From an uncultured Flavobacteriales bacterium (GTDB lineage Bacteria > Bacteroidota > Bacteroidia > Flavobacteriales > Schleiferiaceae): 64,000 nt of DNA. Shown piece after piece: positions 1 through 64,000 of this stretch. The notes below the pieces were generated by a model. That model made no database searches. It saw nothing but the letters and a program-made list of their open reading frames with translations, and was not told the origin of the DNA. The stretch is from assembly GCA_913055685.1 (NCBI GenBank), contig CAJXKC010000001.1, forward strand, positions 496,001 to 560,000, written 5' to 3'. The position numbers and the translations under genes are program-made. Within the stretch, counting starts at the first letter, position 1. Each line of letters starts with the position of its first letter.

Positions 1-132
1 AATGGCTTCATAATCTAAACCCGCGCTGGAAACAATTCCGATGGCATCGCCATGAATGGCATCATAGGCAATGAGCTCTTCGCCTTGGCCTTCGACCCAC
101 TCGCCTTGAACGTAGTTCTTTATTTTTTGCAT
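1..132 (-). CDS. paaZ: PaaZ, bifunctional ring-opening enzyme, N-terminal fragment
   Basis: The first 44 codons of a minus-strand gene that runs off the left edge. The product begins MQKIKNYVQGEWVEG and continues with an aldehyde-dehydrogenase-type start that matches the N terminus of PaaZ. In the phenylacetate pathway PaaZ hydrolyses oxepin-CoA (MaoC-like domain, outside the window) and oxidises the semialdehyde with NADP+ (ALDH domain). I assign it from this N-terminal pattern plus the many paa genes to the right. The ATG at 132 is preceded by an A-rich leader shared with paaA. Only about 6% of a full-length PaaZ (around 680-830 residues) is visible, so domain completeness cannot be judged. 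Confidence 0.8.
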   Translation of the reverse strand, partial: MQKIKNYVQGEWVEGQGEELIAYDAIHGDAIGIVSSAGLDYEAI

Positions 133-138
133 GCTGTG

Positions 139-184
139 CTTTTTTGAGAGCGCTAAAGGTACGGCGAGCAAAAGGGCTTTACAA
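139..184 (-). promoter_or_regulatory. paaZ promoter and leader
   Basis: Reading the minus strand: TTG at 184-182, a 20-nt spacer, TACCTTTA at 161-154 (one mismatch to the Bacteroidota TAnnTTTG box), then the leader CGCTCTCAAAAAAG at 152-139, six nt before the ATG. The same 14-nt leader occurs in front of paaA (30598-30585), which argues for shared control or a shared transcription/translation start. Confidence 0.55.
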
Positions 185-265
185 GTTTTAAGATATCACT
201 GGATTGGAATAAATAGAAGATGGTTTTATATGGTTTCCTCTATCTTTGACCCACAATATTTCCCG

Positions 266-1558
266 ATGAAAAAAATCATCACTGCTTTTGCCTATTTGGT
301 TATTATTCTATTTGGCCTCTCTGCTTTTGGCTGGATGGTAAAACACATTACCAAAGGCGACAAGGATTTTGGTACAAACCTTACTAAAGGCTTAGACTCC
401 TTTGTTTCTTTCTTAGACCTTTTTGAGCAATCGGTTGAAGAGGTTAAAAAGCTTCCCGAGACCTTTGTGCCCACCCCTAAAGACTTTGAAGCCGTAAATA
501 ATCTTGAGGAAGACCTCATCGTGCTTACTTCCTACAGTAATGAGGCAAAAAACCGAACGGTTGAAATTCGCAACCTACGAGACGACAGCGTCCTCCATAG
601 TTGGAATATCCCCAATCCGCATCAGGAGCACGATCGCATAATGGACCCTTTACTCCTACCCAATAAAACTTTGGTCTACTCTTACAATGGTGTAACTGGA
701 ATAAGGGCGGTGGACAGTCTGGGAAATGAAGTGTGGAAGCAAGACACTATTGCCCATCACCACAGTATGAATTTGGATAGCGCAGGCAATATCTGGGCCT
801 GCACCTACACCAAGGAAAACGGTGGTTTTATTATTTATAAAGGCTTTTACCATTTAGACGGTCGCGAACTAGCCTATATTGACAACACTATTTCTAAGCT
901 GGATGCCAAAACGGGTCACCTGCTTTTCCATAAGTCCATTACCGAAATCTTGGTGGAGAACGGCTTGGAAAACATTCTAATTAAGTCCAATAATTCGGAT
1001 GATCCCATCCACTTAAACGACGTGCAGCCGGCTTTAAGAACAACGGAATATTACCAGGAGGGTGATTTGTTTTTAAGCTTTAGAAATATTTCAGCCATTA
1101 TTCATTACCGCCCTTCAAACAATAAGGTTATTCGATTACTGGAAGGAGCTTTTTATAGTCAGCATGACGTTGACTTCCTAAACGACAGCACGATTTATTT
1201 CTTCAATAACAACTCCCAGACCTTATGGTTAGGTCGGGCTACCACTTGGCGTACCGCCGATGAGCGCATTAACGCAGGAGACTTCTACTCAAACGTTATG
1301 GCTTATGACCTTAAGAATGAGCGTTATTTTTACCTCAGTAAGGAAGCTTTTGCCGCTAATGATATCTTCACCTTTACCGAGGGCATGTCCGAGATCTTAG
1401 CTAATGGCAACCTTTGGGTCGAAGAACAAAATAGTGGTGTATTATGGGTACTGAATGGCGAGGAAGTCGTTTACAAAAACGTGATTGAAAGTCAGCACCC
1501 TGGCCATCATCACCTTAGCAACTGGACGCGAATATTAAAAGATTATGATAAGCAATAG
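266..1558 (+). CDS. Membrane-anchored arylsulfotransferase-family protein
   Basis: 430 residues from the ATG at 266. In-frame codons back to 131 would run through the divergent paaZ promoter, and MKKIITAFAYL gives a clean signal anchor (about residues 4-22). The rest is a beta-propeller-like sequence with repeated His-rich turns (HHSMNLDSAGNIW, QHDVDFLND, ILANGNLWV) typical of the ASST / Arylsulfotran_2 family. Characterised ASST enzymes transfer sulfate between phenols without PAPS, but the acceptor and even activity are unknown here. It heads an operon: its stop overlaps the small gene at 1545, which in turn overlaps a PAPS-type sulfotransferase. The family call is good; the reaction is inferred. 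Confidence 0.75.
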   Translation: MKKIITAFAYLVIILFGLSAFGWMVKHITKGDKDFGTNLTKGLDSFVSFLDLFEQSVEEVKKLPETFVPTPKDFEAVNNLEEDLIVLTSYSNEAKNRTVEIRNLRDDSVLHSWNIPNPHQEHDRIMDPLLLPNKTLVYSYNGVTGIRAVDSLGNEVWKQDTIAHHHSMNLDSAGNIWACTYTKENGGFIIYKGFYHLDGRELAYIDNTISKLDAKTGHLLFHKSITEILVENGLENILIKSNNSDDPIHLNDVQPALRTTEYYQEGDLFLSFRNISAIIHYRPSNNKVIRLLEGAFYSQHDVDFLNDSTIYFFNNNSQTLWLGRATTWRTADERINAGDFYSNVMAYDLKNERYFYLSKEAFAANDIFTFTEGMSEILANGNLWVEEQNSGVLWVLNGEEVVYKNVIESQHPGHHHLSNWTRILKDYDKQ

Positions 1559-1691
1559 CCTTTTTTATATAGGCCCCGGAATGGGTGCCGGCACCATGAT
1601 TTTGGTTTTGGTAATTGCCGCCATAGTGGTTTTTTCCATTGGCTATATCATCTGGCTAAAAGCCAAAAAGCTATTTAAGAAAAAAGACTAA
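1545..1691 (+). CDS. 48-residue single-span membrane protein
   Basis: A short gene embedded between two sulfotransferase-type genes. The ATG at 1545 lies inside the last codons of the upstream gene, and the stop TAA (1689-1691) shares its A with the ATG of the downstream gene (TAATG), a typical coupling arrangement. The product starts MISNSLFYIGPGMG, has one hydrophobic helix (about residues 18-37, rich in I/L/V/A) and a strongly basic tail (KAKKLFKKKD), which predicts a cytoplasmic C terminus. An internal ATG at 1581 would give 36 residues. I do not recognise a family. The perfect overlap on both sides is the main reason to call it a gene. Confidence 0.65.
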   Translation: MISNSLFYIGPGMGAGTMILVLVIAAIVVFSIGYIIWLKAKKLFKKKD

Positions 1692-3055
1692 TGCCCTATT
1701 ATTTGCTCTTAGCTTTTGGGGGCTTATGGGCCGTTCTCTTCTTGCGCTTTAATCGCGCTTGGCTTTATAAAGTTGCCTTGAATAGTGTGGCGGTTCTCGA
1801 CACCATGCTTAGCGACAAGAGCGATGACGAAAAATTGGAAATACTGCCCAAGGCTACTGCCAGTTTACTGGGCTCACTTTTACTAAGTTTACTGCTTATT
1901 GTGCTGGCAATTGGCATTGCCTATTTGCCTTACGGCGGAAGCGAATACCTCTTTGGTCCTTCACCAGAAAGGCCAGCTTGGCTGGAGATTACCGCCCTTT
2001 CCATCGGTGCTTCCATTCCTTTCTTTTTGCCATTTAGGCGCGGACTCAGCAATTACTCGGAGCTTTCAATTTTACTGCACCGCTTAGTACTGAATCACCC
2101 AGCCATTGGCCTGCGTTTGTTTAAACGGGAGTTAAAACAAAAGAAAAAAGCCGGAATTGGGGCTCGGAAAGACTTTGTAATAATAAGTGGCTTGGCCCGA
2201 GCGGGAACCACCTCTTTGATGAACCTCCTCGCGGCCCGAGACGAATTAGACAGCCTTTCCTATGCCAATATGCCTTTTCTGCTGAGTCCAAATCTGTGGG
2301 CCAAGATTTACAATCCGAAAAAGGGAACCGAAAAAGAGCGCAGTCATAAAGATGGTATTAAAATCGGGCTAAAGTCTTATGAGGCCTTAGAAGAGTACTA
2401 TCATAAGGTGGCCGCTGATAATCGTTTCATTAAAGATAATCGGCTAGTTGAATACGACCTCCGCCAAGAGGAAGTTGAAAGCTACCTCGATTACCAAAGT
2501 TTAATTCGTAAAAGCGCCCGTCATCTATATTTAGCCAAAAACAATAACTTTCTACTCCGCTATAAAAGTATCCGCAAGTATAATAGCGATTTTGTTATGG
2601 TGCTTTTATTCCGGGAGCCTCTAAGCCATGCCAGCTCCTTAATGGAAAAACACCGTCAGTATTCAGAGATGCAAGCGCAGGACCCTTTTATACTGGAATA
2701 CATGAATTGGCTGGGCCACCATGAGTTTGGTGAGGGTCATAAGGCTTTTCAATTCGAAGGGCAAGCTTTGGTGGAAGGAAAGCCTCAGGACTTGAATTAC
2801 TGGCTAGAGCTTTGGCTTAATTATTACCAAAGGGCTCTAGCGATCGATGATTCTAAAACTTTATTCTTGGCCTATGAGGATTTTTGTGCTCAGCCAAATG
2901 AGGCACTCCATCGAATTTTTAAGGCTGTAAACCTTTCGCCCGAAAAAACCGCAATTCCAGCCTTTAAAAACTCCCGGGAAATTGAGGCTAAGGCAGACCC
3001 CGCCTTAGTGGAAAAGGCAGGGGCCCTTTATCAAAAACTAAAGGCTAAAGCTTAA
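1691..3055 (+). CDS. Membrane-anchored PAPS-dependent sulfotransferase-like protein
   Basis: 454 residues. Hydrophobic segments lie near 3-19, 60-80 and 97-115, followed by a soluble domain from about 160. GLARAGTTS (167-175) is the 5'-phosphosulfate-binding P-loop of sulfotransferases. A second typical region is FVMVLLFREPLSHASS, the 3'-phosphate loop area (Arg and Ser). Such enzymes move sulfate from PAPS to a hydroxyl on a carbohydrate, lipid or small molecule; the acceptor cannot be read from sequence. It is translationally coupled to the small membrane protein upstream. Its stop overlaps the stop of the convergent KAS III gene by 4 bp. The family call is firm, the substrate unknown. Confidence 0.78.
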   Translation: MPYYLLLAFGGLWAVLFLRFNRAWLYKVALNSVAVLDTMLSDKSDDEKLEILPKATASLLGSLLLSLLLIVLAIGIAYLPYGGSEYLFGPSPERPAWLEITALSIGASIPFFLPFRRGLSNYSELSILLHRLVLNHPAIGLRLFKRELKQKKKAGIGARKDFVIISGLARAGTTSLMNLLAARDELDSLSYANMPFLLSPNLWAKIYNPKKGTEKERSHKDGIKIGLKSYEALEEYYHKVAADNRFIKDNRLVEYDLRQEEVESYLDYQSLIRKSARHLYLAKNNNFLLRYKSIRKYNSDFVMVLLFREPLSHASSLMEKHRQYSEMQAQDPFILEYMNWLGHHEFGEGHKAFQFEGQALVEGKPQDLNYWLELWLNYYQRALAIDDSKTLFLAYEDFCAQPNEALHRIFKAVNLSPEKTAIPAFKNSREIEAKADPALVEKAGALYQKLKAKA

Positions 3056-4119
3056 ACGCGGTAGGTAATGGCGTTTATACTCATCCCCGCTCCTACCGAA
3101 GCCAATAAAATTATATCTCCTTCCTTGAGGTCGTCGTGGCCCTCCAACTGACCTTTGCGGAGAAGGTCCAATAAAGTAGGAACGGTAGCCACCGAACTAT
3201 TACCCAGTAAGTGAATACTCATAGGCATAATTCCCTCGGGGGCCGGAGTTTTATAAAGTCTAAAAAAGCGCTTAATAATAGCCTCATCCATCTTTTCGTT
3301 GGCTTGATGAATTAAGACTTTCTTTACCTGATTAATCGAAACTCCTGATCGATCCAAGCAAATTTTCATTGCGGCCGGTACATGGGTCAAGGCAAATTGA
3401 TAAATCTTGCTACCCTGCATTTTTATATAACGGGTGTCGTGGCCTGCCTCTGGATTGTAGCTTTCGCCATAATCCAAGAAATAAGCTTCCTCCTCGGTAA
3501 AGGTCTGGGAAGCGGTGCTTAAGATTCCCTTTTTTAAATCCTTATCTATCGCTTCTACCACTGCCGCTCCGGCACCGTCCGAGAAAATCATAGAATCGCG
3601 ATCATGCTTATCTACCTTACGCGATAAGGTCTCCGCTCCGATTACCAGATAACGTTTACCCTGGCCGGCCAAAATATAGTTATAGGCCAAAATCATGGCC
3701 TGCACCCATCCCGGACAACCGTAAAGTATATCGAAAGCAATACAATTCGGGTTTTTAATCTTCAGGTCGTGCTTAACCCGTGTAGCAAGACTGGGTAAAA
3801 TATCGGACTGAATCTTTCCGTGGGGAATATTTCCAAAATTGTGTGCCACAATAATGCCATCTAATGCTTCGGGCTCCACCCCAGAGTCCTCAATAGCTCG
3901 TTGCGCCGCAATAGTGGCTAAATCAGAGGTCTGCTGCTCTGGTTTCGCATATCGTCGCTCGCGGATACCGGTAATTTCTTCAAACTTGCGAATAGTCTCT
4001 TCTCCAGGTTGATCTATTAAAGCGCCTTCACGAGTGTAAAACTTGTTAGCAATGAAGTCTTCATTGGGAACTCTTAATTCAGGAATGCAAGATCCGGTAC
4101 CGGTAATTTCAAGGTTCAT
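3052..4119 (-). CDS. 3-oxoacyl-ACP synthase III (KAS III) family protein
   Basis: 355 residues with the full KAS III triad: Cys135 in LYGCPGW, His271 in LIHQANEKM and Asn307 in LGNSSVATVP. KAS III enzymes condense an acyl-CoA starter with malonyl-ACP. This one differs from housekeeping FabH around the cysteine (YGCPGW rather than ACSGF), so it may accept an unusual starter. It stands alone on the minus strand between a sulfotransferase and a FAS1 gene. A 23-bp palindrome just before its ATG nearly matches the one before the Nudix-type regulator at 18801, which ties it to the paa genes. Enzyme family sure; starter unit unknown. Confidence 0.85.
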   Translation of the reverse strand: MNLEITGTGSCIPELRVPNEDFIANKFYTREGALIDQPGEETIRKFEEITGIRERRYAKPEQQTSDLATIAAQRAIEDSGVEPEALDGIIVAHNFGNIPHGKIQSDILPSLATRVKHDLKIKNPNCIAFDILYGCPGWVQAMILAYNYILAGQGKRYLVIGAETLSRKVDKHDRDSMIFSDGAGAAVVEAIDKDLKKGILSTASQTFTEEEAYFLDYGESYNPEAGHDTRYIKMQGSKIYQFALTHVPAAMKICLDRSGVSINQVKKVLIHQANEKMDEAIIKRFFRLYKTPAPEGIMPMSIHLLGNSSVATVPTLLDLLRKGQLEGHDDLKEGDIILLASVGAGMSINAITYRV

Positions 4120-4121
4120 GG

Positions 4122-4144
4122 CTTAGTGTATTATTAACACAAAG
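4122..4144. promoter_or_regulatory. Candidate operator before the KAS III gene
   Basis: CTTAGTGT (4122-4129), a 7-bp AT spacer, ACACAAAG (4137-4144). The arms pair at 7 of 8 positions. It starts 3 bp upstream of the ATG at 4119, where a bound repressor would block initiation. It matches the palindrome at 19510-19532 in both arms except one base, with the same spacer length. Confidence 0.6.
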
Positions 4145-4210
4145 TAATAAAATCATTTTATCAAATGTATAAGAAGCTAGAAGATGCCAAAGCCATTGCC
4201 TAAAATATTG

Positions 4211-4260
4211 ACCAAACCTTTTGGTTTTGTTTAACGTTTATCATTATAAGTTAAACAAAA
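4211..4260. promoter_or_regulatory. Inverted repeats upstream of the FAS1 gene
   Basis: A perfect 11-bp inverted repeat, TTTTGTTTAAC (4225-4235) and GTTAAACAAAA (4250-4260), is separated by 14 bp and ends 12 bp before the ATG at 4273. A smaller repeat ACCAAA/TTTGGT (4211-4216, 4220-4225) abuts it. The hairpin is AT-rich and lacks a T-run, so an operator or an ECF-type promoter is more likely than a terminator. Confidence 0.45.
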
Positions 4261-4272
4261 AACACCTGTAAA

Positions 4273-5274
4273 ATGAAATCATTTTTAAAGAAAGGGCTTA
4301 TCCTAGCGATGAGCAGCATGATGTTTTTAAGCTCATGTTCAGACGATGACAACAATGACCAAAACCCAGATCCAGGACCGCAAAGTTTAACCGCCACCTT
4401 AGCTGCCGACGCACGCTTTAGTGTATTGGTGGACGCCTTGCAACGCACCGGCTTAGATGCGACACTAGATGCCTCAGGAACCTATACGGTATTTGCGCCC
4501 ACTGATGCAGCATTTACTACTGCCTTAGGCGATTTAGGCTACAATAGTTTAGATGAGTTAGAAGCCGCTTTAACTACTGCTGGATTACGCAATGTACTCT
4601 TGTATCACGTTTTAGGAGCCGAAGTAATGGCTGCTGATGTGAGCACAGTTTATGCCAGCCCGGCCGCCACAAACGCAGATGGTGACGCCCTGTCTTTATT
4701 CATTAATGCAGGTAGTGAAGTACTAATTAATGATGCCGCTACCGTTCGTGAAACCGACATCAACGCGAGCAATGGGGTGGCCCACGTTATTGATGCCGTA
4801 ATTCTACCCTTAAGTGTTTATGGCCTCATTCAGGTTAACCCAGACTACAGCAGCTTGGAGGCGGCCCTTGGTTTAGCTGATGGGAACCTAGACGACGTTC
4901 TAAGTGGCGACGCTGCTCAGTACACTTTATTTGCTCCAAATAATGCGGCCTTTGACACCGTAGTTGCAAATACTCCGGGGGTAAACAACTTGGGCGAACT
5001 AGTTGCAGCCCTAGGTACCGATGTATTGTCTACCGTTTTATTGTATCACGTAGTAGACGGAACCGTATTAGCGGCCGACCTAAGCACCGGCAGCGTAAAT
5101 ACCTTGGCCAGCGACGGTATGGGAGGCCAGCTTGATATATTCATTAATATCGGAACCGAAGTAAATATCATTGACGATAATAATGATACTCAGGATGCCG
5201 TAGTGACCGGCACCGACTTTGTGGGTACGAATGGCGCGATGCATACCATTAGCAGCGTTTTATTACCACAGTAG
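4273..5274 (+). CDS. FAS1 (fasciclin) domain surface lipoprotein
   Basis: 333 residues. A lipoprotein signal ends at Cys22 (FLSSC); the acidic stretch after it (SDDDNND) resembles the export signal that sends Bacteroidota lipoproteins to the cell surface. Two FAS1 domains follow, about residues 38-180 and 184-332, each with the TVFAPTDAAF / TLFAPNNAAF strand and the LLYHV-H motif. FAS1 proteins mediate adhesion or matrix binding. The gene is monocistronic: its own inverted-repeat upstream region on one side and a strong terminator 20 bp after its stop. Family call is certain; the ligand is unknown. Confidence 0.92.
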   Translation: MKSFLKKGLILAMSSMMFLSSCSDDDNNDQNPDPGPQSLTATLAADARFSVLVDALQRTGLDATLDASGTYTVFAPTDAAFTTALGDLGYNSLDELEAALTTAGLRNVLLYHVLGAEVMAADVSTVYASPAATNADGDALSLFINAGSEVLINDAATVRETDINASNGVAHVIDAVILPLSVYGLIQVNPDYSSLEAALGLADGNLDDVLSGDAAQYTLFAPNNAAFDTVVANTPGVNNLGELVAALGTDVLSTVLLYHVVDGTVLAADLSTGSVNTLASDGMGGQLDIFINIGTEVNIIDDNNDTQDAVVTGTDFVGTNGAMHTISSVLLPQ

Positions 5275-5293
5275 TATAAAGCTTTGATAATAT

Positions 5294-5325
5294 AAAGCCC
5301 GTGTAGAATAATCTACACGGGCTTT
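5294..5325. terminator. Bidirectional rho-independent terminator
   Basis: A perfect 14-bp stem (5294-5307 with 5312-5325, core GCCCGTGTAGA) with an ATAA loop and a T-rich tail on the plus strand. It lies between the converging FAS1 and prolyl oligopeptidase genes and can serve both. Confidence 0.93.
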
Positions 5326-5351
5326 TATTTTTAGAAGTTAATTCACTCTAT

Positions 5352-7535
5352 TTATTCAGCTGCAGCTTCTGCTGAATAGGGACTAGGTAATTTCTCATAT
5401 CCCATATTATAGAGGATGAAGCTCCACTTGTCGGCTTGCTCCTCGATTATTTGCTCGGTCGATTTACCCGCACCGTGACCGGCATTGGTAGCAATACGAA
5501 TAAGTACGGGGTTTTCACCTTGGTGACCGTCTTGTAGGGCGGCCGCAAACTTAAAGCTATGTGCAGGAACTACGCGGTCGTCATGATCTCCAGTAGTAAC
5601 CATAGTAGCGGGATAAGCCGTTCCCTTTTTAACATTATGCACAGGCGAATAGCCTAAAAGATAGTCGAACATTTCTTTGCTATCATCGGCCGTTCCGTAA
5701 TCGGTATGCCATCCCGCTCCAGCGGTAAACTTGTGGTAACGAAGCATATCTAATACTCCTACAGCCGGCAAGGCCACCGCCATAAGCTCAGGGCGCTGAG
5801 TCATGGTTGCACCCACTAATAAGCCACCATTAGAACCTCCGTGAATAGCCAGTTTTTCGGAACTAGTGTACTTCTCGGCGATGAGGTATTCAGCGGCAGC
5901 GATAAAGTCATCATATACATTTTGCTTATTCATCTTGGTGCCTGCCATATGCCATTCTTCGCCATATTCGCCTCCACCGCGTAAGTTGGCTACCGCATAA
6001 ACACCACCTTGCTGAAGAAAAACAATATTGCTAGTGCTAAAGCCTGGGGTAAGGCTAATATTGAAACCTCCGTATCCATAAAGTAAGGTCGGATTGCTTC
6101 CATCTAGCTTAAGGCCTTTCTTATAGGTTAACATCATAGGCACCTTGGTACCGTCCTTCGATGTGTAGAAAACCTGCTTAGATTCGTATAAATCTGGATT
6201 AAAGTCTACTGCCGACTTACGGTATAAAGTAGACTCACCCGATGCTATATCGTACTTAAAGGTAGTTCCTGGATATACATAGGAAGTAAAGCTGTAATAG
6301 ATATGGTCATCATCCCATTTGCCGCCAAATCCACCAACTGAGCCTAAGCCAGGTAGGTCAATTTCACGTTCTAATTCACCCTCAGGGCTATATTGGAATA
6401 CCTTTTCAATTACATCAATCATATAGGTCGCAAAAAACTTGCCTCCAGCGGTACCAATACTCAATACATTTTCGGTTTCTGGAATTACGTCTACCCAATT
6501 TTCGGGAGCGAGCTTATCGAAAGTGGTTTTTACCACCCGACCCTTTGGCGCATTGCGATTCGTTTTTAACCATAGGGTTTCTCCTGCGGTATGAATAATA
6601 CTTTGATCGCTATCAAAACCGGTAACGATAGCGCGAATAGCGGCCTCAGGTTGATCTAGCTTTTGAATGTAAAGCTCATTTCCAGTAGTTGATTCGGCTG
6701 CGGAGATCACTAGATACTGATCGTCCTCGGTTACATAGCCTCCTACATAGCGGCGCTTCATATCCGGGCCACCAAAAATCAATTTATCATCGGCCTGGCT
6801 TGTTCCTAATTTGTGGAAATACAATTTATGCATATCCGTCATTGCGGTTAACTGCGAGCCCCCTTCGGGTTTGTCGTAAGAGCTGTAATAAAAGCCCTCA
6901 TTACCTTTCCAGCTTAGGCCAGAAAACTTCACATCCATAAGCGTGTCTCCCATAATTTCCTTGCTCTCGGCCTCCATCACGATTACCTTTCTCCAATCGG
7001 AGCCTCCTTCAGAAATTTGGTAGGCACAAAGCGATCCGTCGGTGCTAAAGGTTAAGCCTCCTAATGAAGTAGTGCCATCCTCGGAAAATTTGTTAGGATC
7101 CAAGAAAACTTCTGCCTCTTCCATAGAGCCACCCTCGGTTTTAAAACGATAAAGCACAGACTGCTTTTGTAAGCCATCATTCTTGGAAAAATAGGTGTAG
7201 TCTCCTCTTTCGAAGGGAGCTCCTACTTTTTCATAATTCCAGAGCTCGGTCAATTTGTTTTTTATCTCCTCCCGATAAGGGATTTGCTCTAAGTAGCCGA
7301 AAGTCACCTTGTTCTGGGCTTCTACCCAGGCTTCGGTTTCCTCGGAACGGTCATCTTCTAACCAACGGTATGGATCGGCCACTTCGGTGCCAAAGTAATT
7401 GTCGACTACCGTGCTGTCTTTTCTGGTTTCGGGATAATCTAGGCTCATGCCTGGTACCTCTTTTTTCTGTTCTTGATTACAAGCTAGCAGAAGGGCTGCA
7501 GCAGCCATACTACTAAACAATGTTACTTTTTTCAT
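5352..7535 (-). CDS. Prolyl oligopeptidase (S9A) lipoprotein
   Basis: 727 residues from the ATG at 7535; the codons before it lack a signal, while [10 protein letters not shown]...LLLAC is a lipoprotein signal peptide. An N-terminal seven-bladed propeller region (about 80-430) is followed by an alpha/beta-hydrolase domain with the nucleophile Ser568 in GGSNGG, the Asp in GDHDDRVVP and the His in [17 protein letters not shown]-like ([12 protein letters not shown]) marks the oxyanion region. The family cuts proline-containing short peptides; this copy should act in the periplasm or at the outer membrane. The length fits S9A enzymes. It has no operon partner. Confidence 0.93.
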
Positions 7536-7631
7536 ACTGTTAGGATTAAATAGCGGGGCTAGATCGGTACACAAATATAAGGGCTGTAAATCTTTCTCTG
7601 CTAGCTTGACCTGAAATAGCAAGAATAAAAA

Positions 7632-7660
7632 AACCCCGGTGCTCCGAAGAGACCGGGGTT
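7632..7660 (-). terminator. Terminator of the giant type IX-secreted protein gene
   Basis: On the minus strand AACCCCGGT pairs with ACCGGGGTT (7660-7652 with 7640-7632), with an inner CTC-TTCG-GAG hairpin (UUCG tetraloop) and a following T-run. It lies 21 bp after the stop of the gene ending at 7682. Confidence 0.9.
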
Positions 7661-7681
7661 CTAATTATCTAAGGGCTAAGC

Positions 7682-10600
7682 TTAGTTCTTCATGATGCGT
7701 TTCACATCTAAACCTTTGCTTGAGCTTACTTTAACCGTGTAAATACCTACCGCGTATTCCGAAATATCTAAGCGAATTTCTTGATGCTCGGTGTAGATTT
7801 CGCTGATTACCAGCGCTCCACTTGCCGAGTACACCTCAACTTGAATATTTCCTTCCACATTTTCGTCATCGATATTGATGATTCCTCGTGTTGGGTTAGG
7901 ATAGATATTGATAAAGCCAGTGCTTAAGTCATTAAGACCTACTCCACAATCATCTACTAATAGGCTAACAACAACTGAGTCGTCGCCACAGTTAGAAGAT
8001 ACTTTGTATTGGAAGTCGTAAGATGCTCCGCTAGCTACTGCTGTAGCGTCAAAGATGTTTGCACTTAGAGCTCCTGTACCACTTAGATCAGTCCAAGTAC
8101 CACCTGCGGTAGCGCTTGGGTCTAAGTAAGTATTTAGGTCTACCATGGTCTCATCATCACAAGCCGTGTCGCTAACCGCGATACCTGCACTTACTGGGCC
8201 ATCTACGTCAACCGTTACAATTGCTGTATCAGGATCACAAACGGTACCAGCTAAGATATAAGCGGCACGGTATACACCTGGAGTAGCATTGTTGGTGTTG
8301 AATGATCCGGTAGCACCTAGGGCACCTGAGTTATCTAGGTCAACCCAAGTTCCTTGGAAGCGGTTACCCGTGATGTAGTTTCTCAAGATGAGGATTCCTC
8401 CACCCGCACAAGCGTTTGCAGTAGTATCCACACCAGCGAATGGCGCGGCCTCTACATTAACGTTTAAGTGGGCAGTATCACCTGGACAACCACTTACACC
8501 ACCAACGATATAAGAGAAGTTGTAAGCAGCACCTGCAGTTACCGCGCTAGCATCGAAGATACTATCGGTAAGCGCATTGGTTCCGTCTACATCTACCCAA
8601 GTACCGCCACCATCATGAACGCCTAAGAAAGCGGCTAAATTAACGGCATTGTCGGTAGAACATACGGTAACCGTATCGGTCATACCCGCATTCGCACCAG
8701 GCACCACCGCGTAGGCAGGAATACTTGGTCCAATACAAGCTTTCGAAATGCTCATATCAAAGGTGTAATAGATACGGCTTTGATCGGCAAAGTTAGTTGA
8801 GTCAATACTCATTAAACCAGCCACGGTGTATGGGTAAGAAGCGCCTCCAGTAGCACGGAATAATGATCCCGCTCCAGAAAGGAAGTCAACGTTCATAAAG
8901 TATACGCCAGGCGTAAGAACCATATTAACTGGTACGCGGAAGTCTCCAGTAACACCCGCTGGGGTGCTAAAGGTATCACCACGCTGGATTACCGCTGTTA
9001 TTGCAGCATCCCAAACCTGAACAAAGGCAGTTACATCATTGGTGTGGTTTACCGTCATACTGTCGATATGAACCGTGTCGTCTACGGTAATCCACTGACC
9101 ATTAGTAAAGTTACCATAACCAGAAGTAGCAATATTGGTTAATGGACCAATCGCAACTGAGTTTGTGGTTACAAATTCAGACACATCATAAGCGGTAGTA
9201 AAGGCAACTGAGTCAGTTAAGTAAGTATCGCCAGTGTTAACTGCCTGACCACCACTTAACCATACTAGACCATTACTGGTGCTTGAAGTACCACTAAGGT
9301 TAGTAGGACCTCCATCACAGTCGGTAGTATCATTAGTAGTGCTGCTAGGCGTAGAGCTTACCGAACAAGTAGCAATGGTACAAGCGGTAACCGGTCCAAC
9401 CCAGTTGGTTCCGGCAGAACAGCTATCCATTACGTAGAAGTCGTAGCAAGTAGTACCCGCTAAACCAGTAACGGTAAATCCACCAGGAGTAGCCGCCACA
9501 TTGGTTCCGGTACCCAAGGCAAAGCCAGGTGCGCCGTACTGAACGGTTGAAGCCACAATATTGGTATCGCTATCCCAAGAAAGCGTTACACTGCTAGCTC
9601 CAGCAGTTACTACTGCTAAGTTCGCTGGATCCACACAAGGAGGGGTTTCACGAACAATGATATCATCAACTGCGGCATCGCCGTTAAAGCTTGCACCACG
9701 TACACTAAGGAGACGTAATTGAAGCGCTGTATCAGTGCCATAGGTAGATAGATTCACACGAGCTTCACCCCATGCGGCACTATTGCTAGTTTGCTGCTGA
9801 CCAACGATATTATTTATACTTACCCAAGTAGAAGAGGTACGGTCGAAAGCTTGAAGATCCAAGTTAACGATGTCTGCTCCATACATGTGATAATAGTAAA
9901 CAACCTCTGGGTTAGTTAGTGAAGTAAGGTCAAACTCAGCTGTCCACAAGAAGGCGCTATCACCTTGTGCGGCAGGAGAACTAGCCTCTACATACATATA
10001 GTAACCAGTAGCTGTTCCTGTAGTGTGATCCACTGCCGGACCGGTGGCACTTGAAGGAGTACCTCCATTGTCAATTCTCCAGGTGTATCCTGTAGCAGTA
10101 GAAGTTTCACTGTAACAAGGTGGAATTACGCCATTGTCGAAGTCTTCCATGTATGGATAGTTGGTGATAGGAGCACAAAGAGTAGCAAAAGATACACACT
10201 CGGCATCACTAGTATCACCAAGGCTAGAACAGATATCGTATACACAAGCCTCATATAAGGTTCCTGGCATTAAACCGCTAAGCGTGGTTGCGCTAGTAGC
10301 TGGATTAACGATAGTTCCTGTACCTGGAGCGAATCCGGCTGGACCGTACTCAATCCAAGAAGAAGACTGGTTTGTTCCTGATACCCAAGAAATGTCTGCA
10401 CTAGTGGCGGTTACATTCGAAGCCTGAACACTATCTGGTTTACCACAAATGTTCGCAGCATCAGTAATTGCCAAGCTATCTACAACGTTGGCACGACCCC
10501 AGTTATTAACCCCCATAATGGCGATTTGGTAAGTCGAGCTTGCGTTTGGTAAGCTAACAATAGCCTGAGTCCAAGCGTTGCGGTTTTGGCTATCGCCAAA

Positions 10601-13600
10601 TAAGAAGGTCCAAGGATCGGTCTCACTAGCACGGTAATAAACATTCGTTACGTTTTGATCACCAAACCACTCTTCCTGAGCATACCAGAAGCTCAATTGA
10701 GGAGAGATCATAGCGCTTAGGTCAATACGTGGAGACACGAATAATGTAGTATCCGGACCACCGCTAGCAGAAACGAATACTGCATTCTGGCTGCCCGCAT
10801 AAGCTGAGGTAATTACCCCACCCGAAGAACCAGAACCAATGGTCCAGTCACGAGTATCGGCAACATATACATTACTCCAACAATCTACACTTGGAGAGCT
10901 AGTCTCAAAGCTTTCATAGAAAGGAGCGGTAAATGGTAAACAACGAGTACAGCTAGCATTGAAGCTAAATAAGGTATCTCCCGTTCCTACCGAACCAGAT
11001 GCAATATGAACTCCAGCGGTATCACCTTTAGGATTAAGTAATACTAATCCAATTTCTGAAGGCCAAGAACCGGCTGGGTTTAAGGTAACTGTAGTTGGCA
11101 AGCCATCACAAAGAACAATAGAGTCAGTAAAGCTAGAACCGTTAGTAAAGCCAGTACCAAGCTGACCCACTAGAACACCATTTTGGTAAACGCTCACGGC
11201 GCCACCATTCCAACCGTCTCCGAAGGAGTCGCTTAGGTCGGCGCGGAATACACATTGCTCACTAGCAGGACAAGCCGCAGTAGTGAAGCTACCAGGACCT
11301 GCAGTTTGCGCGGTGCCATTAGTTCCACAGCTATCGGTTACATAGAAATCGTAAGCGGTAGATGCGGTTAAACCGGTAATGGTGTAAGGATTAGAAGTCG
11401 TATTAACCACGGTTCCTGTACCTGGAGTAAATCCAGCTGGACCGTATTCAATAATCCATGAAGATCCGGTACCGGCTGTCCACGCTACCGTTGCACTTAC
11501 ATCAGCAGTAGCTGTTACGCTAAGTCCGCTTGATGGGAAACATGAAGGCGCTTCTTCCACACTAAAGTCATCGATAGACATATCGGAAGTAAAGCTTGTA
11601 CCTCTAACGCCTTCGAATAAGAATCGATATGTACCTGAAGGTAGAGAAAGTAGAACTAAACGCTCATTCCAAGGATCGGCCTGATTGCTTTGTTGTTGCC
11701 CAACAATACTATCGAGCACGGTACGGTTTCCTGAAGCGTCTTCTGCAACTAATTTTAAAGTACCCATGGCCGAACCATGCATATGGTAGTAGAAACGTAC
11801 CATTGGCGTGGTTAAAGTCGAAATGTCAATTTGGGGTGAATACAACATATTAGTATCCCCTGTAGTACCACCAGAAGTTTCAAAGTACATGTAAGTACCG
11901 CCCACTCCAACAGTGTTATCCACTAGTGGACCGGTTCCGGTCGAATTCTCATTACTACCGGTAGTTGCATCTTCAGCCTCCCAACGAGGGTTTGAAGAAG
12001 TGTAGGTGAACCAACAGTTTTCATAAGAAGCTTGGTTTCCTAAGGAAACACCTTCGAAGTCAGTGCTGTATGGAGCGGTAAAGCTAGTAGGACAAAGAGT
12101 CGTAAAGCTTATTGGGCCTGCACTAGAAGAAATATCTCCAGCACCACAGCTATCGGTAACATAAACATCATACATCGTAGCTGGCATTAAACCAGAAAGA
12201 CGAACAGAGTCCATAGTGGTAGTCATGGTAGTACCGGTACCTGGCGTAAATCCAGCCGGACCGTATTCTACGGTGCTACCTAAATTGCTAACACCAGAAG
12301 TCCAAGTAATATCTGCATCGGTAGCAGTGATATTAGAGGCGGTTAAATTGCTAGGCGTTAAACAGCTTAAACAAGATTGAACCTCCACTAAATCGATGGC
12401 AAGGTCACCATAGAATGATGTACCACGAATGTAGCGGAACTCTACATAAATAGTCTGGTTTAAGTAGGCGTCTAAATTAACTCCCACTTGTTGCCAAGGG
12501 TCTAGTTCATCAGTCTGTAATTCGCCAGGTCCATAAGTAAATACATTCGTAAACGGACCGGTAGCCGAAGTAGAAACACCCACTTTAAGTACACCAATAT
12601 TGGCACCATAAGCATGCAACCAGAAGGACAACTCTACATTTTGTGAGGCGGCCGAAAGGTCGATTGCTGGTGATACCATAGAGGCCGAATCTGGTCCGCC
12701 AGTAGAAGTTTCTACATAGATATAGTGCGTACCACTCTGTGGGCCGGATGGACCGGTGCTACTTGAGCCAGTATAATTATTGTCATACAGCCAAGAACCA
12801 TTACCCGCACCAATATCGCCAGTAAACGAAGTGGTGTTATCAAATTCCTCAGACAATAAGGCTCCTAAAGTTCCACTAGTACAGCTAATAGTACGGGGTC
12901 CTTGCAAGCTAGTGCGGAAAGAAGCTGGTCCAGACTGAGTTGAAGTACCTGAAGTACCACAACTGTCGGTTACGTAGAACTCATAATTGGTATTCGCCAT
13001 TAAACCACTAATCGAAATGGTATCGTTAGTAGCATTAATAGAAGTACCTGTTCCTGGGGTAAATCCGGCGGGACCATACTCCACACCCCAATTAGCGCCA
13101 TCACCGGCAGTCCAAGTAAGGTCGGCCGAAGTAGCGGTGATATTAAAGGCTTGTAATCCGCTAGAAGCGGCACAAGCAGGAGCAACACGTACTTGGAAAT
13201 TATCTACGAAGATGTCATTATCTTCTGGATCATCTACCGAACCCTCGGTCGCCCAAATCGCAAACTTAACCACGCCGGTATAAGCCGCTAAGCTCGCTAC
13301 TTCATGATTACCAGTAGCTGCGGTTACATAGGTATTATCGTAAGTGGCAAGGTTGGTCCAGGTTGCACCAAAGTCAGTCGAAATTAATAACTGTACTTGG
13401 TCATCTGAGCCCAACTGAGTTGGAGTAGTACCTGCATAAGCAAACACCCCAAAATCGAACTCAACTTGCATGGTGCCAGTAGAACCTAAGTCATAGGCTG
13501 GAGAAAGAATCCAATCCATGTCTCCGGTATTCCATAGGTTAATACGTACTGCACCGCTAGTACCATTGTTACCAAAGCCGTCGGTTCCCCATGCTCCAGT

Positions 13601-15436
13601 TCCCAAGGTGTTAGGGCCGGTCGTAGGATCACCTCCATCACCTTCTTCCCAACAAGCGCTAGGAGGCCAGCCTGCGCTGAAATCTTCTAAGCTTGGAGGA
13701 ATAATGGCCGAACAATCGGTCGTGAAAGAAGCTGGGCCTGCTTGAGCGGCTGTACCTCCGGTACCACAATCGGCAGTAACGTAGAAGTCATAAGTAGTTT
13801 GACCACTTAAACCAGTGATGGTATAAGATGTATCGGTAATACCGGAAACGGTAGTGCCAGAACCTGGTGTAAAACCAGAAGCGCCGTACTCGATAGTAAA
13901 GCTACTAGATGGACCATTATTATCTACCCAATTTACTTTAGCACTATCCGCATAAGCGGTAACTAGGCCTAAGCCTGATGCTGGTAAACAGCTGGCTGGA
14001 GTAAATTCATCGGCACCAATATCAGGAGTAGTCGCATTACGGGTATCTCCGTCGATGTCAACAGTAATTGCTCCAATTGGGGTAGCCGCTCCATCCAAAA
14101 GTGGACCTGAAACGTGTAAATCGGCAGTAATGCTATTAAAGATTGGATCGCCTACTACCGAGTTGGTGTTATTTCCAGCACTAGCAGTTTGCCAGGCAGT
14201 AAGGTCGGCTTGAACACCGCCATCATAAGCGATATTTGCCCCACCCGAAGTGTAGTATCCATTGTAATCTACAGTAATTACACCGTTTGATGTGCCAGCG
14301 GTAACCGTATTATCGGAGAAATAAACCGCATAGTTGGAGCTTCCGTAAAAAACATTATTACGTACATCAACATTGTAAAAGTCGTTGAAGTAAGCACCAT
14401 ATGCTCCAGTACTAGTTCCATTGGTTACAAAAGTGTTGTAAAATACATTACAGCTTTCGAAATCATCCGCGTATAATGCTTCTTGACCTCCGGAGCTAAC
14501 CACCACCATGTTATTGGTAATATTAGAGGTTCCTGAAGGAGTACCATCAGCATTAAAGTTACCGTCTGAAATATAGATTCCATAATAAGAGGAATAAATT
14601 TCATTGCGATTAACTTCAAAGTCTAAAGCATCGTAAAGGGCGATGCTGTAGTGAAAACCATAGGCAGCCTCGGTAAACTTACAGTCATTAATGGTCTGGT
14701 TACGAACATTATCGGACATGTAGCCGCGGTAGTAGTTGTTCAAGAACTCACAGTTCGTCACACTAATACCGGTATCTGCGTAAGCCAAGGTTTCGAAATG
14801 TACGCCGTATTGTCCATCGTGGAATACACTATTGCTAATAGAGATATTATCTCCAGCATCAGTTTCCGTGAATGAACTGGTTGCGCTTCCAACACCACCA
14901 ATTGCTGTAACGTCAGCTGATGTTGAGGAAACAACCGCCATATCAAAATGACAAGCATCAACACTAAAGTTGTCATTGTCATTTTGCATACGGATACCCC
15001 AAGCATCTGTAGTACCCGAATGGCTAATGGTTAAATTCTTAAATGATACGTAATCCGCACCATCCATTAGAATTACTGCCTTTTGGACTACCGCCGAGCT
15101 ATTGTAACTAAGACTAGTAGTAGCACTGTCTACTCCATCAAACGTGATGGTATTGGTCATGCTGGCACCAGTAATAGCCGGGAGATAAACGGTGTCGGTG
15201 TAAGAGCCTGCTGCCACCGTAAAGGTTACAGCGCCCGAGACACCATTAGTCACCAGGTCGGCAGCAGCGGCCGAAAAACTGGTGTAGTTGGTACTGGAGG
15301 CAGGCGAAGATGCATCAATAGTGTAGGCTCCTGATAGCTGAGCTTTTATGCTCGTACTACCAAAGAGAAAAATCACTAATGACGCCGCTAGCCAGCCAGA
15401 AGGTTTGGTAAACCTCGTGGGTAGAAAGTTCCTCAT
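7682..15436 (-). CDS. Giant modular secreted protein with T9SS sorting domain
   Basis: 2584 residues. Signal peptide 1-33. Residues about 35-470 are a right-handed beta-helix region (repeated N/D-G-rich rungs). Then six fibronectin-III modules, each with the signature EYGPAGFTPGTGT or close variants near 525, 787, 1058, 1333, 1699 and 1969, alternate with MAM/jelly-roll-like domains. One interval contains an extra Cys-bearing module with DSFGDGWNGG (about 1385-1490). Three GTWxD repeats follow near 2278, 2364 and 2447. The last 75 residues (IYPNPTRGIINI ... KRIMKN) are a type A C-terminal sorting domain for type IX secretion. It is probably a cell-surface or released adhesin; no enzymatic motif was seen. 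Confidence 0.92.
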   Translation of the reverse strand: MRNFLPTRFTKPSGWLAASLVIFLFGSTSIKAQLSGAYTIDASSPASSTNYTSFSAAAADLVTNGVSGAVTFTVAAGSYTDTVYLPAITGASMTNTITFDGVDSATTSLSYNSSAVVQKAVILMDGADYVSFKNLTISHSGTTDAWGIRMQNDNDNFSVDACHFDMAVVSSTSADVTAIGGVGSATSSFTETDAGDNISISNSVFHDGQYGVHFETLAYADTGISVTNCEFLNNYYRGYMSDNVRNQTINDCKFTEAAYGFHYSIALYDALDFEVNRNEIYSSYYGIYISDGNFNADGTPSGTSNITNNMVVVSSGGQEALYADDFESCNVFYNTFVTNGTSTGAYGAYFNDFYNVDVRNNVFYGSSNYAVYFSDNTVTAGTSNGVITVDYNGYYTSGGANIAYDGGVQADLTAWQTASAGNNTNSVVGDPIFNSITADLHVSGPLLDGAATPIGAITVDIDGDTRNATTPDIGADEFTPASCLPASGLGLVTAYADSAKVNWVDNNGPSSSFTIEYGASGFTPGSGTTVSGITDTSYTITGLSGQTTYDFYVTADCGTGGTAAQAGPASFTTDCSAIIPPSLEDFSAGWPPSACWEEGDGGDPTTGPNTLGTGAWGTDGFGNNGTSGAVRINLWNTGDMDWILSPAYDLGSTGTMQVEFDFGVFAYAGTTPTQLGSDDQVQLLISTDFGATWTNLATYDNTYVTAATGNHEVASLAAYTGVVKFAIWATEGSVDDPEDNDIFVDNFQVRVAPACAASSGLQAFNITATSADLTWTAGDGANWGVEYGPAGFTPGTGTSINATNDTISISGLMANTNYEFYVTDSCGTSGTSTQSGPASFRTSLQGPRTISCTSGTLGALLSEEFDNTTSFTGDIGAGNGSWLYDNNYTGSSSTGPSGPQSGTHYIYVETSTGGPDSASMVSPAIDLSAASQNVELSFWLHAYGANIGVLKVGVSTSATGPFTNVFTYGPGELQTDELDPWQQVGVNLDAYLNQTIYVEFRYIRGTSFYGDLAIDLVEVQSCLSCLTPSNLTASNITATDADITWTSGVSNLGSTVEYGPAGFTPGTGTTMTTTMDSVRLSGLMPATMYDVYVTDSCGAGDISSSAGPISFTTLCPTSFTAPYSTDFEGVSLGNQASYENCWFTYTSSNPRWEAEDATTGSNENSTGTGPLVDNTVGVGGTYMYFETSGGTTGDTNMLYSPQIDISTLTTPMVRFYYHMHGSAMGTLKLVAEDASGNRTVLDSIVGQQQSNQADPWNERLVLLSLPSGTYRFLFEGVRGTSFTSDMSIDDFSVEEAPSCFPSSGLSVTATADVSATVAWTAGTGSSWIIEYGPAGFTPGTGTVVNTTSNPYTITGLTASTAYDFYVTDSCGTNGTAQTAGPGSFTTAACPASEQCVFRADLSDSFGDGWNGGAVSVYQNGVLVGQLGTGFTNGSSFTDSIVLCDGLPTTVTLNPAGSWPSEIGLVLLNPKGDTAGVHIASGSVGTGDTLFSFNASCTRCLPFTAPFYESFETSSPSVDCWSNVYVADTRDWTIGSGSSGGVITSAYAGSQNAVFVSASGGPDTTLFVSPRIDLSAMISPQLSFWYAQEEWFGDQNVTNVYYRASETDPWTFLFGDSQNRNAWTQAIVSLPNASSTYQIAIMGVNNWGRANVVDSLAITDAANICGKPDSVQASNVTATSADISWVSGTNQSSSWIEYGPAGFAPGTGTIVNPATSATTLSGLMPGTLYEACVYDICSSLGDTSDAECVSFATLCAPITNYPYMEDFDNGVIPPCYSETSTATGYTWRIDNGGTPSSATGPAVDHTTGTATGYYMYVEASSPAAQGDSAFLWTAEFDLTSLTNPEVVYYYHMYGADIVNLDLQAFDRTSSTWVSINNIVGQQQTSNSAAWGEARVNLSTYGTDTALQLRLLSVRGASFNGDAAVDDIIVRETPPCVDPANLAVVTAGASSVTLSWDSDTNIVASTVQYGAPGFALGTGTNVAATPGGFTVTGLAGTTCYDFYVMDSCSAGTNWVGPVTACTIATCSVSSTPSSTTNDTTDCDGGPTNLSGTSSTSNGLVWLSGGQAVNTGDTYLTDSVAFTTAYDVSEFVTTNSVAIGPLTNIATSGYGNFTNGQWITVDDTVHIDSMTVNHTNDVTAFVQVWDAAITAVIQRGDTFSTPAGVTGDFRVPVNMVLTPGVYFMNVDFLSGAGSLFRATGGASYPYTVAGLMSIDSTNFADQSRIYYTFDMSISKACIGPSIPAYAVVPGANAGMTDTVTVCSTDNAVNLAAFLGVHDGGGTWVDVDGTNALTDSIFDASAVTAGAAYNFSYIVGGVSGCPGDTAHLNVNVEAAPFAGVDTTANACAGGGILILRNYITGNRFQGTWVDLDNSGALGATGSFNTNNATPGVYRAAYILAGTVCDPDTAIVTVDVDGPVSAGIAVSDTACDDETMVDLNTYLDPSATAGGTWTDLSGTGALSANIFDATAVASGASYDFQYKVSSNCGDDSVVVSLLVDDCGVGLNDLSTGFINIYPNPTRGIINIDDENVEGNIQVEVYSASGALVISEIYTEHQEIRLDISEYAVGIYTVKVSSSKGLDVKRIMKN
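9511..13890 (-). repeat. Six in-frame FnIII signature repeats
   Basis: About 30-bp stretches encoding YGPAGFTPGTGT or variants recur at 9511-9540, 10321-10350, 11419-11450, 12239-12270, 13051-13080 and 13861-13890. Spacing is about 810-820 bp except 1.1 kb between 10321 and 11419. The copies differ mostly at third codon positions, so they are old coding duplications. Confidence 0.8.
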
Positions 15437-15584
15437 AATTGATTGTTTTTGATAAAGTTCCCTTGTAAATTTTGCTCCGATTAGAGTCGAGCCTTCCCTA
15501 TAAGCTCGGTGGCTCCATGCAGAGATTTAGTTAAAAAACGTCACCTAATGTAAGAAAAGAGATAAAAATGAAGCGCTTAGCCGC

Positions 15585-16193
15585 CTAGTTTTTTTCGTCT
15601 CGGCTAGCCGTTTCCTGCCAAGTTTGAAAAAGTTTGTCCTGCTTTGGCCGATTGGGCTCCACTTCACGCAGAGGCTCACATTTTTTTAGACTGTCATACA
15701 ATTCTCCTGGCAGCTCTTGATAAAGCTCGGTTCCCTTGGTTTTCCAAGCCAACATCTCCTCACTCACCTGCTTAATTACCTTAGCAGGGTTACCCACCAC
15801 CAAGCTGCGTTCTGGAATTTGGCTATCTCCTTTAATAAAGCTCAAAGCACCAACTATAGAGCCTGCGCCCACTGTAGATCGGTCCATTACCACGGCATTC
15901 ATCCCTACCAGGCAGTTCTGCCCAAGGTTGGCACCATGTATTATGGCACCATGACCCACATGCGCTCCCTTTTCTAATCGGATGCTTACTCCCGGAAACA
16001 TATGCACCACGCAGTTCTCCTGAATATTGCAACCATCCTCGATAATGATTTGCCCCCAGTCGCCGCGAATTATGGCACCCGGACCCACATAAACGTCTTC
16101 ACCAATAATGACATTGCCAATTATTACTGCCGTTTCGTGAATATAAGCCGATGCTTTTATGACTGGTTTAAAGCCCTGGAACTCGTAAATCAT
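15585..16193 (-). CDS. paaY: PaaY, hexapeptide-repeat thioesterase
   Basis: 202 residues with left-handed beta-helix hexapeptide repeats (IIGNVIIGEDVYVGPGA...) and the metal-binding His residues of the gamma-carbonic-anhydrase fold (CVVHMF, HVGHGAIIHG). The C-terminal extension with LAWKTKGTELYQ and EPLREVEPNRPK matches PaaY rather than generic family members. PaaY removes dead-end CoA thioesters such as the ring-hydroxylated 2-hydroxycyclohepta-triene-formyl-CoA in the phenylacetate pathway. Its ATG overlaps the stop of the upstream gene (TAATG), and paaJ lies just beyond, so it is in a paa operon. Confidence 0.92.
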   Translation of the reverse strand: MIYEFQGFKPVIKASAYIHETAVIIGNVIIGEDVYVGPGAIIRGDWGQIIIEDGCNIQENCVVHMFPGVSIRLEKGAHVGHGAIIHGANLGQNCLVGMNAVVMDRSTVGAGSIVGALSFIKGDSQIPERSLVVGNPAKVIKQVSEEMLAWKTKGTELYQELPGELYDSLKKCEPLREVEPNRPKQDKLFQTWQETASRDEKN

Positions 16194-17491
16194 TAATCCT
16201 TCAGATTTTTACGGACAAGGTAATTGCTTTCATCGATAAAATAAAGATCACTTCCTCGAACTTTGGTCTCCTTGGCAAAGAGCTCCACAAAAACCCCGCG
16301 TCCTAATTGGAAGTCTTCAATGGGGTGAATAAATACCGACCCACGCATCCGCCGTAAGGCAAATAAAGACTCGGACAAATGGTCTTGGATAATAATAGGG
16401 TTAATAAACTCCTTATCGATAGCAAAGTCCCTTTCCCAAATTAGGCTTCCGTCACCTTTTAAAAAGCGAAGCTTGTCTATAAAGTGGTCAAACACTAAAA
16501 AGCCCGACTGATAAGGGAAAACCTGTACCGGCCGATACTTAGAAAAAGCTCTTTGATAGATCTTTTGCTTTTCGGCTAAGTCAATAAGCTTACGATGATC
16601 CCAAATGCCAAATTCATCGAAAAGCCTTTCCATACCGGCAGCGATATTAAAAGCTTCCATAAAAGCGTCGTGCGCATAAATCACCGACTGAGTATCTACA
16701 ACATGGTAAAACTCTCGCGGCTCCTTTTCGGCTTCATAGATAAACATCTGCACCCCTTGGTTGTGGTATAAGGGAAAACTCATCGCCTTACCTCTGGTAC
16801 CCGCTCGCATCTCACTAATTGGGATGGGCATTGACTCTATCTTATTATTCCGAATTATTAAACGTTCCCCATCAACCGCCATTAAGGGTTCAATAAACTG
16901 AATATACTGGCTGCGGCTTACGGCCGGATAGAAATAAAGCATTTCTCGGCTCAAATAAACTTGGACCACAGAATCTTTCGCCAATAAGAAAATGTTTCCG
17001 CGGGGGTCCTTTTCCAAGGACTCGAAACCATAATTGTTGGGTAAGTAAAGTAAGACCCGCCAATCTAAGTTGGCCAATACAATGTAATCGTAGCCTAAAA
17101 CTAGTAGAAGACTGTCTTGTAATTCAAAATCGCGGACCCGAAGGGTATCGGTGAAAGGCACTTTAGCGGCACTTACTTCTACGGTGAGGAGCTCAATGTC
17201 ATTTTTCTCCAATTGAATATCAACCTGGCGCCCCTCGTAAAGCACATCCCAATTGAGTTCAATAAGCTTGATGAAATAACCTTCTTTAAATATTTGGAAT
17301 TGGCTTCCTGCTTCGTAGGGCAGATCAATGATACCCTTAGCATTACTAGGTCCATATTCCTTACCTATAAAGTTTATAGCAAGCACTCCTTCAATGGGCT
17401 GCGAATTTTCATCCACTATTCGTAGAGTCTGGGTCTGACCATAAATATTAGCCGCCAGAAGAAGCCCTAGTAAAAGAAAAAACCTTTTCAT
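16193..17491 (-). CDS. Uncharacterised secreted protein in the paa operon
   Basis: 432 residues from the ATG at 17491 (MKRFFLLLGLLLAANIYGQ is a signal peptide; the upstream in-frame Met adds only VFKN). After the signal, residues about 20-85 resemble a carboxypeptidase-regulatory-like beta-sandwich (IVDENSQPIEGV ... KGIIDLPYEAG), common in envelope proteins. The remainder (YDYIVLANLDWRVLLYL, a propeller-like pattern) is unrecognised. It lies 33 bp after paaJ and is coupled to paaY by a stop-start overlap, so it is very likely co-expressed with the pathway. Whether it takes part in phenylacetate use is unknown. Confidence 0.75.
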   Translation of the reverse strand: MKRFFLLLGLLLAANIYGQTQTLRIVDENSQPIEGVLAINFIGKEYGPSNAKGIIDLPYEAGSQFQIFKEGYFIKLIELNWDVLYEGRQVDIQLEKNDIELLTVEVSAAKVPFTDTLRVRDFELQDSLLLVLGYDYIVLANLDWRVLLYLPNNYGFESLEKDPRGNIFLLAKDSVVQVYLSREMLYFYPAVSRSQYIQFIEPLMAVDGERLIIRNNKIESMPIPISEMRAGTRGKAMSFPLYHNQGVQMFIYEAEKEPREFYHVVDTQSVIYAHDAFMEAFNIAAGMERLFDEFGIWDHRKLIDLAEKQKIYQRAFSKYRPVQVFPYQSGFLVFDHFIDKLRFLKGDGSLIWERDFAIDKEFINPIIIQDHLSESLFALRRMRGSVFIHPIEDFQLGRGVFVELFAKETKVRGSDLYFIDESNYLVRKNLKD

Positions 17492-17524
17492 GTTTTTAAA
17501 GACCAAAAGCAGGCCTGAGGTTGC

Positions 17525-18733
17525 CTAAGCGCGTTCTAAAACTACCGCATAACCTTGACCCACACCGATACACATAGTGCAAAGCGCGTATCGTTTACCG
17601 GTTTTTTGTAGCTGAATTGCCGCCGTTTGCAATAAGCGCGCCCCCGACATTCCGAGTGGGTGGCCTAAAGCAATCGCCCCGCCATTAGGATTAATTCGTG
17701 GGTCGTCGTCGGCCAAGCCCATTAGTCGCGTGCAGGCTAAAACTTGAGCGGCAAAAGCTTCGTTAAGCTCAATGATATCTATATCCGCCAAAGAAAGTCC
17801 CGCTTTCTTAAGTGCAATTTCGGAGGCGTAAACCGGACCAATTCCCATCACGCGTGGCTCCACTCCCGCTACTCCCATTGACACCATTCGGGCTAAGGGC
17901 TTTAATTGATGGTCTTTTATTCCTTGCTCTGATGCTACTAAAAGAGCGGCCGCACCATCGTTCAAGCCTGAGGCATTTCCAGCGGTAACCGAACCTCCCT
18001 CCTTCTTAAAGGCAGGACGTAGTTTGGCTAAAACCTCCATCGATGAGCTAGGCTTGATGAATTCATCCTGGTCAAAGATTAAATCCTCTTGTTTGCGTCG
18101 CGGAATAGATACCGCCACAATCTCCTCCGCCATACGGCCGTTTTCACGAGCGGCGCTGGCTTTTTGCTGCGACCAAAGGGCAAACCGATCTTGATCCTCC
18201 CTACTTATTCCATATTCGGCCACTAGGTTTTCGGCCGTTTCGCCCATCGCGTCGGTACCGTAGCGCTTGAACATTTCTGGGTTCACAAATCGCCAGCCGA
18301 AAGAACTATCGTACATCTTAGAATCGGTACCAAAAGCCTTAGAGGGCTTACTCATTACGTAAGGGGCGCGCGTCATCTGTTCTAAGCCCCCGGCGACAAA
18401 AACCTCGCCATCACCATTACGCACGGCACGCATAGCCTGGGCACCAGCACTCATTCCACTAGCACATAATCGATTTACCGTTTCACCGGGCACCGAGAAA
18501 GGAAGTCCCGCTAATAAAGCGCTCATCCGCGCTACATTGCGATTATCCTCACCCGCCTGATTGGCACAGCCCATAATTACGTCGGCAATAGATTTGGGGT
18601 CAAGCTGAGGATTGCGTTCCATCAACTCTTTTATAACTAAGGCGCCCATATCGTCTGCTCTTACAGCCGAAAGGCTTCCTCCAAAACTGCCAATAGGGGT
18701 GCGAATTCCGTCTACGATAAATGCTTCTTTCAT
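17525..18733 (-). CDS. paaJ: PaaJ, 3-oxoadipyl-CoA / 3-oxo-5,6-dehydrosuberyl-CoA thiolase
   Basis: 402 residues from the ATG at 18733 (MKEAFIVDGIRTPIG, the standard thiolase start; the nine extra upstream codons are not conserved). Catalytic residues are Cys90 (NRLCASGM), His358 (ALGHPLG) and Cys388 (TMCIGVGQG). The sequence agrees with the PcaF/PaaJ subfamily, which releases acetyl-CoA from 3-oxo-5,6-dehydrosuberyl-CoA and splits 3-oxoadipyl-CoA into succinyl-CoA and acetyl-CoA, the last steps of the pathway. It follows the Nudix-type regulator by 67 bp and precedes the uncharacterised gene and paaY on the same strand. Confidence 0.92.
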   Translation of the reverse strand: MKEAFIVDGIRTPIGSFGGSLSAVRADDMGALVIKELMERNPQLDPKSIADVIMGCANQAGEDNRNVARMSALLAGLPFSVPGETVNRLCASGMSAGAQAMRAVRNGDGEVFVAGGLEQMTRAPYVMSKPSKAFGTDSKMYDSSFGWRFVNPEMFKRYGTDAMGETAENLVAEYGISREDQDRFALWSQQKASAARENGRMAEEIVAVSIPRRKQEDLIFDQDEFIKPSSSMEVLAKLRPAFKKEGGSVTAGNASGLNDGAAALLVASEQGIKDHQLKPLARMVSMGVAGVEPRVMGIGPVYASEIALKKAGLSLADIDIIELNEAFAAQVLACTRLMGLADDDPRINPNGGAIALGHPLGMSGARLLQTAAIQLQKTGKRYALCTMCIGVGQGYAVVLERA

Positions 18734-18800
18734 GTGAGGTGTTTTTGGGTTCAAAACCAAATTCCTTGCGAATATCGCAAACCGGCCGCGAAGGCGCTAA

Positions 18801-19502
18801 TTATTGATACACGAAATCGTATCCTTTGAGGGAAAGGGTGCGGTACTTTTTCTCATCAAACTTAAACAGTGCGCTGGGTCGCTTAGCCCGAGGGGAGCTG
18901 CGAACCGTCTTTCCCGTTTCCAATAGCAATTCGCTCTTCAACAACTTTCGTCGGAAGTTTCTTTTATCCAAAGATTTGCCCAAAGCTTGCTCGTAGAGAC
19001 TCTGAATTTGATTTAGGGTGAACTCTTGGGGTAAAAGGCTAAAGCCAATTGGGCGCCGCTTAACCCTTCGCTTTAGACGCTCACGCGAGTATTCTACAAT
19101 ATCCGCATGGTCATAAGCCAAAGGCGGCAAGTCATTTACCTTTACCCAACGGTATTCGCTACGTTGCAGGTTGTAGTGGACATTATCATCTAAACGAAGG
19201 GTACCGTAATACGCGATATTTACTACTCGACCAGAGGGGTTTCGATAAGGGTCGGAAAAAGCATTTAAGATTTCAACTGGCCAATCATCTCGTCCAGTGA
19301 TGCGTCGCATTAGCTCCTTGGCAACGATAAAGGTGTCCTCATCAGGGCGAACCTTAACTGAGGGTAATACATTAGCACCCGCAAATGGCTCATTACTCTT
19401 GGTGGCAATAAGGAGTTTTAAATCCTCGCCATCAAAGCCGTACAACACCACTGAGGTGGCCAAGGCAACCTTAAAATCTTCTTCTCTGAATTCGACCCGC
19501 AT
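18801..19502 (-). CDS. NrtR-type Nudix transcriptional regulator, candidate paa regulator
   Basis: 233 residues. The N-terminal 140 residues have a Nudix fold, but the Nudix box is destroyed (RPDEDTFIVAKELMRRITGRDD lacks the REUXEEXG core), as in Nudix proteins turned ligand sensors. The C-terminal part (about 150-233) is the winged-helix domain of NrtR-family repressors (LLPQEFTLNQIQSLYE ... LDKRNFRRKLL). Relatives bind metabolites and control sugar or NAD genes. Here it sits inside the paa run, between paaI and paaJ. A perfect 23-bp palindrome 7 bp before its ATG suggests autoregulation. Control of paa genes is inferred; the classical PaaX/PaaR regulators are not seen. Confidence 0.85.
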   Translation of the reverse strand: MRVEFREEDFKVALATSVVLYGFDGEDLKLLIATKSNEPFAGANVLPSVKVRPDEDTFIVAKELMRRITGRDDWPVEILNAFSDPYRNPSGRVVNIAYYGTLRLDDNVHYNLQRSEYRWVKVNDLPPLAYDHADIVEYSRERLKRRVKRRPIGFSLLPQEFTLNQIQSLYEQALGKSLDKRNFRRKLLKSELLLETGKTVRSSPRAKRPSALFKFDEKKYRTLSLKGYDFVYQ

Positions 19503-19509
19503 AATTTTA

Positions 19510-19532
19510 CTTAGTGTAAATATAACACTAAG
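19510..19532. promoter_or_regulatory. Palindromic operator of the Nudix-type regulator
   Basis: CTTAGTGT (19510-19517), 7-bp spacer, ACACTAAG (19525-19532): perfect 8-bp arms. On the minus strand it contains TATATTTA, one mismatch from the TAnnTTTG box, so binding would cover the promoter. The copy at 4122-4144 differs by one base in the arms. Confidence 0.7.
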
Positions 19533-19546
19533 CTAAGGAATTTATT

Positions 19547-19954
19547 TTACCACTCCGTGTTTTTTCGAAAAACCGTACCCTTAAAATGAGCGATTAGATC
19601 CTCATTTTCAGCATATACGCGCACCTCGTAGATTCCAGTACTACGGGTTTTCTTTATTTCTTTTGCCTCCGCCCATATCGTTTCTCCCGCCTTTACCGGT
19701 TTAAGGTGTGAAATGGAGGTCTCAATTGACAAGGCATGGGTTCCGTGACCATTAGAGGCAAAGGCCAGGGCACTGTCCGCTAAAGAATAGGAAATCCCAC
19801 CGTGCGCAATCTTAAAGCCATTGGTCATTTCATCGCGAACCTCCATGCTTAATTTGCAGTAACCGGGTTCGGTAATCAATACTTTTATGCCCAGCCACTG
19901 ACTAAAAGCATCTCCATCGTACATGGTTTTTACTACTTCGGCTGCGCTTTTCAT
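19547..19954 (-). CDS. paaI: PaaI hotdog thioesterase
   Basis: 135 residues, hotdog fold with the PaaI motif HGGISYSLADSALAFASN (His-Gly-Gly and the catalytic Asp). PaaI hydrolyses hydroxyphenylacetyl-CoA and other stalled thioesters, returning free CoA. The length equals that of characterised PaaI (about 140 residues). Its start overlaps the stop of the hypothetical gene upstream by 4 bp, and the Nudix-type regulator follows after 44 bp on the same strand, so all three probably share a transcript. Confidence 0.9.
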   Translation of the reverse strand: MKSAAEVVKTMYDGDAFSQWLGIKVLITEPGYCKLSMEVRDEMTNGFKIAHGGISYSLADSALAFASNGHGTHALSIETSISHLKPVKAGETIWAEAKEIKKTRSTGIYEVRVYAENEDLIAHFKGTVFRKNTEW

Positions 19955-20433
19955 TTGTTTTCTTCGGTTTTATTCTGATCGTAATCGGCCATCCTTTCAA
20001 TTAAGGATATTAAAACATCTAGTATGAGGTTAAAATTAGCCTGATCAGCTACCGGGGCTTTATCCAGCTTTGCCTTAAAGATCGCTCTATTCTTAAGATC
20101 GTCAAAGACCTTGGGGCTGTCGGTATGGACTTCATGCTTATCGGCCTCTTCGTAAGCCTCGGTTTTTTCCTTGATGATTTCTTCCACCACGGGCGCTGGA
20201 ATCATACTTACTGGCAATCCGGCCGAAATAAAGGCATTGAGCAATATCATTACCGAGTCTACTAAAGCCTCGTGTTGCTCGTCATTAAAGTCATCGGCAA
20301 TATTGGTTAAGAAACCCATTAAATAGGGTTGATCCTCCATTACCCGGGCAATCATCTGACCTTGCTCCTGAGCATCCATAGCGTGGTAATCGGCAATAGC
20401 CTCCGCAATGTGATCGCGTTTCTTTTTATCCAT
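19951..20433 (-). CDS. Conserved-looking acidic hypothetical protein coupled to paaI
   Basis: 160 residues, soluble, no signal peptide, mostly predicted helix, with many acidic residues and a charged tail (YDQNKTEENK). I do not recognise a family. It overlaps paaI by 4 bp (ATGA) and follows the ferredoxin gene by 35 bp, so it sits inside the co-directional paa run. Its helical make-up would suit a small adaptor or chaperone, but nothing in the sequence proves that. Confidence 0.7.
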   Translation of the reverse strand: MDKKKRDHIAEAIADYHAMDAQEQGQMIARVMEDQPYLMGFLTNIADDFNDEQHEALVDSVMILLNAFISAGLPVSMIPAPVVEEIIKEKTEAYEEADKHEVHTDSPKVFDDLKNRAIFKAKLDKAPVADQANFNLILDVLISLIERMADYDQNKTEENK

Positions 20434-20468
20434 GCCGCAAAATTACATTTTTCTAGGCTGCGGCCTCG

Positions 20469-20792
20469 CTAATCCCCTTTCTTCTCACCCCAGAAACCGG
20501 AATGCTTGCGCAAGCTTAAATCGCCCTGTACTTCTATCTGGCAGGCCAAACGTAAGCCTTCGGTAATTTGGTGGGGCGGAAAATTAAGTCGCCAACGCTC
20601 ACGCTTATTGAGAGGGGAAACTTCCCCGCTTAAAACCTCAACCGCGCAGGTGCCACAGGTACCCAAACCCTTACAATTTATTTGCTGGGCGGCGCCATTA
20701 TGCGGACTCAAGCCAGCAGCCTTTAGCGCCTTGCGTAGATTTCTACCCTTAGAAACTTCAAATGAATGACCTTTGAATTCAATTTTTGGCAT
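20469..20792 (-). CDS. Plant-type [2Fe-2S] ferredoxin
   Basis: 107 residues with cluster ligands Cys40, Cys46, Cys49 and Cys84 (C-X5-C-X2-C...C; the first spacing is one longer than the common C-X4-C-X2-C). The rest fits the beta-grasp ferredoxin fold. It would carry single electrons to an oxygenase or reductase. PaaE already carries its own [2Fe-2S] domain, so its partner is not obvious. Neighbours are an ABC exporter upstream and the hypothetical gene coupled to paaI downstream, all on the minus strand. Confidence 0.87.
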   Translation of the reverse strand: MPKIEFKGHSFEVSKGRNLRKALKAAGLSPHNGAAQQINCKGLGTCGTCAVEVLSGEVSPLNKRERWRLNFPPHQITEGLRLACQIEVQGDLSLRKHSGFWGEKKGD

Positions 20793-20845
20793 AATCCCTA
20801 AACGGCAGAGCCGACTAATTGTGCATAAAAGAAAGCCTCCCGGTT

Positions 20846-21571
20846 TTAAGCCTCTTCGGCCGACCTTATTTTATTGATGAAGAACTCCTCCAGCTCACCG
20901 AGCGTTTGTTCGCTGGTATGAATGTCTTTTACCACCTGGCCGTGATCTAGAATAACAATGCGTTCACAAAACTTGGTAACGTGACCTAAATCGTGGCTGC
21001 TAATGAGCATAGTTATATCGGTTTCCTCGTCCAGCTTTTTCAGCTCATCCAGAAGACGAAATTGGGTAGAGGGGTCTAAATTAGCGAAGGGCTCATCCAA
21101 AATAAGAATGTCTGGGTTTCCAATTAGCGCCCCTACAATTCCCACCTTCTTTTGATTGCCCTTACTTAGATCGCGGATGTATTTCTTTTTCCCTCTAATT
21201 TCATCGTTAAAGAAGTCGTCGTATTTCGACAAGACCGCTTCCAGGTCACCGGCACTCATTTTGTGCAGCTTGGCAATAAAGGCGAAGTACTCATCCGGAG
21301 TTAAATAATCAATGAGAAAGCCCTCGTCGATAAAACTTCCTGTGTATTGCTTCCACTCTTCAGATTGGGCTACGTTTTTACCCTGACTAAGAACCTCGCC
21401 AGTATCGGCGGCAATGAGGTCCAAAATTAAGCGGAACAAAGTGGTCTTTCCCGCTCCATTATTACCCACTAAGCCTAAAGACTGTCCTTTGTTAAACTCT
21501 AATTGCTCTATGTCAAGGACCTTGCTGCCATTGTAGGACTTCGAAAGGCCTTTTACTGATATTATACTCAT
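20846..21571 (-). CDS. ABC transporter ATP-binding protein
   Basis: 241 residues with Walker A GNNGAGKTT (36-44), signature LSKGNQKK, Walker B ILILDEPFANLD and the switch His in SSHDLGHV. It pairs with the DUF5687 permease upstream, 5 bp away. Together they form an exporter of the ABC-2 style; the cargo is unknown. The pair lies between paaH and the ferredoxin on the same strand as the paa genes. Confidence 0.92.
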   Translation of the reverse strand: MSIISVKGLSKSYNGSKVLDIEQLEFNKGQSLGLVGNNGAGKTTLFRLILDLIAADTGEVLSQGKNVAQSEEWKQYTGSFIDEGFLIDYLTPDEYFAFIAKLHKMSAGDLEAVLSKYDDFFNDEIRGKKKYIRDLSKGNQKKVGIVGALIGNPDILILDEPFANLDPSTQFRLLDELKKLDEETDITMLISSHDLGHVTKFCERIVILDHGQVVKDIHTSEQTLGELEEFFINKIRSAEEA

Positions 21572-21576
21572 GTGTT

Positions 21577-23055
21577 TTAGTCTTTTTGACGGTAGCCCGC
21601 CGCGTTAATGTATTTCTTTTCCTTAAAGTTGAGCACCGTTTGCTTGATAAAGTAATTCTGAAAGATCAAGCCTATTATTCCCAATGCCCCTAAGGCAATA
21701 AGACCGTAGTATTCGGCGTCAAAAACGGCAAAGCCCATGTATACCAGCATGGGCAGGCCAATTAAGGGCAGAACAATCACAAACTGTGCGGCCCCAGTGC
21801 CTTGGTAGTTGAAAGCCGAACCCCGACTTAAGTCAATTGGCTTCTTATTATACGTACTAGCGAAAATTAGGACTGCCGTATTAATCCCAATATTGTATAG
21901 CGCTGCCGCCAAGTTTCGGTACAAGGCGTCTATCCCAAAATATACATAGGGAATGGTTAGCACAAACATGAGCACCACACCAAATACCATTAAGTAATAC
22001 TTCGATCGATAGTAATCCTCCATGGAATAGGCCCTGGTTAAAATCCCATCAAAATAGGAACTCTCCCAACTCACCAAAAACTGACCATAATTAATCATAA
22101 AAACCCCCGTCATAAATATGCTCACAAAAAGCAACATCCCGTCCCGATTAGCAAACTCTTCTTGGGTATAAAAAAACAGGCCATAAAGGGCCATAAAGGC
22201 AGCGGTGTATACCACCACTTTGGTGCGCTTGTTACGCAATATTAACTTCAGCTCATTGGCAATCATCATCCCCATAAAGCCTTTGTCCTCAAGAAAGCTA
22301 AAGCGTAAACTCGAGGCTTCCTTGGCTTTACTTCGCCAGCGGTCGAGGTGGGTCATGGACAATAAAAAACGGAAGTTCAATTGGTACATGAGCACTAAAA
22401 GGGCCAAGGCCAGTGGCGCTCCGATCAGGGTCTCGGCCAAGGGGCTGTAAATCATCGCCGAAAGCGGACCTAAGTCGATTAAGTCCATTGAATTGGCAAT
22501 AAAGAGTCCGGCTACTATAAGGCCAAAGCCAATGGTGATTACCGGTTTCACCGCCACCACACGCTTTAGATAAATCGCTAGGTAATGATTACTCAGAATG
22601 AGCATGATAAAGCCTACAAACCATAAGCCCGCTTGCAGCGCCCCATACTCCATGGGCACCACTCTTAGGGCCCAGGGCACAATAAATAATAAGGGCAACA
22701 AATTGAAAAAGCTGAACACCGAGCTTTGCAGTAAAAAGTGCACCACGCGCTTCTTAGATAGCGGAGTGGTGAGGTAATGCTGTACCGAGAGCACATTTAA
22801 ATCCTGCAAGAAAAAACGCATCGCTAAATCCGCTAAGAAATAGTACAATACGCCCTTGCTAAAAATGGGCGTCAGCTTATCGGCTTCTGGAAAAGTATCC
22901 CCCAGAATCTCCTTCATAAAGTAACCTAAAAGGCCGAAAGAGCCCAAAAAGTAAAGGGCAACCAGCAGCAGTAAAATCTTTATCCCCCAGCCTTGCCGAA
23001 AAAAGGTGGAGCGAAAGATCTTTTTAAACTGATGCCTAAATAATTCACTGTGCAT
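21577..23055 (-). CDS. DUF5687-type ABC permease
   Basis: 492 residues and about 10-12 hydrophobic spans, beginning with a cytoplasmic stretch (MHSELFRHQFKKIFRSTFF) and a first span near 27-47. The layout matches the DUF5687 family of Bacteroidota ABC permeases, always encoded beside an ATPase like the one at 20846. It would form the membrane channel of the exporter. Substrate unknown. It follows paaH by 93 bp on the same strand, so it may be in the paa transcript or have its own promoter. Confidence 0.85.
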   Translation of the reverse strand: MHSELFRHQFKKIFRSTFFRQGWGIKILLLLVALYFLGSFGLLGYFMKEILGDTFPEADKLTPIFSKGVLYYFLADLAMRFFLQDLNVLSVQHYLTTPLSKKRVVHFLLQSSVFSFFNLLPLLFIVPWALRVVPMEYGALQAGLWFVGFIMLILSNHYLAIYLKRVVAVKPVITIGFGLIVAGLFIANSMDLIDLGPLSAMIYSPLAETLIGAPLALALLVLMYQLNFRFLLSMTHLDRWRSKAKEASSLRFSFLEDKGFMGMMIANELKLILRNKRTKVVVYTAAFMALYGLFFYTQEEFANRDGMLLFVSIFMTGVFMINYGQFLVSWESSYFDGILTRAYSMEDYYRSKYYLMVFGVVLMFVLTIPYVYFGIDALYRNLAAALYNIGINTAVLIFASTYNKKPIDLSRGSAFNYQGTGAAQFVIVLPLIGLPMLVYMGFAVFDAEYYGLIALGALGIIGLIFQNYFIKQTVLNFKEKKYINAAGYRQKD

Positions 23056-23148
23056 GTAGAAGTCTTTTGCTAGTTAGTAGCAGTTTAGACTCCTAAATTA
23101 CAGGCTTTGAAAAAATAATGCTGATTATTTCTTCCGCTTAATGAAATT

Positions 23149-24291
23149 TTAACTGAATTTTACCTTGCGACGCAAGAGAACTGAAGCCCGGTAACGGTCT
23201 TCGCGGTAATCGTCGTACAAAGCATCTAGGCGTTTTAAAACTTCGGCCGGACCAATTTCATCGGCCCAAGCCAATAAGCCTTTAGGGTAGTTTACTCCTT
23301 TGGTCATAGCCAAATCAATATCCTTTGCCGAGGCAATCCCTAGGTGAAGCGCGTCCACCGCTTCATTAATGAGCATTGCCACAATCCGGTCTAGAATCGC
23401 CTTGCCTAATTCCTCATCCCTATTCGGTTCTGGCTTTGTCGCTCCCTCGCTGTAATCGTAAAACCCAAAACCTGTTTTGCGCCCCAGTCGGCCCGCTTCT
23501 ACCAAACGCTTCTGACTAAAGTTTGGCTTGTAACGAGGGTCATAGAAAAAGGCCGTCCATACGCTTTCCGTAACCGCATAATTAACATCGTGACCAATAA
23601 AATCCATTAGGGTAAAGGGCCCCATCCGAAAGCCCCCCAATTCGGTCATCGCCCAATCGATAGTGGCTGGATCGGCCATCCCTTCCTCATAAATTCGCAC
23701 CGCCTCGCTATAGAAAGGACGCGCGACACGATTTACGATAAAGCCAGGAGTGTCTTTGGCCAAAACCGTCACCTTGCCCCAAGCATCGATAATGGACTTG
23801 GCTTTATCCACTGTTTCAGCTGCGGTGGTAATCGCCGGAATTATTTCCACCAAAGGCATTAGGGGAGCCGGATTAAAAAAGTGAATACCCAAAACCTTCC
23901 CAGGGTCCTTAACCGCCGAAGCGATGGAAGCAATAGACAAGGAACTAGTATTAGACGCTAATATGCAATCCTCACCACAGAGCTCATCTAAGTGACGGAA
24001 AATCTCTTTTTTAACCTCAATATTCTCGACAATAGCCTCAATCACTAAAGCACAGTTTTCCATACTAGCCATACCGGTGTCGTACTTAATCCGCTTCAAA
24101 ATGGCCTTACTTTCTTCTTCCGAAAGTTTACCTTTTTCTTGCAGCCTGGCCATAATTTTCTCATGCCCTTGCCTCGACTTTTCCAAGGCCGCCCTTTGCG
24201 TATCCACGATAACCACCTCGTGACCGTTCTGAGCGGCAACTTGCGCAATTCCTGAGCCCATGGCTCCTGCTCCAACAATACCTACTTTCAT
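23149..24291 (-). CDS. paaH: PaaH, 3-hydroxyadipyl-CoA dehydrogenase
   Basis: 380 residues. The Rossmann motif GAGAMGSG (7-14) binds NAD+; the active-site region contains GIHFFNPAPLMPLVE with the catalytic His, and ASNTSSLSI before it. Two C-terminal 3HCDH segments follow (about 190-285 and 295-380). E. coli PaaH is longer (475 residues), but this shorter form is common outside enterobacteria. It oxidises 3-hydroxyadipyl-CoA to 3-oxoadipyl-CoA. It lies 55 bp after paaG on the same strand. A general 3-hydroxybutyryl-CoA dehydrogenase is the alternative; the context favours PaaH. Confidence 0.87.
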   Translation of the reverse strand: MKVGIVGAGAMGSGIAQVAAQNGHEVVIVDTQRAALEKSRQGHEKIMARLQEKGKLSEEESKAILKRIKYDTGMASMENCALVIEAIVENIEVKKEIFRHLDELCGEDCILASNTSSLSIASIASAVKDPGKVLGIHFFNPAPLMPLVEIIPAITTAAETVDKAKSIIDAWGKVTVLAKDTPGFIVNRVARPFYSEAVRIYEEGMADPATIDWAMTELGGFRMGPFTLMDFIGHDVNYAVTESVWTAFFYDPRYKPNFSQKRLVEAGRLGRKTGFGFYDYSEGATKPEPNRDEELGKAILDRIVAMLINEAVDALHLGIASAKDIDLAMTKGVNYPKGLLAWADEIGPAEVLKRLDALYDDYREDRYRASVLLRRKVKFS

Positions 24292-24346
24292 TTTATTTTC
24301 TTTTAGGCTTTCGCCTGATGAGATTTCAGCAAAAGCTTTTCTATCA

Positions 24347-25126
24347 TTAATGTCCTTTGAACTCCGGTGCTCTCTTTTCTAAAAAAGCGGCCGTACCCTC
24401 ACGGTAGTCATGGGAGGCACCACATTCAGTTTGGTACTTATCTTCCAGGGCCAGCTGGGCACTAAGGTCATTGGCATAGCTGGCATTTAATAAGGCTTTG
24501 GTACGCGCCAAGGCCAAGGTGGGCATCTGACTCAATTGCTCGGCAATTTTTTGCGCCGCCGCCAAAAAACCTTCATCGGGCAAAGCTTTGTAGATCATAC
24601 CCATTTTCTCAGCATCTGCAGCATTAACTTTTTCACCCAGCATCATTAGAGCGGAGGCTTTCTGCATGCCTACCAGACGTGGCAGAGTATAAGTGCCACC
24701 ACTATCGGGAATTAAACCAATCTTAGAAAATGCCTGAATAAAAGACGCCGATTCGGCTGCTAGCACTATATCGCAGGCCAAAGCAATATTAGCGCCTGCC
24801 CCAGCCGCAACGCCGTTCACCGCGGCCACTACTGGCTTGTTTAAATTTCGGATTTGCTCGATAATGGGATTATAATGTTCGGTTACAATTTTGGTGAGCT
24901 CTGGTCCATTGGGATCTGTCGCCTCAGCTAAATCTTGCCCAGCACAAAAGGCTCGACCTTCTCCACTAATAAGCACCGCTCGTACCGATGAATCGACCTG
25001 AGCGTTATTGAGCTCCGACTGCAGTGCCAAAGCCATTTCACGAACAAACGAGTTGAATTTATTTGCACGATTTAAGGTGATTTTTAACACCCCACCTATA
25101 CGTTCTGAAAGAATGAATTCGGACAT
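24347..25126 (-). CDS. paaG: PaaG, ring-1,2-epoxyphenylacetyl-CoA isomerase
   Basis: 259 residues from the ATG at 25126 (MSEFILSERIGGVLKITLNR, the usual crotonase start; the upstream extension is not conserved). Crotonase motifs are GRAFCAGQDLAEA (oxyanion hole), AAGAGANIALACDIVLA and IPDSGGTYTLPRLVG; the acidic Asp in the last segment fits the isomerase. PaaG turns 1,2-epoxyphenylacetyl-CoA into oxepin-CoA and also shifts double bonds later in the pathway. It is the first gene of the long minus-strand paa run. A degenerate copy of the regulator palindrome lies 45-67 bp upstream. Confidence 0.9.
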   Translation of the reverse strand: MSEFILSERIGGVLKITLNRANKFNSFVREMALALQSELNNAQVDSSVRAVLISGEGRAFCAGQDLAEATDPNGPELTKIVTEHYNPIIEQIRNLNKPVVAAVNGVAAGAGANIALACDIVLAAESASFIQAFSKIGLIPDSGGTYTLPRLVGMQKASALMMLGEKVNAADAEKMGMIYKALPDEGFLAAAQKIAEQLSQMPTLALARTKALLNASYANDLSAQLALEDKYQTECGASHDYREGTAAFLEKRAPEFKGH

Positions 25127-25170
25127 GAAATTTCTTTTGCCGCTAAGGTAGGGAATGCTTGGCTTTTGGA

Positions 25171-25193
25171 TTAAGCATTTAATAAACACTTAG
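25171..25193. promoter_or_regulatory. Weak operator-like site before paaG
   Basis: On the minus strand CTAAGTGT (25193-25186), 7-bp spacer, ATGCTTAA (25178-25171). The first arm is one mismatch from the palindrome at 19510, the second arm four. A TACCTTAG box (25150-25143) lies between it and the ATG. Suggestive only. Confidence 0.3.
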
Positions 25194-25249
25194 CAGACAA
25201 CACCTGCAGAGCCATTGGGTAATTTTAGCCTAAACCAAATCTTAATCTG

Positions 25250-26008
25250 ATGAAAAAATACGCTACCCTCGTGTTGGCCCTAGCCGTTATGCTAGTCTCC
25301 GCACAAACCAAGGTAAATGTTAGCCTACCAAGTCTTAGCTTGCCACTTTTTCCCCAGGGCTCCGAAAATGGATCCCTTTCAATTGGCCTAAGTAGCGACT
25401 TTAATGGCTTTGGAACTTCTTTCGAGCTTAAACAAGCCCTAGCCTCACCGCTCTATCTAAGCCTAAGTTCCAGCGGTGTTGTGGGAAAAATAGAGGCCAC
25501 AGGCATAAGGGATTATAAGGCTGACTATACCATTGCTAATTTCAACGCCGGCCTCGGCTACCACCTGCCAAAGAAAGGGCTCTGGATGAGGGAGCTTTCG
25601 TATCAAGCGCAATTATCGGTATCGTCCTATTATCTTGATGATTATGCTTTAGGAGCTTACGACCTATATACCTCAATTGCCTTAGAACATTCCGCCTTTT
25701 TATTTCTTTCTAAAGACCAAAAAAACACCCCCCTCTATGTTATTGGCCTAGCTTATTCAGAGCTTAAAGACGGTCTTAACTCACTACCTTATGGTAATTA
25801 CCCCGACCTATTTATTGGCCCAGAAACAGGAAGCCAAGCCCTATTCTTAAAACCCGGTGTGGGCTTTCGGAGCTATTTTGGAAAACATTTGAATTACTCC
25901 TTCTTGCTTTGCTCCAACCTGGCCGTTTGGAAAAAAGGAACATTTCGCCACTCGATAATGGCAAAGTTTTTACTTGATATCAACTGGTATCGTGAAAGTG
26001 CTAGTTGA
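25250..26008 (+). CDS. Secreted hypothetical, probable outer-membrane barrel
   Basis: 252 residues. MKKYATLVLALAVMLVSAQ is a signal peptide. The mature part has alternating hydrophobic/polar stretches (LYLSLSSSGVVGKIEAT, YHLPKKGLWMRELSYQAQLSVSSYYL), aromatic girdles and a strand-like C terminus (AKFLLDINWYRES), which fit a small outer-membrane beta-barrel. No family recognised. It is divergent from paaG with a 123-bp gap, and it breaks the minus-strand paa run; nothing else links it to the pathway. Confidence 0.65.
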   Translation: MKKYATLVLALAVMLVSAQTKVNVSLPSLSLPLFPQGSENGSLSIGLSSDFNGFGTSFELKQALASPLYLSLSSSGVVGKIEATGIRDYKADYTIANFNAGLGYHLPKKGLWMRELSYQAQLSVSSYYLDDYALGAYDLYTSIALEHSAFLFLSKDQKNTPLYVIGLAYSELKDGLNSLPYGNYPDLFIGPETGSQALFLKPGVGFRSYFGKHLNYSFLLCSNLAVWKKGTFRHSIMAKFLLDINWYRESAS

Positions 26009-26033
26009 GCAGAATATTGACCTAAAATTTCTA

Positions 26034-26930
26034 CTACAACTTTTGCCAACGTTTCGTCTCTCCACCGATTTGCAATAGGTAAATGCCTGGCTCTAAAAAA
26101 GCTAGGTCCAATTGACTTGAGGCCTCAAGATCTGCAGACCACACCTTTTGTCCGTCCATGGCAAAAATTTGGATTCTTGCAGGCTCTTTAAGGTCAATAG
26201 TAAGCTTACCAGTAGAAGGGTTTGGGTAGAGCTTCCACTCTTGAGCCTGCGCTTTGCTTTCCATTGGCAAGCTCATATCGCAAGGGCCGGCGATAGCTGG
26301 GGAGGGTCTATCCCAATCGTCTTTTTGATAATAAATGGAGTCACCCACACTAAAACAATCTAGACTAATGCGAAACATGGATACATTCGGAAACGGGTCC
26401 CAAAAAAGACCTTGACTATTACCTATACCATCAATCCAATAAGCATTGTCTAATCCCAATACTCTATGCATTCCTAAGCTAGTTTGAATGGTATCTACGG
26501 AACGAATAATTACCGGATTAAAAATGTCGCTGAGCTTATAAATGCTGGGGGCTTGGGCAAAATCGTAAATCACATAACAATCTTTCACTGTGTCTCCCAC
26601 CTGCAAACCAAAGTCATAAATTTTATAGGCCCGACTACTATCCTTGGGCAGTACCCATACCGCATCAGCAATCTGCTTTATTCCTCCTAAATATTGATTT
26701 GGATTGTTACCAGAGAACAACTGATGGTAGGTCTCCCCCGCAATTAATGTGTCTCTATTGCCTAAGCGAAACTTTTCGGTATAACTTAGAGTTTCGTAGG
26801 GAATAGGATTGCCCCCCTGAAAGTTGTATTGATAATGACTATTTATCCATGCCGCATTTGAATCGGGAAAAGAAACAAAGTTCTGGGCGGCTAAAGAGGT
26901 GGTCAAAAGGCAGAGTAAGAGACGCAACAT
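26034..26930 (-). CDS. Secreted protein with T9SS sorting domain
   Basis: 298 residues. A signal peptide (MLRLLLCLLTTSLAAQ) is followed by a central domain of about 200 residues that I cannot assign (YHQLFSGNNPNQYLGGIKQ ..., often seen in short Bacteroidota secreted proteins). The C-terminal 75 residues from WKLYPNPSTGKLTIDL to WQKL are a type A sorting domain, so it should cross the outer membrane by type IX secretion. It lies between paaG and paaD on the paa strand, 45 bp after paaD, but a role in phenylacetate use is not indicated. Confidence 0.82.
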   Translation of the reverse strand: MLRLLLCLLTTSLAAQNFVSFPDSNAAWINSHYQYNFQGGNPIPYETLSYTEKFRLGNRDTLIAGETYHQLFSGNNPNQYLGGIKQIADAVWVLPKDSSRAYKIYDFGLQVGDTVKDCYVIYDFAQAPSIYKLSDIFNPVIIRSVDTIQTSLGMHRVLGLDNAYWIDGIGNSQGLFWDPFPNVSMFRISLDCFSVGDSIYYQKDDWDRPSPAIAGPCDMSLPMESKAQAQEWKLYPNPSTGKLTIDLKEPARIQIFAMDGQKVWSADLEASSQLDLAFLEPGIYLLQIGGETKRWQKL

Positions 26931-26975
26931 ATCCTTCTATTTCCGCCAATTTAGCCTTTTTAAGCTGCCCGCCGA

Positions 26976-27461
26976 TCAAAGGCACTTAAAATAATCGAAG
27001 GGCTCTTGGCAATCCTCGCATTTATAAAGCGCTTTACAGGCGGTTGAGCCAAACTGGGAAACCATAGTAGTATTGCGGGATTTACAATGGGGACAGGTCA
27101 CTTTCTTTGGTTCGGCGAATAAAACCGACTTATCGGCCGAACTCCCTTCGGGCGGAGCAATACCATATTCTTGCAGTTTTTGTTTGCCCCCCTCTGTCAT
27201 CCAGTCTGTGGTCCAAGGTGGGGATAAAATGGTCTCAACCTCAACATTAGTAAAGCCTTCTTCCTTTAGAGCTTCTCTAATGTTTTCTTCGATTTCGTTC
27301 ATGGCTGGGCAGCCCGAATAAGTAGGTGTAATCTTTACCTTAAGTTTTTCACCTTCTTCTTCAACATCCCGCACCACACCGAGATCTACCACGGTTAAAA
27401 CCGGAATCTCGGGATCCGAAACACGCTTTAAAATATCCCAGATTTTTCCTTCCATTTCCAT
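26976..27461 (-). CDS. paaD: PaaD, phenylacetyl-CoA epoxidase maturation/accessory subunit
   Basis: 161 residues. An N-terminal MIP18/DUF59 domain (IWDILKRVSDPEIPVLTVVDLGVVR ... TPTYSGCPAM) is followed by a four-cysteine zinc-ribbon-like tail (CPHC ... CEDC, ending FDYFKCL), the exact PaaD layout. PaaD is thought to help assemble or deliver Fe-S clusters to the PaaABCE epoxidase. It is separated from paaC by a gene on the opposite strand, so it needs its own promoter. The start may be Met1 or Met3. Confidence 0.93.
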   Translation of the reverse strand: MEMEGKIWDILKRVSDPEIPVLTVVDLGVVRDVEEEGEKLKVKITPTYSGCPAMNEIEENIREALKEEGFTNVEVETILSPPWTTDWMTEGGKQKLQEYGIAPPEGSSADKSVLFAEPKKVTCPHCKSRNTTMVSQFGSTACKALYKCEDCQEPFDYFKCL

Positions 27462-27613
27462 CCTACAATGAGTCTATAAAAATAAGGCCTTTTTAGGCTT
27501 AAATGTTTGAAAGGCTAAAACCGCAATCATGATTTAAAGGATTTAGGCCGAATCTAAATACTCTTGCCTACAATTTCGTACCTTCATAGCAGCGTGCCTT
27601 AATCTCCCTAGTC

Positions 27614-28483
27614 ATGAAAAAGTTTATCCTCTCCCTGTTACTTACCATTTTTAGCCTTGGCTTAATGGCGCAAACCGACAGCACCGCATTAAAGGACAAA
27701 ACCCTTTATCGAATCATAAAAACTGATGGGGGAGAGCTAGTGGGGAAAATATTAAAGGAAGACGAACGTGAGATCTACTTCCTCACCGAAGACCAACGCC
27801 GAATTTATATCCCTCAACACGTAATCAAAGAACTCATTCCGCTCGACAGTAAAAGCTTCCGAGAACATAATGCTTCGGTTGGAGAAGATCGCTTTGCTAC
27901 GCGCTACTTTTTTACCACGAATGGTCTTCCTATAAAAAAGGGAGAACATTATGTCCAGTGGAATCTCTATGGCCCCGATTTCCAGTTTGGCTTAGGAAAT
28001 AACTTTGGGGTTGGGATTATCACCAGTTGGTTTGGGACCCCAGTAGTTGCCAACCTTAAAAAAACCTGGCAGCTGGAGGAAAACGTTCATTTTGGATTAG
28101 GAGCATTAGTCGGCACTTTATCTTGGGTGAATATTGAAAGCGGTGGCGCCCTACCTTTTGCCTCAATCACCTTCGGGGATCGAAGTCAGAACTTATCTTT
28201 CTCGGGAGGCTATGGTTCGGTTTGGGGTAATAATTACCGTGGTGGTGGAGCTTTGGCCAGCGTGGGCGGTATGACCAAATTATCGCAGAAGTTTAGTCTG
28301 GTCTTCGATTCCTTTATAGTTGTCGCCAACAATGGAGGAAGTAGCGGTGCTTTGGTGATCCCCGGTATTCGCTGGCATCAATCAGAGGGGAAGGCCTTTC
28401 AGTTTTGTTTCCTGGCCTATATCGGTGAGGGTGAAGCAGCCGCAATTCCCATTCCTATGGTGCAGTGGTATCGAAACCTTTAA
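27614..28483 (+). CDS. Secreted hypothetical splitting paaD from paaABC
   Basis: 289 residues. Signal peptide MKKFILSLLLTIFSLGLMAQ. Residues about 28-75 (YRIIKTDGGELVGKILKEDEREIYFLTEDQRRIYIPQHVIKEL) look like a small beta-rich domain found in other Bacteroidota envelope proteins. The rest has Gly/aromatic strands (FQFGLGNNFGVGIITSW) and resembles a beta-barrel. Function unknown. It is on the plus strand between paaD and paaC, with its own terminator just after the stop. Confidence 0.7.
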   Translation: MKKFILSLLLTIFSLGLMAQTDSTALKDKTLYRIIKTDGGELVGKILKEDEREIYFLTEDQRRIYIPQHVIKELIPLDSKSFREHNASVGEDRFATRYFFTTNGLPIKKGEHYVQWNLYGPDFQFGLGNNFGVGIITSWFGTPVVANLKKTWQLEENVHFGLGALVGTLSWVNIESGGALPFASITFGDRSQNLSFSGGYGSVWGNNYRGGGALASVGGMTKLSQKFSLVFDSFIVVANNGGSSGALVIPGIRWHQSEGKAFQFCFLAYIGEGEAAAIPIPMVQWYRNL

Positions 28484-28492
28484 GCATAAAAA

Positions 28493-28509
28493 AGGCCCCC
28501 AGGGGGCCT
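28493..28509. terminator. Bidirectional terminator between convergent genes
   Basis: AGGCCCCC (28493-28500) and GGGGGCCT (28502-28509) form a GC-rich stem; A-run before and CTTT after make it usable from both sides. It lies between the stops of the gene at 27614 and paaC. Confidence 0.85.
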
Positions 28510-28525
28510 CTTTAATAATATCAAT

Positions 28526-29278
28526 TTACCAGTTCGCTTCGGGATACATTCTGGGTAAGTGTTGCATTTCTGCCAGCACATAACCTAAGTACTCCGTGTG
28601 CTCCCCTTGCTTTCCTCCACTTTGCATCCAAGCATCTTCAGGACGTTTAAGGGTTGCCATTTCTAGGATTTGATCAACCTTAACGTTCCAGTCCTTTTTA
28701 AGCTGAGTCAGGTCGACACCAATTCCTTTGCTGATCATATCTTCATCTACGGCGTCCATCTCAAACAACTCGCCGGTCCACTCCCACAATTCGTTTAATG
28801 CGTTTTGGGCCTTCTGGTGACTCTCCTCGGTGCCATCACCAAGGCGGATGATCCATTCCGCACTCCATTGAGCGTGATAGCTCACTTCCTTAATCGCCTT
28901 CTGAGCAATTTCCTTCAGGCGCTCGTCGGCTGATGACAATAATGCGGTGTAGAAATAATAATTGTAGGTGTCAAATAAAAACTGACGACAGATGGTCTTA
29001 GCCCAGTCCCCATTTTCCAGCTCCACAATCAGCGCATTGCGGTACTCCCAAATATCACGGAAGAAGGCCATTTTATCCTCGGTGAAATCAGCTCCTTTTT
29101 GCTCGGCCGCATATTGCATCAACATGCGCGCCTGACCAATATGATCTAAAGCAATATTGGAAAGAGCAATGTCCTGTTCCAGGATGGGTCCATGACCACA
29201 CCACTCTGATAATCGCTGACCTAAAATCAAGGCATTATCGCCAATTCGCAGGGTGTATTCTAATAAGTTTTGGTCCAA
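28526..29278 (-). CDS. paaC: PaaC, structural subunit of phenylacetyl-CoA epoxidase
   Basis: 250 residues, the ferritin-like fold of PaaC (RLSEWCGHGPILEQDIALSNIALDHIGQARMLMQYAAE, and EVSYHAQWSAEWIIRLGDGTEES). PaaC pairs with catalytic PaaA in the epoxidase and lacks a complete diiron site. The best start is TTG at 29278 (no in-frame ATG or GTG upstream fits), giving the expected N terminus DQNLLEYTLRIGDNALILG. It follows paaB by 19 bp. The weak start codon in a complex that needs equal subunits is unusual, though TTG is allowed in these bacteria. Confidence 0.94.
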   Translation of the reverse strand: MDQNLLEYTLRIGDNALILGQRLSEWCGHGPILEQDIALSNIALDHIGQARMLMQYAAEQKGADFTEDKMAFFRDIWEYRNALIVELENGDWAKTICRQFLFDTYNYYFYTALLSSADERLKEIAQKAIKEVSYHAQWSAEWIIRLGDGTEESHQKAQNALNELWEWTGELFEMDAVDEDMISKGIGVDLTQLKKDWNVKVDQILEMATLKRPEDAWMQSGGKQGEHTEYLGYVLAEMQHLPRMYPEANW

Positions 29279-29297
29279 AATAATTCGTTTTTAAAGA

Positions 29298-29588
29298 CTA
29301 CATATGACCTACCTCATCCGGAATGTCGTAGAAAGTAGGATGACGATACACCTTGTCGTCTGCAGGAGCAAACAGCGGTTCGTTTTCATCCGGACTCGAA
29401 GCAGTAATCGCCTCTGACTCCACTACCCAAATGCTTATACCCTCGCTGCGACGGGTATACACATCTCTGGCGTTTTTAATGGCCATATCTGCATCGGGGG
29501 CATGAAGACTACCCACATGCTTATGACTTAGTCCGTTACGGGAGCGAATAAACACCTCCCAAATTTTCCAATTATCTTTAGTACTCAT
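29298..29588 (-). CDS. paaB: PaaB subunit of phenylacetyl-CoA epoxidase
   Basis: 96 residues with the conserved PaaB pattern WEVFIRSRNGLSHKHVGSLHAPDADMAIKNARDVYTRRSEG and the tail DKVYRHPTFYDIPDEVGHM. PaaB bridges PaaAC dimers and is needed for activity. Size and sequence match the family fully. It lies 32 bp after paaA and 19 bp before paaC. Confidence 0.96.
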   Translation of the reverse strand: MSTKDNWKIWEVFIRSRNGLSHKHVGSLHAPDADMAIKNARDVYTRRSEGISIWVVESEAITASSPDENEPLFAPADDKVYRHPTFYDIPDEVGHM

Positions 29589-29620
29589 GGTTTATAGCTA
29601 AGGCCTAGTGGCGGTTAATC

Positions 29621-30577
29621 TTATGCAGCGCTACCCTCTTTGGCTTTGCGGGCAGCTTGTTTCGCGGCATAGGCATTGGCTGCTTCACGTACCCACTCGC
29701 CTTCGGCATGAGCCTTTTGACGAGCCTCCATACGTTGTTTATTGCATTTTCCATTGCCCTTAATTACCTCGTAAAACTCCGCCCAGTCAATTTCACCAAA
29801 GTCGTAATGACCGCGCTCTTCGTTCCATTTCAAGTCTTTATCCGGAATGCTTAAACCTAGGTATTCAGCTTGCGGAACAGTTTTGTCGATAAACTCTTGA
29901 CGCAGCTCATCATTACTCTTGCGCTTAATTTTCCACTTCATGGATTGCGCAGAATTCGGGGAATTATCATCGGTAGGTCCGAACATCATAAGGGCTGGCC
30001 ACCACCAACGGTTTAGGGCATCCTGAGCCATCTTCTTCTGTACGGCTGTGCCCTTGGCTAGTGTCATCACGATTTCATAACCCTGACGCTGGTGGAAACT
30101 TTCTTCCTTACAAATACGAACCATCGCACGGCTGTAGGGCCCATAAGAAGTTCGGCATAACATTACCTGATTGGCAATTGCCGCGCCGTCTACCAACCAA
30201 CCAATGGTGCCGATATCGGCCCAAGTTGGGGTCGGGTAGTTAAAAATCGATGAATATTTCGCTTTGCCATCGAGCAAATCTTGCACCATATCCATACGGT
30301 CCGCGCCTAAAGTCTCCGCGGCACTGTATAAATAAAGACCGTGGCCCGCTTCATCCTGAACTTTCGCTAAAAGGGCCGCCTTTCTGCGTAATGAAGGCGC
30401 ACGCGTAATCCAATTCGCCTCTGGCAACATCCCCACTACTTCGGAGTGCGCATGCTGCGAAATCTGACGAATTAAAGTCTTACGGTACTTTTCGGGCATC
30501 CAATCTTTGGGCTCGATTTTATTCTCCTCATCCACATACGCCTGAAAGCGTTCCTCTAAATTCATTTCTTTCGTCAT
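29621..30577 (-). CDS. paaA: PaaA, catalytic subunit of phenylacetyl-CoA epoxidase
   Basis: 318 residues. The diiron ligands lie in the family motifs [11 protein letters not shown] (Glu, His) and [13 protein letters not shown] (Glu, His) with further acidic residues upstream. PaaA inserts one oxygen atom into the ring of phenylacetyl-CoA to give the 1,2-epoxide. It is the first gene of paaABC and is divergent from paaE across 113 bp. Start ATG at 30577, seven nt after the shared leader element. The C-terminal tail is Ala/Lys-rich ([14 protein letters not shown]), as in many relatives. Confidence 0.96.
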
Positions 30578-30584
30578 ATCACGT

Positions 30585-30609
30585 CTTTTTTGAGAGCGTT
30601 ACAAAGATA
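30585..30609 (-). promoter_or_regulatory. paaABC promoter box and leader
   Basis: Minus strand: TATCTTTG (30609-30602), a full match to TAnnTTTG, then CGCTCTCAAAAAAG (30598-30585), identical to the 14-nt leader before paaZ. No good TTG -33 box is visible at the usual distance. Confidence 0.6.
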
Positions 30610-30641
30610 TAATCTATATAGGAAACTATTGAGGTCTCGAA

Positions 30642-30672
30642 TTGTTCCTAAGGCCTCTAGAGCTTACTTTTG
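30642..30672 (+). promoter_or_regulatory. paaE promoter
   Basis: TTG (30642-30644), 20-nt spacer, TACTTTTG (30665-30672), a full match to the Bacteroidota TAnnTTTG box. The paaE ATG is 18 nt downstream. The same TTG-N20-box spacing is seen for paaZ. Confidence 0.6.
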
Positions 30673-30690
30673 TCAAATTAGAAGAATTCT

Positions 30691-31836
30691 ATGCTCAACT
30701 TTTTCAAAAAAGCAAAAAAGGCGGACCGCAATCTTTCCATTAATGAAAAGAAAGGCGGACGTCCACAGTTCCATACGCTTCGTGTAAGTGAAATTACACG
30801 TGAAACCGAAGATTGTGTTTCCGTAGCCTTCGAAGTACCTGATAGTTTAAGTGAAGACTATCGCTTTGTTCCTGGACAGTATTTAACCCTGGAAACCGAA
30901 ATTAAAGGTGAGAAAGTACGTCGTTCCTACTCCCTTTGCTCAAGTCCCTTCGACGGTGAGCTTAGAGTGGCTATTAAGGAAGTGGAAGGCGGACAGTTTT
31001 CCACTTTTGCAAATCGCGAACTTACTGTCGGCACCGAAATGCGCGTAATGACTCCGGATGGGAACTTCATTGCTCCCATTAAAGCCGAAGTGGAAAATCA
31101 CTATGTAGGTTTCGCCGCCGGCTCGGGAATAACCCCTGTGTTTAGCATTTTGAAATCGGTTTTAGAGCAAGAGCCCAAAAGCACTTTTACCTTATTTTAT
31201 GGGAATAAGACGGCTAAATCCGTCATCTTTAAAGAGCAAATTGAGGCCCTTAAAAATACCCATATGAATCGCCTTGAGGTGCATCATGTACTAAGTCGCG
31301 AAGACCAAGGGACCGATTATCTTAAAGGACGCATAGACGCAATTAAATGCGGTCAGTTTGCGGACCGCTTCTTTGATCTGAAAGAAGTAAACGGCTATTT
31401 TCTTTGCGGGCCCGAGGGAATGATCAATGATGTAAGTAATCAACTAAAAGATCTAGGGGTTGCTAAGGAATTAATTCATTACGAGCTATTCACCTCCCCG
31501 GCTCAGTCTATTGCCGGAAAAACTAAAGTGAGCAGTTCCGAGAATACTGAAAAATTCGATAGCGCGCTTACTGTAATTTTAGATGGTGAAGAAACCCATT
31601 TCAGCTTAAATAGCGGAGGCGATAGCATTTTAGATGCCGCCTTAGACGCTGGAGCGGATGTGCCCTACGCTTGCAAAGGAGCAGTTTGCTGTACCTGCCG
31701 CGCGAAGGTTTTAGAAGGTGATGTTGAAATGGAAATGAACTACGCCCTCGAAGATGATGAAGTAGAAGACGGCTACGTTCTAACCTGCCAAAGTCACCCT
31801 CGTAGTGAAAAGGTGGTAGTGAGTTTTGATGACTAG
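30691..31836 (+). CDS. paaE: PaaE, reductase of phenylacetyl-CoA epoxidase
   Basis: 381 residues. Domains in order: a Lys-rich N-terminal extension (1-26) absent from E. coli PaaE, an FAD-binding barrel with RRSYSLCSSP, an NAD(P)-binding domain with AAGSGITPVFSI and YFLCGPEGMI, then a plant-type [2Fe-2S] domain with CKGAVCCTC and a last Cys in LTCQSHP. It passes electrons from NADPH to the PaaAC diiron centre. It is divergent from paaABC, which is unusual since paaE is usually the last gene of paaABCDE. A strong terminator follows 47 bp after its stop. Confidence 0.95.
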   Translation: MLNFFKKAKKADRNLSINEKKGGRPQFHTLRVSEITRETEDCVSVAFEVPDSLSEDYRFVPGQYLTLETEIKGEKVRRSYSLCSSPFDGELRVAIKEVEGGQFSTFANRELTVGTEMRVMTPDGNFIAPIKAEVENHYVGFAAGSGITPVFSILKSVLEQEPKSTFTLFYGNKTAKSVIFKEQIEALKNTHMNRLEVHHVLSREDQGTDYLKGRIDAIKCGQFADRFFDLKEVNGYFLCGPEGMINDVSNQLKDLGVAKELIHYELFTSPAQSIAGKTKVSSSENTEKFDSALTVILDGEETHFSLNSGGDSILDAALDAGADVPYACKGAVCCTCRAKVLEGDVEMEMNYALEDDEVEDGYVLTCQSHPRSEKVVVSFDD

Positions 31837-31882
31837 CAAGTCCCATTAGCTAGCAAATCAATGCCCAGACAAGTTTATATGC

Positions 31883-31916
31883 AAAAGGCAGGCTATTAGA
31901 TAATAGCCTGCCTTTT
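31883..31916 (+). terminator. Terminator of paaE
   Basis: A perfect 15-bp stem (31883-31897 with 31902-31916, core GGCAGGCTATT), an AGAT loop, and TTTTAATTTTATT after it. It ends 8 bp before the first possible start of the next gene. Confidence 0.93.
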
Positions 31917-31923
31917 AATTTTA

Positions 31924-33561
31924 TTGAGTTGGCCCAAATTTTCAATTGGCCTTGCCTCTCATTCAGATGCAAACATTCGGTGGCTAACTAATTTCCTTTT
32001 TGCTTATGACTTTAACCAGCTGCGGCAATGGGTCTTTAGTCAGGGTACTTTAGCCTTTTTACAATTTCCCCTACCTCTCGAATCAAATCGTCTGTGGGCC
32101 TACCTTATCCTTGGTGCTCTTCGGATTATTATCCTACTGAGCATTTTCCAAAGCCCGCCAGACAGATGGGGTGTATCTTTATTTAAGAAAAGCGCTGTAT
32201 TTCTATTATTAGTCCAGATTGCCGGTCATCATCAAATTTTCCTTTTAGGAATTGTGGCTTTGGTGATGTGGGACCAAAAAAGCGAAAGGACTTGGCGTAA
32301 AATTCTACTAATATCATTAATAGCGCTTCTATGGCAAATACGCCTAATTCCAGCAATCGGTGCTAGTATACTAGTACTTGTTTACTTTCTTTTTGAAGGC
32401 AGAAATAAGTTTTGGGCTGTAGCTGTTCCTATTGGCTTGTTGGCAAGTGACTTACTTTTCTTGCAAGAACTTAGCTTAATCAGTAATAAGTGGAAAGGGT
32501 TGCTGCACCTCGCCCTAAACAATACTGAATTAACCGAAAGCGGAGTAGTTAGAACGCCCTTTTTACTTTTCACTCTAATAGGATGTGGTTTCCTAATAGT
32601 TCACCAATTGAGGGTTAAAAGTTTAATCTGGCTATGCTTTTTGGGCTTCATCACCTTCTATTATATAAGCAGGCCAGACGAAGGAACTGCTTTGGTTCTT
32701 ACTAAGCTTGCTATCATCATTTCCTTGCTTTTAGTAGTTAACGAGCCTTCCTTTAAGGTTAAGCCGCTGCTGGTTTACGTAGGAAGCTTAGTTTTAATTG
32801 TGGCACCGTTCTACTACTGGTTTCCTTCCAGGCCTTTAATGCAAAAGTGGAGGCCTCTTAGTGCATGGAACGACACTTTTTGGCCAACATCCGCAAAACT
32901 TGAACTAAAAGAACCTCTAGAAGAGCTGAATATAAAACCTTCGCCGCTTAAAGAAAGCCTTCAGGTTTTCCCTGGTCATTATTTAGGGTTTTCAAGAATT
33001 GGAGACACAATTATAACTGGCCCCATTCCACAAGCTTATTATGTGTTAAATGGGCAGCTCGACTCACTTCAGGCAAATAGCCTTTTAACCTCCAATAAAC
33101 CGAGAAAGGTTTACGTCCACCTCGATCCATTAAATAAGAGTTTAAACATTGGGGGGCAAAACCTATGGCACAAAGCTCCTCGGTACTTTGATGCACTATT
33201 CCAACATTATTTTCTAGCCTTCGCAAATGGCGATTACATGGAGTTTGAAATGCGACAGAAAGCAGTTGAGTGGGAGGAATTAGATCGCTTCATCCTTAAG
33301 AAACAGCCCATATTAATAGAACTCGAGAGTTCGAAATATGCATATCGAATTAATGGGCTCCCTCCTAATAGCAGCCATCGTCTTTTGATAAATGGAAAAC
33401 GGTATAGCTTATCGCAATTAAACTCCCATGTTGGTGCTCAAATCTGGCCCTTGGGACTAGATAGCCTTAGTCATGGTCCGCTATCACTAGGGATCGATGG
33501 AAATGATACCCCGGTAATTCTTGAAAGAGTGCCATTATTCGAAGCCTCCTCTAACCCCTAG
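31924..33561 (+). CDS. Polytopic membrane protein of unknown function, start uncertain
   Basis: 545 residues if the TTG at 31924 is used. An in-frame TAG at 31897 closes the frame upstream, no ATG or GTG lies near the 5' end, and the TTG is only 8 bp after the paaE terminator, leaving no room for a normal promoter. About eight or nine hydrophobic spans lie between residues 60 and 300; a soluble domain of about 240 residues follows (from RPLMQKWRPLSAW). I do not recognise a family. It may be an intact gene with an odd start or a 5'-truncated remnant. It lies between paaE and elaA and shows no link to either. Confidence 0.6.
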   Translation: MSWPKFSIGLASHSDANIRWLTNFLFAYDFNQLRQWVFSQGTLAFLQFPLPLESNRLWAYLILGALRIIILLSIFQSPPDRWGVSLFKKSAVFLLLVQIAGHHQIFLLGIVALVMWDQKSERTWRKILLISLIALLWQIRLIPAIGASILVLVYFLFEGRNKFWAVAVPIGLLASDLLFLQELSLISNKWKGLLHLALNNTELTESGVVRTPFLLFTLIGCGFLIVHQLRVKSLIWLCFLGFITFYYISRPDEGTALVLTKLAIIISLLLVVNEPSFKVKPLLVYVGSLVLIVAPFYYWFPSRPLMQKWRPLSAWNDTFWPTSAKLELKEPLEELNIKPSPLKESLQVFPGHYLGFSRIGDTIITGPIPQAYYVLNGQLDSLQANSLLTSNKPRKVYVHLDPLNKSLNIGGQNLWHKAPRYFDALFQHYFLAFANGDYMEFEMRQKAVEWEELDRFILKKQPILIELESSKYAYRINGLPPNSSHRLLINGKRYSLSQLNSHVGAQIWPLGLDSLSHGPLSLGIDGNDTPVILERVPLFEASSNP

Positions 33562-33570
33562 TACTAAATG

Positions 33571-34011
33571 CTAATCCTTCACCATATCTACATGCATCAC
33601 CCCCACATCGGGATAAGATTCGGTTATGGTTTTAAAGCCAAAAGATTGGTAGAATTTCTCGAGATATTCCTGCGCCTGAATTTTAATAGTCTGGCCAGGG
33701 TAAAGGGACTCTAGTCTTTTTAAACCTCGGTTTATTAATGCTCGACCAAGGCCTTGGTTTCGAAAGCTCTCCTCCACCACAATGCGACCTAAACTGGGGT
33801 ACTCATAGACCGTTCCGGGAGGGCAAATTCTTGAGTAAGCGGCCAGTCTATTCCCATCCCAAGCAAAAAGATGCTCACAAAAAGGATCGTGTTCGTCCAC
33901 TTCTGGATAAGCGCAGCCTTGCTCTACTACAAAAACGTCGGTGCGCAATTTATACGCTTGATACAAATCCTCCGCACTAAGCTCTTCCCAGCTTTTTAAT
34001 TCCCATTTCAT
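33571..34011 (-). CDS. elaA: ElaA-type GNAT acetyltransferase
   Basis: 146 residues from the ATG at 34011 (MKWELKSWEELSAEDLYQAYKLR); the longer frame would run through the terminator at 34030. The sequence matches ElaA: LRTDVFVVEQGCAYPEVDEHD, the acetyl-CoA loop RNQGLGRALI and the end KIQAQEYLEKFYQSFGFK. The acceptor of ElaA is not well defined. It is on the minus strand after the gene at 34089, separated from it by a terminator. Confidence 0.87.
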   Translation of the reverse strand: MKWELKSWEELSAEDLYQAYKLRTDVFVVEQGCAYPEVDEHDPFCEHLFAWDGNRLAAYSRICPPGTVYEYPSLGRIVVEESFRNQGLGRALINRGLKRLESLYPGQTIKIQAQEYLEKFYQSFGFKTITESYPDVGVMHVDMVKD

Positions 34012-34029
34012 GGCTGCAAGTAAATAAAA

Positions 34030-34055
34030 AAGTCCCGACGCAGCAGTCGGGACTT
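34030..34055 (-). terminator. Terminator of the sigma-factor operon
   Basis: Minus strand: AAGTCCCGAC pairs with GTCGGGACTT (10-bp stem, 6-nt loop) followed by TTTTTATTTA. It lies 33 bp after the stop of the gene at 34089. Confidence 0.92.
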
Positions 34056-34088
34056 CCTTTACAGTTTTCGGCACACGAAAATCGAAAA

Positions 34089-35390
34089 CTACAGGGTAAA
34101 GCCAAGAGTTATATTGGCCATATTATAGATTCCAGGACCTTTATTAGGTCGGAAGAACTCGTTGAGGTCGTAGCTCGCAGTAATTTTGAAAGAGCCATAA
34201 CCTAATTGCGCCATCACGCCGTAGCGGAATTGATTAGTAAAGAAATCATCGTAAGCTTTCTCCTCGATGGTTTCAAAAGTTGGTGTACTGTACTCCAATT
34301 CACGTTTTGCTAATAAGCGCACGCCACCGTAGCCACCAACACCAATAGTAAATTTCTCATCACGGTCACCGGCATCGCTAAAGTCTAACTGCAACATCAC
34401 AGGGATGTTGAAATAGGCGATATGGTATTTGTTCTTTTCATAAACGTTACTCACGTTTAAAGTGTCGAAGAAAGAACCATTGTTATCGGCATTTAAAACC
34501 CCTGGACCGCTCAAGCGGAAGTTATGCCAGCTAAAGTCCAGTCCGTATTTTAAATACGCCTTACTATAGGGGCTGCCAATACGGGTTTTCCAACCAAAGC
34601 CTAAGTTAAATGAGGTACTCTTCCAGAACTCTAACTCACCAGCCACGTCTTCAATTAAGTACTGGCCGTCTTCTAGCTGTTGGTTAAAGCCAAGCGCGAT
34701 ATCAAGATAGTCTTCGGTGCGCTTGATCTTGCGCGTTTTCTTTTCCGCCAACTCTTTAAAAAGCTCCTTGGTATTAAACTTCTCCTCTTCTATCTCGATG
34801 TCAATGTCTTCGGTTACTTCATTTCCATCCTTTATAACCACCCCTTCTTTAGAGATAATAATCTTCTTCTTTTTATCTGCGCCAGGCATATCGGGCATTG
34901 GGGGGATAGGAGGCATAGGAGGAATATTTGGTGCTGAGGCACTGTCGGCTCCTTCCATACTGGCTTCGAACTCTTCAGCCCAAGCTTCCATGCGGGTCTC
35001 TAGTTCCTCGCCCCAGGCTTCCATGCGCTCACCGTAGGCTTCGCCCCACTGCTCCATGATTTCTTCGAACTGCTCCATGTTCTCTTCCAAGTTTTCATTG
35101 GAACGTTCGCGCAGTTCCTCGGCCTCCTCAGCGGTAATTTTACCTTCTTTCTCTAGTTTATCAATAGCAGCGAGAGTTCGCTTGTGATTTGCTTGAAGTT
35201 TTGAGGCTTGAGTAGTTGCAAAACCAATCATTGCAGAAAGGTCGCCCTGACTCATGTCTTTCTCTGCGTCGAAAGAAAGAGTGTTTTCTTCGATCTGTAT
35301 TTCGATCTTACGTCGCGCCGTAGAGTCCTTTTGGGCAAAGGCGCTGAATCCGAAGGCCACTAAAAGGGCCAATGCAATTTGCTTTTTCAT
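34089..35390 (-). CDS. Outer-membrane protein with hendecad helix, sigma-factor operon
   Basis: 433 residues. Signal peptide MKKQIALALLVAFGFSAFAQ. Residues about 60-160 form a long acidic helix with three 11-residue repeats (IMEQWGEAYGE, RMEAWGEELET, RMEAWAEEFEA). A Pro/Met linker (PPMPPIPPMPDMPG) and a KKKK basic patch follow. The C-terminal half (about 240-433) has alternating strands ending NMANITLGFTL, typical of an outer-membrane barrel with C-terminal aromatic signature. It is the third gene after an ECF sigma factor and a membrane anti-sigma-like gene, and may be the envelope sensor or output of that system. Confidence 0.75.
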   Translation of the reverse strand: MKKQIALALLVAFGFSAFAQKDSTARRKIEIQIEENTLSFDAEKDMSQGDLSAMIGFATTQASKLQANHKRTLAAIDKLEKEGKITAEEAEELRERSNENLEENMEQFEEIMEQWGEAYGERMEAWGEELETRMEAWAEEFEASMEGADSASAPNIPPMPPIPPMPDMPGADKKKKIIISKEGVVIKDGNEVTEDIDIEIEEEKFNTKELFKELAEKKTRKIKRTEDYLDIALGFNQQLEDGQYLIEDVAGELEFWKSTSFNLGFGWKTRIGSPYSKAYLKYGLDFSWHNFRLSGPGVLNADNNGSFFDTLNVSNVYEKNKYHIAYFNIPVMLQLDFSDAGDRDEKFTIGVGGYGGVRLLAKRELEYSTPTFETIEEKAYDDFFTNQFRYGVMAQLGYGSFKITASYDLNEFFRPNKGPGIYNMANITLGFTL

Positions 35391-35421
35391 TTTATGCTTC
35401 GTTTTAGATTTAATTGGATGC

Positions 35422-36162
35422 TTACTTAGTTTCTTCTTTTTGCAAGAAGCGACGGTCTACAAAATCAGGAACCGGGAGGCTCAAGCTTGCTTCATCCGTC
35501 TTGGGTAGTTCTGGGCTTTCGCCTGATACGACCCGATCAAATTGATTGCTAGCATAGGCCCATAAACGCTCGGTAAAGGGCTTAGCACTGCGATTAGTTT
35601 TATAATCTCCCTGTACTTCAGGAAGCTTCACCTTAATGCGTAAAACATCTGGGTCTTCTATAATTTCCGTTTCTTCCATAGCCCATTCGTTATCGATTGG
35701 GGCTAAGTCATTAAGCGCTAGAATAGGATCGCTATAAGCCGGCTGCATAAGCGGAATTAAGCGGGCCTTAGTGTTCTTCTTAACCTTTGCATTACCCTTT
35801 GTGTTGGGCTGCTCTTTATTAGGCTCTTGTTTTTTTACTGGCTCGCTAGGTTCGTCGGTCTTAGTGGCGGTCCTTTGAGGCTCGTCGGTCTTGTTCTTAT
35901 TAGGAGTCGTGTTTACCCTAGTTTCCTCCGTATAAGGGCGAAGGTCCATTAGGTCTTTGGCGTTCCTATTAAAGTAAACAACGGCGCTTAAGCTTAATAA
36001 TAAGGTTACCGTGGCGGCGCGCAATAAATAAACTGCAAAGCCTTTTTTAGAGCTCTGCTTATTCGCCGCAGCAATGCGGTCCCAGGCCTTTTCGCTGGCC
36101 TCGATCTTATGCTCCTTCAGTTCTTTTTCGAAGAGCGCGTCGATGGGATGCTTAGAACTCAT
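35422..36162 (-). CDS. Probable anti-sigma factor, single-span membrane protein
   Basis: 246 residues. A cytoplasmic N-terminal part (1-45, KELKEHKIEASEKAWDRIAAANKQ) is followed by one membrane span (about 46-63, VYLLRAATVTLLLSLSAVVYF) and a periplasmic Lys/Pro/Thr-rich tail. This is the layout seen in gene-2 proteins next to ECF sigma genes in Bacteroidota. Its start is 1 bp after the sigma-gene stop, so the two are coupled. The sigma-binding motif is not diagnostic, so the call rests on position and topology. Confidence 0.7.
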   Translation of the reverse strand: MSSKHPIDALFEKELKEHKIEASEKAWDRIAAANKQSSKKGFAVYLLRAATVTLLLSLSAVVYFNRNAKDLMDLRPYTEETRVNTTPNKNKTDEPQRTATKTDEPSEPVKKQEPNKEQPNTKGNAKVKKNTKARLIPLMQPAYSDPILALNDLAPIDNEWAMEETEIIEDPDVLRIKVKLPEVQGDYKTNRSAKPFTERLWAYASNQFDRVVSGESPELPKTDEASLSLPVPDFVDRRFLQKEETK

Positions 36163-36163
36163 T

Positions 36164-36727
36164 TTAATTATTTTTATACAACAACTCGTACTTACTTAAT
36201 TTCTCCTGCAGCTGTTTTCTTGCTTTGCTCAGCTGACTCTTGCTGGTGTTTTCGGAGATATCCAGCATTTCACCAATTTCTTTATGGTTATACCCTTCAA
36301 CCGCATATAGATTAAATACCGTGCGGTAACCTGTGGGCAGTTCATCAATCATGCGCATTAAATGCTCAGCGTCATAATGTTCGCTGGTAGCAGCATGTCC
36401 AAATTCTGCTTGGTACTCTTCCTCCACTTCCACGAATAAATTCTTTTGGTAGCGGATGAAGTTGAGTGCTTCTCGAACCATAATTCTACGAATCCAAGCT
36501 CCTAAGGCACCCTCACCTCGGTATTGATCTATCTTTTGAAAGATCTTGATAAAACCATTTGAAAGAACTTCTTCGGCGTCTTCCAGCGAATGTGTGTAAC
36601 GTCTGCAAACTGCTAACATTTCTCCGCTGTACCGATCGTACACCTCACGCTGTGCATCGCCATTGCCGGCGATGCATTGCTTTACGAGTCTTTTTTCCCC
36701 GCTTGGTAAGCTGCGTAAGATGGACAT
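36164..36727 (-). CDS. ECF sigma factor
   Basis: 187 residues with region 2 (YDRYSGEMLAVCRRYTHSLEDAEEVLSNGFIKIFQKIDQYRG) and region 4 (LMRMIDELPTGYRTVFNLYAVEGYNHKEIGEMLDISENTSKSQL), the standard ECF pattern. It directs RNA polymerase to a small regulon, usually including its own operon. The gene leads the operon sigma / anti-sigma / outer-membrane protein. A TAGCTTTG box lies upstream at 36761-36754 on the minus strand, compatible with housekeeping transcription. Confidence 0.93.
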   Translation of the reverse strand: MSILRSLPSGEKRLVKQCIAGNGDAQREVYDRYSGEMLAVCRRYTHSLEDAEEVLSNGFIKIFQKIDQYRGEGALGAWIRRIMVREALNFIRYQKNLFVEVEEEYQAEFGHAATSEHYDAEHLMRMIDELPTGYRTVFNLYAVEGYNHKEIGEMLDISENTSKSQLSKARKQLQEKLSKYELLYKNN

Positions 36728-36861
36728 GTTTTAGTTTTCAGTTATATGACACCCAAAGCTAGGCCAGGGGTTGCCTTGTTAGTGAAAAAAAATAAAAATA
36801 TATCACAAGTTAATGTTTTTCAGGCATTTACAAACTCCTTCTGATTTACAAAAACAAAAAA

Positions 36862-36879
36862 GCCCGGTATAAACCGGGC
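36862..36879 (-). terminator. Terminator of the T9SS protein gene at 36901
   Basis: Minus strand: GCCCGGT pairs with ACCGGGC around a 4-nt loop, then CTTTTTTGTTTTTG. It lies 22 bp after the gene's stop. Confidence 0.88.
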
Positions 36880-36900
36880 CTCTGATTTAAGTATCTCTTA

Positions 36901-39204
36901 TTAATGACTTACTTGGATGCGTATATGACCGTTCTTTCCCTTTAAAATATACATACCCTCGGCTAAGCCGGATAAGCTTAAGACGTCACGCCCTGCACCA
37001 CTTAGTTTATAGTTCTTATGTAATTGTCCACCGCTACTGTAAAGCTTCAAGCTTTCTGTATTGCCTTCTTCGTACTCAATAAATAACTTTTCTGAAGAGT
37101 GGGCCGGATTTGGATACAGTTGATACGGTGCCGCACTGCCTAGGTCATCAATACCAATGACCCGGATGGTGGTTACTGCTTCATTGGTATGAATTGGGGC
37201 CTGAAAGTCGAAATAAATATCGGCATCGTTTTTAATTTGAGCGCCAATAGGTAAGCTTCCATCAACACCTATATTAAAGGTAATATAGCCATGAGACTGG
37301 GCTTCGTTGGTGTTGCTGTCTACCAATAATATATTGTCGAAGGTCCATACCAGGATATGCCCATCTTTTAATTCGAAACTGTAATCGTGACTGGCAGACT
37401 TTAATTCTAATTGACTGGGATTGAAATAAGACTCTAAACTGTCTACCACCACTACTTTATAAGCAGTGTCGGTTCCGGTATTTTGAAAACGAATATGGTA
37501 GTCTAGGCTGCTTAAACCCGGCTCCGACTCCCCAACATTTGGGGTTTTGTCATTCGGATCATAGGAGGCCACTACCCTCATACAAAGGCTGCTTTGATCA
37601 TTACTAAGATCAGCGTCACTATTATTAAGAATTTGAGCACTTAAACATAGGGTATCATTAATGGCATTGCTTAGACTAACATTTACATTGATAATAATCT
37701 GAACTTTTTCGCAGGCATTTAAGCCGCTAAGTTGGTAGTTAAGGGTGTTTGCCGACTGTCCTGTAAAGTGGGCGCTGCTGCTAAGGTGACTTAAGCCCGA
37801 GGGTAGATTTACCGCCACGTTAATTGGCGAATTGTAATCGCTGCCTGGATTTTCTATACTTAGGTATATCCGCTCATTAAAGCCTTGCCTTAGGCGTCCC
37901 CATGAGGCGGAGTTCAGACGAAGGCCTCGGTCAGCCGTTCCATCATGCTCGAAGGCGATGTCTTGGCTAGTCACTTGCCCAGAGTTAATGTTGAGGCTTG
38001 ACTGCCCCGGACAAGCGGTCGCCGGTTTAAGGTATTTATATAAAGGCTCTAAACTTTGTAATCCCGATAAGGAATAGGTGCCTGAGGGTAAAATTAAGTG
38101 GTAGTTTCCTTTCGCTCCCACAGTTTGACTACCGGAGCCGGAAGCATAGCTAAACCCCGCGCTAAAATCAATCGGCTCGCCTTGATTATAGCCGCAATTT
38201 TGGTTTTGATCCCAATAGATAGTGCCTTGTGCCACTCCCCAATTATTAATATCAAATTGATAGACGTGATTAAAAGGGTAGTTTAAAATGGAAGTGCCCG
38301 AAAAACTACCATAAATGGTCGAGCCCATTTTATCCAATAAGCGCGCTCCTTGAGGAGAATTGTTGTAATTGTTAATGGTGCTTCCGTCAAAGCTCCCTAA
38401 GCTAGAGGTATAATCTGTGAAAATGACAACATTCCCTGCGTTTACATGATCAATTATTCCGTTGGTATTTGCAATAACCGGCACTAAGGAGTCATTACGG
38501 ATTTCGCATAAGTTCCCAGAAGTATTGGTGTACACTTTGCCGTTTAAACTAAATAGATTGTTAATGTAGAGGCCATGGAAATTTGTACTATACCGGTGCA
38601 CCGCGGGATACTCCCACTGATTACCAGATGGATTTAACTTCATTACACTCGCCGTGTCTATAGAGCCATGGTAGAAATTTCCCCCAATCCATAATTCGTT
38701 TTGGAAGACCTCCATAACGTAAATTGAGTCGGTAGCTCGTGTAGGGTGGAAGGCACTAAAATTTGTTCCGTCAAAACTTAAAAGGTTAACCGCCCCCAGG
38801 TTTTGGTCCTGAAATTGTCCGCCTAAAATTAGATTTCCATTGTACTCGGCGGATGCACTAACCGCACCGTTTACCTGATAAGCTAAGCTTTGCCAAGCCC
38901 CATTTCGAAAGCGGTGTATGTTGCCTACTGTATTCACGTAGGTGAAGGCATAAAGCTCGCCTTGATAGGTAGTAATATGCCATGGGTAGTCGTTTAAACT
39001 TGGTAAAGGCGACCAGCTAAAGCCATTCCATTTAAATACATCGAACTCCCAATTAACATAGTCCCAAGCCCCGTAATACAAGTTTTGTCCGTCGGTGGCA
39101 CTTTGTTGTGGAGTAATGGGAACGCCGGTTCCTACCGGACCAAAAACCTGAGCACTTATATGCAAGCTCAAGCAAAGAGATAAGAGTAAAAATAGGTTTT
39201 TCAT
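36901..39204 (-). CDS. Large secreted protein with T9SS sorting domain
   Basis: 767 residues. Signal peptide MKNLFLLLSLCLSLHISAQ. Residues about 20-320 look like a Kelch/propeller-like region of repeated Gly-Trp-rich blades (YNGNLILGGQFQDQ, FQNELWIGGNFYH). Then a beta-sandwich domain and, around 550-680, a conserved DPNDKTPN block (the DUF7619-like segment common before sorting domains). The last 75 residues (YQLYPNPAHSSEKLFI ... IQVSH) are a type A sorting domain. It is a surface or released protein; function unknown. Confidence 0.88.
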   Translation of the reverse strand: MKNLFLLLSLCLSLHISAQVFGPVGTGVPITPQQSATDGQNLYYGAWDYVNWEFDVFKWNGFSWSPLPSLNDYPWHITTYQGELYAFTYVNTVGNIHRFRNGAWQSLAYQVNGAVSASAEYNGNLILGGQFQDQNLGAVNLLSFDGTNFSAFHPTRATDSIYVMEVFQNELWIGGNFYHGSIDTASVMKLNPSGNQWEYPAVHRYSTNFHGLYINNLFSLNGKVYTNTSGNLCEIRNDSLVPVIANTNGIIDHVNAGNVVIFTDYTSSLGSFDGSTINNYNNSPQGARLLDKMGSTIYGSFSGTSILNYPFNHVYQFDINNWGVAQGTIYWDQNQNCGYNQGEPIDFSAGFSYASGSGSQTVGAKGNYHLILPSGTYSLSGLQSLEPLYKYLKPATACPGQSSLNINSGQVTSQDIAFEHDGTADRGLRLNSASWGRLRQGFNERIYLSIENPGSDYNSPINVAVNLPSGLSHLSSSAHFTGQSANTLNYQLSGLNACEKVQIIINVNVSLSNAINDTLCLSAQILNNSDADLSNDQSSLCMRVVASYDPNDKTPNVGESEPGLSSLDYHIRFQNTGTDTAYKVVVVDSLESYFNPSQLELKSASHDYSFELKDGHILVWTFDNILLVDSNTNEAQSHGYITFNIGVDGSLPIGAQIKNDADIYFDFQAPIHTNEAVTTIRVIGIDDLGSAAPYQLYPNPAHSSEKLFIEYEEGNTESLKLYSSGGQLHKNYKLSGAGRDVLSLSGLAEGMYILKGKNGHIRIQVSH

Positions 39205-39408
39205 AATGCAGAATTTTTATGAAGGTAGTACGCTTCATTGGTATTTAAGCGCGAGATCGGGCCTCATTTAGCCCTTGTAGTAGCTAGGCTATTTTTCGAC
39301 AATCACCTCCCTAGCTCTCGATAACTCAGTGAAAATGACTCTTAAGCGCTTAGAGATTTCATCTTGAGTTAATAAACCGCTCCCTTTAAGCTTTAACTTC
39401 GCAGAATT

Positions 39409-41541
39409 ATGAAACCTAAGAAAAGTAACAAGCGCCTTAAGCGATTGGCCAAAATTGAAAAGGCCATTCTAGGTGTCTTGCGAGAAGACCGACTTAAATC
39501 CTACAACTATAAACAGCTTTCTGCCAAACTTGGCATTAAGGATCATCACGAAAGAGATATGGTATTGCAGTCTTTGGCTGCATTACGCAAGCAAGATTTG
39601 GTGGAAGAACCCGAAAGAGGTAGGTTCCGCTATAAGCACAGCGACCATTTCATTATTGGGAAGGTTGACCTAACCAGCAAAGGCTCTGCCTATGTAATCA
39701 GTGAAGAGTTAGATCAAGATGTATACATCACCCCTCGAAACACCTTCAATGCCTTACAGGGCGATTTGGTAAAAGTTTTAATGTACGCCCAGCGCAAAAA
39801 CAAAAAGCCTGAAGGGGAAATTGTCGAAATTATTGAACGCTCCCGGACGGAGTTTGTGGGTACGATAGAATTATCCAAAAACTACGGTTTTTTAGTGCCG
39901 GATAGCCGTAAAATGATTGTAGACATCTACATTCCCGAAGGAAAGCTAAATGGCGCAAAGCACGGCCAGAAAGCAGTGGCAAAAATCACCGACTGGCCCG
40001 AGAAAGCCTCCTCCCCTTTTGGCGAGATAATCGAAGTACTAGGTAACCCTGGTGATCACGAAGTGGAGATTCACTCCATTTTAGCCGAATACGGTTTACC
40101 GCGTGAGTTTCCTGCTGAAGTCGAACAAGAGGCAGAAAACATCAAGGAGTCCATCAGCGAAAGCGAAATTAAAAAGCGTCGCGACTTCCGAGAAGTTTTC
40201 ACCTTTACCATTGACCCACATGATGCCAAAGACTTTGATGATGCTCTATCCTTCCAAGTACTTGATAATGGCAATTATGAAATTGGCATCCACATTGCCG
40301 ATGTTAGTCATTATGTAAGAGAAGATTCCTACCTAGAAAAAGAAGCGGTAGAAAGAGCAACTTCGGTATACTTGGTAGACCGAGTGGTGCCCATGCTTCC
40401 CGAAAAGCTATCCAATAAAGTTTGCTCCCTGCGGCCCCATGAAGAAAAGTTAACCTTCTCCGCGGTATTCGAAATGAATAGCGAAGCGGAAGTGCTCAAC
40501 TCTTGGTTTGGCAGAACAGTAATCTATAGCGATCACCGCTACACCTATGAAGACGCCCAGGCGGTGATTGAATCGAAGGAGGGACCTAATGCTGAGGTCA
40601 TTAATACGATCAACAATTTAGCCCTAAAAATGCGTCAGGAGCGTATGCAAAATGGGGCCCTAGCTTTTGATCGGGCTGAGGTGAAATTTCACTTAGATGA
40701 AAACAATAATCCTACTGGGGTTTACTTCAAAGAAAGCAAAGAGGCCAATCACCTTATTGAAGAGTTCATGCTCTTGGCCAACCGGAGTGTAGCCGAGTTT
40801 ATTGGTAGAGAGGGTAAAAAGCCCAGCGGAAAAACCTTTGTTTATCGTATTCACGATGATCCAGATCCTGATAAATTACGAGACCTTGGAACCTTCGTTA
40901 AGCAGTTTGGCTATGATTTGAATTATCAGAACAGCCGAGCCATCAGCCACAGCTTAAATAAAATGCTGAGTCAGGTGAAAGGCAAAGCGGAAGATAATAT
41001 GATCTCGAAGCTAGCCATCCGTTCTATGGCCAAAGCGGTTTACAGCACCGACAATATTGGTCACTATGGTTTGGGGTTTGAATACTACACCCATTTTACC
41101 TCTCCTATTCGTCGCTATCCCGATGTAATGGTACATCGTCTGCTCCAGCATTATTTGGATGGCGGCAAATCACCTTCGCAAGAACACTACGAAGAGCTAT
41201 TCGAACACAGCAGCGATCGCGAAAGGCTAGCTACCGAGGCCGAACGAGATTCGGTGAAATACATGCAGGTGAAGTTCATGGAAGACAAGGTGGGCGAAAC
41301 TTTTATGGGTACAATCTCTGGTGTAACGGAGTGGGGGGTTTTCGTGGAGCTTCGCGATAATCATTGCGAGGGCATGATTCGAATTCGAGACTTCAAAGAC
41401 GATTACTACAGTTTTGATGAGTCCAATTTCTGTATCGTCGGAGACCGCTATGGTAAGATCTTCCAATTGGGAGACGATATCGCCATTCAAGTAAAAAATG
41501 CCGATTTAGAGAAAAAGCAATTAGACTTTGTGCCTGTCTAA
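39409..41541 (+). CDS. rnr: Ribonuclease R
   Basis: 710 residues. An N-terminal helix-turn-helix-like region (about 1-75), cold-shock domains, the RNB catalytic domain with FTIDPHDAKDFDDALSF (metal-binding Asp residues) and a C-terminal S1 domain (FMGTISGVTEWGVFVEL). RNase R is a 3'-5' exonuclease that degrades structured RNA. The order and length agree with the family; E. coli RNase R is longer, mainly in its C-terminal tail. The gene is followed 33 bp later by a small membrane protein on the same strand. Confidence 0.95.
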   Translation: MKPKKSNKRLKRLAKIEKAILGVLREDRLKSYNYKQLSAKLGIKDHHERDMVLQSLAALRKQDLVEEPERGRFRYKHSDHFIIGKVDLTSKGSAYVISEELDQDVYITPRNTFNALQGDLVKVLMYAQRKNKKPEGEIVEIIERSRTEFVGTIELSKNYGFLVPDSRKMIVDIYIPEGKLNGAKHGQKAVAKITDWPEKASSPFGEIIEVLGNPGDHEVEIHSILAEYGLPREFPAEVEQEAENIKESISESEIKKRRDFREVFTFTIDPHDAKDFDDALSFQVLDNGNYEIGIHIADVSHYVREDSYLEKEAVERATSVYLVDRVVPMLPEKLSNKVCSLRPHEEKLTFSAVFEMNSEAEVLNSWFGRTVIYSDHRYTYEDAQAVIESKEGPNAEVINTINNLALKMRQERMQNGALAFDRAEVKFHLDENNNPTGVYFKESKEANHLIEEFMLLANRSVAEFIGREGKKPSGKTFVYRIHDDPDPDKLRDLGTFVKQFGYDLNYQNSRAISHSLNKMLSQVKGKAEDNMISKLAIRSMAKAVYSTDNIGHYGLGFEYYTHFTSPIRRYPDVMVHRLLQHYLDGGKSPSQEHYEELFEHSSDRERLATEAERDSVKYMQVKFMEDKVGETFMGTISGVTEWGVFVELRDNHCEGMIRIRDFKDDYYSFDESNFCIVGDRYGKIFQLGDDIAIQVKNADLEKKQLDFVPV

Positions 41542-41574
41542 AAAAGCCTATTTTTAATCCTTCAAATACGGGGT

Positions 41575-41967
41575 ATGAATCGAAAATCTATGGAAACATT
41601 GATCTTGGTGGTGGGCACGCTAGTCGTGGCGGCAGCACTAACCTTGATCTTAACGGGAGAAAGCAATCCTAATACCGCTTTGTATACTAATATCACTTTT
41701 GCGGTGGGCTTTCTTTTTTACATCATTTACAATATGGTCTCTACCTCGGGTCTCCAGGGTAAAATAAGGGACTTGAATGGGCAGATTAGCGGCTTAAAGG
41801 ACGAGCTTTCTAAAACCCGCGAGTCTTTGGAAAAGTCGGAGGCAGAAAATAATCGCTTGCAAGGCGAACTAACTAAAAAAGAGGGTGAAATAAAGGCCTT
41901 AGAATCTGAGGTTCAAGATCTTAAGCAAACCATCACCGAATTAAAGTCGACCGCCGAAGAAGAGTAA
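41575..41967 (+). CDS. Small membrane protein with coiled-coil tail
   Basis: 130 residues: two hydrophobic spans (about 8-27 and 37-55) then a long acidic coiled coil (about 65-125, KDELSKTRESLEKSEAENN). No enzyme motif. Likely an inner-membrane protein with a cytoplasmic coiled coil; function unknown. It lies between rnr and a LysE-type transporter, with 4 bp to the latter, so the two are probably co-transcribed. Confidence 0.75.
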   Translation: MNRKSMETLILVVGTLVVAAALTLILTGESNPNTALYTNITFAVGFLFYIIYNMVSTSGLQGKIRDLNGQISGLKDELSKTRESLEKSEAENNRLQGELTKKEGEIKALESEVQDLKQTITELKSTAEEE

Positions 41968-41971
41968 AACC

Positions 41972-42586
41972 GTGGAGTTTCTTTACGCTATTCCCTTAGG
42001 TCTTAGCCTCAGTTTTGCGGCCGGACCCATTTTCTTTGTTCTTATTGAAACCAGTATATCCCGAGGAAAAGCGGCGGCCTTTACTTTGGATTTAGGAGCC
42101 GCTGCTGCCGACTTAATCTTTATTCTTATCGCCTATTATGGCTCGCAACCGATTTTAGAAAACCTCAAGCAAAACCTATGGCTAAACATTGGCTCAGGTC
42201 TTATTGTAGGAGGTTTTGGCGCTTATTATTTATTTAAATCCGAAAAGCGTGGTCAGCTTAGCCAGAGTTTAAAAATCGAGAAGAAACGCCTTTTTTTCGT
42301 CAAGGGCTTTTTACTGAACTTCCTTAATGTGGGGGTGCTTTTCTTTTGGTTGGCCACCACTGTTAGTATTGGAAACTTACTGGACAATAATCCCTCGCGA
42401 ATGACCGTGTTCTATGCCTCCACCATGGCGGTTTACTTGGGCTTCGATCTTTTTAAAATCTATTTTGCCAATCGCTTTCAGGAAAAACTAGCCGGCCGAG
42501 GAATGCGTATGATTGAAAAAATCATCGGCATTATCCTCGTCCTTTTCGGACTCTTCATAATGGTCCGAGGCGTATTAAATAGCTAG
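41972..42586 (+). CDS. LysE-family exporter
   Basis: 204 residues from the GTG at 41972, six hydrophobic spans. The N-terminal motif AIPLGLSLSFAAGPIFFVLIETSISRG is the LysE/RhtB signature (GxxPGP-like). This family exports amino acids or their derivatives; substrate unknown. The start is 4 bp after the coiled-coil gene. The stop overlaps that of the convergent M1 peptidase by 4 bp (CTAG). Confidence 0.85.
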   Translation: MEFLYAIPLGLSLSFAAGPIFFVLIETSISRGKAAAFTLDLGAAAADLIFILIAYYGSQPILENLKQNLWLNIGSGLIVGGFGAYYLFKSEKRGQLSQSLKIEKKRLFFVKGFLLNFLNVGVLFFWLATTVSIGNLLDNNPSRMTVFYASTMAVYLGFDLFKIYFANRFQEKLAGRGMRMIEKIIGIILVLFGLFIMVRGVLNS

Positions 42587-44415
42587 TCTTGGTTTTCTTC
42601 TCTAGGGAAGCTGTTGTTTTCCCGATTTATATCTGCCATAAAACCATTGGGGTCGATAGTCATGCGCTCAATATCATCTTCCCCATAAGGTATCTCCAAG
42701 GTATATTCTGGATGCGTCCATGGCCAAGGACTACTTACCTCAATGCCTTCTTCAGGATATCCATACTGCGACTGAGTAGGGATGTAATACTTTAATTCTC
42801 GTCCGTCTCTAAGCTTCAGGCTGATGCGCAAGGGCATAGACATTTCACCGAGACGCTCTATCGTTATGCGACTTCCGTTTTTCCCTGATTCAATTTCTGA
42901 AAAACCGTAATCGATTAATTTGGTGGTATAAACCCATTGATTGTAGTACCAATCTAATTGTATCCCCGACTCTTTTTCGGCAATCCGTATTAAATCCCAA
43001 GGCTCTGGATGCTTAAACCGCCAAGCATTGAAAAAGCGGTGCATACTTCGGTTAAAGGCTTCTTCGCCAATAATGTAGCGTAGCTGTGCGAGGAAAATTT
43101 CTCCACGGGAGTAAGCGCTAATTCCATAGGTGCGGTTTAACTCAAAACGGTCTGCGGTAGTAGCTAATGGCTCCATTTGCTCTGGGCGCGAGGCTAAGTA
43201 AGCATTTGCTGCATAGGCATTTGCATGGGGGTTTGCCTTGGGTTTGCGCGACATGGCATTTAGTACTTCTTCCTCCGCAAAGGAGGTAAAGCCTTCATCC
43301 ATCCACGGAAAGCGGTTTTCGTTAGACCCTAAGATTCCATAAAACCAATTATGGGCTCCTTCGTGCACGGTTACACCAACTAGACCTGATATTTTCCCCG
43401 TTCCTTTAAGCATGGTACACATAGGGTACTCCATGCCTCCGTCGCCACCTTGGATTACCGAAAACTGTGGGTAAGGGTAGCGCCCAAAGCGCTTATTCAT
43501 TTCTCTAAAGAACTGCACGGCGTAGCGCGGTAAACGCGACCATAAGTCATCGTAGTCATCTAAATAAAAGAAATGTAGGGTTAAGGCTGAGTCTAAGACT
43601 TGGGCACGGTGGTAATAATCTTCATCGGCCGCCCAGGCAAAGTCATGTACATTCTCTGCTTTAAAGGTCCAAAGACGGGTTTCGGCCTCGGTATCTTTCA
43701 ACTCATAGGAAATTACTTCTTCCTCCACCTTTGTTTGTTCCCAATACTGGTCGAAGTTCTGCAAGCTGCCAGTGCCGCCTACCTTATAGTCGGCGGGCAA
43801 TTCGATGTTTACCTCAAACTTTCCAAAGGGAGCATAAAACTCTCTCGCCACATAGGGGTCGGGGTGCCAACCCATGGCATCATATGCCGCCATCTTTGGA
43901 TACCATTGAGTCATGGTGTAATCTACCCCTTCCGCATTATCGCGGCCACTACGACGAATTTGTACCGGTACTTGTCCGGTGAACTCCATATTAAAGTAGG
44001 CGGTATCGCCTGGCAAAATAGCTTCGGAAAGCAGCACCTTTAACACCGTTCCATGTGTTTCAAAAAAAGTCTGTTTTCCATCTTTCTTAAGGGAAACAAC
44101 TTTCTGTTCGCCAATTTCATCGCGATCTAATTTGGAAATGCGATCGTCTACCCTTTTATCGGGGTCTGGAATATTGAGAGAGCGAACGTCCATCATGCTG
44201 CCCGGTTGGAAAGCGTTGAAATACAAGTGGAAAAACACACGATCGAGCGTATCGGGTGAATTATTTACATAATGCAGCTCCTCCGTGCCTTGAAAGCGAT
44301 GGTTTTCGGGGTTTAATTTTATGTTGATTTTATAATCAACCTCCTGCTGCCAATACTGTGGTTGGGGTTGTGCCCAAACTGAGAAGGGCAATAAGGCCCA
44401 AATCCATTTCTTCAT
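42583..44415 (-). CDS. Secreted M1-family aminopeptidase
   Basis: 610 residues. Signal peptide MKKWIWALLPFSVWAQ. The zinc site is His351-Glu352-x-x-His355 (VHEGAHNW) and Glu374 (WMDEGF), the M1 spacing HExxH-X18-E. The exopeptidase motif GGDGGMEYP stands where M1 enzymes have GAMEN, so substrate choice may differ. N-terminal beta-saddle and a C-terminal beta-sandwich frame the catalytic domain. It removes N-terminal amino acids from peptides in the periplasm. It is 9 bp downstream of the MBL gene on the same strand and may be co-transcribed. Confidence 0.9.
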   Translation of the reverse strand: MKKWIWALLPFSVWAQPQPQYWQQEVDYKINIKLNPENHRFQGTEELHYVNNSPDTLDRVFFHLYFNAFQPGSMMDVRSLNIPDPDKRVDDRISKLDRDEIGEQKVVSLKKDGKQTFFETHGTVLKVLLSEAILPGDTAYFNMEFTGQVPVQIRRSGRDNAEGVDYTMTQWYPKMAAYDAMGWHPDPYVAREFYAPFGKFEVNIELPADYKVGGTGSLQNFDQYWEQTKVEEEVISYELKDTEAETRLWTFKAENVHDFAWAADEDYYHRAQVLDSALTLHFFYLDDYDDLWSRLPRYAVQFFREMNKRFGRYPYPQFSVIQGGDGGMEYPMCTMLKGTGKISGLVGVTVHEGAHNWFYGILGSNENRFPWMDEGFTSFAEEEVLNAMSRKPKANPHANAYAANAYLASRPEQMEPLATTADRFELNRTYGISAYSRGEIFLAQLRYIIGEEAFNRSMHRFFNAWRFKHPEPWDLIRIAEKESGIQLDWYYNQWVYTTKLIDYGFSEIESGKNGSRITIERLGEMSMPLRISLKLRDGRELKYYIPTQSQYGYPEEGIEVSSPWPWTHPEYTLEIPYGEDDIERMTIDPNGFMADINRENNSFPREENQD

Positions 44416-44423
44416 ATTCTTTA

Positions 44424-45278
44424 CTAAAACAAGTCGTTCAATTGCAAAATCTGGTCCAAACGAACCCCTTTTTCTGTCATTTTAACCGAACACATTTCAT
44501 TTTGTGCGTCGTGCTCAAAGAACAGTTTAATATTGTCCTTCACACAATGCTCCAAAATTGGGGCTTTCTCAGCCATCGTTTGCAGGGGACGAACATCATA
44601 ACCCATCACATAAGGCAATGGTAAGTGACCAACACTAGCAAGAAGGTCGGCAGTGTAAAGAATCTTTTCACCCCCTGTTTCAATAAAGGGCAGCATTTGT
44701 GCCTCGGTATGACCATTTACCACATAAATTTTAAAGGGTAGATCTGGCGTTTCGTATAAACCGGTGTCTCTTGGAATATCTACAAAGGAAACTTGGTCTG
44801 CTGCCTTTAAAGGCGCAAAGTTTTCTTGGAGGAAGGAGGCTTTTTCTCGAGGGTTGGGGTTTTCGGCCCAATCCCAATGGTGTTTATTACTCCAATATTT
44901 AGCATTCTTAAAAGTGGGTACCAATTTATCTCCTTCCATCATCACACTTCCCCCAACGTGGTCGAAATGCATATGGGTAAGAAACACATCGGTAATATCA
45001 TCGCGGTGAAAACCGTGTTCGGCTAAGGCTCGATCTATATCGTGATGACCTCCCCGATAATAATAACCGAAGAACTTTTCACTTTGCTTGTGCCCCATAC
45101 CGGTGTCCACGAGGATTAATCGATCACCATCTTCGATAAGTAGCAGGCGCAGTGCCCAATTGCAAAGGTTGTTTTCGTCGGATGGGTTAGTACGTTGCCA
45201 AATAGATTTAGGCACCACACCAAACATGGCTCCACCATCTAATTTAAAAGTTCCCAGATTTACAGAATATAATTTCAT
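44424..45278 (-). CDS. Metallo-beta-lactamase-fold hydrolase
   Basis: 284 residues with the zinc motif THMHFDHVGG (HxHxDH) and further ligands His in NGHTEAQ and Asp in YTADLLAS. The overall pattern (NLCNWALRLLLIEDGDRLILVDTGMG) fits the lactonase-like MBL subfamily, which includes quorum-quenching lactonases, but the substrate cannot be read. No signal peptide, so cytoplasmic. Its start is divergent from the lipoprotein gene at 45333 with 54 bp between. Confidence 0.87.
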   Translation of the reverse strand: MKLYSVNLGTFKLDGGAMFGVVPKSIWQRTNPSDENNLCNWALRLLLIEDGDRLILVDTGMGHKQSEKFFGYYYRGGHHDIDRALAEHGFHRDDITDVFLTHMHFDHVGGSVMMEGDKLVPTFKNAKYWSNKHHWDWAENPNPREKASFLQENFAPLKAADQVSFVDIPRDTGLYETPDLPFKIYVVNGHTEAQMLPFIETGGEKILYTADLLASVGHLPLPYVMGYDVRPLQTMAEKAPILEHCVKDNIKLFFEHDAQNEMCSVKMTEKGVRLDQILQLNDLF

Positions 45279-45332
45279 AGCTTAGAATACGCTTTCGGTC
45301 AAAAATAAGTTTATTTATAAAGCCTGAAAATT

Positions 45333-46127
45333 ATGAAGGTCCGCAGTTTTACATTCCTGCTATTAAGCCTTATTGTCGCTTGCAATTCGGAGCCGCCCCA
45401 AAAGCTTGGAGCGCAAGAATTAAGCTTTGCGGTGGACACGCTAATTTTAGGGAAGGCTGAAAACGGGGGAATAGACTTTTACGTAGAAGACCTGCAAATA
45501 ATAGATAGTTCAGAAGTTGGAAAGGCGGTAAATATCCAGGTGCGAGAGCATTTGGTTCAGAATAATGTAAACTTTGGCCAAGAGTTCGAAACCTATCAAA
45601 GCTTGTATCGCTCCTTAAAAGAAGAACGAGAACAACTCGAAGCGGATGGATTTGAGGAAAGCGCCGCTTGGGATCTTAGTCAGGGTGTAGAGGTATACCT
45701 CAACCAAGAGGGCTTATTTGGTATTAATAGTTTTCACAGCGCATATACTGGAGGGGCACATGCCAACTCTTACCGCTCTTCCCTTTTATTTAGGCTTAGT
45801 GATGGGGCCGAATTAAAGCTCGATAGTATTTTGATTCCGGGCAGCAAAGACCAAATTGCCGCTAAGTTTGAGGCTAAGTTGAGACTTCAATACGAGGTTG
45901 GAGAAAAAGAATCCCTTAATGAGGCCGGCTTTTGGTTTGCAGAAAATCAATTTAGGCTCAGCGAGCAGTTTATTTATAAGCCTGAAGGAATAAGCATATA
46001 TTACAACTCTTATGAAATTGGCCCCTATGCCATGGGGCTAATTGAAGTATTTTTACCTTATGAACAAGTGGTAGACCTGATTCGGCCTGAATACCAGTTT
46101 GAGGCGCCACTTGAGCTTGACGCTTAA
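45333..46127 (+). CDS. DUF3298/RsiV-like lipoprotein
   Basis: 264 residues. A lipoprotein signal (MKVRSFTFLLLSLIVAC, Cys17). The body contains SFHSAYTGGAHANSYRSSLLFRLSDGAEL and FYLPYEQVVDLI-like (FLPYEQVVDLI), the pattern of DUF3298/DUF4163 domains. In RsiV this fold binds lysozyme, but family members do not all do so. The gene precedes the thioredoxin-TPR gene by 18 bp on the same strand. Confidence 0.8.
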   Translation: MKVRSFTFLLLSLIVACNSEPPQKLGAQELSFAVDTLILGKAENGGIDFYVEDLQIIDSSEVGKAVNIQVREHLVQNNVNFGQEFETYQSLYRSLKEEREQLEADGFEESAAWDLSQGVEVYLNQEGLFGINSFHSAYTGGAHANSYRSSLLFRLSDGAELKLDSILIPGSKDQIAAKFEAKLRLQYEVGEKESLNEAGFWFAENQFRLSEQFIYKPEGISIYYNSYEIGPYAMGLIEVFLPYEQVVDLIRPEYQFEAPLELDA

Positions 46128-46145
46128 AAATTAAAATAGCAAAAT

Positions 46146-47318
46146 ATGAGATACTTAGTTTTATTCTTGGCCTTTAGCCTTAGTGTATCGGCCGCCAAAA
46201 TCGAATTTCGTGACTTAAGTTTTAAGGAGGGTTTAGCTGCGGCTGAAGAGGAAGGTAAGCCCGTTTTTATTGATTGTTTCACCGATTGGTGCGGACCCTG
46301 TAAGTGGATGAGTGCTAATATCTTTACCGATGAGGCCGTCTCGGAATATTTCAATGAAAACTATGTCTGCTTAAAAATTGACATGGAAAAAGGGGAAGGG
46401 GTTGAAATTGCCGAGAACTACGGCATTAGAGCCTACCCCACCCTATTGTTTTTAGACGCTGCCGGCGAACGCCTTTTGATTAAGGTAGGTGCCTCTCGCG
46501 ACCCTCAATCCTATATCGATGCAGGCGAACAAGCTCAGGATCCAGAGCGAAACCTGCCTTATTTACTCGCTAATAAAGAGGCTAACTTTAATAATCCGGC
46601 TTTCATGCGTGAGTATTTCCAAACCGCTTCCAGCGCAAATATGCTAGATATGGCAGACGTTGACCGCTACTTCGAGAACATGGAGATTAGTGAGTGGGCA
46701 AAAAATGAAAACTGGGAAATTATCAGTAATACTGTAGACGACCCTCGAAGTGAAGTCTTTAAAAAAGCCCTGGCCAAGACCGAGCTCTTCATTAAAGAGC
46801 AAGGAAAAGAGGCGCAAATGTATTTTGAAACCACCGTCTACTATGCGCTAGCTAATGGACTATATCGAGCACGCACTGGAGAGCAATACCAGGCCTATCG
46901 TGAACTACGCGAGGAGCTATTAAGCACCAACTTCCCCGGTAGTGGAAAGGTGGCCCTTCATTTAGATCTCATGGAAAATGAAATGAATGAGAACTGGGAA
47001 AAGTATATGGCTGTAGCCGCCGATGGTATTGAAAAGCATTATTGGGACGATGCTAGGGCTTTGAATAGCGTAAGTTGGACCATTTATGAAAAGGTAGATA
47101 ACCCTAATGCTCTTGCTCAGGCCGAGCGTTGGGCAGCGCGTGCGGTTGAGTTAGAGCCGGAGCACACTATCATCGACACTCAGGCGCACTTGCTTTACAA
47201 GCTGGGGAAAAAAGAGGAAGCTCTAAAATTGGAAAAACTTGCCCTTAAAAAAGCTGAAGAAGCTGGTGATGATACTGAAGACTACCAAGCCTTTATCGAC
47301 GAGATGATGGAAGACTAG
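46146..47318 (+). CDS. Secreted thioredoxin-domain protein with helical repeat tail
   Basis: 390 residues. Signal peptide MRYLVLFLAFSLSVSA. A thioredoxin domain (about 20-130) carries the redox motif TDWCGPCKWM (CxxC), cis-Pro in RAYPTLLF. The rest (140-390) is helical with TPR-like pairs near the end (AARAVELEPEHTIIDTQAHLLYKLGKKEEALKLEKLALKKA). It likely reduces or forms disulfides in the periplasm for a bound partner. It lies in one unit with the RsiV-like lipoprotein, ended by the terminator at 47337. Confidence 0.87.
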   Translation: MRYLVLFLAFSLSVSAAKIEFRDLSFKEGLAAAEEEGKPVFIDCFTDWCGPCKWMSANIFTDEAVSEYFNENYVCLKIDMEKGEGVEIAENYGIRAYPTLLFLDAAGERLLIKVGASRDPQSYIDAGEQAQDPERNLPYLLANKEANFNNPAFMREYFQTASSANMLDMADVDRYFENMEISEWAKNENWEIISNTVDDPRSEVFKKALAKTELFIKEQGKEAQMYFETTVYYALANGLYRARTGEQYQAYRELREELLSTNFPGSGKVALHLDLMENEMNENWEKYMAVAADGIEKHYWDDARALNSVSWTIYEKVDNPNALAQAERWAARAVELEPEHTIIDTQAHLLYKLGKKEEALKLEKLALKKAEEAGDDTEDYQAFIDEMMED

Positions 47319-47336
47319 TCACAAAATTTTCGATTA

Positions 47337-47379
47337 AACGTCGCTTTTTATCGATTACCGGTAATAGCGGCGTTTTTTT
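47337..47379 (+). terminator. Terminator of the thioredoxin gene
   Basis: AACGTCGCT (47337-47345) pairs with AGCGGCGTT (47366-47374, one G-U) and a run of seven T follows (47373-47379). The 20-nt loop contains the palindrome ATTACCGGTAAT. It is 18 bp after the stop of the thioredoxin gene. Confidence 0.75.
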
Positions 47380-47437
47380 GTGACTTTGATAAGCTCTATT
47401 GATGGTAAAAACCCTGTTTTCTTCCTGTCAATAAAAT

Positions 47438-47472
47438 TTCGATAAACGGTATAATTTCTTCGATAAACGGTA
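47438..47472 (-). promoter_or_regulatory. LytTR-type direct-repeat binding site
   Basis: TTCGATAAACGGTA occurs at 47438-47451 and 47459-47472, exactly 21 bp apart. On the minus strand each contains ACCGTTTAT, a full match to the LytTR half-site [TA][AC][CA]GTTN[AG][TG], and the gap between the half-sites is 12 bp, as reported for LytTR regulators. A third, 8-of-9 copy in the other direction lies at 47513-47521. The site is 86 bp upstream of the M23 gene. Confidence 0.55.
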
Positions 47473-47557
47473 GCCCTAATTGTATTTAACTGTTTTACAG
47501 GTGTTTAAAAGTTTCGTTTATCGGCTATACCTTAGGCTTTATATTCGTTGAATCAAT

Positions 47558-48205
47558 ATGAGTAACACTATGATTATTCCCGAGCAAAAAGTCATGGACT
47601 TAGATTATAGCCCTAAAGACTTATTGCAATTAGATCTTTCCTATCGCAACTCCAGCTTAAGTAACATTGGTAGTCAGCGCGAATTGGAACACTACATTAA
47701 TTCGGAGCTAAGGGCGAAAAATAAAAGCTATGCCATTGGTGGCTATGGTGAAGACCGTCGTATATACCAACGATTTGAGCACTTTGATACCCAGGAATCC
47801 AAACGAACTATTCACCTGGGGCTAGATTTCTGGGCACCAGCAGGAAGCGGAATTAATGCTCCCATGGACGGGCGGGTACACTCTTGGGCTTTTAACAATA
47901 ATCCGGGTGATTATGGAGCTACCCTCATTTTAGAGCATAACTACCAAGGAAAGACCCTTTACAGTTTATACGGGCATTTAGCTTTAGCGGAATTGGAAGG
48001 TTTGACAGAGGGAAAAAGGCTTAAGGCCGGAGAGTGCATCGCTCGGTTAGGTGATTATCCCGAAAATGGTGGTTGGCCCCCGCATTTACACTTTCAGTTA
48101 ATCTATGATATGGAAGGTTTTAAGGGCGATTATCCGGGTGTGGTTGAGCCCCATCAGGCGGAAGCCTATTTAAAAAACTGCCCTAATCCAGTAAAATTCT
48201 TCTAG
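47558..48205 (+). CDS. M23 peptidase-domain protein without signal peptide
   Basis: 215 residues with the LytM zinc motif: His86 and Asp90 (HLGLDFWAP), His140 (LYGHLAL), His176 and His178 (PPHLHFQL). M23 enzymes cut peptide crosslinks in peptidoglycan, but no signal peptide or membrane span is present (N terminus MSNTMIIPEQKVMDL), so it may stay in the cytoplasm. From memory, a similar M23 module occurs inside cytosolic kinase/aminotransferase fusion proteins, which makes a non-classical role possible. Upstream are LytTR-type repeats. The stop overlaps the convergent racemase-like gene by 4 bp (CTAG). Confidence 0.83.
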   Translation: MSNTMIIPEQKVMDLDYSPKDLLQLDLSYRNSSLSNIGSQRELEHYINSELRAKNKSYAIGGYGEDRRIYQRFEHFDTQESKRTIHLGLDFWAPAGSGINAPMDGRVHSWAFNNNPGDYGATLILEHNYQGKTLYSLYGHLALAELEGLTEGKRLKAGECIARLGDYPENGGWPPHLHFQLIYDMEGFKGDYPGVVEPHQAEAYLKNCPNPVKFF

Positions 48206-49281
48206 TTAATGATGCGCTTTTCGATGTAATACGAGTTAAACAAGGTTAAAGCACCCATATACTTTAGATGGAAGGGAATGTAGTCGCCAACCTTATATCC
48301 CTTCTTATTGTCGTGAATATCGATAACTAGCATATCGCTGCTCGCCCCTACAAATTCCATTTCCTCGTCTTTTATAGGAATCAAATAGTCGGCAGATATA
48401 TCAAGAGTGCCCACGTCTAAAATCGCTCGGTTAGTCGTTTTTCCATAAAGCGTCTCATCCACCTCAAAGGTTTCTCCCTGCGGGTTAGCCTCCATTTCAC
48501 CAATAGGTACCATTGGCTTTTCACTGATTTCGATAATTTGAGCATAGAGGGTAATAACGTCTTGCTCCATTTCTTGAATGTCGCAGTGATTTACGATGTC
48601 GGTGCCAAAGTATAAGGTCTCTCCTACCCTAAAATGGTTAATTCCTTGCGGTAATTGATGCGTTTGTAAAAGCGGAATAACCACCGAGGTCCCACCTGTT
48701 ACCCAGGGTATTTGGCGGCCAAACTTTGCCTCAATTAGCTGTTTGTAAAGCGATAGTTGAATAAGCTTGTCTTGGCTAGGCATTACCCCGTGCAAGCAAT
48801 TCAAATTTGAGCCAATGCCGGTTACCTTAATATTGGGCAGCTTAAAAATAGATCCGTAAAAATCCATTAAATCTTCACCCATTATGCCCTCGCGTAAATC
48901 ACCAAGCTCAATCATGATGATGATTTTATGGGTTTTACCCTGACGGCCAGCCTCCTCACTAATTGCTTTAATGGTTTTGTACTCTGAGTTAAACGAAGCG
49001 TCGGCATATTTGACTACCTCAGGAATAATCTTCTTCGCCGGCGGCTTTATATAAACCGTTTGTACATCGTCTGGAGCTTGTTCCTTAATCGTTTTTAAAT
49101 TGCTAATTCGAGCATCACAAATTTCCTTAATACCCAAATCGATTACTTCCTGCAAAAGACCCTCGTGTCCGCACAGTAGCTTGGTTACTATAGCCCATTC
49201 GATACCATGACTCTTAAATAGTCGGTTTAGGTAATCGTAATTGTGTTTTAATTTACTGCGATCGAAAGTTAAATAGGCCAT
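48202..49281 (-). CDS. Alanine/ornithine-racemase-like PLP enzyme
   Basis: 359 residues of the alanine-racemase fold. The PLP lysine lies in EWAIVTKLLCGH. The remainder (GIGSNLNCLHGVMPSQDKL, WVTGGTSVVIPLLQ) resembles the ornithine racemase / YhfX branch rather than classical Alr, so the substrate may be a larger amino acid. It directly follows alr (1 bp gap) and ends a five-gene minus-strand operon. Family call good; substrate open. Confidence 0.82.
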   Translation of the reverse strand: MAYLTFDRSKLKHNYDYLNRLFKSHGIEWAIVTKLLCGHEGLLQEVIDLGIKEICDARISNLKTIKEQAPDDVQTVYIKPPAKKIIPEVVKYADASFNSEYKTIKAISEEAGRQGKTHKIIIMIELGDLREGIMGEDLMDFYGSIFKLPNIKVTGIGSNLNCLHGVMPSQDKLIQLSLYKQLIEAKFGRQIPWVTGGTSVVIPLLQTHQLPQGINHFRVGETLYFGTDIVNHCDIQEMEQDVITLYAQIIEISEKPMVPIGEMEANPQGETFEVDETLYGKTTNRAILDVGTLDISADYLIPIKDEEMEFVGASSDMLVIDIHDNKKGYKVGDYIPFHLKYMGALTLFNSYYIEKRIIN

Positions 49282-49282
49282 A

Positions 49283-50428
49283 TTAATCAGTTATATAACG
49301 CGGAATATCCTGGGGTAAACGCGTAAGAAGTTCATAATTCATTTGATCGGAGTACTCACTAAAGGAGCTCACAGAAATACTTTGATTGCCTTGCTCACCT
49401 ATTAAAACTACCTCATCCCCTACTTCTACGCTGGGGATGTGACTAACATCGAGCATCATTACATTCATGTTTACTACCCCAATAACACCAACGCGAGTAC
49501 CGCGCACTAAAGCCCTTCCAGCATTGCTTAAACTGCGGCTAAAACCGTGGGAATAACCTACCGGCACCGCTGCCACCTTAGTAGTTTGGGTAGCTAAATA
49601 AGAGGTTCCATACCCAATATACTCGCCTTTAGCGACCTCCTTAACATTCATAATTCTACTTTTCCAAGAAATAAGACGCTGCAAGGGGTCGGTGGCGTTT
49701 TCATGCATACCCTCGGTGGCGATGTACGTTTCAACCGAGGGCCAGAAGCCGTACTGTAGGATCCCCACCCGTACCAAGTCATACTGACTCTTAGGAAAAC
49801 GCAGAAAAGCCGCACTGCAAGCCGCGTGAATATAATGGGGTTCTAAAGGCTTAAAGGTTTTCCGCCCTTCTTTAAATGCCTTTAATTGTTTGCTTATTCG
49901 GAGATGGTTGGCCACACTCTCTGCGCCAGCAAAATGAGTACATAAACCCTCTAAAATTAAGTGCTCGCTATTATCCTGAATCAATTTATATAAGTGTGAC
50001 CACTGGTTTTTTACGAAACCGGTCCGGTTCATTCCCGTCTCTAACTCGAGATGTATTCTGGCTTTTTGACCCAAGGCCTTCGCTACAGCAATGGTTTGCT
50101 TTAGGCGATGTTCCTCAAAAACAAAAAAGCCTACCCCTTCTTCAATCGCCCAGGGAATTTGATCGTCGGTGATCATTCCCATGATCATTATTTCGGCCGG
50201 ACTACTAAGGCTTCTTTTTAATTGATAGGCTTCATGTGCATCAAAAACTGAGAAATGATTTACTCCTAAAGAAGCCGCTAATGGTCCGTAAGTATCAATA
50301 CCGTGACCATAGGCGTTTCCTTTAACCACTAAGGACAATTTCGTTTTTGCCTTCTTCTTTGCCCGAATATAATCTAGGTTGTTCTCCAAAGCAGAGCGGC
50401 TAATTTCAATATAGCTGGTATTATCCAT
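49283..50428 (-). CDS. alr: Alanine racemase
   Basis: 381 residues. The PLP lysine is in LVVKGNAYGHG, and ELETGMNRTGF and YAVPVGYSHGF-like (AAVPVGYSHGFSR) segments match Alr. It interconverts L- and D-alanine for cell wall precursors. Its start overlaps the end of the M20 gene by 8 bp. The next gene is a second racemase-like enzyme, so this operon holds two related folds side by side. Being inside a catabolic-type operon, it could be a broad-spectrum or second copy; the genome would show whether another alr exists. Confidence 0.9.
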   Translation of the reverse strand: MDNTSYIEISRSALENNLDYIRAKKKAKTKLSLVVKGNAYGHGIDTYGPLAASLGVNHFSVFDAHEAYQLKRSLSSPAEIMIMGMITDDQIPWAIEEGVGFFVFEEHRLKQTIAVAKALGQKARIHLELETGMNRTGFVKNQWSHLYKLIQDNSEHLILEGLCTHFAGAESVANHLRISKQLKAFKEGRKTFKPLEPHYIHAACSAAFLRFPKSQYDLVRVGILQYGFWPSVETYIATEGMHENATDPLQRLISWKSRIMNVKEVAKGEYIGYGTSYLATQTTKVAAVPVGYSHGFSRSLSNAGRALVRGTRVGVIGVVNMNVMMLDVSHIPSVEVGDEVVLIGEQGNQSISVSSFSEYSDQMNYELLTRLPQDIPRYITD

Positions 50429-51545
50429 TCAGGCTTTGTCTTAGTATTTCGTAAAAAAGGCTAGAGGCCTTTTCAATTAAAGCATCGGGGAAATCATAGG
50501 CGGGGTGATGTAAAACTGGGCAGTCTTCTCCTGAACCAAGCCCAAACATGGCCCCTGCTTTTTCTTTAGTGAATAATCCAAAGTCCTCCCCCCAGGAATA
50601 GGGATAGCTCAATTCTTGGTAGCTCATATTCAGGTTCTGAGCTGAACTTCTTACCAGCGCTACACTCTTTTCCGTGTTTATATTCGGCCAAAACTCCTCA
50701 AAGGATTGATAATCTAGGTGTATCCCTTCCTCCTCCGACCACCTTTTGATCTTTTCGTGAATTTCCTCACACAATTGATCCAACCGATAGCCCGACCATG
50801 TGCGAAGAGTAAAGTGTACTTCTCCCTCGGCTGGACTAATACCGTAATTCTTGGCCCCTAGACTAGAATAGACTGGGGTAAGGATAGTATAGTCTTCATC
50901 GAGCGGATTATTATTGGTGTAATACTCGGCTAAGGCTAGGGTTTTACTGATAATTTGCGCCGGGTTTCTTCCTTCATGAGGATGTGCCGCGTGAGTTTCT
51001 AAGCCCTTAAACTTAAAGGAAAGGCTGCGCACTCCTGCCGTAAAGTTCTCTGGTCTACACAATACCATTCCTAGAGGCTCACCGGGAATATTGTGAAGTG
51101 CAAAGGCCTGGTCGTAATTGAAAGCTTGAAACTTTGGATCCTTTAAAACCCTTTGCGCCCCCTGTCCGTTCTCCTCCGACGCTTGCCAAAGAAGTAATAA
51201 GGAACCTCCTTCCAGAGGCTTCTCTTTGATTTTTTGCGCCAGACGATAGAGTATCGCAGCGTGCCCGTCGTGTCCACATTTATGGGATACGCCCAGGTTT
51301 TGCGATTTATGTTGGAAGTTATTAATCTCTTCGATAGGGAGGGCATCAAAATCCGCTCTTATTAAAATACTGGGGCCCTCATTTTGATTAATAAGTGGTA
51401 ACAATAAACTTGTTCCCCCTACAGCGATGCTGTCCTCAAAGCCTATTTCAGCCAGGGCCTCTTTAATAAAGGTCTGCGATTTATACTCTTGTCCAGATAA
51501 TTCTGGAAAGCGATGCAAATGATGTCTAAACTCTTGCGCATCCAT
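50421..51545 (-). CDS. M20-family amidohydrolase
   Basis: 374 residues with metal ligands in SHKCGHDGHAA and ASEENGQGAQR, and AHPHEGRNP; the end has FGLGSGEDCPVLHHPAYDFPD. The family removes acyl groups from N-acyl amino acids (hippurate, N-acetyl amino acids) or cuts dipeptides. No signal peptide, so cytoplasmic. It overlaps alr (8 bp) and the GNAT gene (1 bp), so translation is coupled. With the symporter it could take in and deacylate an amino acid before racemisation. Confidence 0.87.
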   Translation of the reverse strand: MDAQEFRHHLHRFPELSGQEYKSQTFIKEALAEIGFEDSIAVGGTSLLLPLINQNEGPSILIRADFDALPIEEINNFQHKSQNLGVSHKCGHDGHAAILYRLAQKIKEKPLEGGSLLLLWQASEENGQGAQRVLKDPKFQAFNYDQAFALHNIPGEPLGMVLCRPENFTAGVRSLSFKFKGLETHAAHPHEGRNPAQIISKTLALAEYYTNNNPLDEDYTILTPVYSSLGAKNYGISPAEGEVHFTLRTWSGYRLDQLCEEIHEKIKRWSEEEGIHLDYQSFEEFWPNINTEKSVALVRSSAQNLNMSYQELSYPYSWGEDFGLFTKEKAGAMFGLGSGEDCPVLHHPAYDFPDALIEKASSLFYEILRQSLNG

Positions 51546-51982
51546 TATTTCTGGTATCGCATTTCCAGATACTTATTGGTAAAACCGAGTTTTTCATACA
51601 GGTGCCTAGCTGGGTTATCAGGTTCAACGTGCAGCGCTACCCCGCCTTCGGCAGCCTCCAAGGCCATAGTCATTAGGGACTTCCCTAAACCCTGACCCCG
51701 AGTACTGGCGTCTACCGCTATATAAACTAAAATGTTTTCGGGTATGTAGCCGCTCATCCCGGTGCGGTTAACCACAGTAGCTCCTTTTATTTCTCCATTA
51801 TCCTCGTAAGCTAGGGCGATAAAGCCCCCTTTTTCAGGGTTAAAAACATATTCTAAACAGGCTAAAATTTGATCTTTAGGATCACCATATTGCTCGAGGT
51901 GTTTAAATAAAAAGCTAGCAATTTTATCCTGATCGAAGTCTGGGTGGGGTCCAGCCTCACCTTCTATCAATAAAAAGTTCAT
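51545..51982 (-). CDS. GNAT acetyltransferase
   Basis: 145 residues. The acetyl-CoA loop is RGQGLGKSLM, followed by VALHVEPDNPARHLYEKLGF, the classic GNAT end. The substrate is unknown; amino acids or their amines are common. It overlaps the symporter gene by 4 bp and the amidohydrolase by 1 bp. A GNAT next to an amide hydrolase suggests paired N-acylation and deacylation, but that is inference. Confidence 0.82.
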   Translation of the reverse strand: MNFLLIEGEAGPHPDFDQDKIASFLFKHLEQYGDPKDQILACLEYVFNPEKGGFIALAYEDNGEIKGATVVNRTGMSGYIPENILVYIAVDASTRGQGLGKSLMTMALEAAEGGVALHVEPDNPARHLYEKLGFTNKYLEMRYQK

Positions 51983-53415
51983 TTCTTCTCAAGTTTTGCA
52001 ATCAATAAATAAGCAAGTAAAGAGCTGCTTATTCCAAAGAAGTTTGGGTTAATATCTAAAGGTAGGCTTATTAAATTGTTCATTTTAAGTATTTCCAAAC
52101 TTAAGGTAGTAACTCCTCCAAAAAGTATCGACCACCACGCTGCTTTGGCTGAAGGGCTTTTAAAAAACAAAGCCGCGATTAAGGGGATAAACAATCCGCT
52201 TACCATAAAACTGTAGCTCAACAGCATTAAGTCTAGCACATCGGTCATTTGTGTAGCTAAGATTAATGATAAGGCTCCCACCACTAAGGTTAACCACTGC
52301 GAGTATCTTAATTCTTTCTTTTCATTTACTCGGAAATACCTTTTAATGATATCCGATAATATATTACCAGATGAAGCCATTAAGCAAGAGTCTGCAGTGC
52401 TCATGATGGCCGAGAAATATGCAGACATCATTAATCCCATAAGACCTGCGGGTAATACCGATCGCAATAAGAGGGGTAAGCCCATCTCTGGATCAATGCT
52501 TTCTACACTCTCGTAACCTAATTCAATAAACATCCCTTGTTGTAAGGCTACTCTGGCAAATAAACCTAGTAGCACTCCCATAAAAGCCATTATGGGCCAC
52601 TCGAAAATACCGGCTAAGAACCAGGCTTTACGCGCTGTTTTCTCGTCCTTGCTGGCGTAAATTCGCTGATAGAGAGTCATTCCAATAAACCAAATTGGAA
52701 TAATGGTAAGGCCCCAATTAAATAAGTCGACCCAGGCGATATTAAACAAGTCCAAGAAACTTGGATCTAAGTTTTGTTGCAAAGCTTCCCAGCCCCCTAT
52801 CTCAAAATATGCTACTGGAATACCGATAAATATGAGTCCGGCTATTAAAATAATCCACTGCACAGTATCGGTATAGATTACCGCTTTTAGTCCACCGAAA
52901 ACCGTGTAAACCACTGCGGTGATACCCATTATTAGGACTGCGGTATTCTGATTAAGTGTAGGAAAAGTAGCGGTAGCTAATTTGGCGCCGGCTAAAATCT
53001 GAGCACCGGTAAAACCCATATAACCCACCGCACTAACCAATGCTGCTAGAAACGCAACCCGGCTATTGAATAGATGGTAGAATATTTCAGGAAAGGTGAA
53101 AAGCTTGTGCTTAGCCAGTAATTTAAACACCTTAGGAATTAAGAAGTAGGCTGATAACCAAGCGCCTATAAGACCGGTAAAAAGCATCCAGGAACCGGCT
53201 AAGCCAATGGCAAAGCCAAGACCCCCTAAGCCAATCGAAAATCCGCCTCCTACATCGGTAGCTACTACACTAAGTCCGATGTGGCCGCTACTCATTCCTC
53301 GACCGCCTACATAATAATCATCGATATCTTTGTTGCGACGCATGAAATAAAATCCCACTGCGAGCATCGCAACTAAATAAGAGACGAATATGACTAAATC
53401 TATCAGATTCGGCAA
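51979..53415 (-). CDS. Sodium:solute symporter (SSS family)
   Basis: 478 residues from the TTG at 53415 (PNLIDLVIFVSYLVAM), about 12-13 spans. The SSS motif is present as VVATDVGGGFSIGLGGLGFAIG and FSAIMSTADSCLMASSGN. The family carries sugars, amino acids or other organic ions with Na+. A longer start at 53442 would overlap the divergent gene; a later ATG would cut the first span. It is the first gene of the five-gene operon with GNAT, M20 and two racemases, so its cargo is probably an amino acid or peptide derivative. Confidence 0.85.
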   Translation of the reverse strand: MPNLIDLVIFVSYLVAMLAVGFYFMRRNKDIDDYYVGGRGMSSGHIGLSVVATDVGGGFSIGLGGLGFAIGLAGSWMLFTGLIGAWLSAYFLIPKVFKLLAKHKLFTFPEIFYHLFNSRVAFLAALVSAVGYMGFTGAQILAGAKLATATFPTLNQNTAVLIMGITAVVYTVFGGLKAVIYTDTVQWIILIAGLIFIGIPVAYFEIGGWEALQQNLDPSFLDLFNIAWVDLFNWGLTIIPIWFIGMTLYQRIYASKDEKTARKAWFLAGIFEWPIMAFMGVLLGLFARVALQQGMFIELGYESVESIDPEMGLPLLLRSVLPAGLMGLMMSAYFSAIMSTADSCLMASSGNILSDIIKRYFRVNEKKELRYSQWLTLVVGALSLILATQMTDVLDLMLLSYSFMVSGLFIPLIAALFFKSPSAKAAWWSILFGGVTTLSLEILKMNNLISLPLDINPNFFGISSSLLAYLLIAKLEKK

Positions 53416-53428
53416 AACGCTAACAAAG

Positions 53429-54346
53429 ATGCAAAATCTCAAGCAAAGCTTGGCTTTATTAGCCTTATTAAGCCTTTTATTACCTGGCTGTAAAACTCAA
53501 GTTCCGTACAGCAGCAAAGCATATGTTGAACCCTATTTAAGAGATAGTATTCCTTACACCTTAGCTCAGCATGAAGTTAAAAGCGATCGTCTTTTATTGT
53601 TTATTCCTCCGGTTTTAGATGAGGTTAAGTTTGAAGATACCAAGCTTTATCAAAAGCTTTTTAATTCAGGTTATGATATTCTTTGTGTTTACAAAGCCCC
53701 GGCTAAGGGAGCTTACTATTACTCTCGAAAGGCAATGGACTTTAAAAATCAAAACGTTCAAAATATCCAGAACTTAATTGAGCATTTACGAAAGGAAAAG
53801 ATTTTGAAGAAAAGTGCGAAAACGCATATCCTAGCCATTGAACAAGGAGTATACATTGCCCCCGCTTTAGCGAATACTTACCAAGCGGATACTTTATTCT
53901 TAATAAATGGGAACCCTTTTAGTACCTATTTAGGTTTTCAACGCATTGCAGAAGGGAAAATTCCTTTTGCTGAAGTGCAACAAGATTTTATTAAAGAGCA
54001 ATTTAATATTGACTCACTTTCCGTTTTTCAGGAAAAGGTTGCTGAAGTTGAGCAAACCACCTCCGATCACTACAGTTTAGGAGAGTATACCAATATGTAT
54101 TGGCTAAGCTATCACGCCAATTATTACCTCGAAGAATATGCTAGTTTCCAGGGACACTCTTGCTGGATCTATTTTGAGAACTATCCCTTATATAAAGAAA
54201 GTGACTATCAATATCAAAAGCTACTCGACCAAACTCGCCTTAATAGCAGTGGCAAGCACCTAAAAGCAAGTGGTTTAGGAAGATTTAAAAGTGAGGAAGA
54301 TTGGGAAAAAATTGAAGAGTTGTTAGAGCCCTATTTTAAAGACTAA
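53429..54346 (+). CDS. Lipoprotein of unknown function, hydrolase-like
   Basis: 305 residues from the ATG at 53429. MQNLKQSLALLALLSLLLPGC is a lipoprotein signal with Cys21. The remainder (RLLLFIPPVLDEVKFED, THILAIEQGVYIAPALANTY) has an alpha/beta-fold look with a possible turn ending GVYI, but the usual GxSxG nucleophile is absent, so any hydrolase activity is doubtful. No family recognised. It is divergent from the symporter with only 13 bp between starts and overlaps rpiB at the 3' end by 11 bp. Confidence 0.68.
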   Translation: MQNLKQSLALLALLSLLLPGCKTQVPYSSKAYVEPYLRDSIPYTLAQHEVKSDRLLLFIPPVLDEVKFEDTKLYQKLFNSGYDILCVYKAPAKGAYYYSRKAMDFKNQNVQNIQNLIEHLRKEKILKKSAKTHILAIEQGVYIAPALANTYQADTLFLINGNPFSTYLGFQRIAEGKIPFAEVQQDFIKEQFNIDSLSVFQEKVAEVEQTTSDHYSLGEYTNMYWLSYHANYYLEEYASFQGHSCWIYFENYPLYKESDYQYQKLLDQTRLNSSGKHLKASGLGRFKSEEDWEKIEELLEPYFKD

Positions 54347-54764
54347 TTTTCTCTACTCTTCGCTGATGGCGTCCTCCTTCAAATTCGGCGCTTAAAAAGC
54401 TATCCACAATTTTTAAACCCTCTTCTACACTAATAAAACGAGCGGGAAGAGCAAGGATATTGGCATTGTTATGCTGCCTAGCTAAAGCGGCCAGCTCTTC
54501 ATTCCAGGCAATAGCCGATCGTATTTCTGGATACTTATTAACGGTCATATTAATACCGTTTCCACTTCCACATATTACAATACCTAAATCGGCTTCCTTT
54601 GAAACAACCATCTTTGCCACCGGATGTCCAAAATCTGGGTAATCCACAGAATCACCGGAGTTCGTTCCAAAGTTCTTTATTTGATGTCCTGCGGCCTCCA
54701 ATTTACTAATGATGGCTTGCTTTAATTCAACCGACGCATGGTCGCCTCCAATGGCTAATTTCAT
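54336..54764 (-). CDS. rpiB: Ribose-5-phosphate isomerase B
   Basis: 142 residues, LacAB/RpiB fold: GGDHASVELKQ at the start, CGSGNGINM with the catalytic Cys, and NANILALPARF. It interconverts ribose 5-phosphate and ribulose 5-phosphate in the pentose phosphate pathway. Length and motifs fit exactly. Its tail overlaps the lipoprotein gene by 11 bp; the upstream side opens into a 454-bp AT-rich gap that holds its promoter. Confidence 0.94.
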   Translation of the reverse strand: MKLAIGGDHASVELKQAIISKLEAAGHQIKNFGTNSGDSVDYPDFGHPVAKMVVSKEADLGIVICGSGNGINMTVNKYPEIRSAIAWNEELAALARQHNNANILALPARFISVEEGLKIVDSFLSAEFEGGRHQRRVEKISL

Positions 54765-55218
54765 AGGTTAGTATTTTTTAGATAATTCTAAAACTTATTG
54801 TAAATCAACTATTTACTATTAACAATTTTAGCTATGAAAAAAGTAATCATTGTTGATTTCTTCTGACAAAAGTAACTTGACTTTTTCAAAAGTCTTTTGA
54901 TATATAAAAAGCATTGAAAAAAGGACGCATACTTATGAGAATATACTGCTACAATTTCCACTCAAAATTTGGGTTTATTAACCTAGCGGCTAATTGATTT
55001 TTTTCAAAATTTAACAGACCTTCTAGATTACTAACAACTGTTAATAAGGAAAGCTTAATTTTAGAAAATGAAGACTTTAGCCATTTAATAAACATCTAAG
55101 TATTGTTAAGAATTACTCATAAGTGACTTTAGCTATACTTCATGGATATTTTTATCCCCTTTATGAACAGCCCATTATTACTATTATAGATTAAAGATTA
55201 TTTAAAGAACTCTATTAC
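54765..55218. other. 454-bp AT-rich intergenic region
   Basis: The longest gap in the window. It has no open frame above about 20 codons. A short hairpin GACTTTT-TC-AAAAGTC lies at 54879-54894. TACTTTTG on the minus strand (54874-54867) could be a TAnnTTTG box for rpiB. A 10-codon frame (54834-54866) precedes the hairpin. The remainder may be the long leader or promoter of the gene at 55219, or hold a small RNA. Nothing firmer can be said. Confidence 0.5.
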
Positions 55219-56802
55219 ATGTTATTAAGAACCTTCCTACTCTGCCTCTTTGTGGGAATCCCCTTACTTTCGTTTTCTCAAAGCGACGGGGATAGCTTAA
55301 AAAAGACGGTGTACTACTATGAAAATGGGAAAATTAGCAGTGAAGGATTTTTGCGAAATGGCAAGCCCGATGGTTATTGGAAGAGTTATTACCGCAATGC
55401 TAACCTTAAGGCCGAAGGTAATCGGGTCAATTTTCTATTGGACGGCCCCTGGATTTTTTACGATCGAGAAGGATTAAAAACTTCAATAATTACCTACCAA
55501 GCTGGCCAAAAAGAGGGTCCTCGAAAAGCTTTTAAAGAAGGCAAGTTATTTAAGATTGATTATTTCGAAGACGACGTTCAAGAAGGAATAACCAAAGTTT
55601 TTTACCCCGATAGTAGTCTACACAAGGAGATTCCTTATCTAAAGGGAAAACAAGAAGGAAGGGGTTTTGAATATGCCCAAGAAGATGGCCGAGTAATTAC
55701 CTTAATGGAATATAAAAATGGTTCCTTATTGCGTAAGCAGGCTTTAAATCGTTTTGATGATCAAGAGCAAAAGCAAGGGCTGTGGATGAGCTTTCATAAG
55801 AATAAGCAGATTTCTGTTGAAGGACCTTACCTAAATGATTTAAAGAATGGCTATTGGAAGTACTATACCACCAGTGGTGACTTAATTAGAGTCGAAAAAT
55901 GGGTGAATGGAGAACTCCAAGAAGGGGCCACAGAAGTAGCAAAGGTTGATATTAAAAGAGAAATTTATCCTGAAACTGGAACTTTAAAATTTAAAGGAGC
56001 TTTTCAAAATGGTGAAGCGACCGGCGTACACCGTGAATTTTCTAAGGAAGGAGAGGTTATTGCCAGTACTATTTATGATCAAGGAATAAAGCTTTTCGAA
56101 GGAATTGTAGATATCGAAGGGCGCAAGCAAGGTCCTTGGAAGCATTTTTATCGCAGTGGAGAGCTCAAAGCTCAAGGCTCTTATAAAGATGATTTAAAAG
56201 TGGGGAACTGGAAATATTTCTATCGCGATAGTACTTTAGAGCAAACCGGTAATTACTTAAATGGCAGAGCAGATGGCCTATGGCAATGGTTTTATGCAGA
56301 TGGATCTATATTACGTGAAGAAGAATACGCCTTTGGTAGAGAAGATGGTTTATCTGTAGAGTATAGTGATACAGGATCAGTGCTCGCCAAGGGAAATTAT
56401 ATTGATGGTTTTAAAGAGGGAGCCTGGGAGTATATAATTAACGATCATAAAGAAGAAGGAAGTTATTTCGAAGGTTTACGGAATGGTGTATGGAAATCCT
56501 ATTACCTAAGCAACAATCAATTGCGATTTGAGGGAGCTTTTGAGAATGGGCAAGCCAATGGCATCCATACCTATTATTACGATAATGGTCAGGTTAAACG
56601 CAGGGGTGAATATCGAGCCGGAATTAAAGAAGGTATTTGGGAGTTTTTTGAGCCAGATGGTGCTCGTACTGTTACTATAGAGTATGAGAATGGTATAGAG
56701 CTTAAATATAATGGTGAGAAGATAGATTACGGCCGTCGTTACCGTAGAGCAATGAAGGAGGAAAAGGCGCGTGAGGCCTTAAAAGCCGAAGAGGAAAATT
56801 AA
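55219..56802 (+). CDS. YwqK/MORN-repeat secreted protein
   Basis: 527 residues. Signal peptide MLLRTFLLCLFVGIPLLSFSQ. The mature protein is almost wholly made of about 20 repeats of 22-24 residues with the pattern YY-x-NG-x-x-x-x-EG-x-Y-x-x-G-x-x-x-G-x-W (MORN_2 / YwqK type). Such repeats form an extended beta-sheet; in YwqK-type antitoxins they bind a toxin partner, but secreted forms like this are common in Bacteroidota and of unknown role. The gene precedes the Nudix gene by 20 bp on the same strand. Confidence 0.85.
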   Translation: MLLRTFLLCLFVGIPLLSFSQSDGDSLKKTVYYYENGKISSEGFLRNGKPDGYWKSYYRNANLKAEGNRVNFLLDGPWIFYDREGLKTSIITYQAGQKEGPRKAFKEGKLFKIDYFEDDVQEGITKVFYPDSSLHKEIPYLKGKQEGRGFEYAQEDGRVITLMEYKNGSLLRKQALNRFDDQEQKQGLWMSFHKNKQISVEGPYLNDLKNGYWKYYTTSGDLIRVEKWVNGELQEGATEVAKVDIKREIYPETGTLKFKGAFQNGEATGVHREFSKEGEVIASTIYDQGIKLFEGIVDIEGRKQGPWKHFYRSGELKAQGSYKDDLKVGNWKYFYRDSTLEQTGNYLNGRADGLWQWFYADGSILREEEYAFGREDGLSVEYSDTGSVLAKGNYIDGFKEGAWEYIINDHKEEGSYFEGLRNGVWKSYYLSNNQLRFEGAFENGQANGIHTYYYDNGQVKRRGEYRAGIKEGIWEFFEPDGARTVTIEYENGIELKYNGEKIDYGRRYRRAMKEEKAREALKAEEEN

Positions 56803-56822
56803 ATTTGCTTTAAATATTCCTT

Positions 56823-57386
56823 ATGTCAGAATTTCCCCAGAAAGTTGGTGATTGGACCGAATTAGGTCGTGAAATTGTTTATGAAAATCCTTGGATTCAA
56901 GTGCAGCATAGTGCCATTTTAAATCCAAATGGAGGAGAAGGAATTTACGGTAAAGTTCATTTCAAGAATTTAGCCATTGGCATTTTAGCGATAAATGATC
57001 AAGAAGAGATTTATCTAGTAGGCCAAGATCGCTTTCCTTTTCAAGGAGAATTTAGTTGGGAAATTATTGAGGGTGGCGGGCCATTGGATGAAGATCCTTT
57101 AGAGTCCGCTAAAAGAGAATTGAAAGAAGAAACTGGTTTAGAGGCCAGATCCTGGTCTTTAGTGCAAGAAATGCATTTAAGTAATTCAGTGTCTGATGAA
57201 GTTTCCAAACTTTACATCGCTAGAGATTTGATTGCTGGTGAAGCTAATCCTGATGCCACCGAAAAGCTGCAAATAAAAAAGCTCCCCTTTCAGGAAGCTT
57301 TAAATATGGTATTGAAGGGGGAAATAAAAGATTCTATCTCCGTAGCTGCAATCCTTTTTTATGCCTTACAAAAAGAAAAACCTTAG
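56823..57386 (+). CDS. Nudix hydrolase (ADP-ribose-pyrophosphatase-like)
   Basis: 187 residues. The Nudix box is complete: GGGPLDEDPLESAKRELKEE followed by TGL, so it should be active, unlike the regulator at 18801. The layout (NLAIGILAINDQEEIYLVGQDRFPF before the box) fits the ADP-sugar diphosphatase group. The likely substrate is ADP-ribose or an ADP-sugar. The gene follows the MORN gene by 20 bp and its stop overlaps that of DUF2911 by 4 bp. Confidence 0.87.
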   Translation: MSEFPQKVGDWTELGREIVYENPWIQVQHSAILNPNGGEGIYGKVHFKNLAIGILAINDQEEIYLVGQDRFPFQGEFSWEIIEGGGPLDEDPLESAKRELKEETGLEARSWSLVQEMHLSNSVSDEVSKLYIARDLIAGEANPDATEKLQIKKLPFQEALNMVLKGEIKDSISVAAILFYALQKEKP

Positions 57387-57886
57387 GCTTTACTTAGCTT
57401 AAAACTAACTGCAGTTTCATCCCATTTCATTTCAACTTCGCCATTGTCTTGAATAGAAATAGTGAACTTTTCACTAGTGTCTACCTGGTAAGGTTCAAGC
57501 TCAAAACGCATTATATCTTTACTTTCATCGTAATTATAATGTCCCCATTGATTCCAAACACTATTTATAATTACCGTCCATTTATCCTCGCTTGGAATGG
57601 TAAAAAGGGCATACTTGCCAGCTTCTAGAACTTGGTCGCCAATTTTAACAGGGGCCGAAATTTCAAGAACGGTAGCTTCATTTGCACCAGTACGCCATAC
57701 TTTATTGTAGGGCACTAATTCGCCAAAAATGGCTCGATCTTTTTTGGAAGGCTGACCGTAAGTAATGCTTATTGAAACACCCTCTATAGTGTTGGATGTT
57801 TCTACTTTTGGACTGGCTCTTTTTTCCTGAGCAAAAGCGGAAAGAGAGAAAATAAAGGCTAATGAGAGTGTTAGTATTCTACGCAT
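57383..57886 (-). CDS. DUF2911 secreted protein
   Basis: 167 residues. Signal peptide MRRILTLSLAFIFSLSAFAQ. The DUF2911 pattern is clear: VSISITYGQPSKKDRAIFGELVPYNKVWRTGANEAT and YALFTIPSEDKWTVIINSVWNQWG. The family is widespread in Bacteroidota and has no known function. The stop overlaps the Nudix gene by 4 bp. It is divergent from the YceI gene at 57982. Confidence 0.9.
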   Translation of the reverse strand: MRRILTLSLAFIFSLSAFAQEKRASPKVETSNTIEGVSISITYGQPSKKDRAIFGELVPYNKVWRTGANEATVLEISAPVKIGDQVLEAGKYALFTIPSEDKWTVIINSVWNQWGHYNYDESKDIMRFELEPYQVDTSEKFTISIQDNGEVEMKWDETAVSFKLSKA

Positions 57887-57981
57887 AGTTCATTTCATTT
57901 TAGGTTTTTAAAGGTATTGAAAATTAAGAAACCCTTTTTATTTCATAATATTGAAGAGGGGAAGTCTAGGGGTATTTTATA

Positions 57982-58521
57982 ATGTTATCAAAGTTAAAAG
58001 AGGTATTTGGGCAAAAGCCTACGGAGGCCTATGGCACTTCTCAGGTCTATAGAGACGGTTGTAAATTCAATTTTACGGCCGTTAATATGCGCTTTAATAA
58101 AGTCCAAGGTTTTTTTGCTCAGGCCGATCTAGATGTATTTTTCAATATCAAGGATCTAGATAATAGCTATATAAATATTACCTGGCCGGTTAATGGCATT
58201 CGCACAGGAATTAGTGAGAGGGATAAGCAACTTATTGAGGCAGAGCATTTTTTTAATGCTGGGGAATTTCCCAATATCACTTTTAAAAGTGGAAAGATTA
58301 GCCTAGAGGCCAAGAAGCAATTATTAGTATTGGGTAATTTAGAAATGAAAGGCGTAGAAAAGGCTATTGCTCTTTACATGGGCTATTCAATGGATAAATA
58401 CGGCTATCAGCTTTTTGTAGACTATAGTTTAGACCGATTTGAATACGGGATCGGTGAGAATGGAAGTTTTTCCATTGGTAGACAAATAGAATTAGAAATA
58501 GATATTGCTTTAAAATTTTAA
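57982..58521 (+). CDS. YceI-like lipocalin-fold protein
   Basis: 179 residues, YceI pattern (FNIKDLDNSYINITWPVNGIRTG ... AEHFFNAGEFPNITFKSG ... LGNLEMKGVEKAI). YceI proteins bind isoprenoid or amphiphilic lipids in a beta-barrel. Most are secreted, but this copy has no signal peptide (MLSKLKEVFGQKPTEAYG), so it may act in the cytoplasm. It stands alone, 76 bp before the histidine kinase gene. Confidence 0.85.
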   Translation: MLSKLKEVFGQKPTEAYGTSQVYRDGCKFNFTAVNMRFNKVQGFFAQADLDVFFNIKDLDNSYINITWPVNGIRTGISERDKQLIEAEHFFNAGEFPNITFKSGKISLEAKKQLLVLGNLEMKGVEKAIALYMGYSMDKYGYQLFVDYSLDRFEYGIGENGSFSIGRQIELEIDIALKF

Positions 58522-58597
58522 AGTATTTAAAGACAGTATTTTAAGTTGTAATAATTTACTTATTCATAGCTTTGCATTCTTAGGCTCAGCATATAAA

Positions 58598-60691
58598 ATG
58601 AAAATCCTCTTTCACAATATTAGTCTCTTTATTGTTGGCTTATTTCTATCCTTTGGGCTTTCTGCCAAGGAAAAGGAGCTTGCTTATTTGGATAGCCTTT
58701 ATAATGAAGCTTTTGATTTAACCGGACAGGATATCGCACAAGCGGAAGTCAAGGCTAATTTTTATTTGAAGGAGGCAGAGCGACTTAAGGATTCATTGAA
58801 TATCGCTTACGCTTATGATTTAAAGGGATTAGCGGCATTTTACGCTGATAAATTAGATTCGGCTTTCTATTACGTTAATCAGTCCATTGAGCGCTTTAGA
58901 CTTTATGCAAAAGATTCCTTTGGCTTATCTACGGCGATTTATAATCGTTCCCTTTATCATGATTATTTAGGAGAGTATAAAGCGGCGCTTCAGGATATTC
59001 ATTTATCTAGAGAGATCGATATCCGCAGTGGAGATAAGCTTGAAAGTGATATTTTCTATTACAATAGTCTAGCGGAAATAGTCTTCAATCAAGGAAATCC
59101 AGAACTAGCGCTTCGATACCAACACCGCGCCTGGAATGCATTGAGCAAATACCAGAGTTGGCACGGTTACATGAAATCGGATATGAATATTGCTTATGCT
59201 TGGAATTACTTGGAATTAGGTATTCTGGAATTGGCTGAAATTCATGCTAAAAGGGCCTATAAAATTGGCCTGGAAGAAAACAATTTAAGTGTTAAATCTG
59301 AAGCCTTATTAGCACTTTCAGAAATTTCTCTTGCTAAAGAAAATTACGATCTAGCAATAAATTACGCGCGCAAAGCTTTAGAATACGACTTGCAATACGG
59401 TGATGAGTTTGCAGTAATCTATACGGAGGTTTCTCTAGCGGTGTCCTTAAATGCTGCCGGTAAGAAGAATGAAGCAAAAGCACTTTTTGATAAGGTAAGA
59501 GCACGGTTTATGGATTTTCCCAATCCAGTAATGCATATCGATATAGCTAAAAAGCTATATCAGTATTATAAATCTGAAGGAGATGATAAACTAGCGCTAA
59601 AGTACCTTGAAGTTATTGATCAGGCTAAGGAAAAGGTAAATAGGGTTGATGGACTGGCTACTATGAAGCAGTTCGATCAAGAACTAGAAAATCGGAAGAA
59701 GGAACTAGAGAAAACAAAATCGAGGTTACAAGAAGAAGAGCTCAATTTTAAGAATGCCCTGCTAGTTGGGCTGCTTGTATTACTAATAGGTTTACTGGTA
59801 TTTGCGGGCATTATCTTCCTTGGATTTAAAAAAATTAGTCGCGCTAATGCGCAATTAGCCGAGCGCAACCTAGAGATAAAGGAGCAATCTAAATTAATCT
59901 CGCAGGCTTCTATCGAACTTAAGCAACAGAATGAATCTCTGGAGAAGCTAAATCAGTCTAAAGATCGATTATTCTCAATCCTGGCCCATGATTTAAGACA
60001 ACCTTTCAATCAAATTTTAGGGGTAGTAGATTTAATGGATAATGATCTTATGGATAAGGAAGAGCAAAAGAACCTTTTATCCGCCCTTAAAGATTCGGTG
60101 AATAGCACCAGTGATTTAGTTTCAAATGTACTGTTGTGGAGTAAGGCGCAATTTGCAGGAGTAACTATTAACCCTCGCAATATTTCTTTAGCCAATGAGG
60201 TAAAGCGTTCATTATTGCATTTTAGCTTAGCTCTTGAAAAGAAGAAAATTCGTCTCGATCTAAACATTGCTGATGATCACATTATTTATTTTGATCCTGA
60301 TCATTTTGCTTCCGTTTTCCGAAACATTTTAAGTAATGCTTATAAGTTTTCCCCCAAGAACTCATGTATTAGTATTTGGGCCGAAGCAGAGGACAAGTCT
60401 ATTAACTTGTTTATTAAAGATCAAGGTATCGGCATGGATCAACGCCAAAGGGAGCAACTTATGTCATCTGCTAATTTAAAATCTATGCCAGGCACCCTAA
60501 ATGAGGAGGGAATAGGCATAGGAATGATTATCGTTAATGATTTCATGAAGGAAAACAAGGCCAGCTATACGATCGAGTCTGAACTTGATAAGGGAAGCAC
60601 CTTTATTCTTCATTTACCTAAAGGTGAAAAAAGTACAATCTCAAAAGAGGCTTTAACAGACCCGATTGAAGGTTTTGTCCCCTACCAGTAA
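58598..60691 (+). CDS. TPR-type hybrid-free sensor histidine kinase
   Basis: 697 residues. Signal peptide (MKILFHNISLFIVGLFLSFGLSA), periplasmic TPR repeats (about 30-360), one membrane span (about 387-411, LLVGLLVLLIGLLVFAGIIFLGF), a coiled coil, then HisKA with His464 (LAHDLRQPFNQ) and an HATPase domain (NILSNAYKFSPKN, DQGIGMD, EGIGIGM). It senses an envelope signal and phosphorylates a regulator, but no response regulator gene is adjacent. The stop overlaps the TspO-like gene by 10 bp. Confidence 0.9.
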   Translation: MKILFHNISLFIVGLFLSFGLSAKEKELAYLDSLYNEAFDLTGQDIAQAEVKANFYLKEAERLKDSLNIAYAYDLKGLAAFYADKLDSAFYYVNQSIERFRLYAKDSFGLSTAIYNRSLYHDYLGEYKAALQDIHLSREIDIRSGDKLESDIFYYNSLAEIVFNQGNPELALRYQHRAWNALSKYQSWHGYMKSDMNIAYAWNYLELGILELAEIHAKRAYKIGLEENNLSVKSEALLALSEISLAKENYDLAINYARKALEYDLQYGDEFAVIYTEVSLAVSLNAAGKKNEAKALFDKVRARFMDFPNPVMHIDIAKKLYQYYKSEGDDKLALKYLEVIDQAKEKVNRVDGLATMKQFDQELENRKKELEKTKSRLQEEELNFKNALLVGLLVLLIGLLVFAGIIFLGFKKISRANAQLAERNLEIKEQSKLISQASIELKQQNESLEKLNQSKDRLFSILAHDLRQPFNQILGVVDLMDNDLMDKEEQKNLLSALKDSVNSTSDLVSNVLLWSKAQFAGVTINPRNISLANEVKRSLLHFSLALEKKKIRLDLNIADDHIIYFDPDHFASVFRNILSNAYKFSPKNSCISIWAEAEDKSINLFIKDQGIGMDQRQREQLMSSANLKSMPGTLNEEGIGIGMIIVNDFMKENKASYTIESELDKGSTFILHLPKGEKSTISKEALTDPIEGFVPYQ

Positions 60692-61479
60692 GCTCTAGTC
60701 TTCGGACATTTATTTCTTAGTTGCAGGTATTTAACCAGCAGAAAAAGCATTGTAGCCGCTGCGGTAGTGTATACTATTGGATAAGCTTGTTCTAGCAAAA
60801 AATAATGCTTATAAAAAACACCAAATGCCGCCCAGATAATAACTAGGCTGTAGAATACATCAACATTAAAATTTAGGAAGAAATAGGCTAATAAAGCGGC
60901 CGCTATTAACATAGCTGAGGCATAAAAGGGTTCGGGTAAACCCCATCCTGTAAAATTATAATGCACTAATACGGCGGTGCTATTAGCGATGGTCGCAACA
61001 CTTATCCAACCCAGATAAAGGCTAAATGGCAAGTGCATAAAAAAGCGTTCAGAATGACTCGTACTGCGCACACCAACACCTAGGTTTCTATAAATCTGAA
61101 TCAGACTAAAAAGGATTCCCAACATTAAAAGTAGCGCAAGGCTTGGCAATTGATAGTGCCATGCAAAGATCCAAGCAATATTAAAGGCCGAGCTCAACCA
61201 AAACCAAGCAGCAATTAATTTTTGACCAATTAACTGGGTACTGCGGCGCTTAAAGGAATACCACCATTGGTAGAATATCCAGAGGATTAGACTGAAGTAA
61301 ATAACTCCCCATATAGAAAAGGTAAAACCAGCGGGTACAAATAAATTGGGATATAGATCGGAAAGTTCACCGGTAGTTTTACCATTGATAGGCAATTTAA
61401 CCGCCAGATAATTAACGATTAACACGGCTATTAAAGCTAGTGTGTTGCCAATAGTATATATCCAGGTCCTTGCTTGCAT
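60682..61479 (-). CDS. TspO/MBR-like tryptophan-rich membrane protein
   Basis: 265 residues from the ATG at 61479 (MQARTWIYTIGNTLALIAV); the in-frame GTG at 61494 adds five residues. About seven spans; the segment PAGFTFSIWGVIYFSLILWIFYQWW is typical of the TspO-related tryptophan-rich family. Relatives bind tetrapyrroles or act as sensors; a role in light or oxygen response is possible but not shown. It overlaps the kinase gene at the 3' end and follows the VIT1-type gene by 31 bp. Confidence 0.8.
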   Translation of the reverse strand: MQARTWIYTIGNTLALIAVLIVNYLAVKLPINGKTTGELSDLYPNLFVPAGFTFSIWGVIYFSLILWIFYQWWYSFKRRSTQLIGQKLIAAWFWLSSAFNIAWIFAWHYQLPSLALLLMLGILFSLIQIYRNLGVGVRSTSHSERFFMHLPFSLYLGWISVATIANSTAVLVHYNFTGWGLPEPFYASAMLIAAALLAYFFLNFNVDVFYSLVIIWAAFGVFYKHYFLLEQAYPIVYTTAAATMLFLLVKYLQLRNKCPKTRAYW

Positions 61480-61510
61480 TATAGAATTAACCACTAAAAG
61501 GAATTAGTGT

Positions 61511-62254
61511 TTATAGAAACATACCTTCAAGTATGTCACCAACCAAATAAGCTAAGGCAGCAGCAGCGGCTCCTAAGATTAAGGTCTCTAAAATGCTGCG
61601 TATAATGGGAGTTTGATTTACCAATGCTTTCAAATAGCCAATTAGAATAAAAACCAGTCCGGTTAGAATAGAAGAATATTTAAACAAAGGTGCGTTTATT
61701 TCCATGAGGTCGAAATAGTCCAAAACGAATACCAGTAAAGGAATGAAACCGAAAAGTAGAAAGCTTAAAAAGGTAACTCCTCCCATTGCTAAAGGGGATT
61801 TTGTTTCCTCACTCATTTCCAGCTCCTCCTTCATCATAACATCAACCCAGCGGTCTTTGTCTGCGGTAATAGTGTCAACAATTTGTTCTAAAATTTCACC
61901 TTCAAAGCCTTTAGCACGGTAGATATCCCGAATTTCTTCCTTTTCTTTTTCTGGTAAGTGGTCAACTTCCCAATATTCTATTTTTTCGTGCTTTTTATAA
62001 TTCTCCTTTTCACTTTTAGTGGATAAGTAACTTCCCACACTCATCGCAAAGCCATCGGCAATTAGATTTGCAAAGCCTAAAATAATTACCACTTGGCTAT
62101 CCATGGCAGCTCCTGCAGCTCCTGCTACAACAGCAAAAGTAGTTACACTGCCATCGATTCCGCCATAGACAAACTCGCCCAGATATTCCTGAAAGCGATT
62201 AATTAAAGGATATTTGCTACCGTGATGTCTTTGTTCTTGTGAGCGAAGATTCAT
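61511..62254 (-). CDS. VIT1/CCC1-type iron or manganese transporter
   Basis: 247 residues with five spans. [20 protein letters not shown] and [23 protein letters not shown] are the VIT1 motifs; the acidic cytoplasmic loop ([23 protein letters not shown]) matches the metal-binding domain. It exports or stores Fe2+ or Mn2+. Its start is 27 bp from the divergent DUF2490 gene, so the promoters overlap. Confidence 0.9.
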
Positions 62255-62281
62255 AGAATTGATTTATACTCAAAGATACTT

Positions 62282-63037
62282 ATGTTTTTAAGCAAGATTA
62301 GAATAAGCTATTCCTTTGTCCTAGTTCTGCTCTTATTTAATCAGATTCCACAGAATGGTTTTAGTCAGGTGCACTATACTGACGGATTATACTGGCTTCG
62401 CTTTCAAACAAATATTAAATGGGACTCACCTTGGTCGGCTTCCCTGCAATTGGAAGAGCGCCGCTTTCATAGTCCAGATAGGGCCCACCAAAGGGTATTA
62501 CCCGAATTGCAGCTTCATTATAATCCTAAAGCTGAACATGAATTTTATTTATCTTATTTAAACTTCACAATTGCCTTTCCTCAAACAGCCGACCTTCCTT
62601 TAATAGAAGCCGTGAATGAACAGCGATTTGGATTGGCATATGTATATACGCATAAGTTGGATTCGTATCAATTAGGTTTTAAAACATTGAATGAATACCG
62701 ACTTTTTGATAGTAATCCTAATGATGGGGATTTAAACTACATCCCTTTCCGAATGCGATGGCGCAATGAAATCTCTTGCCGTGTGGCCCTAAGTGAAAAA
62801 TGGGGATTGTTTTTAGCTGAAGAGCTGCACCTCAACTGGGCGGCTAATCAAAAGTATCAGGTTTTTGATCAGAACCGTATAAGTTTAGGATTCCGTTATA
62901 AGATTAATTCTGATCTATTTACGGAGCTCGATTACATCCATTGGTATCAAAAAAACCGCAGCGGTACCGAGTTTTACAATCGGCACATACTGCGGTTTAC
63001 TATGATGTATTTTCTCCGGTTTACAAATCGAACTTAA
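62282..63037 (+). CDS. DUF2490 outer-membrane protein
   Basis: 251 residues. A signal peptide (SFVLVLLLFNQIPQNGFSQ) is followed by a beta-barrel with the DUF2490 pattern (WLRFQTNIKWDSPWSASLQLEERRF ... YIHWYQKNRSGTEFYNRHILRFTMMYFL). Family function unknown. The stop overlaps the end of the convergent ALDH7 gene by 17 bp. Confidence 0.87.
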   Translation: MFLSKIRISYSFVLVLLLFNQIPQNGFSQVHYTDGLYWLRFQTNIKWDSPWSASLQLEERRFHSPDRAHQRVLPELQLHYNPKAEHEFYLSYLNFTIAFPQTADLPLIEAVNEQRFGLAYVYTHKLDSYQLGFKTLNEYRLFDSNPNDGDLNYIPFRMRWRNEISCRVALSEKWGLFLAEELHLNWAANQKYQVFDQNRISLGFRYKINSDLFTELDYIHWYQKNRSGTEFYNRHILRFTMMYFLRFTNRT

Positions 63038-64000
63038 TACCTTGTGCTAAAGGTAATTCACGGGAATAATTAATAGTATTAGTCTGACGACGCATATAGG
63101 CTTTCCAGGCATCAGAACCTGATTCGCGGCCGCCACCGGTGTCCTTTTCGCCACCAAAGGCACCACCAATCTCTGCACCACTTGTACCTATATTCACATT
63201 TGCTATTCCACAGTCACTACCAGCCGCTGAGAGAAACTTTTCACTTTCACGCATATCAGTAGTCATTATAGCGGAAGAAAGTCCTTGAGGGACCCCATTT
63301 TGAAGGGCAATAGCTTCGTCTAAGTCGCGGTACTTCATTACATAAAGAATAGGAGCAAAAGTTTCGTGCTGTACAATCTGGTAATGATTTTCTACTTCGG
63401 CAATACAAGGCTTAACATAACAACCACTGCTGTATTTTTCTCCTTCTAAAACTCCACCTTCAACAATAAAGCTTCCTCCCTCTTTTTCGATTTCTTTCAA
63501 TGCTTTTTGATATTGATCTACCGCTAAGGTATCGATAAGTGGGCCTACGTGGTTTTCGGTGTCTAAAGGACTGCCGATGCGCAACTGGCCATAAGCTTTC
63601 TTCATTTTTTCCAGAACGCTATCGTAGATACTTTCATGGATAATTAATCGTCGGGTTGAAGTACAACGTTGACCGGCGGTGCCAACCGCGCCAAATACTG
63701 CGCCCACTAAAGTGGCGTCTATATCGGCTTTTTCCGAAATAATAATAGCATTGTTCCCACCCAATTCTAGAATACTACGGCCCAGGCGTTCGGCTACTGC
63801 CTTCCCTACTAGGCGACCCATGCGAATAGATCCTGTGGCAGAGATTAAGGGTAGTCTTGTGTCGTGACTCAACCACTCTCCTACTTCTACACCACCATTC
63901 ACCAAATTACTAATACCCTCGGGTAAATTATTTTCTTCGAGGACTTCGTTGAAGATGTTTTGACAAGCGATACCACATAAAGGCACCTTTTCGGATGGCT
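63021..64000 (-). CDS. amaB: ALDH7-family aldehyde dehydrogenase, C-terminal part
   Basis: Cut by the right edge; 326 residues are visible, starting PSEKVPLCG (the usual KPSEKTPL region). Catalytic Glu lies in LELGGNNA and Cys in TAGQRCTSTRR; ATGSIRMGR and the end GTSGAEIGGAFGGEKDTGGGRESGSD with MRRQTNTINYS mark ALDH7 (antiquitin, AmaB). It oxidises alpha-aminoadipic semialdehyde / L-piperideine-6-carboxylate in lysine breakdown. It overlaps the DUF2490 gene by 17 bp at the 3' end. The visible fragment has the motifs needed for activity. Confidence 0.9.
   Translation of the reverse strand, partial: PSEKVPLCGIACQNIFNEVLEENNLPEGISNLVNGGVEVGEWLSHDTRLPLISATGSIRMGRLVGKAVAERLGRSILELGGNNAIIISEKADIDATLVGAVFGAVGTAGQRCTSTRRLIIHESIYDSVLEKMKKAYGQLRIGSPLDTENHVGPLIDTLAVDQYQKALKEIEKEGGSFIVEGGVLEGEKYSSGCYVKPCIAEVENHYQIVQHETFAPILYVMKYRDLDEAIALQNGVPQGLSSAIMTTDMRESEKFLSAAGSDCGIANVNIGTSGAEIGGAFGGEKDTGGGRESGSDAWKAYMRRQTNTINYSRELPLAQGIKFDL

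Follow-up and report, generated by a model that had tools for sequence, protein, structure and literature searches.

A putative NrtR/AraR-class operator upstream of a stand-alone KAS III-family gene in one species of Flavobacteriales

In an uncultured Flavobacteriales bacterium, a gene of the KAS III family and the gene of a Nudix-type regulator are preceded by nearly the same 23-bp palindrome, which raises the question of what the palindrome does at the KAS III gene and which protein reads it. Both copies lie in the window analysed here, a stretch of 64,000 nt. The site before the KAS III gene occupies positions 4122-4144 on the minus strand, has the form CTTAGTGT-N7-ACACAAAG and reads in full CTTAGTGTATTATTAACACAAAG; on the KAS III strand it is CTTTGTGT-TAATAAT-ACACTAAG, followed by CC and then by the ATG (4119-4117, minus strand). 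The initial annotation had the letters and coordinates of this palindrome exactly right, and gave the gap to the start codon as 3 bp when it is 2 bp. The palindrome is imperfect, with 7 of 8 arm pairs matching. Its claimed near-identical partner is indeed present as a perfect palindrome (CTTAGTGTAAATATAACACTAAG) at 19510-19532 on the minus strand, sharing 15 of 16 arm bases and the 7-bp spacer, and ends 7 bp ahead of the ATG of the regulator gene, here called NRTR1 (18801-19502, minus strand), of which it is probably the autoregulatory operator. A recent duplication of the 19510 site was rejected as the source of the 4122 site, since homology between the two stops at the 23 bp.

The KAS III-family gene (3052-4119, minus strand) encodes 355 amino acids with the Pfam domains ACP_syn_III and ACP_syn_III_C, forms a single-gene unit and converges with a sulfotransferase-type gene at 1691-3055. 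Because its product scores under the NCBIfam cut-offs for FabH, we regard it as a divergent KAS III and not as FabH proper. An attempt to read its function from gene neighbours yielded no link, as these vary by lineage (GcvP, GMP synthase, a glycosyltransferase, cytochrome bd).

The form of the palindrome points to a known class of operator. BtAraR, a regulator of the NrtR/Nudix family, has the operator core AGTGT-N7-ACACT, and its EMSA-tested operator fragments contain AGTGTATTTGATACACC, AGTGTTACTTTTACACC and AGTGTAAAAAAGACACT (PMC4666351). Half-site and 7-bp spacer are the same in the window sites: the inverted AGTGT/ACACT half-sites are perfect at 19510, and the KAS III site keeps 9 of the 10 core bases with a spacer of 7. 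NRTR1 itself matches the Pfam families NrtR_WHD (77.4 bits) and AraR_C (53.8 bits), both over cut-off, with the NrtR winged-helix domain following a degenerate Nudix-like domain, and among solved structures it is closest to AraR of Bacteroides thetaiotaomicron (E 8.4e-40), aligning with AraR residues 17-221. AraR contacts the GTGT half-site through K179, R180, N181 and R183 of the recognition helix and K204 and R205 of the wing; all six are identical in NRTR1 (recognition helix DKRNFR, wing KR), and the position of AraR K184 is held by R. Since the half-site and spacer match tested AraR operators and the contact residues of NRTR1 are kept, the assignment to this class is well supported, and the palindrome at 4122-4144 is, judged from sequence, very probably an operator of the NrtR/AraR class.

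The site also coincides with a likely promoter element. Six congeners carry a conserved TTCCTTTG element that ends 16-17 nt before the KAS III ATG and resembles the -7 box of flavobacterial sigma-A, for which the consensus is TAnnTTTG (PMC9723704). The aligned letters in the species studied here are TTACTTTG (4140-4147, minus strand), a -7-like element into which the first arm of the operator, CTTTGTGT, extends; the sole departure of the KAS III arm from a perfect half-site is a T for A, the base that preserves TTTG. The palindrome at 19510-19532 likewise encloses a -7-like TATATTTA (19517-19524), and the NRTR1 promoters of several congeners and relatives have TATATTTG, TATCTTTG or TAACTTTG within the palindrome. 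In G004, a congener that lacks the palindrome, TATATTTG is still present at an equal distance before NRTR1. Operator and -7-like box thus overlap at both KAS III and NRTR1, as one would expect if repression acted by occlusion.

We therefore favour, with a probability of about 60%, the reading that the palindrome serves a repressor of the NrtR/AraR class as its operator and that one species gained it over the core promoter of the stand-alone KAS III gene. The two half-sites, which lie about a helical turn from each other, would be occupied by an NrtR-type dimer, with the autoregulated NRTR1 as the most likely candidate; the bound dimer would mask both the -7 element and the likely transcription start of KAS III and thereby block RNA polymerase. 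A metabolite on the Nudix-like domain may relieve this repression by shifting the winged helices out of register, by analogy with BtAraR, in which the ligand moves them in that manner (PMC4666351). Binding, repression, the acting paralogue and the ligand at the KAS III operator are what we infer; KAS III and NRTR1 are likely members of the same regulon. Counted against this reading is that the product of KAS III and the NRTR1 unit are not connected in function in any obvious way.

That unit continues, with a gene order kept in the genus, as a probable transcription unit on the minus strand (15585-18760) that includes a PaaJ/PcaF-type thiolase (from 17525), a 437-aa protein without assigned function (16193-17506) and a PaaY-type protein (15585-16193). 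It belongs to a phenylacetate-degradation-type cluster at 15585-31836 with homologues of PaaA, B, C, D, E, G, H, I, J and Y, which holds an NrtR-type regulator where PaaX or PaaR is usual. The neighbourhood of NRTR1 is common to the congeners and shared in part by one further genome (G013); the remaining genera examined have other neighbours. As its neighbours are phenylacetate-type genes and not genes of arabinose utilisation, NRTR1 was not classed as an AraR orthologue in the sense of an arabinose regulator. Only NRTR1's own unit has a site: the motif was absent before paaA, paaE, paaD, paaG, paaH and paaI, and control of the whole cluster by NRTR1 through this motif was rejected on that ground. 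Nine other genomes have the palindrome close to the start codon of their NRTR1 orthologue; in three of the nine, all congeners, it is perfect.

NRTR1 is one of three NrtR-type paralogues in the genome. NRTR2 (G000:C1:817985-818680) is divergent from pfkA (pfkA region L017:1894-3684), and the third (G000:C1:718686-719348; L177:2082-2858) adjoins genes for a sodium:solute symporter and a CBM48/T9SS-sorted protein. The KAS III site could be a real operator read mainly by NRTR2, or by both NRTR1 and NRTR2, so that KAS III would belong to a glycolysis/alpha-glucan regulon. NRTR2 has the same recognition helix (DKRNFRKK), and between its gene and the upstream neighbour (pfkA where checked) 24 of the 30 family genomes read have a site with the consensus CTTAGTGTA-N5-TACACTT, nearly the motif of NRTR1. 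The other good sites of the genome, of the type AGTGTA-N5-TACACT (L016:6133, 7193 and 9486; L018:3491; L179:2004 and 9445; L019:3145), are near pfkA, glgB, GH31, a CBM/USP pair, pckA, amylase-family genes and an aldehyde dehydrogenase gene, and in other family genomes sites adjoin a GAPDH-type gene, TonB receptors and a glutamate-dehydrogenase-type gene. From the position of these sites NRTR2 looks like the regulator of a central-carbon (glycolysis) and alpha-glucan regulon. The KAS III site, however, scores 23.5 bits on the NRTR1 weight matrix, within the leave-one-out range of 19.4-29.6, and 19.9 on the NRTR2 matrix, slightly under the range of 21.8-30.4, the two training sets being small (9 and 18 sites, respectively); the next unrelated site in the window reaches 9.7 bits on the NRTR1 matrix. 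It also lacks the symmetric GTGTA-N5-TACAC centre, and its place at the start codon is the one typical of NRTR1 sites, whereas those of NRTR2 are 28-126 bp away from the NRTR2 start. Matrix score and placement modestly favour NRTR1 as the reader, and we consider a KAS III gene answering mainly or jointly to NRTR2 possible but unlikely. The proposal of the initial annotation that KAS III is in the regulon of the Nudix-type regulator thus stands as likely from operator class, score and placement, with the pfkA-linked NRTR2, which has a near-identical motif and more sites, as the alternative reader. In one other genus of the family (L255, L257, L259, L260 and L262), a palindrome of the form CTTAGTGT-N7-ACACTWAG is conserved between a SecA gene and a RidA-like (L-PSP) gene.

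The match before KAS III could also be due to chance, or be non-functional, with no regulatory role. In its favour is the absence of the site from every orthologous KAS III gene examined. Conservation there had been suggested as a check, and at up to 3 mismatches the palindrome was found upstream of none of approximately 104 orthologues, comprising six congeners, 19 further relatives and 80 loci from genome contigs, one of which is apparently a congener already counted. The six congener genes are 81-88% identical to KAS III and, where both are on one contig, lie 15-35 kb from the regulator. As no orthologue has the site, the KAS III operator is without phylogenetic support, and since no other species examined has a site there it looks, from these comparisons, like a recent gain at the level of the species.

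The frequency of the motif speaks against chance. Within the window only the 4122 and 19510 sites match at up to 3 mismatches, each counted on both strands, against an expectation of 0.54 matches, and none of 100 shuffles reached 4. No match at up to 1 mismatch occurred in 20 Mb of second-order Markov sequence under either of two models, and at the same threshold permuted-arm palindromes occurred in 0.70 Mb of real DNA at 0.047 per Mb. Across 88 family genomes the true motif was found at 32 places at this threshold and a reversed control at 3. The earlier claim that arms and spacer are very unlikely to be shared by chance therefore held against four nulls, and sites at up to 1 mismatch are expected at approximately 0.03-0.15 per genome anywhere, and fewer in promoters. 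The count across the 2.96-Mb genome, which the initial annotation had proposed with the remark that many unrelated copies would mark a common repeat, gave 3 places at up to 1 mismatch and 5 at up to 2, compared with none at either threshold for the reversed control; the motif is accordingly not a dispersed repeat. Moreover, the site coincides with the promoter of a single gene, and the leaders of the congeners do not come near it in sequence. Because they differ from it at many positions, we argue for a selected gain over drift, with a single species showing the site. A match without function is accordingly improbable.

A role of the operator at the divergently oriented fasciclin gene (4273-5274, plus strand) in place of KAS III is very improbable: the two genes do have a common 153-bp intergenic region in which the site lies, but approximately 128 bp separate it from the fasciclin ATG and 2 bp from that of KAS III, and the fasciclin gene has an upstream stretch of its own (approximately 4212-4261) that is conserved in three congeners without the palindrome at KAS III. 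This stretch, 85-90% conserved in those congeners, contains an inverted repeat, TTTGTTTAAC-N14-GTTAAACAAA, which is a candidate for the fasciclin promoter or for an operator there. Least probable is that the inverted repeat acts as a hairpin in the RNA beside the start codon of KAS III or as a terminator, and we rejected both: a short hairpin is possible beside the ATG (-5.8 kcal/mol), but its stability is ordinary (z -1.06), no terminator-like site was found, and the letters, beyond their pairing, match protein operators and recur well upstream of other genes.

A repressor operator gained over the KAS III promoter would illustrate one way in which a gene may join a regulon, namely when, in a single species of a genus, a new operator comes to lie on a conserved promoter element, and would tie a palindrome found in raw sequence to an experimentally characterised operator class. 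Somewhat doubtful, but worth stating, is the fuller proposal that a local Nudix-type repressor encoded within the phenylacetate cluster has captured KAS III while a paralogue with a near-identical operator runs glycolysis and alpha-glucan genes, with cross-talk at shared sites; if true, the breakdown of aromatic compounds or acyl-CoA would be coupled to a fatty-acid-type condensation step in one species. In Flavobacteriales the analysis also reveals NrtR/AraR-type paralogues whose motifs overlap, among them the regulator next to pfkA, which were not described in the literature searched; nor did the searches on Bacteroidota turn up control of phenylacetate, glycogen or pfk genes by a regulator of the Nudix or NrtR type.

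Among known systems, local regulators inside paa clusters are represented by PaaX and PaaR, which belong to protein families other than that of NRTR1; the main text of a survey of phenylacetate clusters (PMC13186573) makes no mention of a Nudix or NrtR regulator. The NrtR of NAD metabolism (for example Shewanella oneidensis NrtR, PDB 3gz5/3gz6) is of the same family as NRTR1 (E 7.8e-18) but is farther from it than AraR and, as aligned, has the recognition helix GKSFRR instead of DKRNFR; no NAD gene was identified here close to the motif sites. XylR of Bacteroides (BT0791; PMC3878776), also of the NrtR family, resembles the present case in that a catabolic operon is under local control, but acts on xylose genes. 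The closest known system is AraR (BT0354, Bacteroides thetaiotaomicron; PMC4666351; PDB 5bs6, 5dd4, 5ddg, 5deq), which is alike in the operator core, in the residues of recognition helix and wing, in the combination of a winged helix with a degenerate Nudix-like domain, and in having sites at promoters, that of its own operon included. It differs in that NRTR1 is not clustered with arabinose genes and sits in a phenylacetate-type cluster, and in that the outer arms of the window sites are CTT/AAG.

Follow-up and report, generated by a model that had tools for sequence, protein, structure and literature searches.

The locus studied here raises the question of whether a regulator encoded within a catabolic gene cluster also controls that cluster. 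In the window, meaning the whole 64,000-nt stretch of DNA from an uncultured Flavobacteriales bacterium that we analysed, the gene referred to below as REG1 lies among phenylacetate (paa) genes, and the original prediction was that its product, an NrtR-like protein with a dead Nudix domain, controls the paa genes and might sense a CoA- or nucleotide-type ligand.

REG1 encodes a 233 aa protein with an ATG start, which we checked for the features of the NrtR family, namely a C-terminal winged helix, an impaired N-terminal Nudix signature and a palindromic operator of ~21 bp at regulated promoters. Residues 151–225 match the Pfam family NrtR_WHD (PF21906; E=9e-22, 77 bits with a cut-off of 27) and, overlapping it, AraR_C (E=2e-14). 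The Nudix-like N-terminal domain was recognised by full-length alignment with Bacteroides thetaiotaomicron AraR (BtAraR) and S. oneidensis NrtR (SoNrtR); its Nudix box is degenerate, KELMRRITG replacing the catalytic REUxEExG and LPSV replacing LPGG. The best PDB match is BtAraR (5bs6, E=8e-40), ahead of SoNrtR (3gz5, E=8e-18), and the NCBIfam NrtR equivalog NF050029 gives E=2.5e-26 and 92.6 bits, far under its 400-bit cut-off. The predicted combination of winged helix and inactive Nudix domain is thus confirmed and, together with a conserved palindromic upstream site that is a predicted operator, identifies REG1 on sequence grounds as a member of the NrtR family, an AraR-like regulator probably of the sugar type. 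The genome encodes three NrtR-family paralogues, REG1, REG2 and REG3. A scan of genome contigs with a single sequence returned just one distant relative. In the phylogenetic tree REG1 forms a clade separate from REG2 and REG3 (support 100/99), and REG3 likewise forms a clade of its own (support 100/99).

Table 1. Positions of the genes and sites discussed in the text (window numbering unless a contig or locus is named).
Feature	Position	Strand	Remarks
REG1, NrtR-family transcriptional regulator (degenerate Nudix domain and winged helix)	18801..19502	-	ORF; Pfam NrtR_WHD/AraR_C; BtAraR closest solved structure
Perfect operator-like palindrome CTTAGTGT-N7-ACACTAAG	19510..19532	.	8-N7-8, upstream of REG1
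Putative sigma-A -7 box TATATTTA	19517..19524	-	Inside palindrome; match to consensus TAnnTTTG
Second operator-motif copy, 15/16 (CTTAGTGTATTATTAACACAAAG)	4122..4144	.	Between KAS III-like gene (3052-4119, -) and fasciclin gene (4273-5274, +)
paaJ/pcaF-type 3-oxoadipyl-CoA thiolase	17525..18760	-	NF006551 620 bits (cut-off 605); TIGR02430 614 bits (cut-off 597)
paaY-like hexapeptide-repeat protein	15585..16193	-	ORF, named from resemblance only
paaI-like thioesterase	19547..19954	-	TIGR02286 113 bits, slightly below 118.9 cut-off
REG3	G000:C1:818012-818659 (L077:5983-6684)		Divergent from pfkA-gapA
Intact-core site	REG1 promoter		
Intact-core site	KAS III/fasciclin intergenic region		
Intact-core site	GH31 glycosidase		
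Intact-core site	Small glycogen-binding-like protein		Divergent from UspA-like gene; named by resemblance, no Pfam match
Intact-core site	CBM48/alpha-amylase-domain protein		Resembles glycogen branching enzyme
Intact-core site	Phosphofructokinase (pfkA)/REG3		
Intact-core site	Secreted alpha-amylase		
Intact-core site	Aldehyde dehydrogenase		

The palindrome, CTTAGTGTAAATATAACACTAAG, shows a 16/16 arm match and sits in the 44-nt gap between the end of the paaI-like gene (19547) and the start of REG1 (19502), which bears out the claim of a perfect palindrome over the regulator's own promoter. The window holds two matches to the motif at up to three mismatches, with 0.27 expected. Conservation upstream of orthologous regulators had been proposed as a test, and we found an intact GTGT-N7-ACAC ~20 to 64 nt before the REG1 start in ten genomes, namely the source genome (G000), G001, G003, G005, G006, G014, G030, G015, G048 and G242, the G003 site being weak outside the core. 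Such a site occurred in 6 of 20,000 random 92-nt stretches, a figure to be read knowing that the members of one genus among the ten genomes are not independent. In G014, G030, G015 and G048 REG1 lies in unrelated neighbourhoods away from paa genes and yet keeps the site, which argues that the site travels with the regulator. No such site was found in the REG1 promoters of G004, G013, G017, G018, G031, G020, G007, G029, G011 and others, and the site is therefore not a general means of REG1 control. Conservation in ten genomes nonetheless predicts that the palindrome is a real operator. A variant with an 8-bp spacer, GTGT-N8-ACAC (e.g. GTGTATTTCGGTACAC), precedes REG1 in L028, L207 and L209 of genus g12, and the REG3-pfkA sites of this genus keep the 7-bp spacer.

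The palindrome also contains a putative -7 box, TAnnTTTG being the -7 box of flavobacterial sigma-A (PMC9723704). An exact TAnnTTTG in the direction of REG1 lies inside five of the ten REG1 sites (G001, G003, G005, G014, G242), and three further sites, including that of the window, match it at 5/6 letters; in G004 the palindrome is lost upstream of REG1 and TATATTTG is retained. No TAnnTTTG box was found in any REG3-pfkA site tested, and a -33 element is not clearly seen at the REG1 promoter. Since the palindrome covers the -7 box, its position suggests repression.

The gene neighbourhood of REG1 is that of a paa cluster. The paaI-like gene stands directly upstream of REG1, paaJ likely starts at an ATG at 18733, 67 nt past the REG1 stop codon on the same strand, and the paaY-like gene follows further downstream, again on the same strand and in a position kept in the genus. 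Family profile searches identified paaH-, paaG- and paaD-type proteins among the neighbours, and nearby ORFs resemble paaABC and paaE in sequence. No other regulator was seen among the paa genes in the window ORFs, in line with the original prediction, and no PaaX (TIGR02277) was found in the genome. In genus g1, every sampled member with an intact contig has REG1 immediately before paaJ; among the genomes read, a REG1 gene within the paa cluster is confined to this genus and one close relative, G013, and this placement is a local feature. Two genes of an ABC transporter, for an ATPase and a permease (window 20846-23055), are likewise kept within the paa cluster across the genus. Between REG1 and paaJ, at window 18766-18780, we observed a perfect inverted repeat, TTGCGATATTCGCAA, with no other copy in the window, whose exact 14-mer core precedes paaJ in G001, G003 and G005 and is partial in G004 and G006. 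As a candidate paa operator, TTGCGATATTCGCA in front of paaJ was rejected, since its exact copies occur almost only there and define no regulon.

The operator motif does not extend to the rest of the pathway. No site was found at paaABC, paaE, paaD, paaG or paaH in the window, and the best match in its 15-33 kb part, the REG1 promoter aside, reaches 11/16. Similarly, a search of 20 relatives found no site up to 1.5 kb away from paaA, and an operator at paaA/paaE was discarded as a candidate after none was seen in them. The genomes G036, G038, G043, G051 and G056 have REG1 but no paaA, and G016, G024 and G033 have paaA but no REG1, while in G007, G011, G014, G015, G017, G018, G020, G029, G030, G031 and G048 both are present but far apart or on different contigs; the regulator and the paa pathway are inherited independently. 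With no other paa promoter carrying the site, and with the genome-wide sites located at glucan/glycolysis genes, the proposal that REG1 controls the paa genes was not supported. This corrects a reading of guilt by location: a regulator within a catabolic cluster is not thereby the regulator of that cluster. The sole paa link left is possible read-through from the REG1 promoter, which could affect paaJ-paaY, and the place of REG1 directly upstream of paaJ across the genus may leave it a local paa role.

A genome-wide scan for the palindrome had been put forward as a check on paa control, and its matches are non-random but fall at glucan/glycolysis genes and not at paa genes. Eight matches in the whole genome have an intact GTGT-N7-ACAC core (Table 1), six of them at starch/glycogen/glycolysis-type genes, as named from flanking ORFs and Pfam; a PEP carboxykinase (PEPCK) gene lies near a site with a one-letter core variant. 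Relatives repeat the motif at pfkA-gapA/REG3 and at genes for a SusC-like receptor, GH31, the glycogen-binding-like protein, branching enzyme, a GH65-like protein and PEPCK. Allowing up to one mismatch, ten relatives gave 27 motif places, versus 8 for a reversed control pattern. The second copy in the window, absent from the original prediction, lies directly upstream of the KAS III-like gene and divergent from the fasciclin-domain gene; it was rejected as a conserved KAS III target, none being found upstream of the orthologues examined (a set without G031, G038, G043, G051 and G056).

The distribution of these sites points to REG3, which is accompanied by a GH65 gene and one for a SusC-like receptor. 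Almost all relatives read carry the N7 site in the REG3-pfkA promoter region, and its persistence there, including in G033 and G024, which have REG3 and lack REG1, indicates that the motif is primarily that of REG3. The glucan/glycolysis regulon would therefore chiefly belong to REG3, its sites persisting in genomes without the window regulator. The recognition-helix stretch DKRNFR[RK]K[LI]LK is common to REG1 and REG3, and nearly the same helix implies overlapping specificity, which makes autoregulation by REG1 plausible. Spacer letters were tried as a means of separating REG1 from REG3 sites and gave no clean split, because the inner-edge G of REG1 sites stems from the -7 box. We also searched for a regulon of REG1 itself through the variant TGTGT-N7-ACACA in G043 and G056, both REG3-less; the 14 and 7 matches (versus 3 and 4 for controls) formed no coherent gene set. 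As for REG2 (L076:8582-15256), it lies beside sugar-transporter-like and GH30-like genes, and no GTGT-N7-ACAC site was found at this locus. A literature search found, within the collection searched, no paper describing the glucan/glycolysis regulon of REG3, which in these Bacteroidetes genomes is apparently an undescribed NrtR-family regulator of pfkA/gapA, SusC-type receptors, GH31, branching enzyme and PEPCK; this regulon is a notable by-product of the analysis.

As to the ligand, the L-arabinose-binding residues of BtAraR are Arg34, Arg86 and His131, and in SoNrtR Arg98 serves to bind ADP-ribose (PMC4666351). In the alignment, REG1 has Lys, Arg and His at the three BtAraR positions, the latter two conserved family-wide, and no Arg at the SoNrtR Arg98 position. 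As Arg86 and His131 are common to all three paralogues, they are only weak pointers to a sugar-like ligand as opposed to a nucleotide or CoA ester, and the suggested sensing of CoA-type ligands found no support.

Altogether, we consider it likely that REG1 is an AraR/NrtR-family repressor with a sugar-type sensor, autoregulated and/or under REG3 via a shared operator, and that its regulon is not the paa gene set as a whole. REG1 would act as a repressor, probably dimeric, with its inactive Nudix domain sensing a ligand that is most likely a sugar or a small sugar-like metabolite; as the GTGT-N7-ACAC operator overlies the -7 box of the REG1 promoter, protein bound to it would block RNA polymerase. 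This operator class would be common to REG1 and REG3, the sites of the latter marking maltose/starch, glycogen and glycolysis genes, and with such sharing the expression of REG1 would be set by REG1 and/or REG3. We regard it as unlikely that in this genus, where REG1 and its sugar-regulon operator precede paaJ-paaY, carbohydrate status, via REG3 and/or REG1, gates the last step of phenylacetate breakdown in a sugar-over-aromatics hierarchy made up of NrtR-family repressors.

One arm of this explanation can be put more sharply: the palindrome would be an operator of REG3 only, and REG3 would control REG1, whose own operator and regulon would differ. This fits the recurrence of the motif in front of REG3-pfkA in almost every relative; those genomes with a REG1-associated N7 site that were checked have REG3 as well, and G043, with REG1 and no REG3, is without a site at REG1. 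However, the recognition helix is nearly identical in REG1, self-regulation is common among NrtR-family regulators, and G056, in which REG3 was not found, has a GTGT-N7-ACAC palindrome upstream of REG1 that is not conserved in G043; we view exclusive control by REG3 as a tentative option towards which we do not lean. The view first proposed, in which REG1 senses a CoA thioester and is dedicated to the phenylacetate pathway, would agree with the position of the gene between paaI and paaJ throughout the genus and in G013, with the lack of PaaX in the genome and with REG1 being the only regulator seen among the paa genes. It is improbable in view of the site-free paaABC/E/D/G/H genes of the window and paaA regions of 20 relatives, and of the independent occurrence of REG1 and paaA (five genomes with REG1 only, three with paaA only, eleven with the two apart).

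More doubtful still is a classical NrtR, i.e. a repressor that responds to ADP-ribose and acts on NAD biosynthesis genes, despite the NrtR_WHD domain and the weak NCBIfam NrtR match: the score lies far under the NF050029 cut-off, REG1 is closer to AraR than to SoNrtR, the Arg98 position is not Arg, and no NAD biosynthesis gene was recognised among the genome-wide motif matches examined at up to three mismatches. Given its place in the short gap after paaI, the palindrome could also be a terminator or an inverted repeat that arose by chance, a reading to which we give hardly any credence, since the palindrome is conserved in ten genomes in differing contexts, the same sequence recurs at a coherent gene set, and the arms are not G+C-rich and are followed by no T-run.

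REG1 thus belongs to a known family, and its link to phenylacetate is not supported. It shares with PaaX and PaaR, the phenylacetate regulators, a location among paa genes, but these belong to unrelated protein families, and the REG1-type operator is missing from the other paa promoters. SoNrtR (PDB 3gz5/3gz6), an ADP-ribose-responsive NAD repressor, has the same fold and domain order as REG1 but is the more distant relative, its Arg98 is not kept, and no link of REG1 to NAD genes was seen. BtAraR (BT0354; PDB 5bs6/5dd4/5ddg/5deq) resembles REG1 in having the architecture of the NrtR family, with a degenerate Nudix sensor and a similar winged helix (DKRNFR), and in the R86/H131 positions that REG1 retains, and its sites also precede the operon containing its own gene. 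In contrast to BtAraR, REG1 has Lys at the R34 position, falls in a separate clade with another gene neighbourhood, and shows no arabinose linkage, no arabinose genes being recognised near REG1 or its orthologues. BtXylR (BT0791), the NrtR-family xylose regulator, is comparable by description as a Bacteroidetes sugar regulator (PMC4666351, PMC3878776). Confirmation of the REG3 regulon would extend the reach of NrtR-type regulators from arabinose and xylose use to central hexose/glucan metabolism.
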